From positions 1 to 50,656 of the IMG/VR virus record IMGVR_UViG_3300037805_000715: DNA of 50,656 bases, one strand, 5' to 3'. The translations under genes were made by a program, and so were the position numbers. How positions within the stretch are numbered: the first letter of the stretch is position 1; each line of letters starts with the position of its first letter. This DNA comes from a virus. This document shows positions 1 through 50,656 of the stretch, in pieces. The notes beneath the pieces are model-generated. The model did not search any database. It saw only the letters and a list, made by a program, of their open reading frames with translations, and was not told where the DNA came from.

Positions 1-34
1 GATGGCTTCTAGGCAGGATTGGGCCGCGTTCGGG

Positions 35-871
35 CTACCGGCGCTGGGCTGCGAGCGCTCGGCGAGAGACGCCTGCTTCCTCGCCGCCGTCGCTCGAGCT
101 GCCGTAGGGGTTGCGCAGCTTGCGCGGGTCAAACTTATCGGCTGTCCGCGATGCCCGCGCGGGGTGCTTCTGCGGGCCGGCGCCACGTAGCTTTGTCACG
201 GACATACGCGATGCACCCTGCGGGCGCTTCGCATACGCTGCGCGTGCCGCACGCGTTTGGCGCCCGGCCTGGCCGTCGATCCTACCCTTGTACAGCCCCG
301 CCGCCTTCAGGCGGCGCTGCTCGGCCATGACGCTCTTGCTGACCGCGAACCGAAGCTTGCGGGCTGGTGCCTTCTTCGGCGCGTCGCCGGTGATGTACAT
401 GGGCGGCATCTCTATGCGGCGTCCCGGGGCCTTCTTGGGCTGCGACGCCTGCGCCGGCTGCGACGGCTTGGGCTGCGACGCCTGCGCCGGCTGCGACGGC
501 TTGGGCGGGCTTACTGACCGGCCGGGGACGCCTGCACTACGATCGCGTCCGATCGACGTGGCGGTGCTCTTGCCGAAGCGGGCTTCTGTTCGCCTCTGCG
601 CGTCCGTCTTACCACGGGGGTCCGACCACTTACCGCTGGCGCCGAAGGGCGAAGACTCCGACGTGGTGGCCTTGGAGGGTGCGGGCGACAACGACTGTAG
701 TGCCGAGGGCTTGGGCTTGCCGTACCCGCCGGGGTAGAAAATGTTCTTCGCCGTACTCTTCACCTTGTCCACGCCGTCGCCGATGAACTTCGCGACCTCC
801 GCGTCACCGGCGGTTTTCACGAGGTGGCGCATGAAGCGTGGGTCGAAAACGCTGACATTGAGGTCTTCCAT
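35..871 (-). CDS. Proline/serine-rich protein with PG-binding-like motif
   Basis: Unrecognised protein of 278 residues, highly basic and low-complexity. The middle holds two copies of PKPSQPAQASQ. Further on, LKAAGLYKGRIDGQAGRQT resembles the core of a peptidoglycan-binding type 1 repeat (L..aG.Y.G.iDG..G..T), which suggests a cell-wall or virion-associated role; this is a single motif match and not proof. I place the start at the ATG at 871 (MEDLNVSV), which has GGAGAAGGA just upstream, rather than the in-frame ATG at 898, which lacks a ribosome site. It is the most downstream gene seen in a leftward block with the zinc protein and SNF2 helicase, so co-expression with virion genes is likely. 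Confidence 0.75.
   Translation of the reverse strand: MEDLNVSVFDPRFMRHLVKTAGDAEVAKFIGDGVDKVKSTAKNIFYPGGYGKPKPSALQSLSPAPSKATTSESSPFGASGKWSDPRGKTDAQRRTEARFGKSTATSIGRDRSAGVPGRSVSPPKPSQPAQASQPKPSQPAQASQPKKAPGRRIEMPPMYITGDAPKKAPARKLRFAVSKSVMAEQRRLKAAGLYKGRIDGQAGRQTRAARAAYAKRPQGASRMSVTKLRGAGPQKHPARASRTADKFDPRKLRNPYGSSSDGGEEAGVSRRALAAQRR
440..505. repeat. 33-bp tandem repeat, two perfect copies
   Basis: Two adjacent identical 33-bp units (440-472 and 473-505) lie in the minus-strand gene at 35-871 and encode the duplicated PKPSQPAQASQ linker. Being in frame, it can expand or contract without breaking the gene. Confidence 0.9.
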
Positions 872-937
872 CTCGAGTCCTTCTCCGAATGGTTGCACGG
901 CAAGCGTAGCACGCGGAACACGTACTCGCTTAGTCGC

Positions 938-1153
938 TTAGTCATGTGGGCTCTTAAAGTCGTCGCAGGTGTCTCCCGCATCGACGGGTATGTACCCGTT
1001 TGAGTCACTGTACCGTGTGCACACACCCTTACCCGCCCAGGACATACCTGAGGTGGAGCGGTGGTGCATGCACTGCGTGCACGACTTGCGTGGGTCGCGC
1101 GCGCGCCTTAGTTGTGGGGGAGCTCCGGTGATGCTGCCTGGGGCGTACGCCAT
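938..1153 (-). CDS. Small cysteine-rich putative zinc-binding protein
   Basis: Protein of about 71 residues. It contains CTQCMHH, then GVCTRY, then DTCDDF, a C-x2-C-x2-H...C...C spacing suggesting one zinc site. I chose the ATG at 1153 (MAYAPGS), which has TTGGAG a few bases upstream; a longer version from 1177 is possible. Its start overlaps the end of the SNF2 helicase gene, so the two are probably co-translated. Function unknown. Confidence 0.65.
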   Translation of the reverse strand: MAYAPGSITGAPPQLRRARDPRKSCTQCMHHRSTSGMSWAGKGVCTRYSDSNGYIPVDAGDTCDDFKSPHD

Positions 1154-3651
1154 GGTCGTCTCCAAAATTTCCACCAAGATGGTTTGGCACTCGAGGATGC
1201 ACCTGCCGTGGCAGGCAGCGAGCGCCTGGGCGCGTTAAGCGTGACCGAGCCGCCCCGATTACCTGACTTGTCATCCGGGTACACGTAGCGCCACTCACCG
1301 CTGGCCGACCTAAACTTCCGGATGTACTTGTGCGGCTGCTTCAGTACTTCCATCACCTTGTCGGTCTTGTCGCCCTTGCGCTTAGCAACGGACCACATCC
1401 ACTCGTCGGTGGTCATTGGTGTTTGCGCACCCATCATCTTGCGGATCATGCCGGGCTGTGCGGACTCTGGCGGCGTATTCACGTAGCGTCGGATGTTGAC
1501 CTTGCGATCTTCGGGCTTACGAAACGACTGGCCGCCGAGCCGAACCGCCCTGGCCTCGGCCTGGTGGATACGCTCAGGGTTGAAGTGCGAGTCGAGTTCG
1601 AGGAATGCCGACGAGTCTTTGAGGTCGAGGCCCTCGGCACCAGCGGCGCTCAGGATGATCGCGCGCGTTTTGCCTGCCTTGTAATCACGCACCGCCTGCT
1701 GGCGCGAGGAGCCCGTTATCTTCTGGTCCCCTAGCTGGGTCCCCTTGCCGGTGAACACACCGTGCTCTATGCCGCGCGCAGTCAGCCCTGCGGACAGAAC
1801 GTCTACGCCACCACGCACGAGGTTGGAGTAGAGGACCACCTTGTTCTTCGGGTCCGCGCCCAGGATCTCCTCTGCGTCTCCCAGGAGCTTGTTCACTTTA
1901 GGCGTACGGGTCGCAGACTGCGCGAGGGAGATGTCCTTGCGGCCGGTCTGCAGCGAATTTGAGATCTTTCGCGCCTCGTGCAGTTGCGCGAATAGCTGCT
2001 CCGCGTTCTTCACGGACACGTTTGGGTCACGCCGAATCAGGTACTCCTCAAGGGCTCCGTGCTCGTCTAGCGCAAGCTTGTATAGCTTGTACTGCTCCTC
2101 GGACATCGGAACTTCGATGCGGTCCACAACGCGCTTGGGCATGGAGTTGCCAGGCAGCAGGTCCGTCCCGACAACGTCCATCTTCGGATGGATCATCTGA
2201 ACGAGTTGCTCCTCGTTCTTGACGCCCTGAACCTTCTTCTTCCCGCCGTGAAAACCCTTCTCGTGCCCGACCGTCTTCATGAACGCGCGCTGGAACTGCT
2301 TCGGCGACAGGACCCGCACACCCTCGGAGATCGTCAGCAGGGTGGCCAGCTCCTTCGGGTGGTTGTTGATCGGGCTGGCGGTCATGCCGATGAAGTTCTT
2401 CGCCAGCCCCCGCGCCTGCATTGCTGCGCCGAATATCTGTGCGCTCTCGTTTCGAACGCGATGGAACTCATCGAACAGCAGCGTGTCCGCGCCCGTGCGC
2501 CGCATGAGGCCGACCGGGTCTCGCCGGAACAGGCTGTAGCTGACGACGGTGTACCGCGGGCCCCCTTGCGCTACGTGCCGCTCTCCACCGAGCCGCACAG
2601 TGCTGGGCGACTTGCGGGCCTCCGCCTGGGACCCGACGATCTGGTAGCCCACCCCGTCGGTAAACTTGTCGATTCCGTCCTCAGCGAAGTTGTGCCGCAA
2701 ACCGCTCGGCACAACGATCAACGCGCCACGAGATTTTCCGTCGTGGACCATCTTCTCGATCAGTGCTACGCCGGTCGCAGTCTTACCCGTGCCCGTGTCG
2801 TGGGCCAAGATCATGCGCCCGTGGTTCGAGTACGCACGTGCGATCGCGTTCGCCTGGTGCGGGTACGGCTTGAACCAAGGCTTCATCGTGGGCAGCCACC
2901 GCTCCTCCTTCTTCGGCTCCTCCTTCTTGGCACCCTCCTTGCGGAGTAAGCGCTTGGTGACCGCGGTGAGTACGCCGCCGCCTAGCGCGCCGCCTACTGC
3001 GCTGCCCGCTGCTATCGCTGCCATCGCGCGAGCTGATGGCAGCTTACGGGTGGTTACTAGCGACCGGATGGAGCGCTCAGCGAGGCGCGCCGAGGTGGCC
3101 GTTCCTGCGCCGACGAGCATCGGCTTTGCGTACTGATCGAATAGACTCTTGCGCGTGCCATCACTCTTCGCGCCCATGGACTTTGCGATGGCAGCCGTCG
3201 TCACCGCCGCAGGTAGCAGCTTCACGGGGACCCTGGACAGCGACCCCAACGCCCCGTGCATCAGGGCTTTCGCCGCGCTGGCGCCGTGCGCCTTCGCCTC
3301 GATACCGCCCTCGAGGCCGCCCTTCAGTCCTGCGTAGATCGCTGTGGAGCCGAGTGAGTATGCAACGCCCTTCCGCCGGTCAGCCTTATTGTCGCTTCCG
3401 AGTAACTTGATCGACTTGAGATACAGCGGCGCCGTGAGGACCCCTGCGGCCCCTCCGGCGGCGCGACCTACTCCGCGACCGGACGCCCCCCGTCGAAGCA
3501 GGTCCAGTGAGCGCATTGATGGTGTGCGGATCTTGTTCTCGACCGCGTACTCGATAGCCCCCTTTGGGAGATCGCCTATAAGCGATTTGGCCGCAAACAG
3601 TGGCGCGGCGCCAGCTAGGGCACCGAGGTAGCCTTTGTCGTTCTCGCTCAT
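1108..3651 (-). CDS. SNF2-type SF2 helicase with hydrophobic N-terminal region (polyvalent-like)
   Basis: Protein of about 847 residues. Residues 1-245 are rich in Gly, Ala and hydrophobic stretches (such as AAIAAGSAVGGALGGG) and end in a KKEE-rich linker. The rest is an SF2/SNF2-type ATPase: P-loop HDTGTGKT with K about 290, DEFH at 394-397, GMTASP, and motif VI in HQAEARAVRLGG. Near the C-terminus, HKYIRKFRSASGEWRYVYP matches a YIRK...GxWRYVY motif I associate with phage virion and polyvalent proteins. SNF2 ATPases move along duplex DNA. The membrane-like N-terminus and location among virion genes suggest it is packaged and injected (inference). Start: ATG 3651 (MSEN) fits GGATGG better; ATG 3663 is the alternative. 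Confidence 0.88.
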   Translation of the reverse strand: MSENDKGYLGALAGAAPLFAAKSLIGDLPKGAIEYAVENKIRTPSMRSLDLLRRGASGRGVGRAAGGAAGVLTAPLYLKSIKLLGSDNKADRRKGVAYSLGSTAIYAGLKGGLEGGIEAKAHGASAAKALMHGALGSLSRVPVKLLPAAVTTAAIAKSMGAKSDGTRKSLFDQYAKPMLVGAGTATSARLAERSIRSLVTTRKLPSARAMAAIAAGSAVGGALGGGVLTAVTKRLLRKEGAKKEEPKKEERWLPTMKPWFKPYPHQANAIARAYSNHGRMILAHDTGTGKTATGVALIEKMVHDGKSRGALIVVPSGLRHNFAEDGIDKFTDGVGYQIVGSQAEARKSPSTVRLGGERHVAQGGPRYTVVSYSLFRRDPVGLMRRTGADTLLFDEFHRVRNESAQIFGAAMQARGLAKNFIGMTASPINNHPKELATLLTISEGVRVLSPKQFQRAFMKTVGHEKGFHGGKKKVQGVKNEEQLVQMIHPKMDVVGTDLLPGNSMPKRVVDRIEVPMSEEQYKLYKLALDEHGALEEYLIRRDPNVSVKNAEQLFAQLHEARKISNSLQTGRKDISLAQSATRTPKVNKLLGDAEEILGADPKNKVVLYSNLVRGGVDVLSAGLTARGIEHGVFTGKGTQLGDQKITGSSRQQAVRDYKAGKTRAIILSAAGAEGLDLKDSSAFLELDSHFNPERIHQAEARAVRLGGQSFRKPEDRKVNIRRYVNTPPESAQPGMIRKMMGAQTPMTTDEWMWSVAKRKGDKTDKVMEVLKQPHKYIRKFRSASGEWRYVYPDDKSGNRGGSVTLNAPRRSLPATAGASSSAKPSWWKFWRRPWRTPQAASPELPHN

Positions 3652-3693
3652 CCAACCATCCAATCAACTGCCGCGCGTGTAAGCGTGTATCGC

Positions 3694-3699
3694 TATAAG
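3694..3699 (+). promoter_or_regulatory. TATAAG element in divergent region (possible promoter)
   Basis: CGCTATAAGCATACACG lies between the SNF2 gene and the operator. On the minus strand the same stretch reads TATGCTTATAGCG and could supply the -10 for the SNF2 helicase gene. Direction is uncertain. Confidence 0.3.
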
Positions 3700-3722
3700 C
3701 ATACACGAGGGCGCTATGGCCA

Positions 3723-3741
3723 ATTATCACAGTGTGATAAT
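3723..3741. promoter_or_regulatory. Operator-like palindrome, copy 1
   Basis: ATTATCACAGTGTGATAAT, a perfect 19-bp palindrome around a central base, in the gap between divergent genes. It ends 16 bases before the TATAAG at 3758, so it would cover the -35 region of the rightward promoter. Confidence 0.85.
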
Positions 3742-3754
3742 CCGCCAGTATTTT

Positions 3755-3764
3755 GGGTATAAGC
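3755..3764 (+). promoter_or_regulatory. GGGTATAAGC promoter motif
   Basis: GGGTATAAGC lies about 32 bases upstream of the start of the membrane protein gene at 3796, with AGGAGG between. The same motif recurs upstream of other plus-strand units. TATAAG probably acts as a -10 element. Confidence 0.6.
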
Positions 3765-3795
3765 CTCACAGTGGACAGGCAATTTAGGAGGTGTG

Positions 3796-4221
3796 TTGGA
3801 GAACTTCGACAGAGGATTCATGTGGGCGGTACTCACGTTAATCGTCGTGTTCGCCTTTGGTACGATCGTATTCGCCGACTGGGCATACAGGCGGCGAATG
3901 AGTGTGGCGGCGACCATCTCGCACGTCGGGACGTCGCTTGTACACTTAGCGGACAAGACGCAGGAGAATATAGCGGACCACAGGCGGGGCCTTAATACAC
4001 CGGAGTCGTCTGCGGCATACTTCGACATACCACTCGTGTACGCCCCAGGTGACGAGCCGCCCAGGCACCTGCAGAAGCATATCGTCAAATTCGTGATCAA
4101 GAACGGTATGATACTGACCACCCGTGGATCAGTGCCTGCGCACACGCAGGGCCTAGTTCTTATAGACTTCACAACGTTGTCCGACCTAGTTAGGTCCGGG
4201 AAAGATGGGAATGATGCCTGA
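3796..4221 (+). CDS. Small single-pass membrane protein, unknown
   Basis: About 141 residues. An N-terminal transmembrane segment (roughly residues 8-28, WAVLTLIVVFAFGTIVFADW) is followed by RRR, so the soluble C-terminal part should be cytoplasmic by the positive-inside rule. AGGAGG at 3786-3791 fits a TTG start at 3796; the GTG at 3793 is almost touching it. First gene of a four-gene rightward cassette behind operator copy 1. A membrane-exposed product of an operator-controlled cassette could affect the host surface or superinfection, but nothing specific is recognised. Confidence 0.75.
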   Translation: MENFDRGFMWAVLTLIVVFAFGTIVFADWAYRRRMSVAATISHVGTSLVHLADKTQENIADHRRGLNTPESSAAYFDIPLVYAPGDEPPRHLQKHIVKFVIKNGMILTTRGSVPAHTQGLVLIDFTTLSDLVRSGKDGNDA

Positions 4222-4540
4222 CGCTAAGATCTCGCTCGGAGCAGTTGCGCTCCACGCGGGTGGGTGTGGCCAGTACTCGGTAGAGATGTCCGCACGGAAC
4301 GAACTAGCTGACAGGATTGCGGAACGGATCCGGGACAGGCTCTGGTCGCAGACAAAGCACGTCCTAGCGAGCGGAATTGTCGCGTGGGCGCCGGGTACGG
4401 AAGCCGCGGCCGACTACTTCGATACCATAAACGCAATGTCTATCGTCGAAGATTCGTCACTAGACGATGATGAGTTTGTGATTACCGTAGACGGTCAGGA
4501 CTACACGTACTCGGTGGATCTACGAATCACACGCAGGTAA
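4205..4540 (+). CDS. Hypothetical protein
   Basis: About 111 residues, acidic toward the C-terminus with a predicted alternating-strand end (EFVITVDGQDYTYSVDLRI). It overlaps the end of the membrane protein gene by 17 bases, implying translational coupling. Starts at ATG 4205 or 4211 are both possible. No family recognised. Confidence 0.7.
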   Translation: MGMMPDAKISLGAVALHAGGCGQYSVEMSARNELADRIAERIRDRLWSQTKHVLASGIVAWAPGTEAAADYFDTINAMSIVEDSSLDDDEFVITVDGQDYTYSVDLRITRR

Positions 4541-4568
4541 GCACTTCACACCTTCAGCGGAGACACAC

Positions 4569-4880
4569 ATGCAAAGCACTGAGTCAGCAAGTACACAAGC
4601 CGCACGAGACTACATCCGGAATACGTTGTTGCAGCGTGAGCGCCCCGGCCCATGCCACCTCAAGGGCGAGGTCCTCGCAGAGGCGTGCCGCCTGCTTGAC
4701 GTCCGCGCAAACCTGGCAGGGGAGAAGCGTGTAGCCGTCGCTGCCGCCATTATGGAAGCTTGGTCCGCGCCGGAGCGACGAGGTGCACGCGTTGGGGAGA
4801 CACGGAAGCAGCGCCGCCTACGAATCCGCGCCAACCAGCGACGCAACACCAAGCGCGCCACTCGGCGCCGACGCTACTAA
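4569..4880 (+). CDS. Hypothetical protein with strongly basic C-terminal tail
   Basis: About 103 residues. The N-terminal two thirds look helical, and the last 30 residues are nearly all Arg/Lys/Asn/Gln and Thr, ending RRRRY, as expected for a nucleic-acid-binding tail. CGGAG precedes the ATG by about 8 bases. Third gene of the 3796-5093 cassette. A DNA- or RNA-binding role is inferred from charge only. Confidence 0.7.
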   Translation: MQSTESASTQAARDYIRNTLLQRERPGPCHLKGEVLAEACRLLDVRANLAGEKRVAVAAAIMEAWSAPERRGARVGETRKQRRLRIRANQRRNTKRATRRRRY

Positions 4881-5093
4881 GTGCCCGCCTTTTGGGTAGA
4901 GGTTTGCGACAGCGGACAGTCGTTCCTATCCGCCGCGATCGAGGCGCCGACTGGCGCGCGCGCTGTCGCGTGGTTCCTATCCGAATACCTGGCCCACGGA
5001 ATACTGAGTGACGGGTCGGGAGGTACTACGTTGGACCACGTGTGCTGCCGTGTCCGCCGAACGCGTAAGCCGGTGCAGCTCATCCTGCGCTGA
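4881..5093 (+). CDS. Small hypothetical protein
   Basis: 70 residues starting at a GTG that follows the previous stop directly (TAAGTG), so translation probably depends on termination of the upstream gene. No good independent ribosome site is visible. Contains a CC pair near the end. Last gene before the terminator at 5105. No family recognised. Confidence 0.6.
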   Translation: MPAFWVEVCDSGQSFLSAAIEAPTGARAVAWFLSEYLAHGILSDGSGGTTLDHVCCRVRRTRKPVQLILR

Positions 5094-5104
5094 CGCGGGA
5101 TGCC

Positions 5105-5133
5105 GGTGTGCCCTAGCAGGCACACCATTTTTT
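5105..5133 (+). terminator. Rho-independent terminator
   Basis: GGTGTGCC and GGCACACC form an 8-bp stem with a six-base loop (5105-5126), followed by ATTTTTT. It closes the 3796-5093 cassette. The T tract runs into the stop codon of the convergent minus-strand gene. Confidence 0.88.
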
Positions 5134-5665
5134 ACGTACGAATCGCAGCGCGGATCCCTTCGGGTATCTCCGGGCAGGTCTTCGCGAGCCGACGTATGTG
5201 CTGAAGCAGCTGCGCCACCAGTTCAACGCCAGGCAGCAGTAGAAGCCCCTCACGCGTGAAGCAGAACGACTCCGAGTCGCCAAGATTGTCCGGGTGCGAC
5301 ACCGGCCCGATCCAGATAACCGTGTACCGCATGAACTTCTTCTTCTCCACCAAGCGCATCAGGTCGCCCACCCAGTCAGGGAATCCGGACTCTTCGTGCC
5401 GGCCCAACTCGTTGACGTCCGGCCAGAGCTGGAGCTCCACGGAGCTGTTACGAAGCGCATAGAGCGCACGTAGGTGCGGAATACCTGCGTCGAACATGCG
5501 TAGGTCGCTGGTCATTGCGTGGGTCTCGACATCCCGTGCGGACTGTATCGCGTTAGCGATCTCGAGTTCCTTGGCCCGCCCGCCGGCGGTCAACGTGGGG
5601 CGGTTGGTCGCAAAGTTATTGTATGCGGCGTCTAGGTGGGTACGGGTTGGGCGGTTGTGGGCCAT
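5132..5665 (-). CDS. Hypothetical protein
   Basis: About 177 residues from ATG 5665 (MAHNRPTRTHL), which has GCAGGAG 9 bases upstream; the reading frame stays open further upstream but without a ribosome site. Ordered alpha/beta composition with patches such as KKKFMRYTVIWIGPVSH and FCFTREGLLLLPG. Final gene of the leftward structural block 5132-9730, so a virion or assembly role is possible. Family not recognised. Confidence 0.75.
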   Translation of the reverse strand: MAHNRPTRTHLDAAYNNFATNRPTLTAGGRAKELEIANAIQSARDVETHAMTSDLRMFDAGIPHLRALYALRNSSVELQLWPDVNELGRHEESGFPDWVGDLMRLVEKKKFMRYTVIWIGPVSHPDNLGDSESFCFTREGLLLLPGVELVAQLLQHIRRLAKTCPEIPEGIRAAIRT

Positions 5666-5696
5666 TGTGTGCGCTCCTGCGGTGTGTACGCAGATG

Positions 5697-6506
5697 CTAC
5701 CCCAACTCGTCAACCGTGCGCGGCTCAAACTTCGAGGCACGTAGCTTGAGCTTCTTGAAGATGTTGGAGAGCATCTCATCCACCGGCTGCGCGTCGGCTA
5801 GGCGCTCGTCTGCGGTTGAGGCTATGTCCGTCCATGCCTTCGCAGCCTGGGCGGTGCCCATACCGTTCTTCATGCTCGCGGTGTCAAAGAAGCGCATGAA
5901 CGCCTCATGGCGCGTAGCCCGCCACATTTCTGCTACGTCTACCTCGATGCGGTAACCCTGCTTCCACAGGGCGAACTCCACAGATCGGCGCAGGCATATA
6001 TCAAACGCCTCTCGGCCCGCAGTGACGTCCGATCCGTACACGTCCTTCCACTGGGAAGCCGCCATGTTTACGCAATCCCAGTACATACTCATGTACGTGC
6101 CGATCGCGAGGGCGGCGTACACATGTCCGCTGAGCTGCGCGACGAGCTTGGACACCTTGGCCGCACCCAAGTTCGGCTCAGCGATACAGATCGCCTGTAT
6201 GATGCGCCGCGCCTTTCGGTTGTGGTTGATCCGCTGCGCCTCGTCAATAACCGGGCTGTCCGTCATGAACAGCGCGACACCCTCCGACTCAAGCTGTGCG
6301 TACCCGGCGTCGGTTAGCTCTGCGGGAGCGTCGTCGTCGGCACGGGCGAACTCGAGCCCGTCGTACCAATCCATCAGCTCCTGCGCACAGTCGCGGCTGG
6401 GAGCCGGGTAACCCCCAATTCGCACAAGGTCGATCAGGTGGTCCGCGCTCTCAGCCGCCGTGCACACCAGGTACTTCATGTAGCGGGTGTGTGGGTACCT
6501 GTGCAT
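5697..6506 (-). CDS. Hypothetical protein, probably structural
   Basis: About 269 residues, mostly helical in appearance. The start ATG at 6506 overlaps the stop of the upstream gene (TGATG), so the two are coupled. Its place directly downstream of the 663-residue putative structural protein and the gpV-like spike suggests a tail or virion component or a chaperone (context inference only). No motif recognised. Confidence 0.78.
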   Translation of the reverse strand: MHRYPHTRYMKYLVCTAAESADHLIDLVRIGGYPAPSRDCAQELMDWYDGLEFARADDDAPAELTDAGYAQLESEGVALFMTDSPVIDEAQRINHNRKARRIIQAICIAEPNLGAAKVSKLVAQLSGHVYAALAIGTYMSMYWDCVNMAASQWKDVYGSDVTAGREAFDICLRRSVEFALWKQGYRIEVDVAEMWRATRHEAFMRFFDTASMKNGMGTAQAAKAWTDIASTADERLADAQPVDEMLSNIFKKLKLRASKFEPRTVDELG

Positions 6507-8497
6507 CACGCATCCCCGTACGCACGCACCGCCTGGACTCGCTTCAGGTCGTTGAGTACACGATCGAGGGACTTGAGCGCTGAGGCCGCCCGTGAGGAGT
6601 CCACCTGCAGCCCCAAGCGGCTCGCGACGAGCAGGTCAGCAAGCTTTCGGACTGTCACCTCGAGGTCAGGAATCATGGAAAGGTACTTATCCATGGTGTT
6701 GTCGTTCATGAACTGGAGCGCCAGCACGGAGTCGACCGTGCGGCGACCAGACACAGGCTGCGCGTAGGCGTGCTTATTGAGCGCGGGGTGCGCGTCCTCG
6801 TTGTTGGCGTGTACGAGTGCCGCCCATACTAGGTCAGCTACCTCATCCGTGGTCGGTGCTGCCGTCTTCAGCAACTCCGCGGCGTACATGGGCTGCACGG
6901 TGATTGTACGGGCGGTTGAAGCGCTGACGATGTCATCTGGGTCCACCATGAACTCGACGTCCTCGTGGCGGGCGGCAGCCAGCTTCGTTGCGGCACCTTC
7001 CTCCGTGTCCCCCAGCGAGGCCAACGCGACCTTGGCCTGAACGTGGGTGCACCTTGTTGTGTGCGTGCCGCCGGGCCCTTGGTAAACGAACGCGAAGTCT
7101 TCGTCGTCCCGGTACATACGCACCACATCGACAGACGCGTGTTTGGCGAACGTAGACGGGGACACGGCGCCTTGCATCTCGTCAGTTGGGAGGAAGCACG
7201 CGTGCTTGTCGACGAGGACAACGCCGTCGCCCTCCCAGACGATTCCCGCGTCACTGACGCGATCGAAGCTGAGCTGGGCTACGCGAATGGGGTGTGCGTG
7301 AACCTCGTCCTTGAACGTGTGCAGCCCGTCAACATCGGCCACCTTTGTCACGGGACTGGAGGCCGAATAGCCGCGCTCTCCGCGGACAATCACGTGCCCA
7401 CGACCATGCGCGTCCCCCAGCGATACGCAACTGCTGAGCACGTCGCCTGGCAGCGCGTCAAGTGCGCCCTCCGCGTTGACGCAGTCTGGAGACGCGACCT
7501 TGCTACGCCCGTCCGCAAACAGCACGCCGAGGCTAGCCGCGTGCCGGCCGTCGGCTAGAGAGAACGTACTGCCAGCGTAGATCGCGGGGTGCGTAGTTCC
7601 CTCAATGGTGACGTGTGCAATCTTCACAGGACCTTCGCATGTGGGGGCCTTTCGGACAGGAAGGCCTGGCCCATCCGAGAGGATCGCGATGCCGTCCTCA
7701 ATGGCGGCCTGCTTGTAGGTGAGCGGGATTTCGTCGACCTCAGCGTGCGACAGCGCGTACGTGTCGCCGTTTGGACGGATGGTGGTAAACCCCTTGTCGG
7801 TGTGCCGCAGCATCGCGTAAGGAGCCTCGTGCACCGTATGTACGGACGCCTCCTTCACACGAACGCCGTGCTCGTCGAGCACGGCGGCTACGGTCTCCGT
7901 GTAGGCCCCGCGCGCCGCCAGAGCCGCGACCAGCGTATCCTCCGCAGATGCGGTCTTGCCCCAGGTTGGCGCACCCACCTCGGGGCGTCCAGAGATCGCG
8001 AACTCTCCTGGCGTGCCCGCCATATTCGTCTTGTCCGCGAGCGACGCCGGAGCAGACAGCTCGGCCATGGACACGGACAGAGCAGCCCCAACACGCACCT
8101 TTGTGAGCGGCTGCGACGTGTTACTCGCGTCGTAGAACGTGTCGAACGGCTCAACGCGCCCGTTCGACGCGATGATGGGGATCCGAATCTTCGGGTCGCT
8201 ACCGTAGTCCACGGGCATCTCGGTGGCGCCCTGGTCAGCGAACTGACCGCCCGAGCCCATGCCGTTCGTAATGGACTGGTTTGGGCGCGCGATGAACGCA
8301 CCAACGATGTAGCCGGACGAGGTGTTCTTCTGGGACAGGTTGATCGTCAGCGAGTACTTCGCCAGGAACGGATGCTGGCGCACAAGCCCGTTCATGAGCT
8401 GCGGTTCTAGCTCTCCGCCGGCGGTGTCGATGAGGATCATCGCCGCGCCTGTTTTCTCGGTTGCGTTCTTCCGGTCTAGCAGATCGTAGACAGACAT
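6506..8497 (-). CDS. Large putative virion structural protein
   Basis: About 663 residues, no internal stops, starting at ATG 8497 (MSVYDLL) with GAGGTG upstream; a GTG four codons earlier is less likely. The N-terminal 180 residues are beta-rich and Gly/Ser/Asn-rich, the middle contains many short strands, and the last 130 residues look helical (LVHANNEDAHP..., then RAASALKSLDRVLNDL). Size and position between the gpV-like spike and the 5697 gene suit a tail or baseplate-associated protein. No enzyme motif was found. Confidence 0.78.
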   Translation of the reverse strand: MSVYDLLDRKNATEKTGAAMILIDTAGGELEPQLMNGLVRQHPFLAKYSLTINLSQKNTSSGYIVGAFIARPNQSITNGMGSGGQFADQGATEMPVDYGSDPKIRIPIIASNGRVEPFDTFYDASNTSQPLTKVRVGAALSVSMAELSAPASLADKTNMAGTPGEFAISGRPEVGAPTWGKTASAEDTLVAALAARGAYTETVAAVLDEHGVRVKEASVHTVHEAPYAMLRHTDKGFTTIRPNGDTYALSHAEVDEIPLTYKQAAIEDGIAILSDGPGLPVRKAPTCEGPVKIAHVTIEGTTHPAIYAGSTFSLADGRHAASLGVLFADGRSKVASPDCVNAEGALDALPGDVLSSCVSLGDAHGRGHVIVRGERGYSASSPVTKVADVDGLHTFKDEVHAHPIRVAQLSFDRVSDAGIVWEGDGVVLVDKHACFLPTDEMQGAVSPSTFAKHASVDVVRMYRDDEDFAFVYQGPGGTHTTRCTHVQAKVALASLGDTEEGAATKLAAARHEDVEFMVDPDDIVSASTARTITVQPMYAAELLKTAAPTTDEVADLVWAALVHANNEDAHPALNKHAYAQPVSGRRTVDSVLALQFMNDNTMDKYLSMIPDLEVTVRKLADLLVASRLGLQVDSSRAASALKSLDRVLNDLKRVQAVRAYGDA

Positions 8498-8557
8498 GTT
8501 TGGTAGCACCTCAGATCGGTTATAGAAAGGATACCGTGCAGGCGGCCGATAGCCAAT

Positions 8558-9730
8558 TCACGACGACTTTAGATGGAACGCCCGAGAGGCTACTACGCCT
8601 GCCAGCTGCAGCGAGGGCCCGGCGGCGTTGCCGGCCAATGGGTGTGTGTGGGCGGCCAACGCAGCCAGCAGCCCGCGGTCTACGAGAACCGCATCTGAGG
8701 CGGCTTTGCTACCGACGACGACATCCCCGACCGACTCAATGTGGACGCCGCCCGGCCCGAGCCGAACGTTCGAGCCGCCAGCAGAAAGGGCGACGCTTCC
8801 CGCGGTGACCGCGAGCTCCTCCAACACACGTAGGACCGCCCCACGCAAGTCCGCGGTCAGCGTTGCAGTTTCCGCGTCCGCGACGATACGCCCAGTGCCG
8901 AACTCCAGGATGCCCTGGTCCTCCACGACTACGTGTGCGGCTCCGCGCACCTCTACGCGCAGGTCCTGCGTGACCGCGAACACCTCGCCCGACTTGGCGA
9001 CCTGGTGCTTGTACAGCGACACACCCTCGTCAGACCGGACCACCACAGACATACAGCCGATGAGATCGCTTGCGGCTCCGGAGGACTCCGACCCGAATGT
9101 GTGGTAGGCGTCGTTCGCGCTGTCGAGTACCTGCGCGTCAAGCCTGCCGTAGGCGATGTCCACGGTGAAGTAGGTGTCCTGCGCGGAGTGGCGCACGCGC
9201 TGCCGGACGATAACCGATGTAGAGTTCCCATCGTCAGCTGGCGGATCGCCCGATATGACGCGCCCGTGGTCCCATATCAAGTTGCCGGCTACCGACTCAG
9301 CGCGGTAGCGTAAGAAGTGGTCTTGCACGAGCCCGCCGACTGGTAGGTACAGCCGTTGCGCCATTGAGTTCGCTCCGATCACGACCAGGCCGCCGGCCTT
9401 CACGGCAACACCGTTGCCGTCGCGTGTGGAGATCACAATGTCTCCTGGGTCGAGCAGCGGTCGCGACGCGGCCCAGTTGCCGCCGTCACCACTCCTCTCA
9501 GGTTCGGTTGTGTACGCCAGCACGATGCCTTGGTTTCGCGACATGGCCGCGATGACACAGTAGCCGCCAACCTCCGGCATATGGTGTAGCCCTCCGGCGT
9601 GATCTTTGTGGCACGCCGCGGAGGGTACCTCGCAGCGCAGCAGCTGGTGGGTCTTGTGAGTGTGCACCGTGACCGCGTACTCGGAGGGATGCACTTGGAC
9701 GATGCGTGCGTGGTGCAGTTCGGAGGGCAT
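8558..9730 (-). CDS. gpV/gp5-like baseplate spike protein
   Basis: 390 residues. The N-terminal part reads like the OB-fold of phage baseplate assembly proteins (ARIVQVHPSEYAVTVHTHK, then GGYCVIAAMSRNQG). The C-terminal half is strand-after-strand with SVALSAGGSNVRLGPGGVHI, as in spike beta-helices, and a late HTHPLAG resembles the HxH metal site at spike tips. Such proteins form the membrane-piercing tip of contractile tails. Start ATG 9730 has AGGAG upstream. The family assignment rests on pattern and not on a search; another beta-rich tail protein is possible. Confidence 0.65.
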   Translation of the reverse strand: MPSELHHARIVQVHPSEYAVTVHTHKTHQLLRCEVPSAACHKDHAGGLHHMPEVGGYCVIAAMSRNQGIVLAYTTEPERSGDGGNWAASRPLLDPGDIVISTRDGNGVAVKAGGLVVIGANSMAQRLYLPVGGLVQDHFLRYRAESVAGNLIWDHGRVISGDPPADDGNSTSVIVRQRVRHSAQDTYFTVDIAYGRLDAQVLDSANDAYHTFGSESSGAASDLIGCMSVVVRSDEGVSLYKHQVAKSGEVFAVTQDLRVEVRGAAHVVVEDQGILEFGTGRIVADAETATLTADLRGAVLRVLEELAVTAGSVALSAGGSNVRLGPGGVHIESVGDVVVGSKAASDAVLVDRGLLAALAAHTHPLAGNAAGPSLQLAGVVASRAFHLKSS

Positions 9731-9771
9731 ACGTGGGCGACTCCTACGTCAACGGGCAAAACCATCGTCGG

Positions 9772-9797
9772 TATAGGTATAAGAATCATACCTATAG
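9772..9797. promoter_or_regulatory. Inverted repeat around a TATAAG motif
   Basis: TATAGGTAT and ATACCTATA arms flank AAGAATC, so the rightward motif GGTATAAGAA (9776-9785) sits inside an inverted repeat. On the minus strand TATAGG lies 13 bases from operator copy 2 and could be the -10 for the gpV-like gene. Confidence 0.5.
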
Positions 9798-9809
9798 GAC
9801 GCAAGGCAC

Positions 9810-9828
9810 ATTATCACACTGTGATAAT
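9810..9828. promoter_or_regulatory. Operator-like palindrome, copy 2
   Basis: ATTATCACACTGTGATAAT, a full palindrome, between the divergent gpV-like gene and the plus-strand gene at 9879. For rightward transcription it lies downstream of the TATAAG element; for leftward transcription it covers the -35 region. Confidence 0.85.
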
Positions 9829-9878
9829 CCCTCAGTGCGCGTCACGACAACCACACCACTATGGGCGCAGGAGCAAAC

Positions 9879-10349
9879 ATGTTAGGCAAACTTCTCAAGG
9901 CCGCGCAGAAGGACAGGGCGCGAAACGCGAAAGTACAGAAGGCTACGAAGCGGTACGCTCGCGAAATGGACCGGTGCGGAATCGAGACAGGCAGGCTGCG
10001 CATCGAAGTCGACGAGGGCCATAACGTGCACACGAATAGCGCGCTCAACGCGTTTCGTATGGAGATCCTAACTCGGAGTTCGGGGTGCTACCCGGGGCAC
10101 TCCGTTAGGGTCACCGCCTTCGCCTATGTCAGCCCAGAGGACGTCACACTAGCCGCAAAGACGCTGTTTGTCCGCGTCACGATAACGGTGTCGAGGTGGG
10201 ACTGCTCGGGGAGGATGGAGCGCTCTTGGGCAGCCGCCAGGAGGTCACTACACAAGGTTGACAACTTCCCCACCGGAACCGCGCTGGAAGCAGCCGCGGA
10301 CTACCTATGCGCCGTTGGCGATGACATCCACACAGGAGCTGCAGCATGA
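9879..10349 (+). CDS. Hypothetical protein
   Basis: About 156 residues with a basic N-terminal helix (KLLKAAQKDRARNAKVQKATKR), then strands and a helical C-terminus. Start ATG 9879 (MLGKLL) has GCAGGAG at good spacing; ATG 9861 does not. First gene of the 9879-12957 cassette behind operator copy 2. Family not recognised. Confidence 0.72.
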   Translation: MLGKLLKAAQKDRARNAKVQKATKRYAREMDRCGIETGRLRIEVDEGHNVHTNSALNAFRMEILTRSSGCYPGHSVRVTAFAYVSPEDVTLAAKTLFVRVTITVSRWDCSGRMERSWAAARRSLHKVDNFPTGTALEAAADYLCAVGDDIHTGAAA

Positions 10350-10546
10350 TCATGTCACACAACTCGCTGGAGACCGCAGAGCGCCACCTAGAGGTGGCTA
10401 TCGAAAACGTGTCGAACGCGTTCAACCCAGACCTTCCGCACGAATACGGCGACACGCTTCGGGAGTGCTGCGCGCGCTACATCGAAGCGTACGACGACAT
10501 CGTGCAGGCGATCACGGAAAACGGCGGGTGCCTACCCGACGAGTAG
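10346..10546 (+). CDS. Small acidic helical protein
   Basis: 66 residues, acidic, probably two helices (LETAERHLEVAIENVSNAF and ECCARYIEAYDDIVQAI). It overlaps the previous gene in an ATGA junction, with AGGAG seven bases upstream. Size and charge are compatible with a small host-takeover or inhibitor protein, but that is a guess. Confidence 0.72.
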   Translation: MIMSHNSLETAERHLEVAIENVSNAFNPDLPHEYGDTLRECCARYIEAYDDIVQAITENGGCLPDE

Positions 10547-10570
10547 TACACTCGGCGAAAGGGGGAGCAT

Positions 10571-11020
10571 GTGCCAAATCGCAAAGTGACAATTTACACC
10601 GACGGCTCCTGCCGCCCGAACCCCGGGGTGGGCGGCTGGGGCGCGATCATCATGCTCGGCGGCTATGACTACGCGAACACTGCGCTGTTTGGCGGAGAAG
10701 CCGAAACTACCAGCAGCCGCATGGAGCTCGTCGCGGCGGCTGAGGCGCTGGCCCACCTGACTACATCGAGCGCCGTCCAGCTGTATACAGACTCACAGTA
10801 CCTGCGTAACGGGATGGTAAAGAAGTGGGCCGCCGGGTGGTCACGCAGGGGCTGGCGCACGAACGCAGGCTCGCCCGTAAAAAACCAGGACGTGTGGATG
10901 CGCTTGCTCGAGTTGGACGCGCTCCACGATGTTGAATGGATCTGGGTCAAGGGGCACAAAGGGAATCTCTACAACGAGGTGGCCGACCGACTGGCAAACA
11001 CTGGGAGGTTACGTGGGTAA
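10571..11020 (+). CDS. rnhA: Ribonuclease HI
   Basis: 149 residues, the usual length for RNase HI, starting at GTG with GGGGGAG upstream. All catalytic positions are present: D11 in YTDGSC, E52 in RMEL, D74 in YTDSQ, H129 in VKGHKG and D139 in ADRLA. It cleaves the RNA strand of RNA-DNA hybrids and could remove replication primers or R-loops. It sits in a cassette of small unknown genes, away from the replication block at 32-48 kb. Confidence 0.95.
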   Translation: MPNRKVTIYTDGSCRPNPGVGGWGAIIMLGGYDYANTALFGGEAETTSSRMELVAAAEALAHLTTSSAVQLYTDSQYLRNGMVKKWAAGWSRRGWRTNAGSPVKNQDVWMRLLELDALHDVEWIWVKGHKGNLYNEVADRLANTGRLRG

Positions 11021-11684
11021 AGACACGTATAGGAAGGCGCGCAAGACGGGTCGGCGTGCGCAGAAGAGCAAGATGCGCGATGCCCGGCTTAGGCGTCGGT
11101 CAAACGATGTGTACGAAATGCGCGGAGGCCGCTTCGCACCCCTCAAGTCCTGGGAGACTGCGGTGCTGTCCGCAGAGGCGCAGGTGTTTCGGATCCCACA
11201 TCCGCCGTTCTACCAGGGCACTAGCGCGAGATACATCGTGTGCAGCGGACCAAGCAGTACCTTGGTCGCAAAAGTGATTTACGAAGTCATGTTCCGCCCA
11301 GAGGTCATCGCGCTCGCCGGGGCAGCTCTGCGAGACCGTGGTCCGGACAATCTCGAGCACGCCTGGGCGCTAATGTTGGCGGGCGCGGCCGCAACGACCG
11401 CTTACTGGTACGACGTCCCCGGCGCGTTAAATAAGCTATGGAGGGAGCACGAGAAACGATGCCCAACGCACACCGACCAGAAATGTACGTACACGGGTTC
11501 AACGCGTTCTCACGCGTTGGTTGGCGGCAGGACCGCCCCGGGGCATTTGTGCGCGAGCACTACCACGAAGGGGTGCGCACCATACAACGCACCTGGCTGT
11601 GTCAGGATTGCGGGAAGGTCAGCCCAACCAAGTTCACATTGGTACCTGAGTTGTGGAACCGCCTGTTCCACCGAGGCGGAATAG
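11013..11684 (+). CDS. Hypothetical protein with out-of-frame overlap into next gene
   Basis: Starts at GTG 11013 with GGGAGG upstream, overlapping the RNase HI stop by eight bases. The first 149 codons look like a real protein with a basic N-terminus and a C-terminal helix ending NKLWREHEKR. The remaining 74 codons overlap the next gene in another frame and are Cys/Thr/Ser-rich, as expected of a shadow reading. At 11460-11462 the frame reads TGC inside ATGC of the next start; TGA there would give the ATGA junction used by neighbouring genes. The tail may be due to stop loss or a sequencing error. Confidence 0.65.
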   Translation: MGKDTYRKARKTGRRAQKSKMRDARLRRRSNDVYEMRGGRFAPLKSWETAVLSAEAQVFRIPHPPFYQGTSARYIVCSGPSSTLVAKVIYEVMFRPEVIALAGAALRDRGPDNLEHAWALMLAGAAATTAYWYDVPGALNKLWREHEKRCPTHTDQKCTYTGSTRSHALVGGRTAPGHLCASTTTKGCAPYNAPGCVRIAGRSAQPSSHWYLSCGTACSTEAE

Positions 11685-12076
11685 CCTGCATCAGGTGCGC
11701 GTCTATACGCAACGGCCGGGCTTTCAAGCCCGGTGAGTTCCTACCAACCGCACGCAACATACCTCACCGAGAGCGCGCAGAGCGCGCCATAGCCGCGAGC
11801 CTTGTCGTTGGTCGGCTGCTTGACGACTTCGGGCAGGACCCTGCGGACATTAACAGAGGTATGTGCGATGAGTTTGCGGAGAACCTTGTCGATTGGGCAA
11901 AGCGCGCAGCCGGGCTGTATGGGGAGCCGATCTGGCTGAACACGCTCCCGGACGGAGATGCGTACGCACACATGGCTGTGTACTTCAAATCCCTAGATCT
12001 ATGGTTCGACGCGCAGACTCCCAGAGGCGTCACAATCTGGCAGCAGCTTGACTACGTTAAGGATCGCACATCATGA
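11459..12076 (+). CDS. Zinc-ribbon protein, unknown function
   Basis: About 205 residues from ATG 11459 (MPNAHRPEM); ATG 11438 is also possible, and AGGGAG lies between. Residues about 50-90 contain CQDCGK and CIRCAS, a two-knuckle zinc ribbon. The C-terminal half (LPDGDAYAHMAVYFKSLDLWFDA) looks like a compact alpha/beta fold. It ends in an ATGA overlap with the next gene. Family not recognised. Confidence 0.75.
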   Translation: MPNAHRPEMYVHGFNAFSRVGWRQDRPGAFVREHYHEGVRTIQRTWLCQDCGKVSPTKFTLVPELWNRLFHRGGIACIRCASIRNGRAFKPGEFLPTARNIPHRERAERAIAASLVVGRLLDDFGQDPADINRGMCDEFAENLVDWAKRAAGLYGEPIWLNTLPDGDAYAHMAVYFKSLDLWFDAQTPRGVTIWQQLDYVKDRTS

Positions 12077-12390
12077 CCCCAGCGCTCTACCAACTGCCTT
12101 CCAGAGCATGCCATACTTGTATCGCCGTGCGTGGCCACGCGGCGAGGGTTATGCGTATGCGCACACGTAAGAACGAGAAGGCGCGCGGACGCGCGCAAGC
12201 CAAAAAGCTACAAGATGTGCTCACACGTAAGTATTACGCAAAGCGCTGTCGCGTAGAGGCGGTGCACGGGAAACGCGGAGAGTACCTGCTCGTCACCTTC
12301 TTGGGGGACGTCGGACTAGACTCGTCCGTAGAGCTTCCGGGCCGCTTCCACAGGATGGACGTGCGCTACAAACTCTCGAAGAGGAATTAG
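12073..12390 (+). CDS. Small basic hypothetical protein
   Basis: 105 residues, ATGA overlap with the previous gene. Carries RACHTC near the N-terminus and a very basic helix (RMRTRKNEKARGRAQAKKL), then strands (CRVEAVHGKRGEYLLVTFLG). Nucleic-acid binding is plausible from charge. No family recognised. Confidence 0.7.
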   Translation: MTPALYQLPSRACHTCIAVRGHAARVMRMRTRKNEKARGRAQAKKLQDVLTRKYYAKRCRVEAVHGKRGEYLLVTFLGDVGLDSSVELPGRFHRMDVRYKLSKRN

Positions 12391-12393
12391 GCG

Positions 12394-12957
12394 ATGACTA
12401 CACACACAAACCAGCTTCTTCGCATCCACATCACGCTAATCGACGGGACGCGTACGTACGAGTCCTACCTACACGTACACGGCAGCCACCCGCTCATGAA
12501 GGTCGTCGAGCCTGGTGCGGAAGGGAAGATACTCCCCTACCGGGTGTTCCGCACACACCTGGTAGACCAGGCTGATATGGACGCGTTGGTGGCGGACGTC
12601 GCCACGCAGCTCCCAGGGTTCGAGCCCAGGCATGTTGCAGTGAAGCTGCTTCGCGGACAGTCTATCGGAAGCATCGTACAGGGCATATTGGCCGAGGAGG
12701 TCAACGTGCAAATGCTCAGCGACATTGTCACGCGCGCAACGCGCGCCATGGCCGAAGGGCAGGTGCTGCAGGCTGCACAAGGCGTACCTGAGGAGGACCA
12801 GCGCGTGTTGATCGCCGTCAATGATCTCTCGGCGCTGATTGTCGGACACTACTCCACAGTGACGGGGAGGTTGCTGTCTGACGTGTCCGCGTTGATTGGA
12901 GACCCCGCAGCCCCAAGGACCCGGTGCGGCAAATGCCCCGCGTGCCTGGCCAACTGA
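12394..12957 (+). CDS. Hypothetical protein with C-terminal cysteine motif
   Basis: 187 residues beginning with a beta-rich segment (LLRIHITLIDGTRTYESYL), then helices, ending in RCGKCPACLAN, a C-x2-C-x2-C motif likely to bind metal. GAGGAATTAGGCG precedes the ATG. Last gene of its cassette; a GC-rich hairpin terminator follows. No family recognised. Confidence 0.75.
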   Translation: MTTHTNQLLRIHITLIDGTRTYESYLHVHGSHPLMKVVEPGAEGKILPYRVFRTHLVDQADMDALVADVATQLPGFEPRHVAVKLLRGQSIGSIVQGILAEEVNVQMLSDIVTRATRAMAEGQVLQAAQGVPEEDQRVLIAVNDLSALIVGHYSTVTGRLLSDVSALIGDPAAPRTRCGKCPACLAN

Positions 12958-12963
12958 CCCACC

Positions 12964-13018
12964 GCACGCGCCGCCTCCATGCGGGGCGGCGCGTGCACCC
13001 ACCAACCCTCCAATTTTT
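12964..13018 (+). terminator. Terminator hairpin of the 9879-12957 cassette
   Basis: GCACGCGCCGCC pairs with GGCGGCGCGTGC around a short loop (12964-12996). The T tract is displaced (TTTTT at 13014-13018), so efficiency is uncertain. Confidence 0.65.
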
Positions 13019-13040
13019 AGCGCAAACGCGTACAGGCTAC

Positions 13041-13060
13041 GGGCATAAGAACTATAGAGA
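13041..13060 (+). promoter_or_regulatory. GGGCATAAGAAC promoter motif
   Basis: GGGCATAAGAACTATAGAGA, preceded by GCGTACAGG. It closely parallels the motif at 50239 (GCGTACTGG, then GGGTATAAGAACTG). It lies about 47 bases upstream of the start at 13096. Confidence 0.6.
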
Positions 13061-13073
13061 GGTGCATTCCGTA

Positions 13074-13090
13074 CCTCCTAGACTTGGAGG
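13074..13090 (+). promoter_or_regulatory. Leader hairpin occluding the ribosome site
   Basis: CCTCC (13074-13078) can pair with GGAGG (13086-13090), which is the ribosome binding site of the gene at 13096. The short stem could lower or gate translation. Confidence 0.4.
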
Positions 13091-13095
13091 GCTGA

Positions 13096-14277
13096 ATGAC
13101 ACTTCTAAAGTTATGGACACTGGTTCTGCCGCTGGTGCTTCCGCTGGTGCTCACCGCACCGCTCGGCGGATGCTTGGTAGATGATAGCTCCGGGCCGGCA
13201 GCGTTAGCGGTGCTGACGGCTGGGGTGGTCCGAATGACAACCGCCGTGCACCACACCTGCCGATCCGGGAGGCAGATGGCCGGCAAATGCGCTGAGCAAG
13301 CGCGGCACCTGGGCAGGTTCATACGGAGCTCGGCCGCGTACCGAAGCGCAGGCGTGCGAAGCATGCCGATGGTGCAGCGCGCACTATCCGCTGAGCGCGC
13401 GGCCGTTCACGGCCAGCTTGGTCGGGCGGCAGGCTACGCGATGGATGCCGCGCACCTCGCCAGGGAGGTGCGCGTCGGACCGGCCACGTTAAGCATGGCT
13501 GGTCGCGTAGCCACGCTGCATAGCCCAGCAGGCGGCGGTGCAGGCGGAATGGCAATGTCTGCCATGGCCGCAGCCGCCGCTGGCGCGACCGCCGGTGTGG
13601 TGGCTCGCGCCACGCCACGTGGGAGGTTGAGGCTAAACCGAGAGGTCGGAAAGGGGTACGAGAGTGCCGTAGTGCTCGGGCTGCGCAGGCAGGGGCTCCG
13701 AATGACGCAAAAGCCAATCGCAGCACTGCTGCCGGGCGAGATGACCGAGCAGCGGCACCTCAAGACGGGCGAGTACACGGCGCGACTCCCAGTGTTCTCT
13801 GTTCGGAACGGTAGGGCCGTTCGGGAGGGGATGCGTCGCGTACGTAACAGCAAGGGGCACTACAGGATCCCAGACATCGTGGTTCGTCGGCGCGGACGTC
13901 TAGAGGTGTGGGAGGCGAAGTGCGTTGAGGCCCGGCCGAACACACGCCTTGGTCGTGGAGTATCCATGACGCAGGGGTGGGTCGGAGCACAGGCGCTCGG
14001 GTTTGCCGTTGGTGTACGCCAGGCTGCCGATGCCATGGGCGTCCGACCAGCCATGCACTACGCATTTTGCAACGTAGGTGCTGGCTGGATGCGCCCAATA
14101 ATCATGGCGGCTGGTGCGGCGTATGGAGTGCGCGTGTACTTTCACAAGCACTTTGGACTTCCTGGACCTATACCGGCCACGGTCAGGACCGGGATGCTGC
14201 AAGGACTTCTGATGTCCGGTGCTGGTGTAACCATGGACATGGCAAACACCGCTATCGACATCTGGTTAGACCTGTGA
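13096..14277 (+). CDS. Putative lipoprotein with PD-(D/E)XK nuclease-like domain
   Basis: 393 residues. The N-terminus is a hydrophobic signal (LWTLVLPLVLPLVL) followed by PLGGC, a plausible lipobox with Cys at about 26. The middle is Ala/Gly-rich with a possible second membrane segment (MSAMAAAAAGATAGVV). The C-terminal half carries E189 in GYESAV, then IPD260 followed by E273-A-K275 in EVWEAK, the spacing of PD-(D/E)XK nucleases. An envelope-anchored nuclease could attack incoming DNA (superinfection exclusion) or be delivered to other cells; both are inference. It has its own promoter and leader hairpin, with GGAGGG before the ATG. Confidence 0.7.
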   Translation: MTLLKLWTLVLPLVLPLVLTAPLGGCLVDDSSGPAALAVLTAGVVRMTTAVHHTCRSGRQMAGKCAEQARHLGRFIRSSAAYRSAGVRSMPMVQRALSAERAAVHGQLGRAAGYAMDAAHLAREVRVGPATLSMAGRVATLHSPAGGGAGGMAMSAMAAAAAGATAGVVARATPRGRLRLNREVGKGYESAVVLGLRRQGLRMTQKPIAALLPGEMTEQRHLKTGEYTARLPVFSVRNGRAVREGMRRVRNSKGHYRIPDIVVRRRGRLEVWEAKCVEARPNTRLGRGVSMTQGWVGAQALGFAVGVRQAADAMGVRPAMHYAFCNVGAGWMRPIIMAAGAAYGVRVYFHKHFGLPGPIPATVRTGMLQGLLMSGAGVTMDMANTAIDIWLDL

Positions 14278-14516
14278 GCGCGCGCATGAAGCCGTTGTGC
14301 ATCGAGTACGACGAGTATGGTACGGCAGAGCTGCACATGCCCGATGACGTGTGCGAGGCGCTACATGACCGGCTGGATAGTCTCGGGTGGTTGGTGGCGT
14401 TTTGGGAGGATTGTCTGACGGGGCTTGGCGGCCTCTGCGTGACTATGCTGCCAGACGAGTCACGTGGCCTTCCGGAGTTGTATGCGGACGTGTGGCGCGA
14501 GCTGCGCATACCGTGA
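14274..14516 (+). CDS. Small acidic hypothetical protein
   Basis: About 80 residues from a GTG overlapping the previous stop (GTGA), or 76 from ATG 14286. Acidic, with DDVCEALHDRLDSLGWLVAFWEDCL and other Cys/Trp residues. It is coupled to the lipoprotein-nuclease gene and directly followed by a strong terminator, so it could be a partner or immunity protein; no sequence evidence beyond position. Confidence 0.65.
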   Translation: MSARMKPLCIEYDEYGTAELHMPDDVCEALHDRLDSLGWLVAFWEDCLTGLGGLCVTMLPDESRGLPELYADVWRELRIP

Positions 14517-14521
14517 TAGGG

Positions 14522-14553
14522 CAGGGGGGGGGGTGGACCTCCCCCCTGTTTTT
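14522..14553 (+). terminator. Strong rho-independent terminator
   Basis: CAGGGGGG and CCCCCCTG form a G/C stem, followed by TTTTT at 14549-14553. It ends the 13096-14516 unit and separates it from the convergent tail-fibre gene. Confidence 0.88.
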
Positions 14554-14558
14554 ACCGA

Positions 14559-16661
14559 TCACTTCCAGCGGCGACCGACTACCGAGAGCCCTGTGATCAG
14601 CGCGTTGTCTGCGAGAGTGTCAGCGGCGTTGGCTGCATCCGCGTCGCGTATGATGGCGAAGGCGAGCACGTCACCCGGAACAAGCGCGGACACATCGACC
14701 GAAAACACCAGGACGTGCGGAACCATCGTGGCCCCAGGGACGGTGAATACCTTGAACTCGGAGGACTCGGGAGTCGTATCGACGAGCGCCGTGCCTGCTG
14801 GGTGGGGGGACACGACGAGTTCAATCTCAACGTCGCCGACGATTGCCGGCGTGGCAACCGAAACCGAAAACTGCAATGCGCAGGATGTATCGACCGACTC
14901 AGGCAGCGTGAACGCTGCGCCTAGCCCGTCCTTTACCGTGGGCTCCAGCCTGTTGTTCTTGGAGACCAGCTTGATCGTCGAGCTGTACACGATGTCTGTG
15001 CTCTTCGGCGCGGCGCCGTCGACCCCGACCAAGTCCTTGAGCCCGACGGGCATCGTCATGGTTGGGCGTGCACCGCCGAACCATTCCGTGGTTCCGTTCC
15101 CGTTCCCCTCCCAGCGGTCGGTGTGGCACTTGATCTGCTGCAGCAGGCCCACACTTGTGACACCAGTCACAATCCGCAACCGGCACCAGTACAGTTCGTG
15201 ACCTTCGATTGTGTGCAGCGCCCACCCTGCGACGCCATCCATATCGAAGCGAACGTGCTCGCTGTTGGCGCGCTCCAGGACACGCGTCGAAAACTGCCCC
15301 TTTGTCGTGGTGAGCGCGGACATGTTTCGTACATCCGTCCAGGCTGCGCCGGACCAGTACTCGGTGACGATCTCGCCAGCGCCAACCACAAGCGCCGTGT
15401 CCACCAGGACCTTGAACCCCGGGAACACGTACGGCGACCCGATGTACAGGCACTCGCCGGCAGCGACCGAGTCGAAGGGTACGAACGTGGAGCCTTCCGC
15501 GGTCTGTGCGGCGACGGACTGCCTGGTGAACGGCCCCACTTCCGCGGCGTCTCCGGTGTACGTCTCGACGTCGGTGAAGTAGCTCTCGCCGCCACCGACG
15601 ACAAGCTCCGAGGGATTGTCACGCGTGCCCACGTGGCATTCGCCCATGACTGTGGTTCCTGCGTCTCCGAGCGTGTTCGACACGACTAGGCCGAGCACGG
15701 TGCCGAGAGTGGCGCCCTCTATGCTCTGGCTACTCATCCACACGCTGGACGCCTGCAGCACGGACGTCGCATCCTCAAGGACCGCATCGTTCGCGCACTG
15801 ATCGAAGCCACCGCCAGTGAGTAGCACGCTTGAGTTCGCGCCGATGCGAACACCGACAGCCGCGTTCCGCACGCCAAGCCCGGAGCATTGCGCGAACGCA
15901 CCGTCGCGTACGTTCAACGCGTTGACAAGCGACCCGCCATCCCCTCGAAGCGCGCCAGGCTCTATGATCACAGATGCTCCGGCGCCCTCACACAGGACGC
16001 CGTTCGTCACAATCGAACCGGACAGCTGGATTCCGTCCACCGTAGCTGACGCGCCGGCGGTGATGTGTACGCACGAAGTGGTCGTGCCGGCAGCTACATG
16101 CATCTTGCGGAGCAGGAGGTTGCTGGCACCCACGGAGTCGACGAGCCAGCCGACGTCGCAGTCGGCGTACTGGCAGTCGTGAACATCTACGCCGACCGTG
16201 CCGAGTGGGGAGTGGTACGCGGCGAAGCCGGCATCCGTCGCGCCCGTCGTGAAGACGCCGTACATGTCTGAGTGACTGCCCAAGACAAATACGTGCGCCC
16301 CAGGGTCGCTCGCGATAATCTGGGTCGTCGCATGTCGGCCCACCGCGATGACGGACACATAGTCCGCGATCACCAGTGGGTTGAGTTCCGTGTAGATGCC
16401 CGGGTAGACCTGTACGAGCGTTGGTGTGGCGACGCCCGCCACGAGAGCTGCGGCCACGAGCGCCGCTTTTACGGACGTGTGCTGCCCACCAGACTTCGCG
16501 ACCGTAATCACGTGTGCGTATGCGTGCACTGGCGGGTTGGCCTCTACGTGGTCGAACCCTTCGTCGACATCGCTACGCAGGTCTGCGAGCGCCACAGCGA
16601 GTGTGCCGTGTCGGAACCGGCCACCTGGTGGGTTTCTCTTGTTACCAAATGCGTCGCTCAT
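14559..16661 (-). CDS. Beta-helix tail fibre or tailspike
   Basis: About 700 residues from ATG 16661 (MSDAFGNKRN), which has GAGGGGT upstream. After a short N-terminal part, residues of about 50-360 show a pectate-lyase-like repeat pattern (ALVAAALVAG, LVQVYPGIYTE, then many short Val/Ile/Gly/Asn turns), typical of parallel beta-helix spikes that bind or degrade surface glycans. The C-terminal 300 residues look like beta-sandwich receptor-binding modules. A minus-strand TACAAT at 16693-16698 may be its -10. Substrate and catalytic residues cannot be assigned. Confidence 0.78.
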   Translation of the reverse strand: MSDAFGNKRNPPGGRFRHGTLAVALADLRSDVDEGFDHVEANPPVHAYAHVITVAKSGGQHTSVKAALVAAALVAGVATPTLVQVYPGIYTELNPLVIADYVSVIAVGRHATTQIIASDPGAHVFVLGSHSDMYGVFTTGATDAGFAAYHSPLGTVGVDVHDCQYADCDVGWLVDSVGASNLLLRKMHVAAGTTTSCVHITAGASATVDGIQLSGSIVTNGVLCEGAGASVIIEPGALRGDGGSLVNALNVRDGAFAQCSGLGVRNAAVGVRIGANSSVLLTGGGFDQCANDAVLEDATSVLQASSVWMSSQSIEGATLGTVLGLVVSNTLGDAGTTVMGECHVGTRDNPSELVVGGGESYFTDVETYTGDAAEVGPFTRQSVAAQTAEGSTFVPFDSVAAGECLYIGSPYVFPGFKVLVDTALVVGAGEIVTEYWSGAAWTDVRNMSALTTTKGQFSTRVLERANSEHVRFDMDGVAGWALHTIEGHELYWCRLRIVTGVTSVGLLQQIKCHTDRWEGNGNGTTEWFGGARPTMTMPVGLKDLVGVDGAAPKSTDIVYSSTIKLVSKNNRLEPTVKDGLGAAFTLPESVDTSCALQFSVSVATPAIVGDVEIELVVSPHPAGTALVDTTPESSEFKVFTVPGATMVPHVLVFSVDVSALVPGDVLAFAIIRDADAANAADTLADNALITGLSVVGRRWK

Positions 16662-16692
16662 ACCATACCCCTCGCGTCGAAGTTCTACGCTA

Positions 16693-16698
16693 ATTGTA
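16693..16698 (-). promoter_or_regulatory. Leftward -10-like TACAAT for the tail fibre gene
   Basis: TACAAT on the minus strand about 32 bases upstream of the start at 16661. The same hexamer precedes the RNA polymerase gene. No convincing -35 is visible. Confidence 0.4.
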
Positions 16699-16731
16699 CT
16701 TCCGTAGACCGTGGTTACGAACGCGTCCAGG

Positions 16732-16750
16732 ATTATCACAGTGTGATAAT
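16732..16750. promoter_or_regulatory. Operator-like palindrome, copy 3
   Basis: ATTATCACAGTGTGATAAT between the divergent tail fibre gene and the gene at 16818. It ends 17 bases before the TATAAG at 16768, nearly the same geometry as copy 1, so it would cover the -35 region of the rightward promoter. Confidence 0.87.
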
Positions 16751-16764
16751 CCCGGGACCTATTC

Positions 16765-16774
16765 GGGTATAAGC
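16765..16774 (+). promoter_or_regulatory. GGGTATAAGC promoter motif
   Basis: GGGTATAAGC, about 44 bases upstream of the ATG at 16818, identical to the motif at 3755. Confidence 0.62.
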
Positions 16775-16817
16775 GACTTGTACGTAGGCTACGTACCCAC
16801 ACATATGGAGATCTCGG

Positions 16818-17816
16818 ATGGACCGTGGAGCAGGCAGAATTCCGGAAGGCATGTTACACCAGGAGGGCGGACTCGCGAACGTACTCAAGATGCTGGCTAC
16901 GAGCACTCGCCAGATCAGTGCACAGGATATAGTGGGCGCGCTGGACGGGCCGCTGTTCTCGGTGGACGCGGTTATCGAAGAAGCGCTGCGTGTCAAGGCC
17001 ACAACGAAGATCGACATACACACGAAAGTCAGGGAAGAGGCGTGGACATCCGGGCTAGAGCGTGCGGAGCTGCTCCTGGCGGCGGTGCGGCGCATGTGTC
17101 GCGCGGATATCGAGCGGCTGTCCGCGCTCGACGAGGCTACGTTCGACACGATACGGCTCGAAGGCGTGTGCGACCTGCTCATCAGTGCGCCGTTGGGTAG
17201 GTGCATGGTGGTCGATACGGCGATTAGGCGCCTAGACGCGTGCGGGGTCTGGGCGCGCGCGTTCCCCGGCGTGTACGCAGGGCTGCGCGCGCAGCCTGGT
17301 CGACGGCTGTCTGGGGGTGTTGAGACGTACTACGTCGTTAGGGGCCTCCCCGACCAGAACCTCCCAGACATGAGCATCGCTGGTAAGTACCTCTGTAACA
17401 ACCACTGGTGGCACACAGACTTGTCAGAAGCTGTACGGTTTGAGACTTCCGAGGAGGCGTACTCGGCGAAGAGTGCCGAGGCTGAATTCGACCCGCCCAG
17501 CACCGAGTTCGTCGCGGAGGTTGTGCTGATCGCCGAGCAGCGGGTGGTCTCTGATGCGGGCGCGGCGCACTTCAACCACCACGATACGCATGTATGTTAC
17601 GTGGAGGGACTTGGGTACATGACCACTACAAAGACAAAGAGCAATAAGCGGTATGTATCCCGCACTCTGATCCCGTCGTGCATGTACGCGCGGCGGTCAG
17701 ACGCAGAGAAGACGGCGGGCAATACGTGGATGGTACGTGGGAAGCGTGTCACGCCGCAGGATATCGAGTTGCGCAGGCTGGAGGTCATAACCTCCAGGAT
17801 CCCTCTCGAGGGGTAG
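16818..17816 (+). CDS. Hypothetical protein
   Basis: 332 residues; GGAGATCTCGG precedes the ATG. The N-terminal 120 residues are helical (QDIVGALDGPLFSVDAVIEEAL), and the C-terminal part is strand-rich with His/Tyr patches (AAHFNHHDTHVCYVEGLGY) and basic residues (TTKTKSNKRYVSRTL). It is a single-gene rightward unit behind operator copy 3, convergent with the gene ending at 17818. Family not recognised. Confidence 0.78.
   Translation: MDRGAGRIPEGMLHQEGGLANVLKMLATSTRQISAQDIVGALDGPLFSVDAVIEEALRVKATTKIDIHTKVREEAWTSGLERAELLLAAVRRMCRADIERLSALDEATFDTIRLEGVCDLLISAPLGRCMVVDTAIRRLDACGVWARAFPGVYAGLRAQPGRRLSGGVETYYVVRGLPDQNLPDMSIAGKYLCNNHWWHTDLSEAVRFETSEEAYSAKSAEAEFDPPSTEFVAEVVLIAEQRVVSDAGAAHFNHHDTHVCYVEGLGYMTTTKTKSNKRYVSRTLIPSCMYARRSDAEKTAGNTWMVRGKRVTPQDIELRRLEVITSRIPLEG
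17778..17797 (+). terminator. Stem-loop at convergent gene ends, weak terminator candidate
   Basis: CTGGAGGT-CATA-ACCTCCAG is a perfect 8-bp hairpin within the last codons of the 16818 gene, just before the convergent gene. There is no T tract. Confidence 0.35.
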
Positions 17817-17817
17817 G

Positions 17818-18582
17818 CTACTCGCCCCAGGTGCACTCTGGGTGCGCAATGGTGACTCCGCCTTCAGGGAGCTCGCGCCCCCACAGATGCATGCCTAGGC
17901 GCTGAGCCTCTGTACGCAGGCCGTGACGGATATCTGCGGTAAGCACGGGCGGGCGCCCATCGAAGTGCGCTACGACGAACCACATCCCGGACGAGCGCAC
18001 AGACACCAGCATGTACATCGCACTCTTCGTGGGGGGATCCTGTGCGAGGAACAGGTCTGCCAGGGCGCAGCTATCCAGGTCGGCTGCGTTGACTATGGCG
18101 ATGCTCGAGTGATCCATCTCCCACAGAACTTTGTCTGCGAACAGCTTTGTGATCGCCTCCATGTTGGCCACCGGTAGCTGCCGACCTACGAGGGTGGTGC
18201 GCGCAATCACGGTGGAGAACATGCGCTCACCTCGCCGAGGCGGACCACTTCCATTCTCCGCAACAACGAGGTGCACGCGCGAGGCGCCCAGCGCCGTGGC
18301 CATGCAGTTGGTCGAATCTGAAATCGTGCGCGAGATCAGCGCAGCCTTTCGCTGGTCGTTGGCGGCTGACGTGCGGGACTCTGCGTACGAATCTAGGACC
18401 GGCAGAAGTACCGTGTCCGGGCCGCCCTCCAGATCGTTCACAAACTTCTCGACGCCTTGACTCACGGCCTCGGGCAACTTCCTCTTCTTGGTGAGCGCCT
18501 CGTACCCCTTATACGCGCCGTACGCAGCCGCGCCCGCGGCCATGAACCAATCCCGCATCGTGACCCCGTCGAACAGACTCAT
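17818..18582 (-). CDS. Hypothetical protein with hydrophobic Gly/Ala N-terminus
   Basis: 254 residues; GCAGGAG precedes the ATG at 18582. Residues about 10-27 are AMAAGAAAYGAYKGY-like (small, hydrophobic), resembling the N-terminal region of the SNF2 protein. The remainder is alpha/beta with ASRVHLVVAENGSG, HSSIAIVNAADL and MYMLVSVRSSGMWFVVAHF. Strand suggests a virion or virion-associated role. Family not recognised. Confidence 0.72.
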   Translation of the reverse strand: MSLFDGVTMRDWFMAAGAAAYGAYKGYEALTKKRKLPEAVSQGVEKFVNDLEGGPDTVLLPVLDSYAESRTSAANDQRKAALISRTISDSTNCMATALGASRVHLVVAENGSGPPRRGERMFSTVIARTTLVGRQLPVANMEAITKLFADKVLWEMDHSSIAIVNAADLDSCALADLFLAQDPPTKSAMYMLVSVRSSGMWFVVAHFDGRPPVLTADIRHGLRTEAQRLGMHLWGRELPEGGVTIAHPECTWGE

Positions 18583-18686
18583 CGGCTATCTCCTGCGGTG
18601 TGCCTAATGCCGCTAATCACCAATGATACCACTGCACCCTATTTGGGACGGCAGTGTACCCACAATACAAATGAACCGGAGGACGC

Positions 18687-19229
18687 ATGTCCGAGTACAA
18701 AGCTAAGAAGCCCGCGTCGAGTACGTTACCAGGCAGTGCGGAGTTCGCATGTTGGGCAGAGGGGACCCTTGGGCCTCTGACACAAATCACCGGAGGCATG
18801 GTCAACATGCTCGCGAGGACCGGTAAGCGATCGACGAGCTACTCCCCCGGAAGTATGTTCAATGCGCGTATCGTTAACTGCCTCGCTGGGGAGTGGTTGG
18901 ACGCCGCAGGCGGCACTGTGTATAAGTTGCGCAGGGACCACTGGCAGGATCGCCTATGGGTGGTTGGGAACGTGCTTAACGATGAGGACCACGACGGAAT
19001 GGTGTTCGCGCGTGGCGCGTACGACAGCCACTGGGTGGTGAAGCGCGCGCAGGCAGCCGGAGATTACACCTGCCCGAACTGTGGCGGCCCACACCTGGAG
19101 GGCGATGGGTTCGATCCCGAGGGTACGCAGGTGTCGCAAGAGATTGTGTGCAACGACTGCTCTGCTGCGTTTACGGCTACGTACACATTGACGGCGTTCG
19201 TATTTGACGCCGCGCGGAGCGACCAATGA
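18687..19229 (+). CDS. Zinc-ribbon hypothetical protein
   Basis: 180 residues; ACCGGAGGACGC precedes the ATG. The C-terminal part has CPNCGG and, about 30 residues later, CNDCSA, a typical two-knuckle zinc ribbon. A TTGGGA...17 bases...TACAAA arrangement upstream (18649-18677) is a possible sigma70-like promoter. It is followed in an ATGA overlap by the 19226 gene. Function unknown. Confidence 0.75.
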   Translation: MSEYKAKKPASSTLPGSAEFACWAEGTLGPLTQITGGMVNMLARTGKRSTSYSPGSMFNARIVNCLAGEWLDAAGGTVYKLRRDHWQDRLWVVGNVLNDEDHDGMVFARGAYDSHWVVKRAQAAGDYTCPNCGGPHLEGDGFDPEGTQVSQEIVCNDCSAAFTATYTLTAFVFDAARSDQ

Positions 19230-20110
19230 GTCGCTACGTAGAGCACTCGCACAATGTCACTGTGGAGATTGATGGGGTGGTCACGAAGGTCGGAGAGATC
19301 CGATGGACCCCTGATGAAATGGCCGAGCGCCCGTTCGAGTTCGACCCGCACGACGGCATGTTCCGCATGTACACCTGGCTGCGTAACCACATAAGCCCGA
19401 ACGAGGTTGACTTCGAGTTCGACCCTCGAGAAGACGACTGGGATGACCTCCCGCAGATTCTTGAGGAGCACTTCGGGGAGCCTGGTCACGCGCTCCCAGT
19501 GTTCACTTACATCCACAGCGGGATCGCGTACTCCACCGGTAGCTTCTCGTGCAGGTTCGACAGCGGGCGCGCTGGTGTTGTGTGCATGAAGGCGTCTGAC
19601 GTGCCTGACGGGGCGGACCCTGACGAGATGCTTTCCGGGGCCGTAGCCGCGTGGGGGTCCTGGGCCAACGGGGAGAACCTGTACGCGGATCTGTACACTG
19701 TGCGTGGCATGGACGTTGGTGAGTCTATGAGCTACCGCGACACAGATGGCCTTCGTGCTGCGTGCGCGGATGGCGGTGACATGTTCGATGGTTGCGCGCT
19801 AGACGCCATCGTGCGCGTTGAGCTCACTCACCAGCTGAGCCAGAGTACCTACGATTTCGCGCGAACTGTCGCTGATGCGTTGGAACCTGAGGACTGCCGC
19901 TCGCTGCCGGGTGTCCGCGCTCACTACGTGAGCCAGGTTGCAGATGCTGTCCAGCACCTGGAGTACGTAGCGCCTGGGGCCGCGGTAGCCGCACTCCTCA
20001 GCGCAATCAACGACGACGAATGGTGCGCATACAGCGACTTCATCGACGCGTGCGCGGCGTACATTGTGGGTACGTTTGACAAGGATACACTGAAGTTTGT
20101 GGAGGCTTAG
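19226..20110 (+). CDS. Acidic hypothetical protein
   Basis: 294 residues, notably acidic (EVDFEFDPREDDWDDLPQILEEHFGEP). ATGA overlap with the zinc-ribbon gene, then a perfect terminator. High negative charge without enzyme motifs is typical of DNA-mimic or host-inhibitor proteins, but also of many phage ORFans; no family is recognised. Confidence 0.75.
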   Translation: MSRYVEHSHNVTVEIDGVVTKVGEIRWTPDEMAERPFEFDPHDGMFRMYTWLRNHISPNEVDFEFDPREDDWDDLPQILEEHFGEPGHALPVFTYIHSGIAYSTGSFSCRFDSGRAGVVCMKASDVPDGADPDEMLSGAVAAWGSWANGENLYADLYTVRGMDVGESMSYRDTDGLRAACADGGDMFDGCALDAIVRVELTHQLSQSTYDFARTVADALEPEDCRSLPGVRAHYVSQVADAVQHLEYVAPGAAVAALLSAINDDEWCAYSDFIDACAAYIVGTFDKDTLKFVEA

Positions 20111-20139
20111 CCCACACACAGTGTAGGTGAGCTACGATA

Positions 20140-20173
20140 AATAAGCGCACGCACTCACGTGCGCTTATTTTTT
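20140..20173 (+). terminator. Rho-independent terminator
   Basis: AATAAGCGCACG pairs with CGTGCGCTTATT around a short loop, followed by a run of T to 20173. It ends the 18687-20110 unit just upstream of the dUTPase gene. Confidence 0.92.
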
Positions 20174-20191
20174 AGCTAAAGGAGCGTGCGC

Positions 20192-20845
20192 GTGTACGAG
20201 AGGCCCACAACCGGAGCGGAGATCATTGCGTGGCTCGACAGCATGCCCGTCGGAATGCTGGTGCTCGATCGGTTCAAGCAGAAGTACCGGAAGATGAAGG
20301 ACTGTACATGGTTCACAATCGACCACGCGTTCGACATGCCTATCCGGGTGCATCGCTCTGCGGCCGAAATGTCGCAGGTGGAGAAGGCACACCCGTTCGA
20401 GATTGGGGAGGCCATATACGAGGCTGTACCTGGCGGGCGGCTCCCGGTTCGTGCTGAAGAGGGCTCTGTCGGCATGGACTGCTTCCTGCGCCTGTCCGAG
20501 CCGAAGCAACTTGGCGTCCACCGAGAGATGCTTAGGCTCGGGTTCAAGATCGCCATACCGCGAGGATGGTGCGCGGACATACGAGAGCGCAGCAGCGCGC
20601 ACAAGAACTCTGTGTACGTGCATCTGGGTACGATCGACGCCAGCTATCGGGGGGAGGTCCGCGCGATCATGTCTGCCCCTTGGGCACACGCAGACGGCGC
20701 AAACGGTACGGGGGTCGTCAGCGATGGTGACCGCTACGCGCAGCTAGTGCTCAGGGTAGACACGCGGATACCGATTCACGAGGGTGTTGTCCCCATGGAC
20801 ACTGATCGAGGCGATGGTGGATTTGGGCACACAGGGCTGCGGTAG
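20192..20845 (+). CDS. dut: dUTPase with N-terminal extension
   Basis: 217 residues. The C-terminal 130 carry trimeric dUTPase motifs in order: GMD (94-96), RSS (133-135), GTIDASYRGEV (146-156, catalytic Asp region), GDRYAQLV (179-186) and RGDGGFGHTG (206-215). It hydrolyses dUTP to dUMP, keeping uracil out of DNA and feeding thymidylate synthesis. The family is normally about 150 residues; the first 85 here are extra and unrecognised. GGAG fits GTG 20192; the GTG at 20186 is too close to it. Confidence 0.88.
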   Translation: MYERPTTGAEIIAWLDSMPVGMLVLDRFKQKYRKMKDCTWFTIDHAFDMPIRVHRSAAEMSQVEKAHPFEIGEAIYEAVPGGRLPVRAEEGSVGMDCFLRLSEPKQLGVHREMLRLGFKIAIPRGWCADIRERSSAHKNSVYVHLGTIDASYRGEVRAIMSAPWAHADGANGTGVVSDGDRYAQLVLRVDTRIPIHEGVVPMDTDRGDGGFGHTGLR

Positions 20846-20859
20846 AAAGGCAGGCGCCC

Positions 20860-20896
20860 GCGGCGAGCACAGCGTAGGGGGGTAAGTGCTCGTCGC
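20860..20896. other. GC-rich hairpin in convergent intergenic region
   Basis: GCGGCGAGCAC pairs with GTGCTCGTCGC (11 bp, one G-U) between the ends of the dUTPase and RNA polymerase genes. No T tract follows, so termination by it is uncertain. A degenerate operator-like half site (ATTACCACTGTGT, 20937-20949) lies further right. Confidence 0.4.
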
Positions 20897-21025
20897 CCAC
20901 AACAGGTTACTTTTCAGAGATCAGCACGGGGCAGAATTACCACTGTGTGCTGGGCCACTACTCGGTCACCTATGCGGCGGCGCCTGCGGAAGTATTGTAC
21001 CCGCACCAGTCAGCCGACAGGTGGA

Positions 21026-21044
21026 ATTATCACAGTGTGATAAT
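21026..21044. promoter_or_regulatory. Operator-like palindrome, copy 4 (end of RNA polymerase gene)
   Basis: ATTATCACAGTGTGATAAT, with symmetry extended by GGA/TCC to 21023-21047. It starts right after the stop codon of the RNA polymerase gene (21048). No promoter is needed here for either convergent gene, so a transcription-blocking (stoperator) role fits. Confidence 0.82.
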
Positions 21045-21047
21045 TCC

Positions 21048-24000
21048 CTAGTACGGCGACTTGACGCCGTCCTTACCCTCCACTGCTTTCCCGAACTCCT
21101 TCGAGAACACAATACCCGGCACAGGGTGTACGCCGTGGATGTCGGACGACCACCCCTCGTTGGACGCCGAAGTGAGTGTCTCCCGGAGGTTTCGGTACTG
21201 CATCCGCGCCAGCCAGTCCGTTGTCCGGTCCAGGGCTAGCGTCTCTACGCCACGCAACACAGGCGTCACCTTGATAGGCGAGCGCTTCCCCGGGTTCTTG
21301 TTCAGCGTGCGCGCTGCTGAGAGTTGGATGTAATCACCGGAGATAATACCGGCGTCATCGCCTACCTCGCCCGCGGAGTTCACCACGCCCAAATCAGTGA
21401 GTGACTTGATCACGACCTCCACGTTACGGCGCTTGATCCCCTCCTTTTCGTACACGGTAGCCAGTTCATGCGTGAGGTAGCTTTGCACGCGTCCAATGTT
21501 CGTGCGCTCCAAGAGCTCACGCGGGTCAATCGGCCCACCTGTGAGGGCATCGCCCTTTCGGACAATGTCACCCTTCTTGACCTTGAGTGCCTTGCCTCCG
21601 AGCGTGTAGTGCTTCGTACCGCCGATGTATACGCTCTTCCCACCCATTGGGTCGTCTTCGATGCGGTCAACCGTACCAGCCAGGTCTGCGAGCTTCGCTT
21701 TGTTCGGCAGGATCTTCGGCATCTTTAGCAGCTGTGTGACGCGGGCGAGTCCGCCCATCACGGCAGAACCCGCACCGGCAACGCCGCCTGTGTGGAAGGC
21801 CTTCATGCTCAACTGTGTACCGCGCTCACCGATCGTCTGACCCGCGAGGATGCCGATGTTCGCCCCGACCTCAATCTTCTTACCGCTCTCCGTGGTGCCG
21901 TAGCACGTGCCACACAACCCCTTCTTCGCCTCGCACTTATGCACGGACCGCACAGGGACATCCTTGATCTTCAGGTCTGTGCGAATCCGGGACATGATCC
22001 CAGGTGTGACAATCGTCCCAGCCTTGAACGTACTCCCCTGCACAGTTATGTCGCGGTAAAGTGCGCGCCCTGTGATGTCGCGGTCCATTTTAGGAAGCAC
22101 GATCCCGTTCTTGGTTCCGCAGTCATCCACGGTCACCACGTAGGGGATCGTCGTGTTTACGATCTGCTTAGACAGCGCACCCGGCTCGGACACCGACTGC
22201 ACCTTCTCAATCAGGCCCTTGCGTGCACCGGCCGCGGCCGTCCAGTACCCCGCGGAGGACAGGCCCTCGGAATAGCTGCGCTCGACAGGCACGGGTATGG
22301 TGCGCCCCTCCGAGTTAGTGAGGAGCATCGGCGCGACAAGCATCTGACGGAGCTGCGACCAGGACGGCTTGACGCCGGCCTCGGTCATCTGGAACAGCTT
22401 GTTGCCGGTCGCCCGAAGGTGCGCGCGTGCGTCCACGTCCAGGTCATCCGTAGCCTGCGTGTAGATCTCTATAATCTTTGCGTCTTTGGCAGCCCCAGTC
22501 AGCGACTTCGGGAACGCCGCAATCTTCGACTTCGCGGACGCAAAGTGCTTTGCTCGGATGGAGCGTAGCGCCTGGAAATCCTTCATGGTGAAGCTGAAGC
22601 CAATATCGTACGAGTGGCCGAAGCCCAGGTCCTTGATCTTGTCGGCAGTCTCCGCGAACTGCAACGGGGCGTTCAGTGCGACAGACCGCAGGGACGCCTG
22701 TAGCGTGTCTTTGTCCATGACGCGCGTGGGGTCCGACAGCAGTGCGGCACTGCGTGCCTTCTCAGGCAGCGCCTGACTCATCGCGATACGCCCTGCCGTA
22801 GTTTTTACACCACCCGCCGTGATGACGTCGGTCATTTTAAGCTTCCCTGCACGCGCTTCCCGCAGCGCCGCAGCTTGCGAGCTGAACGACTTACCCGTGT
22901 CGTCGCCCCACTGCGACATGAGGAACAGCCCGAGCTGCCCCTCGAGTGTCGGCTGGTACATAACCTGCCCCGTCGCGGGGGAGAACAGGTTTTTGGACGG
23001 CATCATGCGATAGGCTTCGTCGACAGCGCCCTTGCCCATGGGGACGAAGATGGCCATCGCGTCGCCGTCGAAGTCGGCGTTGAACCCGCTGGTCACTAGC
23101 GGGTGTATGTGGATCGCCTTCCCATCCACGAGCTTGGCCTTGAAGCCCATGATGCCGAACTTGTGCAGCACGGGGTCCCGTTTGAACAGCACCGGGCGCT
23201 TATCCATGGCCACCTGTAGCGCACGCGTGGCCAGCGGAGTTTGCTTCTTGATCTCAGCACGTGCCTCGAGAGGCGACTGCCCCATCTTAACGAGCTCGCG
23301 TACGACGAACGGGCGGAAGATCTTGTCCGCAGCCTTACGTGGGAGTCCAACCTCGTCGAGGTGTAGATCCATGTCGGGCACAATGACCGCACGCATGGAC
23401 AGATCCTGCTTCCGGTCCAGCAGTTTCCGGTGGAAGTAGCTGTTCTTCGGCGAGGTGCGTCCAGATAGGATCGTCATGACGCCAGGTGGCCGTGACGTCC
23501 CGTCAGTGAGCGTTCCAGGCGCGCTAGGGGGCGATACACCCATCAGCGCCTCAACAGCGTCGTATACGTCCATGGTGAGCCCGTCGAGGTCCTTGCGAGG
23601 GAGAACGCCGTCGGAATCACGCCGAGCACCATTGAGCAGCGCCACCTCGCGGTACAGCCCGTTCAACCCGTCTACGTTCAAGTCGCCACTGGTCATCGCG
23701 GTGATTGGCCTGTAGTGGGGCGGGAGTACTGGGATGTTGTGCAGCGTGTACGCTTCCTCGGCCGACATACCAGCGCGCTCCAGAGAGGAGAGGAATTTAA
23801 CGCGCTTGCGCGCAAGGTTCCGCTTAGTGCCGCGTGTGTGCTCGATCTCCTTCTTGTACTTCAGGATTAACTGTTCGCGGTCCTGCTTGTCGAGGCCCTG
23901 CAGCGCTTCGACGATTGCGCGTGCACCCTTCACCTTGGCCGTGTCCGACACCTTCCCGGACTCGTTGATGCCGGCTGAGCCGCTCATGATGGCGTCGAAG

Positions 24001-27000
24001 TCCTTTCCGCGCAGACCAAGCAGGGCGAGTATGGACCGCTCAAACACTGGGTTCGGGATGGCCTCCTTTAGCTCGATATGCGCCCACCGCTTGCCGCCGG
24101 GGCCGCCTGTGATCTTCGCGTCGAACAGCCCGCCCTCCTCAGGGGCCAGGTCCTTCCCACGAACCATACGCTCAGGATGGCTCAACGCGCCGGAGGACAT
24201 CTCCGTGATCTGTTTGTCGGTGAGCGGCAGGACGGTGAGCTCGTGTCCGTTCTTCTCGACATCGACACCGAGTACGTTCAGGTACGCCAGGAACTTGGCG
24301 TACGCAAACGCAGACTTGGGGGCGGGCGGCAGCTGACCCGTCTGGATCGCATCCCAAACAGCCTCCTGTGTCCGATCGGACTTGTACGTTGCCGCGTCCC
24401 GGATGTTGTTTACCGCACCGTGCGCGAGCATGGAGTACAGCCCCAGCTCACCAAACCTCTGCGCGCCGTCGCCACCCCCGAAACTTGAGCGTGGCACGTT
24501 GTTGATGTCGTACGAGTGGCCGTAACCATGTGCTCGCGCAGTTAGCTTCTTCTCGGACTGGTGTGTCTGCTTAATGACATACTGTTGGCCGACCATGACG
24601 TCTTCGAGCTTCTGACCGGTCACTGGATCAAACAGGTCCTCGGTGTCACTGACGCCGACCTCGTCCATGATCTTCTGCACCATGCCCGCGTAGCCTACGT
24701 CGTACTCGTAGGGCTTGATCCAGATGCGCTTCTTACCCTTAGCCGTCTGGACAAGGCGCCAGTGCCCCTTAACCTTTACGGTCTTTGGCGCCGCCCGAGC
24801 GATCATGCGCCCCTCAGTATCTGCGAACGACGAGACTTGCATGATGTCGCCGGACGCTAGCGCGGCCTTCCCGAGATTCGTCTCCAGCACCTGCCCGAGG
24901 TTGATGCGGCCAGGAACCCCCGACGGGTTCATGATGATCTCGATCGCGTTACCATCGGCATCGTGCGGCATCTCCTCGTCGGGGAGCACCGCTGTGACCA
25001 CGCCCTTGTTTCCGTGACGACCGCTGTTACCGCTCCAGCACGGCTTCCCGTTTCGTCGGACATACAGTACGTGCCCCGGAACGGTCACGCAGTACACCTC
25101 ACCGGTGTAGTCCTCAACGAACTCCTCGGTCTGCGAGTTTTGCTGATGGACGTGTCCGTGGTTCACCTGCGGGGTCAGCTTCTTGTTGATGACCCGAACG
25201 GAGTACCGTGGACGGAAGTCGTACAAGACTCCCTTGATCACCCCCTCCGACGCTTCGGTGAATTTGATGTTCGCCGCCTTGCCGATGTGCAGGCACAGGC
25301 GCTGCACATCGTCAGCCAGTTGGCGCGACGTTGTCGTGTAGCAGATCGGCTTGTTGTGCCTCGTGTGGCCATCGCCCCACATGAGCCATGCGAACAGGAT
25401 CTCAAGATCTTTGCGCGTGCAGTCGAACACCCATTCCGGGATGAACTTCTCGTGGGCGTGACCAAACTGCACGAAGTGCTGCATGAGCTGCTTGGAGTAG
25501 ATGACTACCTTCTGCCCGTTGCTGCCTTCTGAGAACTTCACGCCGTGATCGCGTAGTGCGTCGAGCAGCTGCGTGCGGTGCGGCTCCTTGTACTTCGTGA
25601 TCGCGATCCCGTAGGACCCGCTGCTCGGTTGGTTGACGATGTTTCCGTCCGCGAGGTAGGCCCCCAGGAGCAGCATGTATGTCTGCAGCGGCATCTCCTT
25701 CTCAGCGATCAGTCGAGTGCCGACTCCGCCGCGGCCTGCCGCAACACGCTCGGGCGCAAACCGAATCGCATCAGGCGATTCCCCGAGCCAATCTCCGTCC
25801 TTCTTGTAGCGCACGCGCTTCCCCGCGATCTCCTCTGCGGGTAGCAGCTCGAACTCGTCGCGACCACGCCGCTGCACGAACATGCGGTGCGCGCTTGTCA
25901 CAAACTGGTCGACCTGCTGCGACTGGATGCGGTACATGCGTCCGCCATGTGCATAGCTATGTAGCTCGCTGGGCGCGCTGTACACGATGCGATGGCCGTC
26001 GATCAGCGTACACACCTCGTCTTCGAGCGTAACCTCGCTCACAGGCTTCCAACCGGCTCGCGTGAGCACGTCGGTCTGTGCGTCGAAGCACAATTTGTCT
26101 CCTATGTCCACCGGCTCCTCGGTGCGGATATGGATCTTGAGCTCACGACCATGCCGGGTGACCGCCACCACCTCCCCACTGTACGGCTTGTCCCACGTGA
26201 TCGATGCGTCCTTGTAAGGCTTCACAAGAGACCGGTGCACACCCTTCAGGATCAACTGCTCCTTGGTCGGGTTCTTCTTCTCGAGGATTGCGGCGATCAC
26301 GTCTCCTGGGCGCAGCGTCTCGCCAACCTTGACAACCCCGTCTTCCAGCTTCTCGGCGTTGTCGTTGCTAATGTGGCCGGGGTACAGTGCCCGGAACTTC
26401 TCCGTGTTGACTTCGGTCTCCCGGCCGAGGAACTCACTCTTCTTATGCATGTGCATAGAGGTGAGCTTCTTGGATCCGGTCTCTGAGACTACGATTCCGT
26501 CCTCGAACACGAGGCCCTTGAACGGCAGGAACGCAACCTTCATGTTGACGCCCATGGAGAGCGTACCGCCGCGGGTGAAGTTGGTGTCGGCAAGCAAATC
26601 ACCTACGTCCACCTTGTCGCCCACCTCCACGCTGGGCTCGGAGTTCAGGAACGACTTCTTCTCGTTCAGGGGGAAGTTCCTGTAGAGCGGCTCAGCGTGC
26701 TCCTTACCCTTGCCGTCGCGCACGACGATCTTCGTCGGCTCCACGCGCACAACCGTACCCTTCACCTTCGAGAAGTGTGCGGACGTGCGACCAAGGATCT
26801 TTTCCCACGACGACATGTTCGGATCACTGCTGCTCGACGCAACCTGGACGAGGGGCTCCTCGCGGTTCACCAGCGAGACCGTCTGCTCGAGGTGTCGGTC
26901 AGCCATGCCTGCGCGACCCGATTGGTCGGACGGGAGGAACGGTACTAGGTTTGTGGCGACAGACAGCATGGACGCGCCAGAGCGAATGACGTAGTCCACG

Positions 27001-28460
27001 TCTTTCGCGGAAACCTCGACAGGGTCCGAGCTCTTCGGCTGTATCGCCTTAACTACGTCGCGCTTTGCGACGAGCTTTCCGCGCTTGTTGGTCGTGTACT
27101 CGTCTGCGAAGGCGACCGTCTTGTCGTACAGGTCTACCGGCGTCACAAAACGCTCTTTCCCCGTCCGCGCGTCTATGACCTTGATCGCGGCCTCGTTACC
27201 GATCTTCTTGGCACCAATACTCAGGTGTGTGGTGACACCACTTCGACTACCTTCTGGCGTGTACACCGGATCGACGAAACCCATCTGCGAGGCGTCGATC
27301 CCCTTTGCTGCGTTGGTGATTGCCTGCTCTGAGCCGATGCCGCCCGTGCCCATCAGCGTCAGCCTTAGGTGCCCGCCAAGCATGTGGATCGGGTTGTTCT
27401 GGTCGGGCTGCTGCGCCAGGTCAGACATCGTGAAGAACGACTTGACTGGAACCTGGAAAAGGGTCCGGTCCACGATCCCGCGAATGTCGCCAGCAGCGGC
27501 CTTTCGATCGAAGCCGTTGGCCAACTTCCGGTTGATGCCGCGGCTGGAGTTGCGCAGCCGCTCGGGGATGTGATCTGAGATGTCCCAGAGCGCCTTGAAC
27601 CTGTACGAGTCGCGGTTGTCCGGCTCGGCCGTCCCTCGGTTGATGTTGAGCAGTTTCGTAGAGGCGGCGAGAAGTGCAGAGCCGTCCACGGTCGTGTGGG
27701 GCTTCCCTAGCGTGATCTTCGTGGTGTCTGGGAGAAGTTCCGTCGCGCCGAGGGCCTCTCGGATGATCTCCTCCTGAGACTGTCCGGTGGCGGGGGCGTT
27801 GGCGTACCCGCGAGGACCAACTGCCCTAACCATCTTCTCCAGAGCACCAGTCGTGCGGTGTGCGTCAATCTCGGCCATGGCCTCTGCGCCCCATGCCTTC
27901 TTGATCTCGGCGTCAGACACGCCGAGCGCGCGCAGGACAGGCATCAGCGGGACATTGATAGTTCCGTACCGGAGCAAGAACCGCTTCCGCTCGGGTTCGA
28001 ACTGCATCGAGAAGCCGCGCCCCTTGACCAAGTTGAACTGCGACTCGAGCTCGCCGTTAGCCTTACGCCGTGCGTACACTCCGCTTTTGAGGCGGGTCTG
28101 GTTGTCAGGCTGGTACTCGGTTCCGTCGATGATGTACGAGTACCGCTTCGTGATGTGCGGCAGCTTCAGGACAGACATGCCCTTTTTCTCGGCCACTACG
28201 CGTGAGGTGGCTTTGTCGATGATCTTGAAGTCGCCCGCAATCGGAGAGGCCCACGTGCGCTTTGTCATGCGCGCCTTGTACTGCGCGTCGAGGTCGTCTA
28301 CGCGTAGGTCCTTCGTAGCGCGAACGTTAGACACCTCAAGGCGGTACTTCTCTGTCTCGAACGGGAAGTATCGTTCAATTTCCTTGATTGTGCCGCTCAG
28401 CAGAGCCGCCGCCGTAGGGCGCGGGTTGAGCTTGTTTAGCACTAGGGGCTTCTCAGACAT
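21048..28460 (-). CDS. Single-chain beta-beta' RNA polymerase with intein
   Basis: 2,470 codons; about 2,115 residues after intein removal. The N-terminal half is RpoB-like up to FGGGDGAQRFGELGLYSMLA near residue 1330. The C-terminal half is RpoC-like: GGLFDAKITGG...RWAHIEL, the catalytic NADFDGD at 1794-1800, the second zinc site (DDCGT, then CEAKKGLCGTCYG) and AGQTIGERGTQLSMKAFHTGG. The first RpoC zinc module is absent: GGLFD leads directly to RWAHIEL without CxC...CxxC. Lys residues of GDK and GNKG flank the intein site. GGAGG precedes the ATG. It probably transcribes phage genes; no alpha, omega or sigma gene is visible in the window. Confidence 0.95.
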   Translation of the reverse strand: MSEKPLVLNKLNPRPTAAALLSGTIKEIERYFPFETEKYRLEVSNVRATKDLRVDDLDAQYKARMTKRTWASPIAGDFKIIDKATSRVVAEKKGMSVLKLPHITKRYSYIIDGTEYQPDNQTRLKSGVYARRKANGELESQFNLVKGRGFSMQFEPERKRFLLRYGTINVPLMPVLRALGVSDAEIKKAWGAEAMAEIDAHRTTGALEKMVRAVGPRGYANAPATGQSQEEIIREALGATELLPDTTKITLGKPHTTVDGSALLAASTKLLNINRGTAEPDNRDSYRFKALWDISDHIPERLRNSSRGINRKLANGFDRKAAAGDIRGIVDRTLFQVPVKSFFTMSDLAQQPDQNNPIHMLGGHLRLTLMGTGGIGSEQAITNAAKGIDASQMGFVDPVYTPEGSRSGVTTHLSIGAKKIGNEAAIKVIDARTGKERFVTPVDLYDKTVAFADEYTTNKRGKLVAKRDVVKAIQPKSSDPVEVSAKDVDYVIRSGASMLSVATNLVPFLPSDQSGRAGMADRHLEQTVSLVNREEPLVQVASSSSDPNMSSWEKILGRTSAHFSKVKGTVVRVEPTKIVVRDGKGKEHAEPLYRNFPLNEKKSFLNSEPSVEVGDKVDVGDLLADTNFTRGGTLSMGVNMKVAFLPFKGLVFEDGIVVSETGSKKLTSMHMHKKSEFLGRETEVNTEKFRALYPGHISNDNAEKLEDGVVKVGETLRPGDVIAAILEKKNPTKEQLILKGVHRSLVKPYKDASITWDKPYSGEVVAVTRHGRELKIHIRTEEPVDIGDKLCFDAQTDVLTRAGWKPVSEVTLEDEVCTLIDGHRIVYSAPSELHSYAHGGRMYRIQSQQVDQFVTSAHRMFVQRRGRDEFELLPAEEIAGKRVRYKKDGDWLGESPDAIRFAPERVAAGRGGVGTRLIAEKEMPLQTYMLLLGAYLADGNIVNQPSSGSYGIAITKYKEPHRTQLLDALRDHGVKFSEGSNGQKVVIYSKQLMQHFVQFGHAHEKFIPEWVFDCTRKDLEILFAWLMWGDGHTRHNKPICYTTTSRQLADDVQRLCLHIGKAANIKFTEASEGVIKGVLYDFRPRYSVRVINKKLTPQVNHGHVHQQNSQTEEFVEDYTGEVYCVTVPGHVLYVRRNGKPCWSGNSGRHGNKGVVTAVLPDEEMPHDADGNAIEIIMNPSGVPGRINLGQVLETNLGKAALASGDIMQVSSFADTEGRMIARAAPKTVKVKGHWRLVQTAKGKKRIWIKPYEYDVGYAGMVQKIMDEVGVSDTEDLFDPVTGQKLEDVMVGQQYVIKQTHQSEKKLTARAHGYGHSYDINNVPRSSFGGGDGAQRFGELGLYSMLAHGAVNNIRDAATYKSDRTQEAVWDAIQTGQLPPAPKSAFAYAKFLAYLNVLGVDVEKNGHELTVLPLTDKQITEMSSGALSHPERMVRGKDLAPEEGGLFDAKITGGPGGKRWAHIELKEAIPNPVFERSILALLGLRGKDFDAIMSGSAGINESGKVSDTAKVKGARAIVEALQGLDKQDREQLILKYKKEIEHTRGTKRNLARKRVKFLSSLERAGMSAEEAYTLHNIPVLPPHYRPITAMTSGDLNVDGLNGLYREVALLNGARRDSDGVLPRKDLDGLTMDVYDAVEALMGVSPPSAPGTLTDGTSRPPGVMTILSGRTSPKNSYFHRKLLDRKQDLSMRAVIVPDMDLHLDEVGLPRKAADKIFRPFVVRELVKMGQSPLEARAEIKKQTPLATRALQVAMDKRPVLFKRDPVLHKFGIMGFKAKLVDGKAIHIHPLVTSGFNADFDGDAMAIFVPMGKGAVDEAYRMMPSKNLFSPATGQVMYQPTLEGQLGLFLMSQWGDDTGKSFSSQAAALREARAGKLKMTDVITAGGVKTTAGRIAMSQALPEKARSAALLSDPTRVMDKDTLQASLRSVALNAPLQFAETADKIKDLGFGHSYDIGFSFTMKDFQALRSIRAKHFASAKSKIAAFPKSLTGAAKDAKIIEIYTQATDDLDVDARAHLRATGNKLFQMTEAGVKPSWSQLRQMLVAPMLLTNSEGRTIPVPVERSYSEGLSSAGYWTAAAGARKGLIEKVQSVSEPGALSKQIVNTTIPYVVTVDDCGTKNGIVLPKMDRDITGRALYRDITVQGSTFKAGTIVTPGIMSRIRTDLKIKDVPVRSVHKCEAKKGLCGTCYGTTESGKKIEVGANIGILAGQTIGERGTQLSMKAFHTGGVAGAGSAVMGGLARVTQLLKMPKILPNKAKLADLAGTVDRIEDDPMGGKSVYIGGTKHYTLGGKALKVKKGDIVRKGDALTGGPIDPRELLERTNIGRVQSYLTHELATVYEKEGIKRRNVEVVIKSLTDLGVVNSAGEVGDDAGIISGDYIQLSAARTLNKNPGKRSPIKVTPVLRGVETLALDRTTDWLARMQYRNLRETLTSASNEGWSSDIHGVHPVPGIVFSKEFGKAVEGKDGVKSPY
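25026..26090 (-). mobile_element. LAGLIDADG intein in the RNA polymerase catalytic site
   Basis: 355 residues in frame, polymerase residues 791-1145. It begins at Cys (CFDAQTDVLT), has block B TSAHRMFV, two LAGLIDADG-like motifs (LLGAYLADGN and FAWLMWGDGH), a KFIPEWVF block D and a C-terminal VYCVTVPGHVLYV block. It ends SGN before Ser+1. The usual penultimate His is Gly. Removal joins VDIGDKL to SGRHGNKG, restoring the invariant RpoB GDKxxGRHGNKG segment. All splicing blocks and both homing-endonuclease motifs look intact, so it may still be mobile. Confidence 0.95.
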
Positions 28461-28493
28461 TTTCTGCCTCCACCGTTGGTAATGTTCTACTGC

Positions 28494-28499
28494 ATTGTA
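28494..28499 (-). promoter_or_regulatory. Leftward -10 TACAAT for the RNA polymerase gene
   Basis: TACAAT on the minus strand, 34 bases upstream of the ATG at 28460 and 14 bases beyond operator copy 5, which therefore overlaps the -35 region. Confidence 0.55.
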
Positions 28500-28513
28500 G
28501 CTGAGGGGCGTCG

Positions 28514-28532
28514 ATTATCACGCTGTGATAAT
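28514..28532. promoter_or_regulatory. Operator-like palindrome, copy 5 (RNA polymerase promoter)
   Basis: ATTATCACGCTGTGATAAT, symmetry extended by CG on each side. It lies between the divergent RNA polymerase gene and the small plus-strand genes, positioned to control the leftward promoter. Confidence 0.85.
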
Positions 28533-28574
28533 CGGTTACGCGCAGGCGCCTACCACAAAATGCACCTCGAGTCT

Positions 28575-28587
28575 GGCATAAGAATAC
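28575..28587 (+). promoter_or_regulatory. GGCATAAGAATAC promoter motif
   Basis: A GGYATAAGAA family motif about 39 bases upstream of the small ORF at 28626, same strand. Confidence 0.5.
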
Positions 28588-28625
28588 TACGGGGGACACT
28601 AACTACCACCCCCGCTAGGAGACCC

Positions 28626-28715
28626 ATGAAGCGTCTATACTCTTGCACAATGACCGACGAACGCAACAGCACTGACGAGCTATCCGAGGCCGCGGATGCC
28701 GGTTCGTCGCGCTAA
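28626..28715 (+). CDS. Very small ORF, possible leader peptide
   Basis: 29 codons (MKRLYSCTMTDERN...), with AGGAG well spaced before the ATG and the downstream gene's AGGAGG overlapping its stop. Acidic, Ser-rich. It may be a true micro-protein or a translated leader for the zinc protein at 28725; only the ribosome site supports it. Confidence 0.4.
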   Translation: MKRLYSCTMTDERNSTDELSEAADAGSSR

Positions 28716-28724
28716 GGAGGCCGT

Positions 28725-28976
28725 GTGGTTGGATCCGACGTCAAGCCCGCGTACTGCGCCATAAACCGCAAGGCCGGCGGGTGTACCTACCCGTCGCACT
28801 GCGGCGCCTGCCCGTTCTACACACGGGCTATTGGCGAGGCGTACACGTTCATGTGCCCCAGGTGCCTGCTCTCCGTAGCGTACGAGGACGCTCGTCCGTA
28901 CTATGACTCCGGGGAGTGCGGTAGGTGCCGCCAGGTGGGTGTGCGTGTGTTGACTGCCGTATTCCAGGACACGTAA
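28725..28976 (+). CDS. Cysteine-rich zinc-finger protein
   Basis: 83 residues with nine cysteines: C...C, then CGAC, CPRC and CGRC pairs, consistent with two zinc knuckles. Starts at GTG with AGGAGG four bases upstream. Together with the small ORF before it, it forms a minimal operator-promoter-gene-terminator unit between the RNA polymerase and portal genes. Function unknown; a transcription-related role would fit its position but is inference. Confidence 0.75.
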   Translation: MVGSDVKPAYCAINRKAGGCTYPSHCGACPFYTRAIGEAYTFMCPRCLLSVAYEDARPYYDSGECGRCRQVGVRVLTAVFQDT

Positions 28977-28979
28977 AAG

Positions 28980-29005
28980 ATAGGGGGGAACGCCCCCTAT
29001 TTTTT
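28980..29005 (+). terminator. Rho-independent terminator
   Basis: ATAGGGGG pairs with CCCCCTAT around a short loop, followed by TTTTT to 29005. It separates the zinc protein gene from the convergent portal gene; the A run on the other side makes it potentially bidirectional. Confidence 0.9.
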
Positions 29006-29007
29006 AC

Positions 29008-30870
29008 CTACGACTTCTTCGCCCCCTGCAGCGCGCTTAGCTCCAGCGACACGAGCCTCCCGACGGACGGGGACAGCTTCATGATGCGCGCCAGAATAGT
29101 CTTCTGGCGTGCGGGCTTCATCTTGACGAGCTGTGCCGAGAGGTCACGCGCTTGCCGCGCCGCCTGCGCCTGCAGCACCTCACGTGTTGGTGGCGGTGGC
29201 GGTGGCGGGAGCATACCCACCTGCTGGCTCGGGTCCATCTGCGGTGGCGCTTGCTGCTGGCTCGGGTCCACCTGCTGGGGCGCCTGCTGTTGGCCCGGAC
29301 CCTGCTGGGGCGCCTGCTGTTGGCTTGGGTCCGGCTGCCCCATACCTACGGACTGCATGAGGCCCTGCACGGCGATCTGACCCTTGGCCTGGATCAGCTG
29401 TGCGCTTGTCTGCGCCTTCGCCTGGGACTCTGCCTCGTTTGCGGCGAGGGCTGACTGCTCCTCCATCTCTTTCGCGACGGTCTCCTTCTCCTGGGCGTAG
29501 TCGATCCCGTACTTCTCGCTGAACGTCTTCTTGGAGATCACACGCTGCCCCACGAGGTTCAGGTCGAAACCCATCCGCGCGGTGTCGTCGGCCATACGGA
29601 ATGGGGCGTACTTGGGCTTCGCTGGGGGCCAGCCGGTCGCCTCAGACACGTGCCTTACGTAGAATTCCGCAAACCCCATCTGCTCGACGCGTACACCGTA
29701 GAACTCGTTCTCCAGTGCGCGCATGTTCACAGAAGCTGCCGTGTAGTGCACGTCTCCGTAGTAGAAGCTGGCAGGCACACCCATCCCTGAGATGATGCCC
29801 TCAATGTACAGGCGTAGCTCCTGGTGCAGCAGCATGCTGCGTCCTGAGCCACCCACCTGCTGGTACCCGAGCGGGAACCCTGTGATGACTACACGGTTGG
29901 AGTCTTTGCGCCAAAGACGTACTTGTGTCTCGACCTCCCGCTTCCAGTCGGACAGGTTTGCCAGCGCGTATACGTTGTTGGCCTCTGTGGTGACCATCGG
30001 GAACAGAACGCGCATCGGAACAATATGTTCAAGCGCGACGGCCTCCTGACTCTTCATCAGGATTTTGATAAAGAACAGGTCCTGGAGCACAGGTGCGATC
30101 AGAGGGACACCCGCGGTGCCGTCGCTGAACACGATGTCGTCATCGGAGATCGACGTGCGCTCGCTGACAAACACATGCTCCGGGCGGAGCAGGATCAGCC
30201 GCTTATGTCGGGCCGCGTTCAGGTACACGTTCGGAACGGACTGGATCACAGACTTGATCCCAGATTGGATCTGTCGGCGCAGCTTGTCGGGTAGCTTGAA
30301 GAAGTAGGAGCCGTCGCCCGTGTAAGGGTCCTTACGCGTGATGATGTGGCGCGGGTTCAGTCGAACGAAACGCACGCTCCCCTCACCCAGCTGCTGCACG
30401 TCGACCGGCTGGGCCACGCCGAGGGTATTGCACTCCTGACAGTCGAGGTGAAACTGGTACCCGCGCCAGCTGTAGCGCACCTCAGTGATCGGCTTGCGCG
30501 CGTTACAGTTACTGCACACCAGGTGCTTTTTGAACTTCCTACGCGCCACCGTAACGGCGAGCCCATAGGCGTACCTGTCCTGGTTGTGCCCGACCTGGTG
30601 CGCACGCAGCTTCACCGCGCGGGCTACGCGGGCGTACTGCTCCCCTGACTGGTCATCTTTCCCCGAGAAGGAGAGTTCCGTGACGGGGTACGCCGCGAGC
30701 TTCCGGATCGTCGTGTGAATCGGACCAGAGTACTTCGCGTAGTAGTTACAGTACTCGAGCAGCTCGGCGTGTGTCCGAGGCTCGTACATCTTCGCGACGT
30801 TGAAGAACGGCGATGGGTACAGTTCCGCGTCTCCGGGACGTCCTGGGCTTAGGGCGCTCGTACTCGACAT
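29008..30870 (-). CDS. Putative portal protein with zinc-ribbon insertion
   Basis: 620 residues from ATG 30870 (MSSTSALS), with AAGGCGG upstream. Portal-like features: an N-terminal region with YYAKYSGPIHTTIRKLAAYPVT, a central LLRPEHVFVSERTSISDDDIVFSDG and IMKSQEAVALEHIVPMRVLFP-like segment, and a helical Gln/Ala-rich C-terminus. A CSNC (119-122)...CQEC (144-147) zinc ribbon interrupts the N-terminal domain. The tail holds a PSQQQAPQQ repeat and a polyproline run. Portals form the dodecameric DNA gate of the head. Identification is by pattern; another head-vertex protein is possible. Confidence 0.68.
   Translation of the reverse strand: MSSTSALSPGRPGDAELYPSPFFNVAKMYEPRTHAELLEYCNYYAKYSGPIHTTIRKLAAYPVTELSFSGKDDQSGEQYARVARAVKLRAHQVGHNQDRYAYGLAVTVARRKFKKHLVCSNCNARKPITEVRYSWRGYQFHLDCQECNTLGVAQPVDVQQLGEGSVRFVRLNPRHIITRKDPYTGDGSYFFKLPDKLRRQIQSGIKSVIQSVPNVYLNAARHKRLILLRPEHVFVSERTSISDDDIVFSDGTAGVPLIAPVLQDLFFIKILMKSQEAVALEHIVPMRVLFPMVTTEANNVYALANLSDWKREVETQVRLWRKDSNRVVITGFPLGYQQVGGSGRSMLLHQELRLYIEGIISGMGVPASFYYGDVHYTAASVNMRALENEFYGVRVEQMGFAEFYVRHVSEATGWPPAKPKYAPFRMADDTARMGFDLNLVGQRVISKKTFSEKYGIDYAQEKETVAKEMEEQSALAANEAESQAKAQTSAQLIQAKGQIAVQGLMQSVGMGQPDPSQQQAPQQGPGQQQAPQQVDPSQQQAPPQMDPSQQVGMLPPPPPPPTREVLQAQAARQARDLSAQLVKMKPARQKTILARIMKLSPSVGRLVSLELSALQGAKKS
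29196..29335 (-). repeat. Imperfect Pro/Gln-rich repeat in the portal C-terminus
   Basis: Repeated DPSQQQAPQQ-like units and an eight-proline run, from a degenerate GC-rich DNA repeat. Likely a flexible linker. Confidence 0.75.
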
Positions 30871-30871
30871 G

Positions 30872-31507
30872 TTAGGCCGCCTTCTTTTGGTCTGCGAGCA
30901 GGCGCTTGTCGTACGCCGCAACGAGAGCGTCTAGGCCGAGAGCACGCTCAATTTGAAGCTGCGCTGTGACGCTGGGAGCGGGAGTGCCGGCGACCCGTGC
31001 CGAATGAATCTCCCGAAGAAGCTCTGGGTCGGCGCCGAGCTGAACCAGGTATTTGTGCGGCGACAGCGCATGCTTCCCGACGTACACGTATCCCTCGTAG
31101 AACAGGGCAGCGGCGATGGCCTTCTTAACCTCCTCTGAGAACTCCTGCTCTGGCGAGGCCCTGCGCATGGTGTCAATCGCGTACATTACGCGCGGAACCG
31201 TTGGCGGGAGGATCTCCTCGAAGATGGCGTCTTGCCCGCTCAGCGCCTGCGCAACGTGTGCGAAGATGTCCCAGCGACGCCACGGAACCAATGTGGTGAG
31301 GATCGTGCGCATCGCCTGGATCTTGTTCTCCGTCTGGGGCGGGGCAGCGATGCCGAACTCATCCTCGATCTCCTCCCAGATGGTGCGCGAGTCCCAGGTG
31401 AGGATCTCGTGGCCGAACACACGAATAAGCATGTCCATGATGGCGCTTGGGTGGGCACCGATGTCCTGCAGAAGTTGTGCACGTGCGTGTTTCTGGTGGG
31501 GCGTCAT
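30872..31507 (-). CDS. Hypothetical protein upstream of portal
   Basis: 211 residues from ATG 31507 (MTPHQKHAR), preceded by GAGAG. Helical throughout, ending DALVAAYDKRLLADQKKAA. It ends one base before the portal start codon, so the two are surely co-translated. A head-assembly role (chaperone, adaptor or internal protein) is inferred from this. Family not recognised. Confidence 0.78.
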   Translation of the reverse strand: MTPHQKHARAQLLQDIGAHPSAIMDMLIRVFGHEILTWDSRTIWEEIEDEFGIAAPPQTENKIQAMRTILTTLVPWRRWDIFAHVAQALSGQDAIFEEILPPTVPRVMYAIDTMRRASPEQEFSEEVKKAIAAALFYEGYVYVGKHALSPHKYLVQLGADPELLREIHSARVAGTPAPSVTAQLQIERALGLDALVAAYDKRLLADQKKAA

Positions 31508-31556
31508 TTGGCGGCTCTCGTGAAGCAAGAATCGCAGTTAGCCTACCACACGGCGA

Positions 31557-32474
31557 TCACATGCGCTGGATGCGGTCCTTCATGGGACGCGGTAGAGACT
31601 CGTATACCTCGGAAGGATTATCGCGCAGTTGCTTCGCCACATCCGCGCCGTACACCGCTTTGATCTTGTCCGCGTTCTTCACGAGATGCGCCAGGATGTT
31701 GAAGCCCGCGACCTTCTGCCGCTGGTTCGCAAACACCGTGCGGTAGGCGTCCGGGGCGCCGCAGTCTCCGAACTTTTGGTCGAACGCGTGGAGAACCCGC
31801 GCAGCGTCATCCGCGTCGATCTGCCGCAGTGCAGTCTTCTCCAGAAGACCGTCGAGTACTTTCTGCGCGAGTTCGTCGGAGGCGAATGCGGTCTTACGAT
31901 GCCCGACGTGTGCGCGGAAGCCTGTACCGAACGAGTCCCCGGTGTACTCGGTGATGTGCGGAATGAACTCGGCTGCGGCGGAGAGGTCTGCGCCGTTCGC
32001 AGACGCGACCTTCGCCATGTCGCGGAGCGCGGACGGCCCCATCCGGCGCAGAGAAACTGCGTGCTCCGCGTAAGGGTTCGCTTCGACCCCTGTGCCAAAA
32101 CAGGGGACCACGACAGCGGCGGCACTCGCCACCTTAGGCGTCTGTTTGCGCATGACGACCTCCGGCGCGAAGTGTTGGATACGCGCAACCGCCGTGGCGT
32201 ACACGTCAGCCGGGAGCGCGTCCGCGCACTTCGTTAGGTACACCGCCGCAATCTTTGCAGACGACGTATCAATTAGCGGCATGCGCCGCACAGTGCCCTC
32301 GTCAGAGTGAATCACCACCGCGAAACTTTCGTCGGGCAGCGTGTCGAAGCACATGGATGCGAACTTGTTGATGTACTCCGCGTCGACGATCCCTGTGGCG
32401 CCCAGAACTTCGTGCGCGAACGCTCCGTTGGCGGTGCCCGCGTCTTCGATGCCTTGGTGGCTGTTGGTGGTCAT
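31557..32474 (-). CDS. Hypothetical protein of the portal operon
   Basis: 305 residues from ATG 32474 (MTTNSHQG), with GGAG seven bases upstream; the frame extends further but without a start signal. Mixed alpha/beta in the first half, helical later (DELAQKVLDGLLEKTAL, ILAHLVKNADKIKAVYGADVAKQL). First gene of the three-gene leftward block leading to the portal, so probably a virion or assembly protein. Family not recognised. Confidence 0.75.
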   Translation of the reverse strand: MTTNSHQGIEDAGTANGAFAHEVLGATGIVDAEYINKFASMCFDTLPDESFAVVIHSDEGTVRRMPLIDTSSAKIAAVYLTKCADALPADVYATAVARIQHFAPEVVMRKQTPKVASAAAVVVPCFGTGVEANPYAEHAVSLRRMGPSALRDMAKVASANGADLSAAAEFIPHITEYTGDSFGTGFRAHVGHRKTAFASDELAQKVLDGLLEKTALRQIDADDAARVLHAFDQKFGDCGAPDAYRTVFANQRQKVAGFNILAHLVKNADKIKAVYGADVAKQLRDNPSEVYESLPRPMKDRIQRM

Positions 32475-32500
32475 TGAGCGCTCCACATTTGGTGTGTGCT

Positions 32501-32527
32501 TCGTGGTATAAGCACAAAGATAACCAC
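32501..32527. promoter_or_regulatory. Divergent promoter region with GGTATAAGCA motif
   Basis: GTGGTATAAGCACAAAGATA, ending AACCAC, forms an imperfect inverted repeat. Rightward TATAAG (32507-32512) is 39 bases from the start at 32552; leftward TTATACC could serve the 32474 gene. Confidence 0.5.
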
Positions 32528-32551
32528 CCCATAATATACGTGAGGTCAGAC

Positions 32552-34201
32552 ATGGCAAAGCTGTTAAGCACGGGCAAGCCCGGCTGCGCGCCGTGCCCAG
32601 AGCTTGGGTGGGCCCCGGAGACAATGTGTGCCGTGAAGTCGGCAGACCTGTGGATCCCCCAAAATCTTCCGATTGACTTCGCACCAGTTAAGGCCGCCGC
32701 GAAGTACCGCGCCGGGGGCAGATATCACAGTGTGATAACTGAGTGCACTGTCGCTGGCGAGCCGTACATCCGTGTACCGAAGAACACGATCGACCTGTCA
32801 ACTACGCGTGCTGACGTGCACGTAGTCGACTGCGCCCCGTACAGGTCCTCGTGGGATTTCGGTAGCCGGATCGTCCCGCGACCGCAACAGATTGAAGCGC
32901 TGGACGCGCTTCTGGACGCAGACGAGGGAACGTTCGTGGAGGCGTGTGGGAAGGGGAAGACGGTGATGGCGCTTGAGCGCGCCGCGCAGCACGGCGCCCC
33001 GTTCGTTGTGGTCGTAGACAACACCGGGATCGCACACCAGTGGTTAGACGCAGCCCAGAAGTTTTTAGATCTGTCTGCGTCCGAGATCGGGATGATCCAC
33101 GGGCATGCAAAGATGCTGAACTTCGTAGAGGTCCCGCTCACTGACGGCGCTTGCGTAACGCGCTTGCGTGAGATCGATGGCGCGCTGGTGCGACTACTAG
33201 ACGATGCGTGGGCCGCGCTGGGCGTGCGGACGCTCAACATGCGGATCCTGAAGACGCTGGGCGGCCGCGCGAAACCCTTCATGCGCACGGTGCGCGAGCA
33301 CGAGCACGAGCGCGCAGCGATCATTACGTTTTTGCGCACAGGGGTCCTGCCGCTGTGGCAGCGCCCAATGGTGATCATTGGCCAGCGCACCCTTGCCCGT
33401 CACGCGAGCAAGGTGCCCATGCGGATCCGGCAGCGCTTCGGGAATGTGTTCTTTGACGAGGCGCACCACCTCCCGGCAAAGATGCTGAACCTTACAGGCA
33501 ACGTGTTCTTCTCGAACAGGATCAGCCTGACTGCAACACCCCACCGCGAGGACGGGCAGCAGGTGCTGATGACGAACCACACGGGTGGGATCTTCTTCGT
33601 GGACGTGACCCCAGACATGCCCGCAATAGACTGGCTGGTGGAGCTCCCAACTGAACTAAGTAAGCGCGACTACGGCACCGTTCACCGTGCTCCGCTCGAG
33701 CGGCGAGGGGTTCTACTCGCGCGCATGTTTTCGGAGAACCGGGAACGCCTAATTTGGATCAGAGCGCTGATCGCGAAACTGAAGGCGGAGGGGCGCACGA
33801 TCATTGCCCTGTCCACCGACCTGGCGCACCCACAAGCGCTGAAGGACTTACTTGACGAGGACGGGATTGAGTCCGTGGTTATCACGGGGGACACCCCGCC
33901 TAAGCTTAGGCCGGGTCTGATGCGCTCTGGGAAGGTGATCCTCGCCACTGAAGGGGTGACACGAGAAGGGCTGGACGCTCCGCACCTAGACACGCTGCTG
34001 ATGCTCACGCCCGGCGCGGGCTGGGTCGGGACGGTGCAGACACGTGGCCGCTTAGAGCGTGCACAGGAAGGTAAGCCGCAGCCGGAGGTGTTCTGGATGT
34101 ACGACTTTAGAATTCCTGCTGTGCGGGCGACCTTCGAGTCCATACAACGCAAGCTCAAGGACTATCGAGGTATAAGCTTAGTACGCTATGAGCAACGATA
34201 A
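32552..34201 (+). CDS. UvsW/XPB-like SF2 DNA helicase
   Basis: 549 residues from ATG 32552 (MAKLLSTG), preceded by GAGGT; an ORF extension to 32474 lacks a ribosome site. Motifs: ACGKGKT (131-137), DEAH (302-305), SLTATP, then SVVITGDTPP and QTRGRLER (motif VI). T4 UvsW-type enzymes unwind branched DNA and R-loops and support recombination-dependent replication, fitting this first gene of the replication block. Operator copy 6 lies inside it, encoding YHSVI. Its end overlaps the next gene by 14 bases. Confidence 0.9.
   Translation: MAKLLSTGKPGCAPCPELGWAPETMCAVKSADLWIPQNLPIDFAPVKAAAKYRAGGRYHSVITECTVAGEPYIRVPKNTIDLSTTRADVHVVDCAPYRSSWDFGSRIVPRPQQIEALDALLDADEGTFVEACGKGKTVMALERAAQHGAPFVVVVDNTGIAHQWLDAAQKFLDLSASEIGMIHGHAKMLNFVEVPLTDGACVTRLREIDGALVRLLDDAWAALGVRTLNMRILKTLGGRAKPFMRTVREHEHERAAIITFLRTGVLPLWQRPMVIIGQRTLARHASKVPMRIRQRFGNVFFDEAHHLPAKMLNLTGNVFFSNRISLTATPHREDGQQVLMTNHTGGIFFVDVTPDMPAIDWLVELPTELSKRDYGTVHRAPLERRGVLLARMFSENRERLIWIRALIAKLKAEGRTIIALSTDLAHPQALKDLLDEDGIESVVITGDTPPKLRPGLMRSGKVILATEGVTREGLDAPHLDTLLMLTPGAGWVGTVQTRGRLERAQEGKPQPEVFWMYDFRIPAVRATFESIQRKLKDYRGISLVRYEQR
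32721..32739. promoter_or_regulatory. Operator-like palindrome, copy 6 (intragenic)
   Basis: GATATCACAGTGTGATAAC, one half site imperfect, 170 bases into the UvsW-like gene. No start or promoter is nearby, so it would act as a roadblock-type site if bound. Confidence 0.72.
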
Positions 34202-35000
34202 CTCAGACACACTCGACAAGCTCAGGATACTTCGGACGGAGTGGTCGGACTGCGACCGATGTGACCTCTGCAGCAACCGCGTAGACCCAGATACCGAGGA
34301 GGTGGACAACTCGTTTCAGATGTACCCATACGTCGGTGAGTACGCTGCCGAAGGGCATACTGCGCTGATGATCGTTGTGGGAGAATACGACGCGGAATTC
34401 ATGTACGAGTCGCCCATGGAGTGCAACACCTCACTGCCGGTCGAGTTTATAGGTGAGGTGCTCGACGTACACCAGGGGTACATAGTCGTAACTACAGCCA
34501 CGCTCTGCCCAACGAAGCTGCCGCAGCACGGCAGGTTCAGGACCTACGATCGCACAGAGATGATTGACGCACCAAAAGCCAAAGCACTGGCGGCATGCCT
34601 GCCTCGGCTTCTGGAGGAGATCTCAATCTTCCGGCCGAAGATGGTGCTTGTGATGGGGACTCGCGCGTACGCTACCTTGGTGAAGCGCACCAAGGGGAAC
34701 TACCAGGTGTCCGGCATGATCCCGCTGAACTACAAGTGGGCGCTTGGGCAGATGCTGTATTGCGAGGTGCCCGGCACCTGGTTGAGCGATGTGTCCCGCG
34801 CAACATTCCTACAGCCGGTCGTCGCGATACCTGGGTACTGGGAGCTCAACAGACGTGAAGATGTACAGAACCCTGAAGGATTGTGGGCGACTATGTACAA
34901 GTACCTGGAGCGTGCGATGCGCGTAGAGAACTTCCTGTCCAGGGTAGAAGGGGGCGAGATAACGACCGCCGCAGAGGCTGAAGAAGTACTAAATGAGTGA
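34188..35000 (+). CDS. Uracil-DNA glycosylase superfamily-like protein (family 4 type)
   Basis: 270 residues. WSDCDRCDLCSNR near the N-terminus matches the C-x2-C entry of Fe-S uracil-DNA glycosylases. Then come VVGEYDAEF, FIGEVLDV, a TLCPTKLP segment comparable to the xxCxPP region, and a central KMVLVMGTRAYATL strand typical of the fold. Catalytic motifs are diverged, so activity is uncertain; it may remove uracil or have another base-recognition role. With the phage dUTPase it implies control of uracil in DNA. It overlaps the helicase end, and GGTATAAGC (34169-34177) lies just before its ATG. Confidence 0.6.
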   Translation: MSNDNSDTLDKLRILRTEWSDCDRCDLCSNRVDPDTEEVDNSFQMYPYVGEYAAEGHTALMIVVGEYDAEFMYESPMECNTSLPVEFIGEVLDVHQGYIVVTTATLCPTKLPQHGRFRTYDRTEMIDAPKAKALAACLPRLLEEISIFRPKMVLVMGTRAYATLVKRTKGNYQVSGMIPLNYKWALGQMLYCEVPGTWLSDVSRATFLQPVVAIPGYWELNRREDVQNPEGLWATMYKYLERAMRVENFLSRVEGGEITTAAEAEEVLNE

Positions 35001-35472
35001 CGCATGGACCAACGCAACGCACATTCGGGTAGACGGCCAGCTGGGCACCACACTACGTTCCGATCTGGCGCGCGGTAACGAGCTTCTGCTGCGGCCCGTC
35101 GCCGGGTTTCTGGGCGTTCGCCTAGAAGACCAGCGCAACGCCGTGGTGGTAGTGCAGGCACTCGCAACGCTTGCGGTGTGCCAGCCGACGAAACACACCG
35201 CACTCGTTGGGCGCCCCACACATAACGTTTCTCCCGCGCAGTTTACGCCGCTGTTTAGCGATGCGGGGACACTTGCGGTGATCCTGCGGCGCATAGAAGA
35301 CGATGCGTCTGTGCGGATCACCGCGGAAGCTGCTGAAGATGGGCTATGGTACGTTTCTGGCGCACCGTGGCTTGACGACGAAGATGTTGATGTATACGCG
35401 TTTGAAACGCGCCACCTGAGCGAAATGTACGCGGCCCTCGCGTACTTCGCATACCTCAAGGAGATCGCATGA
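34993..35472 (+). CDS. Hypothetical protein
   Basis: 159 residues, overlapping the previous gene by eight bases and the next by an ATGA junction. Hydrophobic strands (NAVVVVQALATLAV) and an acidic C-terminus (LDDEDVDVYAFE). It belongs to the replication operon by position only. No family recognised. Confidence 0.75.
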   Translation: MSDAWTNATHIRVDGQLGTTLRSDLARGNELLLRPVAGFLGVRLEDQRNAVVVVQALATLAVCQPTKHTALVGRPTHNVSPAQFTPLFSDAGTLAVILRRIEDDASVRITAEAAEDGLWYVSGAPWLDDEDVDVYAFETRHLSEMYAALAYFAYLKEIA

Positions 35473-35918
35473 CAATCAAGAGTTACAGCAAGACCGTAGA
35501 CGAGAAGCGTGCCGTGGTCCTCAAGGCGATCCAGCGAATCGGCAAAGAGGCGTGGGACGAGCTCACAGAGGCGTTCGGTGAGTACAACGACGCGGCGGAC
35601 GTGTTCGTGAGCATGCTGAAGGACAAGGCGTCCCCCGGCTTCCTACAGTCCGGATTCAAGGTGACGAAGGGAAGCACCGACACGTCGTACGCCCCAGAGA
35701 AGTTGCCGATGGAGCTACTCCAGCACCCTGGAGTTATCACGACGTTCAACCACGCGCTCGTGTCTGAGCTCGTCACGCAGAATCCGGCGTACGCACCGTT
35801 TGCTGGCGCCGTAGCCAGCGCGTTCACGCAGGAGATCAATGCGCCACGCGTGCACCGGCCGAAGAACCTTGACGCAAAGAAGATGCGCGTGTTGGGTGAC
35901 GAAGCGTTCAATGGCTGA
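35469..35918 (+). CDS. Hypothetical protein
   Basis: 149 residues; GGAGATCGC precedes the ATG. The N-terminal half is helical with many Lys/Glu, followed by MELLQHPGVITTFNHALVSEL. No motif recognised. Coupled on both sides by overlap. Confidence 0.78.
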   Translation: MTIKSYSKTVDEKRAVVLKAIQRIGKEAWDELTEAFGEYNDAADVFVSMLKDKASPGFLQSGFKVTKGSTDTSYAPEKLPMELLQHPGVITTFNHALVSELVTQNPAYAPFAGAVASAFTQEINAPRVHRPKNLDAKKMRVLGDEAFNG

Positions 35919-36246
35919 GCGCGCCGCCGACGACGTTGACACCGATGTCGAGGAGGGGGCTGGGTACGAATTCCCGATCCACGTCACTCACTCAAGCACG
36001 TTGTCCGTTACCGTGTACACCAAGATCCACTCCGCGGTCCCGTTTGGGAGCGGTGAGTGGGACAAGACGCGCTTCGAAGTTGGTGTGTCAAAGACCATCA
36101 CGGCCGAGAACCCAGAGACACTAGAGGATGAGCAGAACAACCTGATCCTCAGCGTCGACTGTGCTACGTCTGCGATGATCGACAGCACCATCGCGCGCAT
36201 CCGCGAAGACATACCGCAGCACAACAGCGGCGTGTACGACAACTAG
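35911..36246 (+). CDS. Acidic hypothetical protein
   Basis: 111 residues from ATG 35911 (MAERAADD), overlapping the previous stop by eight bases. Beta-rich middle (FPIHVTHSSTLSVTVYTKIHSAV). Followed by the Dam methylase gene. No family recognised. Confidence 0.72.
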   Translation: MAERAADDVDTDVEEGAGYEFPIHVTHSSTLSVTVYTKIHSAVPFGSGEWDKTRFEVGVSKTITAENPETLEDEQNNLILSVDCATSAMIDSTIARIREDIPQHNSGVYDN

Positions 36247-36257
36247 ACGGAGACAGC

Positions 36258-37217
36258 ATGTCATTGCGCCCCTTCCTTACCTGGGTCGGCGGTAAGCGCC
36301 GCGCAGCAGAGGACATACTTGCCCACATTGAGGCGTACACGGAAGGCCCCATAGAGCTTTACGTTGAGCCCTTCCTAGGTGGGGGCGCAGTGTTTCTACG
36401 GGCCCTCTGCGAGAATGCGCTCGACCTGTGCGATCACATCGCACTATCCGATACGAACCCCGGACTCATTGTCCTGTGGAGCCGAGTGCTTTGGCACACC
36501 GAGGAGCTCATCGCGCAGTACAACGAGCACGTGCGTAAGGCGCCGGATTTCGCAGACAGCACAAACGAGTACGCGGCCGCAGAGGCGTACTACAACGCGC
36601 GGAGACGCGACTACAACAGCATCTTAGACAGGCTGGAGCATGCCGGTGATGCCGACCTGACAAAGCTGGCTAGCCTACTCCTGTGGATTAACGGCGCGTG
36701 CCACAGCGGACTGTACCGCACGACGCGCGGCGGGGTGTTCAATACACCCGTCCGTAAAGACGGTACGTTCAGTGCACGTGACGTTGAGAACATCAGGGCG
36801 ATCGCCCGGCTTGCGGGTAACCTTCGAGGTGAGATCGAGCTGACGGTCCGCAGCTACGAGGATGCCCTGGACGCGGTTGACGGACTCGAGGACTACGGGG
36901 ACCCAGACCACGTAGTCATCTACATGGACCCACCCTACCTGGGGAAGTCCATCGACACCACCGAATCCAAGCCGTTCGTTGGGTACACCGCCGCTGGCTT
37001 CGACATCTACGACCAGGCAATATTGGCGTCGCACATGCTGCGTACGGCCGGGTCGCATGTGATGATGTATACTTCGAACGCCAATAACCGAGAGACACAG
37101 AAACTCTACGGGCTCCTCACGCAATACCAAATTGCGGACACGAGGAACATCAGTAGGTCGGCCAAGACGCGGGGTAAGGTGAAAGACTTACTTGTGCTAA
37201 ACCACATCGCAGGATAA
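36258..37217 (+). CDS. dam: Dam-family DNA N6-adenine methyltransferase
   Basis: 319 residues, the usual size. FLTWVGGKRR (6-15) is the AdoMet-binding motif of D12-class enzymes, followed by YVEPFLGGGAVF, SLLLWINGACHSGLYR and catalytic DPPY at 224-227. It methylates adenine in duplex DNA; the target (GATC in the classic family) cannot be fixed from sequence. It could shield phage DNA from restriction or mark replicated DNA. CGGAG precedes the ATG; operator copy 7 follows the stop. Confidence 0.92.
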   Translation: MSLRPFLTWVGGKRRAAEDILAHIEAYTEGPIELYVEPFLGGGAVFLRALCENALDLCDHIALSDTNPGLIVLWSRVLWHTEELIAQYNEHVRKAPDFADSTNEYAAAEAYYNARRRDYNSILDRLEHAGDADLTKLASLLLWINGACHSGLYRTTRGGVFNTPVRKDGTFSARDVENIRAIARLAGNLRGEIELTVRSYEDALDAVDGLEDYGDPDHVVIYMDPPYLGKSIDTTESKPFVGYTAAGFDIYDQAILASHMLRTAGSHVMMYTSNANNRETQKLYGLLTQYQIADTRNISRSAKTRGKVKDLLVLNHIAG

Positions 37218-37222
37218 ATACC

Positions 37223-37258
37223 GGCGCGCCATTATCACACTGTGATATTCGGCGCGCC
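37223..37258. promoter_or_regulatory. Operator-like palindrome, copy 7, in GGCGCGCC arms
   Basis: The core ATTATCACACTGTGATATT (37231-37249) is flanked by GGCGCGCC at 37223-37230 and 37251-37258, so the whole 36 bp is a long inverted repeat that could also fold as a hairpin. It sits between dam and the DnaB-like helicase gene, 15 bases before the latter's TTG start. Confidence 0.82.
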
Positions 37259-37273
37259 TAGGAGGCGTTCGAG

Positions 37274-38710
37274 TTGAACTGGGAGCTAGCGCTAGTCCGC
37301 ACCATCCTGACCGCAGAGAACCCGGTGAGTGCCTACAAGGCGGCGCTCGACCTAGGTATAGCGCCGAAGACCTTATCAACCGCTGAGGGCCGAAAGTCCT
37401 GGCGGTACTTAGACTCGTTTTACGTGCGCACAAACAACTTTGGTAAGGTCCCGTCTCTAACTTTGTTCGAGGAGGCAAACCGGACAATCGAGCTTGTGCA
37501 CTCATCGGACGACCTACCTACCATAGTCAACGAGATCATCGAGACGCACCTCGAATTGGGCGTGCATTCCGCGTGCGCCGCCTGGAACGTTGAGCTGGAG
37601 AATGGCCCCGCCGAGGCGCTTGTGACCATGGTCGATCGGCTCCAGCAGCTTCAGGGGATCGTTACAAAGAAGTCCGACGTGCTGTGGAACGAGAGCGCGG
37701 TGCGCGACCTTGCGGCAGAGTTCGACAGATTCGACGCGGCAGACGGCATAGGCGGGATCCCATTTCCGTGGGAGACGCTCACCAGGGACACGGGCGGAAT
37801 CCAAGAGGGCGACCTGATTATGTTCTGGGGCCTGCCAAAGCACCGGAAGACTTTCATTCTGCTGGTCATCGCCGCCCACCTGTACACCCGTGGGTACAGG
37901 GTGCTGCTGTACAGCAAGGAGATGATGTGGCGCAACACGCTGCACCGCCTCGCGTCGATCATCGCGCGTGTCGACTACGCGCGCTTCAAGAAGCATGAGC
38001 TCACACGGACTGAGCAGATCCGCATGCTCAACACAGTCGAGCGCGTGGTGGGCAGCATAGGTGCTGGGCAAATACTGTTCACAGACCTAGACCGCGCGGA
38101 TGGCAGCCCTGGGACAGCGGACTCCGTCCGCGAGAAAATCATATCGTTCAAAGCGGACATCGCAGTGCTCGACTCTGCGTACATGCTTGGCGTCCCGGGG
38201 TCTTCTGACGAAATGGGGTGGAAGTCATTCGCCGGCCGCACACGTGCGCTGAAGGTTGTGTCCAAAGGTACGAAAGTTCCGATCCTTATAGGGATGCAGT
38301 CCGACGTGAGGCGGGTGGCCGAGGCCGCGAAGTCCGGAGATGACTTCGGCGGAATCGAAGCGATCGCGGGCGCCACGTCCATGATCCAGGACCTGGACAT
38401 GGGCGTGAACGTCGTGACCGACGAATCTAACGACACGACAAGCCTACGCACGTCTCTTACACGGGAGTCCAACGCTGACGGGATCGTAATCAACAGTCGG
38501 CTGTGCGCGGACTTCAGGGAACGACCCGACCTTGAGCTGTTCGGGCTCAAGGAGGTCATCGACGCGCGCAAGCGCCGCAACGGCGACGACGCGGAAACCG
38601 CAGAGCGCCGACAGCCGCGCAGGCGCCGAAACTCAACCAGCCTCGCGCAACGAGCGCTTGGACATAACCAGGTTGCCGACGCGCCAGACGAAGACGCACC
38701 ACTGGAGTAG
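37274..38710 (+). CDS. DnaB-like replicative helicase
   Basis: 478 residues from a TTG start with AGGAGG nine bases upstream. The N-terminal 150 residues are helical. The RecA-fold core has a P-loop-like GLPKHRKT at 186-193 (Arg replaces the usual Gly before Lys), RVLLYSKEM, a Walker B strand DIAVLDSAYML and PILIGMQSDVRR. The C-terminus is basic then acidic and low-complexity. It should unwind the phage fork together with the primase that follows. Confidence 0.86.
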   Translation: MNWELALVRTILTAENPVSAYKAALDLGIAPKTLSTAEGRKSWRYLDSFYVRTNNFGKVPSLTLFEEANRTIELVHSSDDLPTIVNEIIETHLELGVHSACAAWNVELENGPAEALVTMVDRLQQLQGIVTKKSDVLWNESAVRDLAAEFDRFDAADGIGGIPFPWETLTRDTGGIQEGDLIMFWGLPKHRKTFILLVIAAHLYTRGYRVLLYSKEMMWRNTLHRLASIIARVDYARFKKHELTRTEQIRMLNTVERVVGSIGAGQILFTDLDRADGSPGTADSVREKIISFKADIAVLDSAYMLGVPGSSDEMGWKSFAGRTRALKVVSKGTKVPILIGMQSDVRRVAEAAKSGDDFGGIEAIAGATSMIQDLDMGVNVVTDESNDTTSLRTSLTRESNADGIVINSRLCADFRERPDLELFGLKEVIDARKRRNGDDAETAERRQPRRRRNSTSLAQRALGHNQVADAPDEDAPLE

Positions 38711-38726
38711 CGTACGAGGCCAAGCA

Positions 38727-39761
38727 ATGGACGTACTATCCCTCCTGTCCGCATACATGGACATTGGGCGCCACTCTGAGGGCGCGACAAATATCAACAC
38801 GACATGCCCCTGTGAGAAGAAGCACAAAGGCTTCTACATCTATGTTGGCCCGCCCAAAGGCAAGAAGATGCCTGGGATGTCGTTCTGCCATCGCTGCACA
38901 CGGGGGTGGGGACTTCACGGCCTGCTGAAGGAGTTGGGTGCCCCTGGAGCCGTCCTGGCGGACGTGACCGAGGCACTGCAGAGCCACATAGCCGCAGGCC
39001 TCCTGCATTCCAAGCTGCGCGAGACCTTCGCGGTCGAAGACCGGATACCGATTCTCAACGACGCGCTGCTCGGTATGTACGACGGGTACTGGCCAAAGAA
39101 GTTACTTGAGGCAGGATTCTCTAAGGAGATCCTTCGAGAGTTTGACGTCGGTTACGACACAGACCGCGGGCGAACAACGTTCGCCATACGTGACCACCTG
39201 GGTCGGCTGGCCTCGGTGTCCGGCCGGGCGTCCGATAACAGCGATCCACAGCGGTACAGGGTGTACACAGCACGCGACTACGGCGGCGGTGCCCCGAAGG
39301 ACTATGAGCCGTCAAAGGGGCTGGTCCTGTACGGGATGTTTCGGTTCTACGCGGCACGCATGCTGGGGCAGTGCGACCCACGTGCGCCAATTGTCCTAAC
39401 AGAGGGATTCAAGGCGTGCATGCACACGGTAATGGCTGGCGTGCAGCATACGGTCGCACTAATGGGTCCGTACATAACCGACGCGCAGATGCATTTACTG
39501 CAACGGACAACGTCTAGGGTGGTATTGTTCCTCGACGACGATAACGCTGGTCGAGAAGGTACCAGCAAGGCGATGCCGCAGCTACGATCGGCAGGTATTA
39601 GAGTACGCGTAGCAAACTACCCAAACCCAGAAGATCTGGCGAGCCCAGACGACCTGGGACAACACGAGGTGCTTTCAGCGATCAAAGACGCTGTAACAGA
39701 GCACACATGGCGAGCCTCGTATGGATACTACGAGGAAGTACGGAGATATGATGGCTGGTAA
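38727..39761 (+). CDS. DnaG-like TOPRIM primase
   Basis: 344 residues from ATG 38727 (MDVLSLLSAY), with GAGG upstream. N-terminal zinc motif: C27-P-C29 and C54-H-R-C57. The TOPRIM fold has VLTEGFKACMH (catalytic Glu about 226) and VVLFLDDDNAGREG (Asp cluster about 270). It lays RNA primers for replication. It is shorter than bacterial DnaG (about 600) and has no helicase-binding domain; the helicase is the separate gene immediately upstream. Confidence 0.88.
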   Translation: MDVLSLLSAYMDIGRHSEGATNINTTCPCEKKHKGFYIYVGPPKGKKMPGMSFCHRCTRGWGLHGLLKELGAPGAVLADVTEALQSHIAAGLLHSKLRETFAVEDRIPILNDALLGMYDGYWPKKLLEAGFSKEILREFDVGYDTDRGRTTFAIRDHLGRLASVSGRASDNSDPQRYRVYTARDYGGGAPKDYEPSKGLVLYGMFRFYAARMLGQCDPRAPIVLTEGFKACMHTVMAGVQHTVALMGPYITDAQMHLLQRTTSRVVLFLDDDNAGREGTSKAMPQLRSAGIRVRVANYPNPEDLASPDDLGQHEVLSAIKDAVTEHTWRASYGYYEEVRRYDGW

Positions 39762-41148
39762 TAGGTGGAGTGCTGGGCGTGGTCGTACACGCAACGGTGT
39801 CGCGCAGCGGAAGGCTGCTCGCGAAGAAGAGTCCGCCCAAGGCGCGTCCGAGGACGGGCGCGAGAAGCCGAAGCCGAAGAAAGAGTCCGGGTACGCAGCG
39901 TACCGCAAGAAGACCGCGGCTGCCGCCGGACGGCAGCGCGCACGTGCTGGGTCCGAGGTCCCGGAGTGGAAGCTGCTCCGGTGGATGAACCACTACTTCC
40001 GCCCGGACCCGGGCGAGGCAAAGCGATCTGACAAGTTCAACAACGCAGAGTACGAGCCCGTCCCGCTCGTAATCCACCTGCAGGACGACCCGAACAATCC
40101 CGGGCAGAAGGTTCCTGGCGTGCTCATGCAGCGCGCTTGGCCGCTTCGTCGGGGCGAGGAGGGCCGGAAGGGGCCCGTGTGGTCAATCAGCCACAACGGC
40201 ACCTTGCCGAACGAGGACGAGCCCTACCCGGATCTGCTCGACCTGGCGTACTCGCAGGCCGACGAACACGATCAGAGCCGGTTCATCTCGCGTGATGTGA
40301 CCGTGTTTCGCGCAACGCTCTACGACTTCTACCACGAGGAGATCGTCAAGAAGGGCACCGCGGAGTACCACAACTTCCACCGCTGCGATGGCGTGGACGA
40401 GAACGACGAGACGCTGTGCTACCACTGCGAGGAAGGCATCCCGCGTAAGGCGGGGCGGGACGTGTTCTTCGAGCTAAACCCCGCGCAGACTGACGCCCTG
40501 ATCGACGGCGTACTTGACGGTGCGGTGCGGTGCTTGTCCTGCGGCGAGGGTGAGGTGTTTACTGACCACCTCTCGTGCATACACTGCGACAAGATCGTGC
40601 TCGACAGCAACTCGGGCATCGAAGAGGACGACGTACTCACAGACGAGCTCGAGGTGCAGTGCCGAGACCAGGAGGTGCAGTGCCCACACTGTGACGAGTG
40701 GGGGGTGCTGAAGGTGGTGCGTAAGTGCAGCGTCCAACGTGGCTACGAGCACAACGCGAAGTGGACCGACGGCTGCGACAACCCGCAGGTGATCGACAAC
40801 CCGTGGGAGAGCATGATCACCGTGCGCGCGGTTGAGAGCGGACGCTCAAGCATCCTTGAGGTCGTGGACGTGAAGCCGCTTGCGAAGGACTGGCGCGCCA
40901 ACTTGGAGCTCTCCCCTGACTCCGACAGCTTCACCGTGGAGCGCTTCTACGCGCCGAACATCCGCGACCAATACATGCGCCTCAAGGAATGGCTCGGTCC
41001 GGAGCGTGGGCTACCGATGTCCCTCAAGGAGACTCAGGCGCTGGTGGACTCGATGCGAAAGAAGCACTTTGCAAAGCTCGAGAAGGCCGCGGTCGACTCG
41101 GGCAACGAGGGTGCCGCTGATGATGCGGACTACGTTGCAAAGGACTAG
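39751..41148 (+). CDS. Cysteine-rich zinc protein of the replication block
   Basis: 465 residues from ATG 39751 (MAGNRW), with CGGAG six bases upstream; ATG 39748 and 39721 are in frame. The N-terminal 75 residues are basic and low-complexity. The middle has many CxxC pairs (LCYHC, CLSCG, CIHC, CPHC), i.e. several zinc knuckles. The C-terminal tail is acidic (GAADDADYV). Its place between primase and DNA polymerase, size and acidic tail suggest a single-stranded DNA-binding or replication scaffold protein; no OB-fold signature is certain. Confidence 0.78.
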   Translation: MAGNRWSAGRGRTRNGVAQRKAAREEESAQGASEDGREKPKPKKESGYAAYRKKTAAAAGRQRARAGSEVPEWKLLRWMNHYFRPDPGEAKRSDKFNNAEYEPVPLVIHLQDDPNNPGQKVPGVLMQRAWPLRRGEEGRKGPVWSISHNGTLPNEDEPYPDLLDLAYSQADEHDQSRFISRDVTVFRATLYDFYHEEIVKKGTAEYHNFHRCDGVDENDETLCYHCEEGIPRKAGRDVFFELNPAQTDALIDGVLDGAVRCLSCGEGEVFTDHLSCIHCDKIVLDSNSGIEEDDVLTDELEVQCRDQEVQCPHCDEWGVLKVVRKCSVQRGYEHNAKWTDGCDNPQVIDNPWESMITVRAVESGRSSILEVVDVKPLAKDWRANLELSPDSDSFTVERFYAPNIRDQYMRLKEWLGPERGLPMSLKETQALVDSMRKKHFAKLEKAAVDSGNEGAADDADYVAKD

Positions 41149-41166
41149 CCACGTAGGTTAGTTGCA

Positions 41167-41198
41167 GCGTCGCCCCACCCAGGGGCGGCGCTTTTTTT
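41167..41198 (+). terminator. Rho-independent terminator
   Basis: GCGTCGCCCC pairs with GGGGCGGCGC (one T-G pair), followed by seven T (41192-41198). It lies between the zinc protein and DNA polymerase genes and would reduce read-through into polA. Confidence 0.92.
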
Positions 41199-41216
41199 GT
41201 ACTTACGGAGGAGCAA

Positions 41217-43133
41217 TTGGGAAAGTTCACCATCCTTCCCGAAACGCAGATCGTGCGCACGCAGGAAGCTGCTGAGCGGATGGTCCGCAAGCTCAGGCCG
41301 TACAAGAAGCTTGCGGTAGACTCCGAGACCACCGGCATCAGCACGTCGCAAGACTACGCGATCATCATATCTATCTCGTGTGGCCTAGACAGATGGGTCA
41401 TATTCGAGGAAGCGTTCCCCTACATAGCGGACCTGCTGCAGGACCCGTCGATCCAGCTGATCATGTGGAACGCCAAGTTTGACCTGCACATGATCCTTAA
41501 CGCCGGGATAGACATCCTGGCAAAGACCGAGAAGACCAGCTACCGCATCATCGACAGCATGGTCGCACACCACATGGTGGACGACGACCGGCCACATTCG
41601 CTCAAGTTCGCGACGCTTGAGTTGCTGAATATCCGCATGAAGAGCTTCACCGAGGTCTTCGGTGACCAGATGAAGACGCGCACACTTCATGAGATCCTGC
41701 TTGACCCGGACAATGAAGACGTTGTGGCGCACTACGCAGGCCTCGACGCGTATGTGACCGCGAAGTGCCATACGAAGCTCCGCAAGAAGCTCATGGAGAT
41801 TCCGTGTAACAACCGCTCAAATGTGTATAAGCACATCCGCACACAGTGGGATCTGTTTATGGCATTCGAGGTGCCATACACGACGATACTGTTCGGGTGT
41901 GAGCGCCGCGGCGTCTGCATAGACCAGTCGCTGCTGCACCGCTTTGCTGCACGGTACGACGCAGAGCTTGGCGTCCTGAGCCGGTGGTTCGTGCAGGAGA
42001 CCCGCAAGGTCGACTTCAATCCGAACTCTGGTAAGCAGGTCGCGGCGCACGTGTACGACGTACTTGGGTACGAGTGCACGGAATTCACAGACACCGGCCA
42101 ACGTGCGACCGGGAAGAACGCGCTCAAGAAGATCGCGCAGGATGGTTGCGAGTTCGCAGCCAAGGTCCTCGAGTACACGGCTGTACGCAAGAAGCTAAGC
42201 ACGTACGTGATGGCTCCGCTGCAGAAGCACCGGCGCGGGCGTGTACACACCACGTTCAAGCAGATCGGTGCGCGCTCAGGCCGCCTGGCGTCCAGTGACC
42301 CGAACCTGCAGAACCAGCCGCCGTTCATCCGGGAAGCGTACATAGCGTCGCCGGGCTACTACTTCTTTGCACGCGATTACTCGCAGGTAGAGATTCGGGT
42401 GTTCGCCACACTGAGTGATGACCCGGTACTGAAGCAGTCAATCCTGGACGGCGACCCGCACGTTGCTGTGGCCGCGATGATGTTCGGGGAGAACTACGAT
42501 GAAATTCTCGAGGCCAAGCGCAAAGATGACGTAGACGACAAGCACCCGGACAAGGTGGCGCTTACATCGAATGAGAAGCGCCTACTCGGGTTCCGGAAGG
42601 CGGCGAAGACCCTAAACTTTGGCCTGCTTTATGGGATGGGTCTGGCACGTCTCGCTGCGGCGATTGGTGTGTCCCGAGAGGTCGCAGAGGAGTACCTAGA
42701 GCTGTACTTCGACGCGATGCCTAACGCGCGCATCGCGCAGGAAGCGATGATTGAGTTCTCGCGGGAGAACGGCTACTCAGAGAGCATGTTCGGTAAGCGG
42801 CGCCAGCTGTACGGGTTCTACTCTGCGCTCAACCGTGACGAGAGTTCCAGCGAGCGGCAGGCGAAGAACACACCCATCCAGGGCACGGCGGCAGGCATTG
42901 CGCTGCTCGCGATGCTCGCGCTGTGGGAAGACAAGTACCTGGAGGAGTGCGGGGTGCACATGCTCGTGCAGATCCACGACGAGATTCTGCTCGAGATCCC
43001 GATAGCGCACCGAGAGAACAAGAAGTTGTTCGCGCGCATTAAGCACCTCATGGAAACCCCGATGGGGCTGCGCATCTCCGTACCGCTTGACACCACCGGC
43101 AAGTCCGGCGGCAACTGGCTGCAGACCAAGTAG
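41217..43133 (+). CDS. polA: Family A DNA polymerase with 3'-5' exonuclease
   Basis: 638 residues, TTG start with GGAGGAG upstream. The exonuclease domain has D35-x-E37 in DSETTG, NAKFD (85-89) and YAGLDAYVT. Polymerase motifs: A RDYSQVEIR (D387), B RKAAKTLNFGLLYG, and C QIHDEIL (D588, E589). No 5'-nuclease domain, as usual in phages. All catalytic acids are present, so it should be the proofreading replicative polymerase. The terminator just upstream implies its own promoter or regulated read-through. Confidence 0.96.
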   Translation: MGKFTILPETQIVRTQEAAERMVRKLRPYKKLAVDSETTGISTSQDYAIIISISCGLDRWVIFEEAFPYIADLLQDPSIQLIMWNAKFDLHMILNAGIDILAKTEKTSYRIIDSMVAHHMVDDDRPHSLKFATLELLNIRMKSFTEVFGDQMKTRTLHEILLDPDNEDVVAHYAGLDAYVTAKCHTKLRKKLMEIPCNNRSNVYKHIRTQWDLFMAFEVPYTTILFGCERRGVCIDQSLLHRFAARYDAELGVLSRWFVQETRKVDFNPNSGKQVAAHVYDVLGYECTEFTDTGQRATGKNALKKIAQDGCEFAAKVLEYTAVRKKLSTYVMAPLQKHRRGRVHTTFKQIGARSGRLASSDPNLQNQPPFIREAYIASPGYYFFARDYSQVEIRVFATLSDDPVLKQSILDGDPHVAVAAMMFGENYDEILEAKRKDDVDDKHPDKVALTSNEKRLLGFRKAAKTLNFGLLYGMGLARLAAAIGVSREVAEEYLELYFDAMPNARIAQEAMIEFSRENGYSESMFGKRRQLYGFYSALNRDESSSERQAKNTPIQGTAAGIALLAMLALWEDKYLEECGVHMLVQIHDEILLEIPIAHRENKKLFARIKHLMETPMGLRISVPLDTTGKSGGNWLQTK

Positions 43134-43140
43134 CGCGTCG

Positions 43141-43167
43141 CGCAGTTATCACATTGTGATAACTGCG
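43141..43167. promoter_or_regulatory. Operator-like palindrome, copy 8
   Basis: Core GTTATCACATTGTGATAAC (43145-43163), symmetry extended by CGCA/TGCG on the two sides. It starts eight bases after the polA stop, between polA and the recombination genes. Confidence 0.82.
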
Positions 43168-43282
43168 TTGCGTGCCATCGCGCGCACGCCAAAGTTATGG
43201 CTCCGTATCCCCCCTAACACGGCGGATACATTCGGCAAAGCCAAAACATGAGAATTGTCTATCACGTCAATGGACGAACACC

Positions 43283-43288
43283 TATAAT
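43283..43288 (+). promoter_or_regulatory. TATAAT -10 element
   Basis: A perfect TATAAT 43 bases before the small ORF at 43332. TTGTCT at 43255 is too far away (22 bases) for a standard -35, so this is only a candidate promoter for the recombination genes. Confidence 0.4.
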
Positions 43289-43331
43289 GCCGAGGCAGCT
43301 GCGGCTGCACCACGTGAGAGGTGGACACATT

Positions 43332-43502
43332 ATGGAAAAGTTTGCGGTACCTAACAAACAGGTACAGCGCCTCGTCGACTCCGGCGTAGACGCACAGGTG
43401 GCACTCGAGAAGGTCGCGTCTGGTAAGGGTCAGACGGCGGAAGAGAAGAAAGAGCGTAAGGCTAAGGAAGCGGAGGGCGCGGCACATGGCAACACTGAGT
43501 GA
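43332..43502 (+). CDS. Small basic/acidic helical protein
   Basis: 56 residues from ATG 43332 (MEKFAVPN), with GAGAGGTGG about 11 bases upstream. The second half is a charged helix (TAEEKKERKAKEAEG). It overlaps the RecA-like gene by 17 bases, implying coupling. It could be a small accessory of the recombinase; no evidence beyond position. Confidence 0.6.
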   Translation: MEKFAVPNKQVQRLVDSGVDAQVALEKVASGKGQTAEEKKERKAKEAEGAAHGNTE

Positions 43503-44718
43503 CAGGCGGCGTAAGATTAACGAGGTCCTGTCCAAGATCGACAAGTCGTTAGGTGAGGCAGTCATTGTGTGCGACTCGGTGGACATGCGCACCCCGTTCC
43601 ACATCCGCCGGCCCACAGGCATCATCAGTATGGATATCGAGCTGGTGGGCGGGTTTCCGGGTGGAACACTCGTGCAGCTGCACGGTGAGAAGGGTACCGG
43701 CAAGACCGGGCTAGCGTGTGCGGCGGCGGGCATGAATCAGCGGCTGTACTCTGACGAGGCAGCTACGTTCTTCTCGTCGTTCGGGTACCGAATGGACGCA
43801 AGCCTCGCGCGCCTCGTTGGCGTGCAAGTGGCCTACAGCGACGACGAGCTCACGGGTCTTGGCATCGACGCTGAGGACGTGCCGGATGAGTACGCTGGCG
43901 ACACCGTAGGCGTGTTCAAAATTATCACCCTCCAAAACAGCGACACCGCGAAAGACGCGCCCGCCGAGGCCATCTTCGAGACCGCGACTGAGCTCATCGA
44001 ATCTGGCGCCTTTCAGATCGGCATCATTGACGAGATGGGATCCGGCGAGACGCGCGACGACGTCAAGAAGCAGTTCAAGGACGAGCGCAGGATGGCTGCG
44101 TGGTCCAGGCTTGTGACTCAGTTCTGCGTGCGGATGTACACGAAGTTCCGCATACCGCAGGAGAACGGCGAACCCGTGGACACCGTACTGTTCGTCATAA
44201 ATCCGGCGCGCGCGAACATAAACACCAGCGGCGGACGGCAGTACAAGAAGACCACCGAGACGTCCGGCTTCGCCCTGCAGCATGCAAAGGCGGTAGATAT
44301 TCACCTGCGGAAGGGCAAGCCCTTCCGGAAGGGCGACAAGGTCGTTGCGTTTGAGGTCAACTGGACGATCGCCAAAGGAAAGCATGGGCTAGCGACGGGC
44401 GCAAAAGGGCAGTACATCTGGAATGTAGACTCTGGGCCAGATGTGTGCCTTGACCTCGCACAGACGGCGAAGATACACGGCATAGCTGTGCACCGCGGGC
44501 GCTGGTACACCATCGACATGGCCGCCACCGAGGAGGAGATTGCGGACGAGAGCATCACGGTCTCGGAGGATGGGTTCCGCAGAATCAGGATCGGCGGAGG
44601 GCTACCAGGTGTTGTCGCTGCGCTCCGTGCTGACGAGGAGCTGTTCTTCGACGTCTACCACGCAACGCTGCAGGCTGCCCTAGGGTACAACCCGCTGTTC
44701 GCGTCCATGGAGGCGTGA
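43486..44718 (+). CDS. RecA/UvsX-like recombinase
   Basis: 410 residues. RPTGIISMDIELVGGFPGGTL leads into Walker A GEKGTGKT (67-74), as in RecA. FQIGIIDEMGSG is the Walker B strand, and VLFVINPARANINTSGGRQY matches the RecA region around the loops that contact DNA. It should form filaments on single-stranded DNA for strand exchange, supporting repair and recombination-dependent replication with the nucleases and resolvase downstream. Confidence 0.85.
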   Translation: MATLSDRRRKINEVLSKIDKSLGEAVIVCDSVDMRTPFHIRRPTGIISMDIELVGGFPGGTLVQLHGEKGTGKTGLACAAAGMNQRLYSDEAATFFSSFGYRMDASLARLVGVQVAYSDDELTGLGIDAEDVPDEYAGDTVGVFKIITLQNSDTAKDAPAEAIFETATELIESGAFQIGIIDEMGSGETRDDVKKQFKDERRMAAWSRLVTQFCVRMYTKFRIPQENGEPVDTVLFVINPARANINTSGGRQYKKTTETSGFALQHAKAVDIHLRKGKPFRKGDKVVAFEVNWTIAKGKHGLATGAKGQYIWNVDSGPDVCLDLAQTAKIHGIAVHRGRWYTIDMAATEEEIADESITVSEDGFRRIRIGGGLPGVVAALRADEELFFDVYHATLQAALGYNPLFASMEA

Positions 44719-44719
44719 C

Positions 44720-45637
44720 GTGTCTGGGCGCGTAAACGTCATCGTCGGCGACAGCCACACCACGGCCACACGTAAGGTAGCCCGCGTGCACGCGCACACC
44801 CTGCGCGGGTTGGCACTTGTGTACGCGCCCGCGGAGTGCGACGTGGGTCCGGATGGCCCACAATTGACGCTGGTACACAAGGCGTCCGGCCTTGCCCTGC
44901 TCAAGCAGCTGCTCGCCGCGCCGGAAGCGGTACAGGTGGTGCGCGCGTTGATTGGGCCGGACTGGACGATCAGCGCAGAGGCCATAAGCCTCTCCGCGAT
45001 ACATGCCGCCGCGGTCGGAGCGGCTGAGCAGGAGTTACGAACAATGCGTGCAAGAAACCCGCGCAGCATGCGCGGCGGTCCGATGACTGCCCGACAAAGT
45101 GCGTCCGTGCGTGAGCGGAAGATCGCACTGGAGCTCGGCGCTGACCTGGTCCCCGGATCTGGGTCTACCCCCGGTAACCCGCGAGACTTCTCCACGGGTG
45201 AGTTCCTATACGAGCACAAGCACAAGCTGTCGCTAGACGGCCCGCGGCCGCACCATGTGGTGAACGGGAAGGACCTAGACCTCATCTTCCGCCAGGCTGT
45301 CCGGACAAACAGGACCCCAATCTACATCTTTGAGTTTGGTACGATCGCCACAGTGTTCCTGCCGTTCGACAGCTTCTGCTTCGACGAGGTACCTGGGGAG
45401 GCGATCGACCTACTCCTCCGGGTCGCGCCGAAAAACTCCTGGCGGCTCACGATAGACATGTGCGAGTCGTTGCGTGAGACGCGATTCGTGAAGGTGCCTA
45501 GCGAAAGCCGGCATACGGCCGACAAGGAGATGCGCGTACCTACGCGGATGCTTGACCTGCGTATCTGCGGCATGCGCTGGCTTGGTATGGGGTACAACTT
45601 CTACCTGCGCCAGGCGAAGAAGTACATCGCGCTGTGA
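44720..45637 (+). CDS. PD-(D/E)XK nuclease-like protein
   Basis: 305 residues, GTG start with GGAGG upstream. The central segment LELGADLVPGSGSTPGNPRD is followed by FLYEHKHKLS, giving D156 and E165-x-K167, and the SGS...G...D...ExK order is that of small PD-(D/E)XK endonucleases and archaeal-type resolvases. The N-terminal 110 residues are unrecognised. It sits between the RecA-like and Cas4-like genes, so DNA end or branch processing is likely. Confidence 0.6.
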   Translation: MSGRVNVIVGDSHTTATRKVARVHAHTLRGLALVYAPAECDVGPDGPQLTLVHKASGLALLKQLLAAPEAVQVVRALIGPDWTISAEAISLSAIHAAAVGAAEQELRTMRARNPRSMRGGPMTARQSASVRERKIALELGADLVPGSGSTPGNPRDFSTGEFLYEHKHKLSLDGPRPHHVVNGKDLDLIFRQAVRTNRTPIYIFEFGTIATVFLPFDSFCFDEVPGEAIDLLLRVAPKNSWRLTIDMCESLRETRFVKVPSESRHTADKEMRVPTRMLDLRICGMRWLGMGYNFYLRQAKKYIAL

Positions 45638-47043
45638 CATGTACGAACGTGATCACGTCGCTGCCGGCACCCCCTACCGAGGCGCTTACCAAGGACGGCG
45701 GCGTTCTGCTGCTGCTCGTCGCGTGCGACGGAGGCATGCACGCTCGCGAGCGTGCGATGCTGTCCCCGGATCTAGTTGATCAAGTGGCTACGTTGGGTGC
45801 GTCCGGAGGCATCCACCCAGGAACGTGCGTAGAGCTGACCACCGTCAGCAACATGCGGGTTCTCGTGGCCGGGGCGCACGCACATCTAAACTACCTGATC
45901 CGGCCCAGCTTGTTCCTGGGTGCGGTTTCCGAGGCACTCAACACGGCGGCGGAGACCACCGTTTGCGTCGTGTGTAACAGCACGCAGGGTATGCCGGACG
46001 ACGTTGCCGCCGACTGGCTTAGGTCCGCGCGGTTTAACATTTATCACAGTGTGATAATGGTCGACCGCGCGTCAGCCACGCTCCAACTGGACCCGAGCGT
46101 CGGGTACCCCAGCCTCCTGTGGCGCGACGTGGACTACAAGTACGCGTTGCGCTGTCGGGAGGCTGCCTCGGACGTTCCGAGTATCGCAGACCTATTTCAG
46201 CGCGGGTTCGAGGAGTCCGAGGATCGTGAATACTCCAGGCGCATTGGCGCGTATCACCCGTCCAGCTTCGGAAAGACCTGCCTGCGGGCGGTAGCCTACG
46301 AGCGGTCAGGCGTACGCCCTGAGCGTGAGAGTGCGCCAGCAAACGCCGGATTCGGGCATAAGACATTCCTCGGGATCATGCGCAGAGGCCACGCGGTACA
46401 CAACGACCTGCAGGGTCGTCTCGAGGATCATGTGGCCGACCAGGTTGCCCGTGCGGCGGTCGCCACGACCATACGCAAGGTGACGCGGCGTATGCGCAGA
46501 AGGCACCCGCAGTGGGTGCTCGTGGAGGTGACGAACGAGATAAGCGCAGTGTCTGGCGCGCTGCGCATCACGGGCAGCGCGGACGCGCTCCTAGTATTCC
46601 AGCGCAGCGGTACGACGGAGAAGTGGGTACTTGAGATAAAATCCGCGAATCAACCGCACAACAAGACGAAGGTTGAGCCCGCGCACATACTACAAATCCA
46701 CGGATACATGCTCACGCTCAACGTACCGTTCGCCATAGTCCTGTACGTGTCCCCGAGCGACATGAAGATGAAGGAGCACCGTGTCGCGTACGACCCAAAA
46801 GTCGGCGAGAAGATCGCCCGCATGATCCAGCGGGTAGAAGCTGCACTGGAGGTTGGGCAGCTACCTGTACGAAACATCGCGAAATCTCGATGCAGGGGCT
46901 GCAACTTCTTTGGTGTATGCGCTCCGGACATCCCAGAAGACGAACCAGAGACGATGGGGGTAACTCAGAAACATGGCCAGCGAGGAAAGCCGGGACCACA
47001 ACGACCCGGACCAAAACGACGACCTGGACCAAAACGGCTCTGA
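45634..47043 (+). CDS. Cas4/RecB-like exonuclease with extra N-terminal domain
   Basis: 469 residues, GTG start in an overlap with the previous stop. Residues 205-435 fit the Cas4/RecB-like fold: C216, TGSAD317ALLVF, E334-I-K336, QIHGYML, and C420-x2-C423...C429 for an Fe-S cluster. It should degrade or resect DNA ends. The first 190 residues are an unrecognised alpha/beta domain (VLVAGAHAHLNYLIRPSLF, TVCVVCNSTQGMPDD), more than doubling the usual Cas4 length. The C-terminus is a KPGPQRPGPKRRPGPKRL tail that overlaps the next gene. Operator copy 9 lies inside. Confidence 0.82.
   Translation: MTCTNVITSLPAPPTEALTKDGGVLLLLVACDGGMHARERAMLSPDLVDQVATLGASGGIHPGTCVELTTVSNMRVLVAGAHAHLNYLIRPSLFLGAVSEALNTAAETTVCVVCNSTQGMPDDVAADWLRSARFNIYHSVIMVDRASATLQLDPSVGYPSLLWRDVDYKYALRCREAASDVPSIADLFQRGFEESEDREYSRRIGAYHPSSFGKTCLRAVAYERSGVRPERESAPANAGFGHKTFLGIMRRGHAVHNDLQGRLEDHVADQVARAAVATTIRKVTRRMRRRHPQWVLVEVTNEISAVSGALRITGSADALLVFQRSGTTEKWVLEIKSANQPHNKTKVEPAHILQIHGYMLTLNVPFAIVLYVSPSDMKMKEHRVAYDPKVGEKIARMIQRVEAALEVGQLPVRNIAKSRCRGCNFFGVCAPDIPEDEPETMGVTQKHGQRGKPGPQRPGPKRRPGPKRL
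46040..46058. promoter_or_regulatory. Operator-like palindrome, copy 9 (intragenic)
   Basis: TTTATCACAGTGTGATAAT within the Cas4-like gene, with GCGCGGT and ACCGCGC arms further out on each side. It encodes YHSVI, as does copy 6. Confidence 0.75.
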
Positions 47044-47623
47044 AGCGGTACTGCTAGCGGAGCTGAAAGAGACCGGGTTCGTAGCTGACCGCGCGGTCAG
47101 CGGTGAGCCCGCGTTTCCGTCCGGCGCCAACAAGATGACTCAGGCCGAGCGAGAGTCCGCGCTTGTTGCCTGGTCGGAGTTTGAGTACGACATGCGCGGG
47201 CGACTGGTGATGCCGAACGCTGCGCTGGTGTACACCAAGAGCGACCTGCGGAAGCAGATCGCGTCCGCACGTAAGCGGGCGAACCGCGACCCTGCTCTGC
47301 GGACCGTGGACGCACGCAAGGCGGCCGCAGCAGCTGATCCACTTGTGCGTGAGATTGAGGAGACGCTCACAACTCTCGACCTTGTGGTGTCCACGCAGAA
47401 CGCGCGGCTTGAGCGCGCGAAAAATGTAATCCGCCTGCTACGTGGACTGATTGCGTCGTACGACGCCGCGTCACCCGCGCGTGAGGCGCGTACACGTCCC
47501 AGGCGCACACAGCCAGACGGAACTACGGCCAGACGCCGTACTCGTCCACGGAGGGCCCACGGCGCGCTCGCGAGAAGCATCGAGGCTACTAAGGCCGCGG
47601 ATGATAGCATCCAGAAAGAGTAG
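46973..47623 (+). CDS. Charged coiled-coil-like hypothetical protein
   Basis: 216 residues. Acidic N-terminus (HNDPDQNDDLDQNG), a helical middle (TTLDLVVSTQNARLERAKNVIRLL) and a very basic C-terminus (RPRRTQPDGTTARRRTRPRR). The first 71 bases overlap the Cas4-like gene in another frame, so one stretch encodes both the basic Pro tail and this acidic head. Function unknown; bipolar charge suggests a DNA-associated scaffold. Confidence 0.72.
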   Translation: MASEESRDHNDPDQNDDLDQNGSEAVLLAELKETGFVADRAVSGEPAFPSGANKMTQAERESALVAWSEFEYDMRGRLVMPNAALVYTKSDLRKQIASARKRANRDPALRTVDARKAAAAADPLVREIEETLTTLDLVVSTQNARLERAKNVIRLLRGLIASYDAASPAREARTRPRRTQPDGTTARRRTRPRRAHGALARSIEATKAADDSIQKE

Positions 47624-47641
47624 TAACTGCAGGTGTGTGGC

Positions 47642-48328
47642 ATGTTGAGTATCGGATTTGACCCAGGCAAGACAGGCGGCGTCGCGGTCCTACGGGATGG
47701 CGCAGTAATCCTGGGGCTACATGACATGCCGTACCGGAACAAGGCGAGCAGGCATGGGGACTACAACCTCGCGCAACTACTCGCCCTACTTCTCCCGCTC
47801 AGTCCGCACGCGTCACTTCTGACGGCACGTGCGCTTTTGGCGGATACGCAGGAGCTGCTCGAGTCCGCGACGGTCACCGCAACCGCCAAGTACGGCGAAT
47901 GCGGGATGCTCCAGTCGGACGAGTTTGTAGACGCACTAACCGCACACAGCAACGTAATGCACGAGATCGCGAACCTCCCGCGCGACCATGAGGTGATGGC
48001 GTTCGTTGAGCGGCAACAGCCTATGCGTGGGCAAGGGAAGAGTGACGGAGTGAAGGCGGCGTTTGGGGTCGGGCTAGGGTGGGGTACGTTGCGCGCCATG
48101 TGCTTCGCACTCGGCATCCCAGTGACAGACCTCACCGCCGCAAGGTGGCAGCGCCGTATGCAAGTGTACGGACTCAAGTTGGAGGGTATCGCGAAGAAGA
48201 GGTACCACATCCAAACCGCGCAGCGGATGTTCCCGTCTGCGGAAATAGGCACATCGGATGGGCGGGCAGACGCGCTCCTCATCGCACGGTGCGGCTGGTT
48301 GGAGCACAATGGTTCGACTGGATCCTGA
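47642..48328 (+). CDS. RuvC-like Holliday junction resolvase
   Basis: 228 residues from ATG 47642. RNase H-fold acids typical of RuvC: D7 in GFDPGKTGG, E123 in FVERQQP, and D206/D210 in SDGRADALLIA. GVGLGWGTLRAMCFALGIP fits the long RuvC helix. It should cut branched DNA before packaging, complementing the RecA-like and Cas4-like enzymes. Confidence 0.85.
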   Translation: MLSIGFDPGKTGGVAVLRDGAVILGLHDMPYRNKASRHGDYNLAQLLALLLPLSPHASLLTARALLADTQELLESATVTATAKYGECGMLQSDEFVDALTAHSNVMHEIANLPRDHEVMAFVERQQPMRGQGKSDGVKAAFGVGLGWGTLRAMCFALGIPVTDLTAARWQRRMQVYGLKLEGIAKKRYHIQTAQRMFPSAEIGTSDGRADALLIARCGWLEHNGSTGS

Positions 48329-48665
48329 CCAACGGGCCTACCTGTACAAGGTGGACCTTCGACAGCTGCCTGAGATCGTTCTGACGTTACCGCTGGACGA
48401 GCTCAGGCACGCGGTGTTTCGAGCACGCGGCAAGTGGCCTTGCCGGTCATCTACGGCCGAGCAATTACACGAGATGCTGTGGCATAAGACGCCTGTTAGT
48501 ACTGGGCCCATACACGCCCTACGAGATACGTTAGTGGAGTACATAAACGAGCACAGCGAGAACTTGAGCCTGCACTGCGACGGCGACTGCACGAAGCATC
48601 CAGACGCGGTTGTCGTGGCGTGTTATATGGAGTACATCGACGACGCACCACAACTACTTGAATAG
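48309..48665 (+). CDS. Hypothetical protein
   Basis: 118 residues from ATG 48309 (MVRLDPDQ), with GGAG five bases upstream, overlapping the resolvase end by 20 bases. LDELRHAVFRARGKWPCRSSTAEQLHEML resembles a small helical DNA-binding fold, but no specific family is recognised. Contains HCDGDCTKH near the end, a possible metal site. Confidence 0.72.
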   Translation: MVRLDPDQRAYLYKVDLRQLPEIVLTLPLDELRHAVFRARGKWPCRSSTAEQLHEMLWHKTPVSTGPIHALRDTLVEYINEHSENLSLHCDGDCTKHPDAVVVACYMEYIDDAPQLLE

Positions 48666-48673
48666 GGGATGCC

Positions 48674-49750
48674 GTGGTTACGAAACCTGCTGGGCCGCGC
48701 AAGGTGCGGAAGGTCCAGCCACCCAAGGTAAAGGCGATTACACGCCTGGCGCAGAAACACTTCGACGGACTGACCGACCCAGAACTGCGCTACGTGGTTG
48801 TGGTCCTGGGGCTGTTCACGTTCACAGAGGTGTACGCATCGACCGGCCGAAAAGAGATGGTGCAGCGACTCGTATCGAGCGATGGCATCGAAGAGCTACG
48901 TACCCTTGAACTTGCAGAAGACGCGCACGAGAGCCTAGGTGACATTTCTGCCACCTACCTCGTGCAAACGAGCGCGGCCCTGAACGGGCTCCAAGCACTC
49001 CCGAAGTGGGAGTCGCTCGCAGCAGACTGGAACGCGGAATTAGCCGCAAATGGAGGAGACCTCGAGATGGCCAAGAGTAAACTCGCTTTCCGTAATCCCG
49101 CAACCCGCACAAAGAAGCTCGCCGAAAATAAGGCGCCCGAGGTAGAGGCGCCCACAGAGGCTGACGCCCAGGAAGCGGCAGCGGAAGCAACGACGCCGAA
49201 GAAGAAGGGCCCGCTCAAGAAGAAGCCGCTCGCGCCGCGGCGCGCCGCCAAGGCGGTAAAGGCCGTCGAGCCCGAGCCCGAAGCCGAGCCCGAAGCCGAG
49301 CCCGAAGCCGAGCCCGAAGCCGAGCCCGAAGCCGAGGCAGCACCCGCGGCCGAAGAGGGCGCCGAGGAAGCTGCGATGCCGTTTGAAGAGGAGGCCCTCG
49401 ACCGCCTCGACGCGATCGAGGAGCGCTGCAACGAAGGGTTCGAGGCGATCGACGTCGCACGCGGCGAGACAAGCGCCTCGCTGCACGACGTCCTCGTGGC
49501 GCTTCGCGCGCAATCCGCGAAGAATGAGGAGCTCCTCACGAACCTCCTCGCGCTCAGCGAGTTGGCGGCCACGCAGGCGCAGGTGATCACGAAGATGAAC
49601 GCGTTCATGGCCGGCTTGAGCGGCTACGGCGACGCCGAGATCGAGGATCTCGACGGCATCACGCCTGAGCAGGCGCTCGCTGACGGCGCGGAGTTCCGTA
49701 CTCTCGTCGCGAGCATCGCGAATGGCGACGACGAAGGCGACGAAGAGTAG
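48674..49750 (+). CDS. Hypothetical protein with Glu/Pro/Ala repeat; possible internal start
   Basis: 358 residues from GTG 48674, with GGGGATGCC upstream. Residues 1-131 are ordinary. After LAANGGDLE an in-frame ATG at 49067 follows GGAGGAG, an excellent ribosome site, so a 227-residue C-terminal product may also be made. That part has a Lys-rich stretch, a PEPEAEPEAE repeat, then an acidic coiled coil (LDRLDAIEERCNEGFEAI) and acidic tail. Nested long/short products with this composition recall phage scaffolding proteins, but function is unknown. Confidence 0.75.
   Translation: MVTKPAGPRKVRKVQPPKVKAITRLAQKHFDGLTDPELRYVVVVLGLFTFTEVYASTGRKEMVQRLVSSDGIEELRTLELAEDAHESLGDISATYLVQTSAALNGLQALPKWESLAADWNAELAANGGDLEMAKSKLAFRNPATRTKKLAENKAPEVEAPTEADAQEAAAEATTPKKKGPLKKKPLAPRRAAKAVKAVEPEPEAEPEAEPEAEPEAEPEAEAAPAAEEGAEEAAMPFEEEALDRLDAIEERCNEGFEAIDVARGETSASLHDVLVALRAQSAKNEELLTNLLALSELAATQAQVITKMNAFMAGLSGYGDAEIEDLDGITPEQALADGAEFRTLVASIANGDDEGDEE
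49274..49333 (+). repeat. 12-bp tandem repeat, five copies
   Basis: Five perfect copies of GAGCCCGAAGCC encoding PEPEAEPEAE-type sequence in the 48674 gene. In-frame, so copy number can vary. Confidence 0.92.
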
Positions 49751-49784
49751 CTGCAAAAGCCAGGGTGCTTTGTGGGATAAGGAT

Positions 49785-49790
49785 TATAGT
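49785..49790 (+). promoter_or_regulatory. TATAGT promoter for candidate RNA
   Basis: GGGATAAGGATTATAGT combines the GGGNATAAG motif with TATAGT and is followed at once by the hairpin GGGAACAGTGTTCCC. Confidence 0.5.
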
Positions 49791-49964
49791 GGGAACAGTG
49801 TTCCCCTAACATCCTGTCTCGCCGATTCCCCTGGTGAGTCTGTCCCCATTCTGGGTTGACTTGGGTGTGCCTGCCGGCGTCTCATAAACTCGTTTGCCCG
49901 AACGAGGAGACGACAAACCCAGCAGGTAAGGAGGGTCGACTTGCCCGGTCGACCCTCCACTTTT
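49791..49964 (+). ncRNA. Candidate structured RNA
   Basis: No plausible ORF, but a series of stems: GGGAAC/GTTCCC at the 5' end; CTCGCC/GGTGAG (49818-49838); an outer CTGGGTT/AACCCAG (49851-49857 with 49916-49922) enclosing CGTCTC/GAGACG (49878-49883 with 49907-49912) and CTCGTT/AACGAG (49889-49894 with 49901-49906). A terminator ends it, just before the tRNA. A promoter motif precedes it. It matches no RNA family I can name; a regulatory leader for the tRNA or the gene beyond is the alternative. Confidence 0.6.
49930..49964 (+). terminator. Perfect terminator hairpin abutting the tRNA
   Basis: GGAGGGTCGAC and GTCGACCCTCC form an 11-bp stem with a seven-base loop, then ACTTTT ending one base before the tRNA. 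Confidence 0.88.
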
Positions 49965-50038
49965 GGGCCCATAGCTCAGTTGGTTAGAGCTGCCGGCTCA
50001 TAACCGGTTGGTCCCAGGTTCAAGTCCTGGTGGGCCCA
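49965..50038 (+). tRNA. tRNA with CAU anticodon (Met or Ile2)
   Basis: Complete cloverleaf: acceptor GGGCCCA/TGGGCCC with discriminator A, D stem GCTC/GAGC, anticodon stem GCCGG/CCGGT with loop CTCATAA (anticodon 49999-50001), and T arm CCAGG-TTCAAGT-CCTGG. CCA is not encoded. It is not an initiator type. The C-G-rich acceptor and the G-U closing the anticodon stem resemble tRNA-Ile2, whose CAU is modified to lysidine to read AUA; elongator Met cannot be excluded. Confidence 0.93.
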
Positions 50039-50055
50039 TGCTAGGTACTTCATTT

Positions 50056-50098
50056 CGGGAGGGTCTCCTCCCTCCTAACCCTCCCGGAAGCTTCCGGG
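50056..50098 (+). other. Mutually exclusive hairpins after the tRNA
   Basis: CGGGAGGGT/ACCCTCCCG (50056-50086) shares its 3' arm with the palindrome CCCGGAAGCTTCCGGG (50083-50098), so only one can form. This may be a tRNA processing or attenuation structure. Confidence 0.45.
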
Positions 50099-50105
50099 GT
50101 GCCTA

Positions 50106-50155
50106 GAGGGGGGCCCAGCTAAGCCGCTAACGCGGTCTGGGTTCCCCTCATTTTT
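50106..50155 (+). terminator. Long-stem rho-independent terminator
   Basis: A 13-bp stem (GAGGGGGGCCCAG with CTGGGTTCCCCTC, two G-U pairs), an inner CCGC/GCGG stem, then ATTTTT. It ends the tRNA transcript. Confidence 0.9.
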
Positions 50156-50238
50156 ACCTATACAACTCGCTAGCGCGCCGTACGGGACTTGCAGAGACCG
50201 TATACGCACACATACGTGCAAAACGGGCGTACTGGATG

Positions 50239-50250
50239 GGTATAAGAACT
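50239..50250 (+). promoter_or_regulatory. GGGTATAAGAAC promoter motif
   Basis: GGGTATAAGAACTGTG preceded by GCGTACTGG, closely matching the promoter motif at 13041. Confidence 0.6.
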
Positions 50251-50270
50251 GTGTAGGGGAACGTACACCA

Positions 50271-50294
50271 TGACTCTGGAGCGAGTTCGGTGAC
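50271..50294 (+). CDS. Seven-codon leader ORF
   Basis: ATG ACT CTG GAG CGA GTT CGG TGA encodes MTLERVR. AGGGG lies 11 bases upstream and a promoter motif sits about 20 bases before it. It could be a translated leader for the last gene or a chance ORF. Confidence 0.3.
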
Positions 50295-50350
50295 GTTTCC
50301 TGGTGGATATCTCTCTGTGCCGATTTTGGTGCTGATTGATTGAAGCCGCA

Positions 50351-50369
50351 TATAGTGCCCCTTGGGCAC
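50351..50369 (+). promoter_or_regulatory. TATAGT element with 5' hairpin
   Basis: TATAGT (50351-50356) followed by GTGCCCCTTGGGCAC (50355-50369), a 6-bp hairpin, then GAGGAGGT. This repeats the TATAGT-plus-hairpin layout at 49785. Confidence 0.45.
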
Positions 50370-50381
50370 GAGGAGGTCATC

Positions 50382-50656
50382 ATGGCCATCTTGAAGACGC
50401 GCACGCCCGGTATCCTGGCCACCATGGGCGTGACCCGCAAGACTCGCGGGCGCCAAGCCCGCGAGAACCTCGGCGCCGCGGGCGCCGTGCTTGGCGACCA
50501 CCTGGCCGCCGAGGCGGCGGCCGACCTCTACGGCGCCGCCAAGGGCGCCGTGCTTGGCGTCATCGGCGGCGGCGCCCGCGAGCGCCGCGAGGCCGGTCGC
50601 GACGAGGCGTTCCTCGCGCGCTACGTCGCCGCGAGCGACGCCGTCGACGCCGCCAA
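50382..50656 (+). CDS. Truncated Ala/Gly/Arg-rich gene at window edge
   Basis: 91 codons before the window ends. ATG with GAGGAGGT seven bases upstream. The protein is Ala/Gly/Arg-rich, with a duplicated GA(A/K)GAVLG segment (GAAGAVLGD and AAKGAVLGV). Nearly all third positions are G or C, unlike most genes in the window but like the C-terminal part of the 48674 gene. Strong ribosome site and 5' hairpin suggest an abundant product. Function not recognised; the rest is outside the window. Confidence 0.75.
   Translation, partial: MAILKTRTPGILATMGVTRKTRGRQARENLGAAGAVLGDHLAAEAAADLYGAAKGAVLGVIGGGARERREAGRDEAFLARYVAASDAVDAA

Follow-up and report, generated by a model that had tools for sequence, protein, structure and literature searches.

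The SitA toxins of myxobacteria, as described in PMC5562445 and PMC8546572, are lipoproteins with C-terminal nuclease domains whose cognate immunity gene, encoding SitI, lies directly downstream. They are often carried on prophages or mobile elements (Mx-alpha), have an escort domain of about 375 residues, drawn from a set of six conserved ones, and in the case of one SitA3 end in a toxin domain of the restriction endonuclease fold (PF15648). Toxin-immunity cassettes are also borne by phages elsewhere, namely the telocins, bacteriocin-type toxins of which purified TelA kills (PMC12042878), and the cassettes of Mycobacterium abscessus prophages (PMC9934374). Two further systems place relevant proteins at the cell membrane. 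SNIPE is a membrane-bound bacterial defence nuclease that cleaves phage DNA while it is being injected (PMC13190303), and Ltp of phage TP-J34 is a superinfection-exclusion lipoprotein of 142 residues that blocks DNA injection (PMC3952083). Here we describe a pair of phage genes, P0001 and P0002, for which SitA-SitI is, by analogy, the closest experimental parallel.

The window analysed, 50,656 bases long, is an entire virus record from IMG/VR that is classed as linear and is probably a fragment. The two genes, whose features are collected in Table 1, form a real pair of accessory genes with clear limits, in a phage lineage about which little is known. Codon usage in P0001 is phage-like in its own frame only, with a score of 0.025 per codon as against -0.20 to -0.45 in the other five frames, and P0002 likewise scores 0.072 in its own frame and -0.12 to -0.52 in the others. 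As originally predicted from the sequence, P0001 starts with a signal that ends in a lipobox, LGGC, with Cys26 as the residue to be lipidated, and among the real genes of the window it is the only one with a lipobox-like start. The proline at position -4 is a deviation from the strict PROSITE lipobox. With leucine at +2 and serine at +7, the protein fits the outer-membrane sorting rule given in PMC5562445 (no lysine at +2, no alanine at +7), and thus appears to carry, as SitA proteins do, a type II signal with outer-membrane sorting. The middle region that follows is basic and rich in alanine. It includes the second hydrophobic stretch that had been predicted, whose hydropathy makes it a borderline candidate for a membrane helix.

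The small acidic gene anticipated downstream is P0002, whose GTG start codon overlaps the stop codon of P0001 by four nucleotides (GTGA). Its product is without a signal sequence, and its negative charge complements the strongly positive charge of P0001. A stable hairpin directly after the pair confirms that the two genes have a terminator of their own. The claim that they also have their own promoter fared less well: the GGGCATAAGAAC motif upstream lends it weak support, with 10 copies in the window at up to two mismatches where 3.2 are expected, whereas no sigma-70-like promoter was found upstream of P0001 (0.5 expected). A second perfect copy of this motif, in the form GGG(C/T)ATAAGAAC, lies at 50238-50249 on the plus strand.

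Table 1. Features of the P0001-P0002 locus and its surroundings, in window coordinates.
Feature	Position	Strand	Remarks
Tail-spike-like gene	8558-9730	-	left of block
Inserted block, 11.3 kb	9731..21047		between spike-like gene and fused RNA polymerase gene
Palindrome ATTATCACACTGTGATAAT	9810..9828		near left block edge
Promoter-like motif GGGCATAAGAAC	13041..13052	+	starts 55 nt upstream of P0001 start
Ribosome-binding site GGAGGG	13086..13091	+	ends 4 nt upstream of P0001 start
P0001	13096..14277	+	393 aa; predicted lipoprotein, PD-(D/E)XK-like domain at the C-terminus; ATG start; pI 11.46, net charge +31
P0001 lipoprotein signal, residues 1-26	13096..13173	+	MTLLKLWTLVLPLVLPLVLTAPLGGC; lipobox LGGC, Cys26
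P0001 middle region, residues 27-177	13174..13626	+	basic, Ala-rich; no NCBIfam or Pfam match
Ala/Gly hydrophobic stretch, residues about 145-170	13528-13605	+	Kyte-Doolittle 1.57 over 19 residues
Nuclease-like domain, residues 178-354	13627..14157	+	H-E-E-E-E-H-E-H-E, predicted in low-confidence model
PD-(D/E)XK-type motif P259-D260-I-V-V-x3-G-x-L-x-V-W-E273-A-K275	13870..13920	+	putatively catalytic
P0002	14274..14516	+	acidic, 80 aa; putative immunity protein or inhibitor; pI 4.26, net charge -10
Intrinsic terminator after P0001-P0002	14522..14554	+	hairpin -30 kcal/mol, z -3.14
Fibre-like protein, about 700 aa	14559-16661	-	in block
RNase H	in block 9731-21047		PF00075, 1.9e-41
dUTPase	in block 9731-21047		PF00692, 6.1e-9
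Palindrome ATTATCACACTGTGATAAT	16732..16750		inside block
Palindrome ATTATCACACTGTGATAAT	21026..21044		right block edge, 3 nt from RNA polymerase stop codon
Fused RNA polymerase gene	21048-28460	-	right of block; single 2470-aa ORF with beta-like and beta'-like parts
Palindrome, near-perfect copies	starts 3723, 9810, 16732, 21026, 28514, 32721, 37231, 43145, 46040		

The case for a nuclease begins with a motif in the C-terminal part of P0001. The residues D260, E273 and K275 had been numbered correctly, and the stretch R-I-P-D260-I-V-V-x3-G-x-L-x-V-W-E273-A-K275 is built like strands two and three of the PD-(D/E)XK core, with the D ... (D/E)-x-K arrangement that characterizes the superfamily. 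Only one of the 470 window frames of at least 60 residues contains a motif of this type. A strict form occurred in none of 200,000 shuffles of P0001 and a loose form in 30 of 50,000, with the motif in both cases defined after sight of P0001. In addition, the protein has, in order, GxxxE (G185-E189), IxD (I258-D260), ExK (E273-K275) and Q (Q293 or Q299), which is the Tox-REase-7 signature as set out in PMC3482391; this order arose in 50 of 100,000 shuffles. Judged from its sequence, the motif is unlikely to be there by chance.

We then scanned IMG/VR viral contigs for the same motif spacing and obtained 28 stretches, 18 of which fell in short or interrupted frames and were excluded from the count that follows. 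Seven of the remaining ten, all in ORFs of at least 100 residues, matched a Pfam family of the PD-(D/E)XK superfamily (Hjc, VRR-NUC or PDDEXK_1) with an E value of 0.01 or better, two of the seven (L033 and L037) above the curated Pfam cut-off. The other three were a Mu F-like protein (L017), a head-tail connector (L027) and a protein with no match (L023). When P0001 was aligned by hhalign to four nucleases collected in this way the result was 19.9%, compared with 0.1-0.2% for three control sequences, a comparison that is partly circular in that the four nucleases had been gathered by the motif itself.

Profile searches did not place P0001 in any family. The search of the nuclease domain proposed in the original prediction gave no Pfam match at E values up to 1 with the full-length protein and up to 10 with C-terminal pieces, a range within which the Tox-REase-7 (PF15649), GIY-YIG and DUF4041 profiles were also silent. 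NCBIfam and profiles of PDB sequences had no match to P0001, and the best PHROG match was weak (E 0.23), in agreement with the earlier statement that the architecture belongs to no standard phage family. PADLOC models recognized no family in P0001 or P0002, PF15648 (Tox-REase-5) matched nothing in the window at E values up to 10, and BLASTP of P0001 against one PF15649 member found nothing. A survey for Tox-REase-7 found it in 2 of 349 genomes, too small a number to align the family, one of the two loci being read in a frame with stops, and a plasmid search for the same domain returned one record.

Two single-sequence AlphaFold models of P0001, with pLDDT values of 43.6 and 40.7, are too poor to prove a fold, and the order of helices and strands in both would fit a PD-(D/E)XK core. 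Foldseek with the first model listed 777 matches, of which none reached 0.001 and the top rows were retroviral integrases, and the best match by VIA-align with that model was an exopolyphosphatase (Z 4.3). Neither search ranked nucleases of the PD-(D/E)XK fold highest, and both were treated as uninformative. Taking together the motif statistics, the weak hhalign match and the strand order in the low-confidence model, we consider it likely that the C-terminal domain of P0001 has a nuclease fold. Of the original interpretation, the anatomy of the protein is borne out by the sequence, and the nuclease fold is likely by motif, hhalign and model order.

Relatives of either protein were sought widely. 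In tblastn searches of phages and plasmids, the latter with the C-terminal part only, P0001 had no match or chance matches in Salmonella (E 5-8). Two IMG/VR scans returned one stretch each and a GTDB contig scan for exact words of eight residues returned 33, none of them a relative. A whole-genome search of five genomes found no relative, and nor did searches of 398, 296 and 296 genomes, a convenience sample from three phyla other than Myxococcota in which the last search used residues 176-393. The sole match from the genome searches, the Ala-rich lipoprotein L045 (E 9.7e-4), was set aside as a chance match. P0002 was not found in phages or in the 398 genomes (again without Myxococcota), and its IMG/VR scan yielded four stretches and no relative. 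Among the titles and opening lines of abstracts in the literature we found no phage lipoprotein nuclease with an immunity protein, a scope that does not prove absence.

How does the pair compare with the systems described above? Like SitA-SitI, it combines a lipoprotein signal and a C-terminal nuclease-like domain with a gene directly downstream; P0002 is acidic and in the right place for an immunity gene, and its immunity role is putative. It differs in that the middle region of P0001 is about 150 residues long, set against the published description of a roughly 375-residue escort domain, in that P0001 matches no family and no sitB was identified, and in that the carrier is a phage that encodes an RNA polymerase of its own. 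As the escort domain of about 375 residues is missing and a SitA would also call for a host with TraAB outer-membrane exchange, we do not file P0001 as a SitA. It shares with Tox-REase-7 the ordered signature described above but lacks a match to the profile of that family. Of the Tox-REase-5 motifs given in PMC3482391, P0001 has the EAK but not the FDG. The telocins and the M. abscessus cassettes resemble the pair, if it is read as toxin and immunity, as phage cargo loci that vary between relatives and encode both, but the accounts in PMC12042878 and PMC9934374 do not call either of them a lipoprotein. SNIPE resembles the predicted P0001 product as a nuclease held at the cell membrane, but is a bacterial gene product of the inner membrane with DUF4041 and a cytoplasmic GIY-YIG domain (PMC13190303). 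Ltp, like P0001, is a phage-encoded, moron-like lipoprotein, but the account in PMC3952083 reports no nuclease domain in it.

The reading to which we tentatively incline is that the pair is a phage cargo cassette of a lipoprotein-anchored nuclease toxin and its cognate immunity protein, built like SitA-SitI, since toxin and immunity are laid out in this way, with an exported, lipid-anchored basic nuclease encoded first and an acidic cytoplasmic protein encoded by the gene that overlaps its end. The course sketched next is inferred as regards catalysis, the inhibitory role of P0002, and the site, delivery and targets of P0001. The infected (or lysogenic) cell would produce P0001 and export it by Sec, and the lipidated Cys26 would anchor it in the envelope, with the outer membrane as the probable site. 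The C-terminal domain would act as a metal-dependent PD-(D/E)XK nuclease, and cytoplasmic, acidic P0002 would bind this basic domain and so guard the DNA of the producer and of the phage itself before export or after return. The lipoprotein may reach neighbouring or rival cells by membrane contact, in vesicles or with lysis debris, and recipient cells without P0002 would be cut. Several things count against a toxin: there is no toxin, immunity or nuclease profile match, the models are poor and the fold searches did not favour such nucleases, no relatives turned up in the collections searched, no delivery machinery was identified, and the middle region is far shorter than the SitA escort domain. 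It is doubtful, to our minds, that a phage with a fused, bacterial-type RNA polymerase has itself, in place of the bacterium, been armed with a new, non-SitA class of lipoprotein nuclease toxin with immunity that is spread by phages and passed from infected cells by way of the envelope to neighbours.

The original prediction was that P0001 could cut incoming phage DNA and that the acidic partner could be an inhibitor; P0002 would then restrain the protein that has yet to be exported. Such exclusion of other phages from the envelope has precedents in the phage lipoprotein Ltp (PMC3952083) and in the membrane-bound nuclease SNIPE, which acts at injection (PMC13190303), and the strongly basic charge of P0001 and its accessory location would suit it. 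Each precedent is partial, however, as no nuclease is reported for Ltp and the inner-membrane SNIPE has domains that P0001 lacks; with no PADLOC match and no relative among the phages searched besides, the claim did not gain specific support and we rate it as rather unlikely, though as a rival to be taken seriously. A toxin with immunity fits the gene order at least as well. Barnase and barstar are the model for an exported nuclease with a cytoplasmic inhibitor, and an exported basic nuclease-like domain with a small acidic cytoplasmic partner, in a block shared with genes of nucleotide metabolism (those for RNase H and dUTPase), could on that model be a phage nuclease of general use that degrades, for example, nucleic acid of the host or of the lysate within the periplasm. 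This would leave the lipid anchor without a reason and sits poorly with the absence of P0001 from sister phages, and we find it distinctly improbable. It is also unlikely that P0001 is no nuclease at all and instead a fast-evolving, basic envelope lipoprotein with a fortuitous or decayed motif, a view favoured by the lack of homologs and profile matches, the low-confidence models and the unrelated structural matches. The shuffle statistics, the ordered GxxxE-IxD-ExK-Q signature, the value of the motif spacing in predicting nucleases (seven of ten) and the partner gene argue against it. A lysis protein (spanin) was considered and dropped on the size and neighbour criteria by which spanins are generally recognized, given the size of P0001 and the lack of lysis genes beside it. 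If true, such a reading would carry nuclease toxins anchored in the envelope, or anti-phage nucleases tethered to the membrane, into a phage lineage for which we came across no description of either kind.

The accessory nature of the pair is best seen from the genes around it. Through the RNA polymerase we found four sister phages (L046-L049), with polymerases 48-58% identical, to which the window is colinear on both sides of an 11.3-kb block that contains P0001 and P0002. In all four sisters the polymerase is a single ORF (2107-2867 residues), and its stop codon shares one base with the start codon of the gene that follows (TAATG in three, TGATG in one). This following gene is the homolog of the spike-like gene of the window. 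In the window the two genes are 11.3 kb apart, and the block is absent from this site in all four sisters. The simplest reading of these sequences is that the block was inserted between two coupled genes; the opposite case, in which it was lost from the sisters to leave a perfect overlap, is less likely. The polymerase-spike junction would be an accessory insertion site and a place to look for more cargo in relatives.

The block holds 14 likely genes, P0001 and P0002 among them, and encodes zinc-ribbon-like proteins along with the products listed in Table 1. Of these, the RNase H was alone in giving a real match among 13 related loci (Vibrio phage D181, 7.9e-21). P0001 has no match in any of six sister and outgroup records, and a tblastn search of 50,697 phage records with the fibre-like protein found nothing. 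A 19-nt palindrome, ATTATCACA(G/C)TGTGATAAT, is common to the block and the rest of the genome: it occurs nine times in the window at up to three mismatches (0 expected), three times at or in the block and six times outside it, mostly near the starts of transcription units. Its 15-nt core was found in none of 56 comparison loci. We take these to be putative operator-like or centromere-like dispersed sites. Since the palindromes are common to both, the block appears to share regulation with the rest of the genome, and for the same reason a chimeric assembly of the block is disfavoured.

Some variation was seen in the polymerase itself. The ORF in the window has an intein-like insert at about residues 793-1146, and the polymerase of Vibrio phage D181 is divided among three genes, compared with the single ORF of the sisters. 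In L049 the ORF (3688-12291) encodes 2867 residues, about 760 more than in L046-L048, which suggests the presence of two inteins or similar inserts.

Follow-up and report, generated by a model that had tools for sequence, protein, structure and literature searches.

A structured non-coding RNA candidate directly upstream of a CAU tRNA gene in a large, little-known phage

Does the DNA that lies immediately ahead of a phage tRNA gene, at positions 49791-49964 of the stretch studied here, specify an RNA in its own right, and if so, does that RNA belong with the tRNA that follows? An earlier note, made from the sequence, had described this segment as a structured RNA of no recognizable family, equipped with its own promoter. 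We use "the window" for the whole stretch of DNA analyzed, 50,656 nucleotides of IMG/VR record IMGVR_UViG_3300037805_000715. Our analysis indicates that the segment is a real candidate for a structured, non-coding transcription unit, an orphan in sequence, and that it is probably transcribed; as a non-coding RNA candidate it is solid but unproven.

The phage and its relatives

The window covers part of the genome of a large, little-known phage, to which Vibrio phage D181 and Salmonella phage Arash are related at about 30%. A 2470-aa fused beta-beta' protein (21048-28460, minus strand) represents the phage's own multi-subunit RNA polymerase. This protein carries a probable LAGLIDADG intein running from C792 (FDAQTDVLTRAGW) to SGN/S, just before the conserved GRHGNKG motif, and the homologous polymerase of contig G024 has no LAGLIDADG insert. 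The closest relative is G009 (IMGVR 3300025770_000008, 143 kb), with a polymerase identity of 50-58%; it also encodes its own multi-subunit RNA polymerase, and the gene order from the helicase to the gene at 48258-48665 is kept between it and the window. Contig G001 (IMGVR 3300037805_000525, 109 kb) has a 19-bp palindrome system in common with the window, and protein pieces at its end match; it may come from elsewhere in the genome of this phage or from one very close to it.

This palindrome, ATTATCACANTGTGATAAT, occurs nine times in the window (at 3723, 9810, 16732, 21026, 28514, 32721, 37231, 43145 and 46040), with 0 copies expected. Another 22 are found in G001, and most of the 31 cores are intergenic. 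The flanks are often extended by differing letters, as a hairpin would be (GGAATTATC...GATAATTCC, CGCAGTTATC...GATAACTGCG). A GG[TCG]ATAAG core, described below, lies within 120 nt downstream of 13 of the 31. G009 has a repeated palindrome of its own, GTGACCACAA-N2-TTGTGGTCAC.

A structured segment behind a lineage-specific promoter motif

The features of the locus, all on the plus strand, are as follows.

49753..49781, +, phage-lineage promoter GCAAAA-N16-GGGATAAG (whole element GCAAAAGCCAGGGTGCTTTGTGGGATAAG), a motif common to the relatives
49791..49805, +, 5'-terminal hairpin GGGAAC-AGT-GTTCCC, read from the sequence (z -2.7)
49806..49868, +, domain 2, branched stem-loops, the weakest part (-20.1 kcal/mol, z -2.2)
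49868..49928, +, domain 3, a long stem-loop that contains CGTCTC/GAGACG and CTCGTT/AACGAG and has the apical loop UUGCCCG (-25.8 kcal/mol, z -4.7, 0/300 shuffles as stable)
49930..49964, +, GC-rich 11-bp hairpin (an inverted repeat) followed by ACTTTT, a terminator-like 3' end (z -5.4)
49965..50038, +, CAU tRNA, probably of the tRNA-Ile2 and not the tRNA-Met type, CCA not encoded (Rfam tRNA 71.7 bits; ARAGORN 49964-50039)
50042..50104, +, 3' trailer domain with a three-way stem structure (-29.3 kcal/mol, z about -2.4)
50105..50155, +, strong hairpin resembling a terminator, tail ATTTTT, where the unit probably ends (-34.5 kcal/mol, z -6.2)

The promoter motif follows a consensus of the lineage, GCAAAA-N15-17-GG[GCT]ATAAG, often with AACTATG next to it, which is found in intergenic regions of sister phages. 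In the relaxed form GCAAA-N14-22-GNATAAG it occurs 26 times in the window, G001, G009 and G024 taken together, compared with 0-3 times in shuffles. Over the 160 kb of the window and G001 the core GG[TCG]ATAAG is present 32 times on the plus strand and 0 times on the minus strand, so leftward genes, the one for the RNA polymerase among them, must have promoters of a different class. Around the locus the motif is limited to 49753-49781 and 50218-50246; neither the motif nor a match in a sigma-70 scan was found between 49781 and the tRNA. The earlier note was thus right that a promoter motif precedes the segment and wrong about its identity, which it took to be TATAGT: as a sigma-70 -10 box this hexamer lacks a -35 element and a match in the sigma-70 scan, and the lineage motif takes its place. 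We also dropped a T7-like or N4-like hairpin promoter reading of TATAGTG and the adjoining hairpin, as the 5 copies of TATAGTG in 160 kb are no enrichment. A second TATAGTG is present at 50351-50375, with a hairpin (GTGCCCCTTGGGCAC) at once after it; the ribosome-binding site for the ORF that starts at 50382 comes next.

In G009 a ribosome-binding site and an ATG follow the lineage motif within about 24 nt, so the transcription start can be no more than a few bases away from ATAAG. By the same spacing the start here would fall at about 49783-49791 and would place the first hairpin at or next to the 5' end.

The segment folds far better than expected from its composition. The 172-nt RNA reaches -70.5 kcal/mol versus -52.0 +/- 4.2 for dinucleotide shuffles (z -4.4), and none of 200 shuffles folds as stably. 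When the parts were scored separately with 300 shuffles each, this excess proved to be uneven and to come from domain 3 (z -4.7) and the 11-bp hairpin at the end (z -5.4). The structural part of the earlier note has therefore held up: the 5' hairpin lies at 49791-49805 near the likely start, the perfect stems GGGAAC/GTTCCC, CGTCTC/GAGACG and CTCGTT/AACGAG are all present, the second and third of these within 49878-49912, and the terminal hairpin pairs GGAGGGTCGAC with GTCGACCCTCC over 11 bp (49930-49958) and runs into ACTTTT. Among 615 folding tiles over the window (plus strand at full density, minus strand at half), 49929-50051 and 50052-50174 rank 1 and 2 by excess folding and 49806-49928 ranks 18. 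These top ranks show that the unusual stretch is longer than first noted and covers leader, tRNA, trailer and terminator, about 49790-50155.

The claim that the segment holds no ORF is literally incorrect, since a 62-aa ATG frame on the minus strand (49784-49972) overlaps it and a 40-aa GTG frame begins at 49865 on the plus strand. Its substance stands, with coding support for neither frame: PHROGs gave no match to either and phage records none to the 62-aa frame. A decayed gene, or GC-rich intergenic DNA folding by chance, would be in keeping with a domain 2 barely above shuffles and with the finding of no conservation. We nevertheless consider a non-functional segment unlikely, given two parts with z about -5, a promoter motif exactly on the 5' side and a precise junction between the U-tract and the tRNA.

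The tRNA junction and the proposed fate of the leader

The CAU tRNA is probably a tRNA-Ile2, judging from its sequence: the C4-G69 and C5-G68 pairs and the CUCAUAA loop can be read directly, and these fit the TilS determinants of tRNA-Ile2. AUA is used at 6.6 per 1000 codons in this phage. The four T of the leader (49961-49964) directly adjoin tRNA base 1 at 49965. With the promoter motif absent between leader and tRNA, the polymerase must read through the final hairpin to reach the tRNA, and with the T tract abutting base 1, RNase P cleavage or intrinsic termination would leave the same RNA. The suggestion that the segment is a leader controlling what follows is therefore supported in its physical part, at the level of motifs, and not as to the control itself.

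We favor, at a probability of about 0.5, a single transcription unit of promoter, structured leader, tRNA-CAU, trailer and terminator in which the leader RNA is stable. Transcription from the phage-specific promoter at 49753-49781 would begin at about 49783-49791 and proceed through the 5' leader (to 49964), the tRNA (49965-50038) and the structured trailer before stopping at the hairpin-T5 near 50155. RNase P would cleave at tRNA base 1 and free a leader of about 175 nt. With a hairpin at the 5' end and a hairpin with U4 at the 3' end, this leader would be protected on both sides, and we propose that it survives as a stable non-coding RNA. If some of the transcripts terminated at the final hairpin, they would be identical to this leader, and their share would determine how much leader RNA there is relative to tRNA. 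The start site, processing and stability of the leader RNA are inferred, and any action in trans is speculation. The second lineage motif (50218-50246) lies past the terminator at 50155, which closes the unit.

Observations bear on the single-unit reading in both directions. Domain 3 and the final hairpin of the leader are much stabler than shuffles and the tRNA and trailer tiles hold the two highest ranks; against it, domain 2 is weakly structured, and the final hairpin has the look of a terminator, a feature that a simple leader could do without. The RNA resembles RNase P-processed tRNA-precursor leaders in preceding a tRNA with the promoter motif absent in between and in ending at tRNA position -1. 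Most tRNA leaders are short, whereas this one is unusually long (about 175 nt), branched and closed by a terminator-like hairpin.

If that hairpin is the usual 3' end, the RNA could be an independent trans-acting small RNA, with the tRNA made by occasional read-through and two UUGCCCG loops serving as pairing seeds. We see this as possible but doubtful. A promoter motif of its own, a 5' hairpin and a 3' end of hairpin and U4 are shared with intrinsically terminated phage and prophage small RNAs, and the identical 7-nt loop does cap both stable hairpins. However, the T-tract is short and weak, with GGG right after ACTTTT, its tail is weaker than those of the lineage's other terminators, and the terminator scan did not list the hairpin at 49930-49958 with its 11-bp stem and tail ACTTTTGGG. 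The tRNA directly downstream and the want of a candidate target or chaperone site also set it apart from such small RNAs. A seed role for the loops also lacks statistical backing: 14% of shuffles have as many repeated 7-mers as the segment, which is within chance, and the loop complement CGGGCAA is not enriched in the phage. The earlier proposal of a decoy or regulatory RNA found no support here, and a putative regulatory role is possible. Two further candidates were rejected: the resemblance of GCCGGCGTCTCATAA to the tRNA anticodon arm (12/15) as an anticodon-loop mimic is not supported statistically, and GGGAACAGTGTTCCC as a repeated operator has no second copy.

A terminator-like hairpin immediately 5' of a tRNA also invites the idea of a cis-attenuator, in which tRNA synthesis would be controlled by a signal that makes the leader adopt a terminator or an antiterminator fold. 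The 11-mer GGGTTGACTTG (49853-49863) agrees with the 5' arm of the terminator at 10/11 positions, and CTGGGTT:AACCCAG offers a competing 7-bp pairing. This pairing crosses CCTGC:GCAGG, though, and enforcing it costs 10 kcal/mol. A conserved aptamer is absent and we found no precedent for a riboswitch-controlled phage tRNA; we regard a cis-attenuator as very unlikely.

Homologue searches and GOLLD in the slot of the closest relative

In Rfam, no family except tRNA exceeds its threshold at the locus, which bears out the earlier statement that the RNA matches no known family. No homologue of the leader was found in Rfam, in phage and plasmid records, in about 57 related contigs or in an 18-nt scan of two contig collections. 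With blastn, the tRNA was the sole match in phages, leader or trailer alone gave nothing meaningful, and plasmids yielded no homologue. A single-sequence covariance model (R1) matched only itself in the window and relatives and had no match over 50 related records and further loci. Viral contigs recruited through the neighboring proteins (48674-49750) and the DNA polymerase likewise gave no homologue. Exact patterns and single-sequence models miss diverged relatives, so this absence applies to these collections and is not proof.

Several hits to short patterns were discarded. The 18-nt RNA pattern matched one unrelated low-GC coding region in the viral contig collection and three MAG contigs in the genome contig collection in which model R1 found no match. 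A pattern from the 5' end of the tRNA retrieved seven unrelated phages with similar tRNAs and no homologue of the RNA. A 20-nt match in G001 is inside coding sequence, and an 18-nt match in G021 is isolated, with no tRNA found nearby; both were taken as chance.

The same slot in G009 is occupied by a GOLLD RNA (RF02032). It lies at 127731-128128 on the plus strand (7731-8128 in L178) and matches all 416 model positions with 137.3 bits (E 6.8e-38). The curated Rfam cut-off for GOLLD is 150, so the match is just below it and default annotation would miss it. The same match is present in two further contigs of this phage. The GOLLD is part of a region of about 850 nt that starts at the same kind of promoter, downstream of a conserved anchor gene (125500-125754 in G009, 48258-48665 in the window). 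Five other lineages with the anchor gene (L190, L191, L192, L194, L197) have no obvious counterpart there; short gaps follow the anchor, they yielded no tRNA, and an Rfam match is absent in three of the five. A further lineage, L196, was left out of this comparison, as its downstream part is too short. The sharing of the slot by the window RNA and the GOLLD of G009 may be coincidence, as it is here that the rightward replication operon ends.

GOLLD RNAs form 14-mer cages, their linker can carry tRNAs, and ROOL RNAs (RF03087) are often near tRNAs as well (PMC12286853). It is conceivable that leader, embedded tRNA and trailer together make one assembly-forming ornate RNA at the locus that GOLLD holds in the nearest relative, anchored by the same gene and behind the same promoter class. 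Like GOLLD, the window RNA is a phage-encoded, tRNA-associated structured RNA. Unlike GOLLD, it has about 290 nt outside the tRNA versus more than 800 nt in many GOLLDs, and the conserved 3' region, about 416 positions long, is missing from it. The GOLLD covariance model, which does work on G009, gave no match in sequence or structure in 49700-50380 up to E 5, no similarity to the GOLLD of G009 was found, and the ROOL model, from another phage non-coding RNA, had no match in the window or in 50 related contigs. We therefore regard such an assembly as very unlikely.

In the same vein, we give little credence to the idea that leader, tRNA and trailer represent an undescribed class of tRNA-linked phage RNA that took GOLLD's place at this locus and does the same job. 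If the window RNA itself were confirmed, the few phage RNAs associated with tRNA genes would gain an orphan structured member, and one locus holding GOLLD in one phage and a different RNA in another would provide a natural comparison for learning what GOLLD-type RNAs do.
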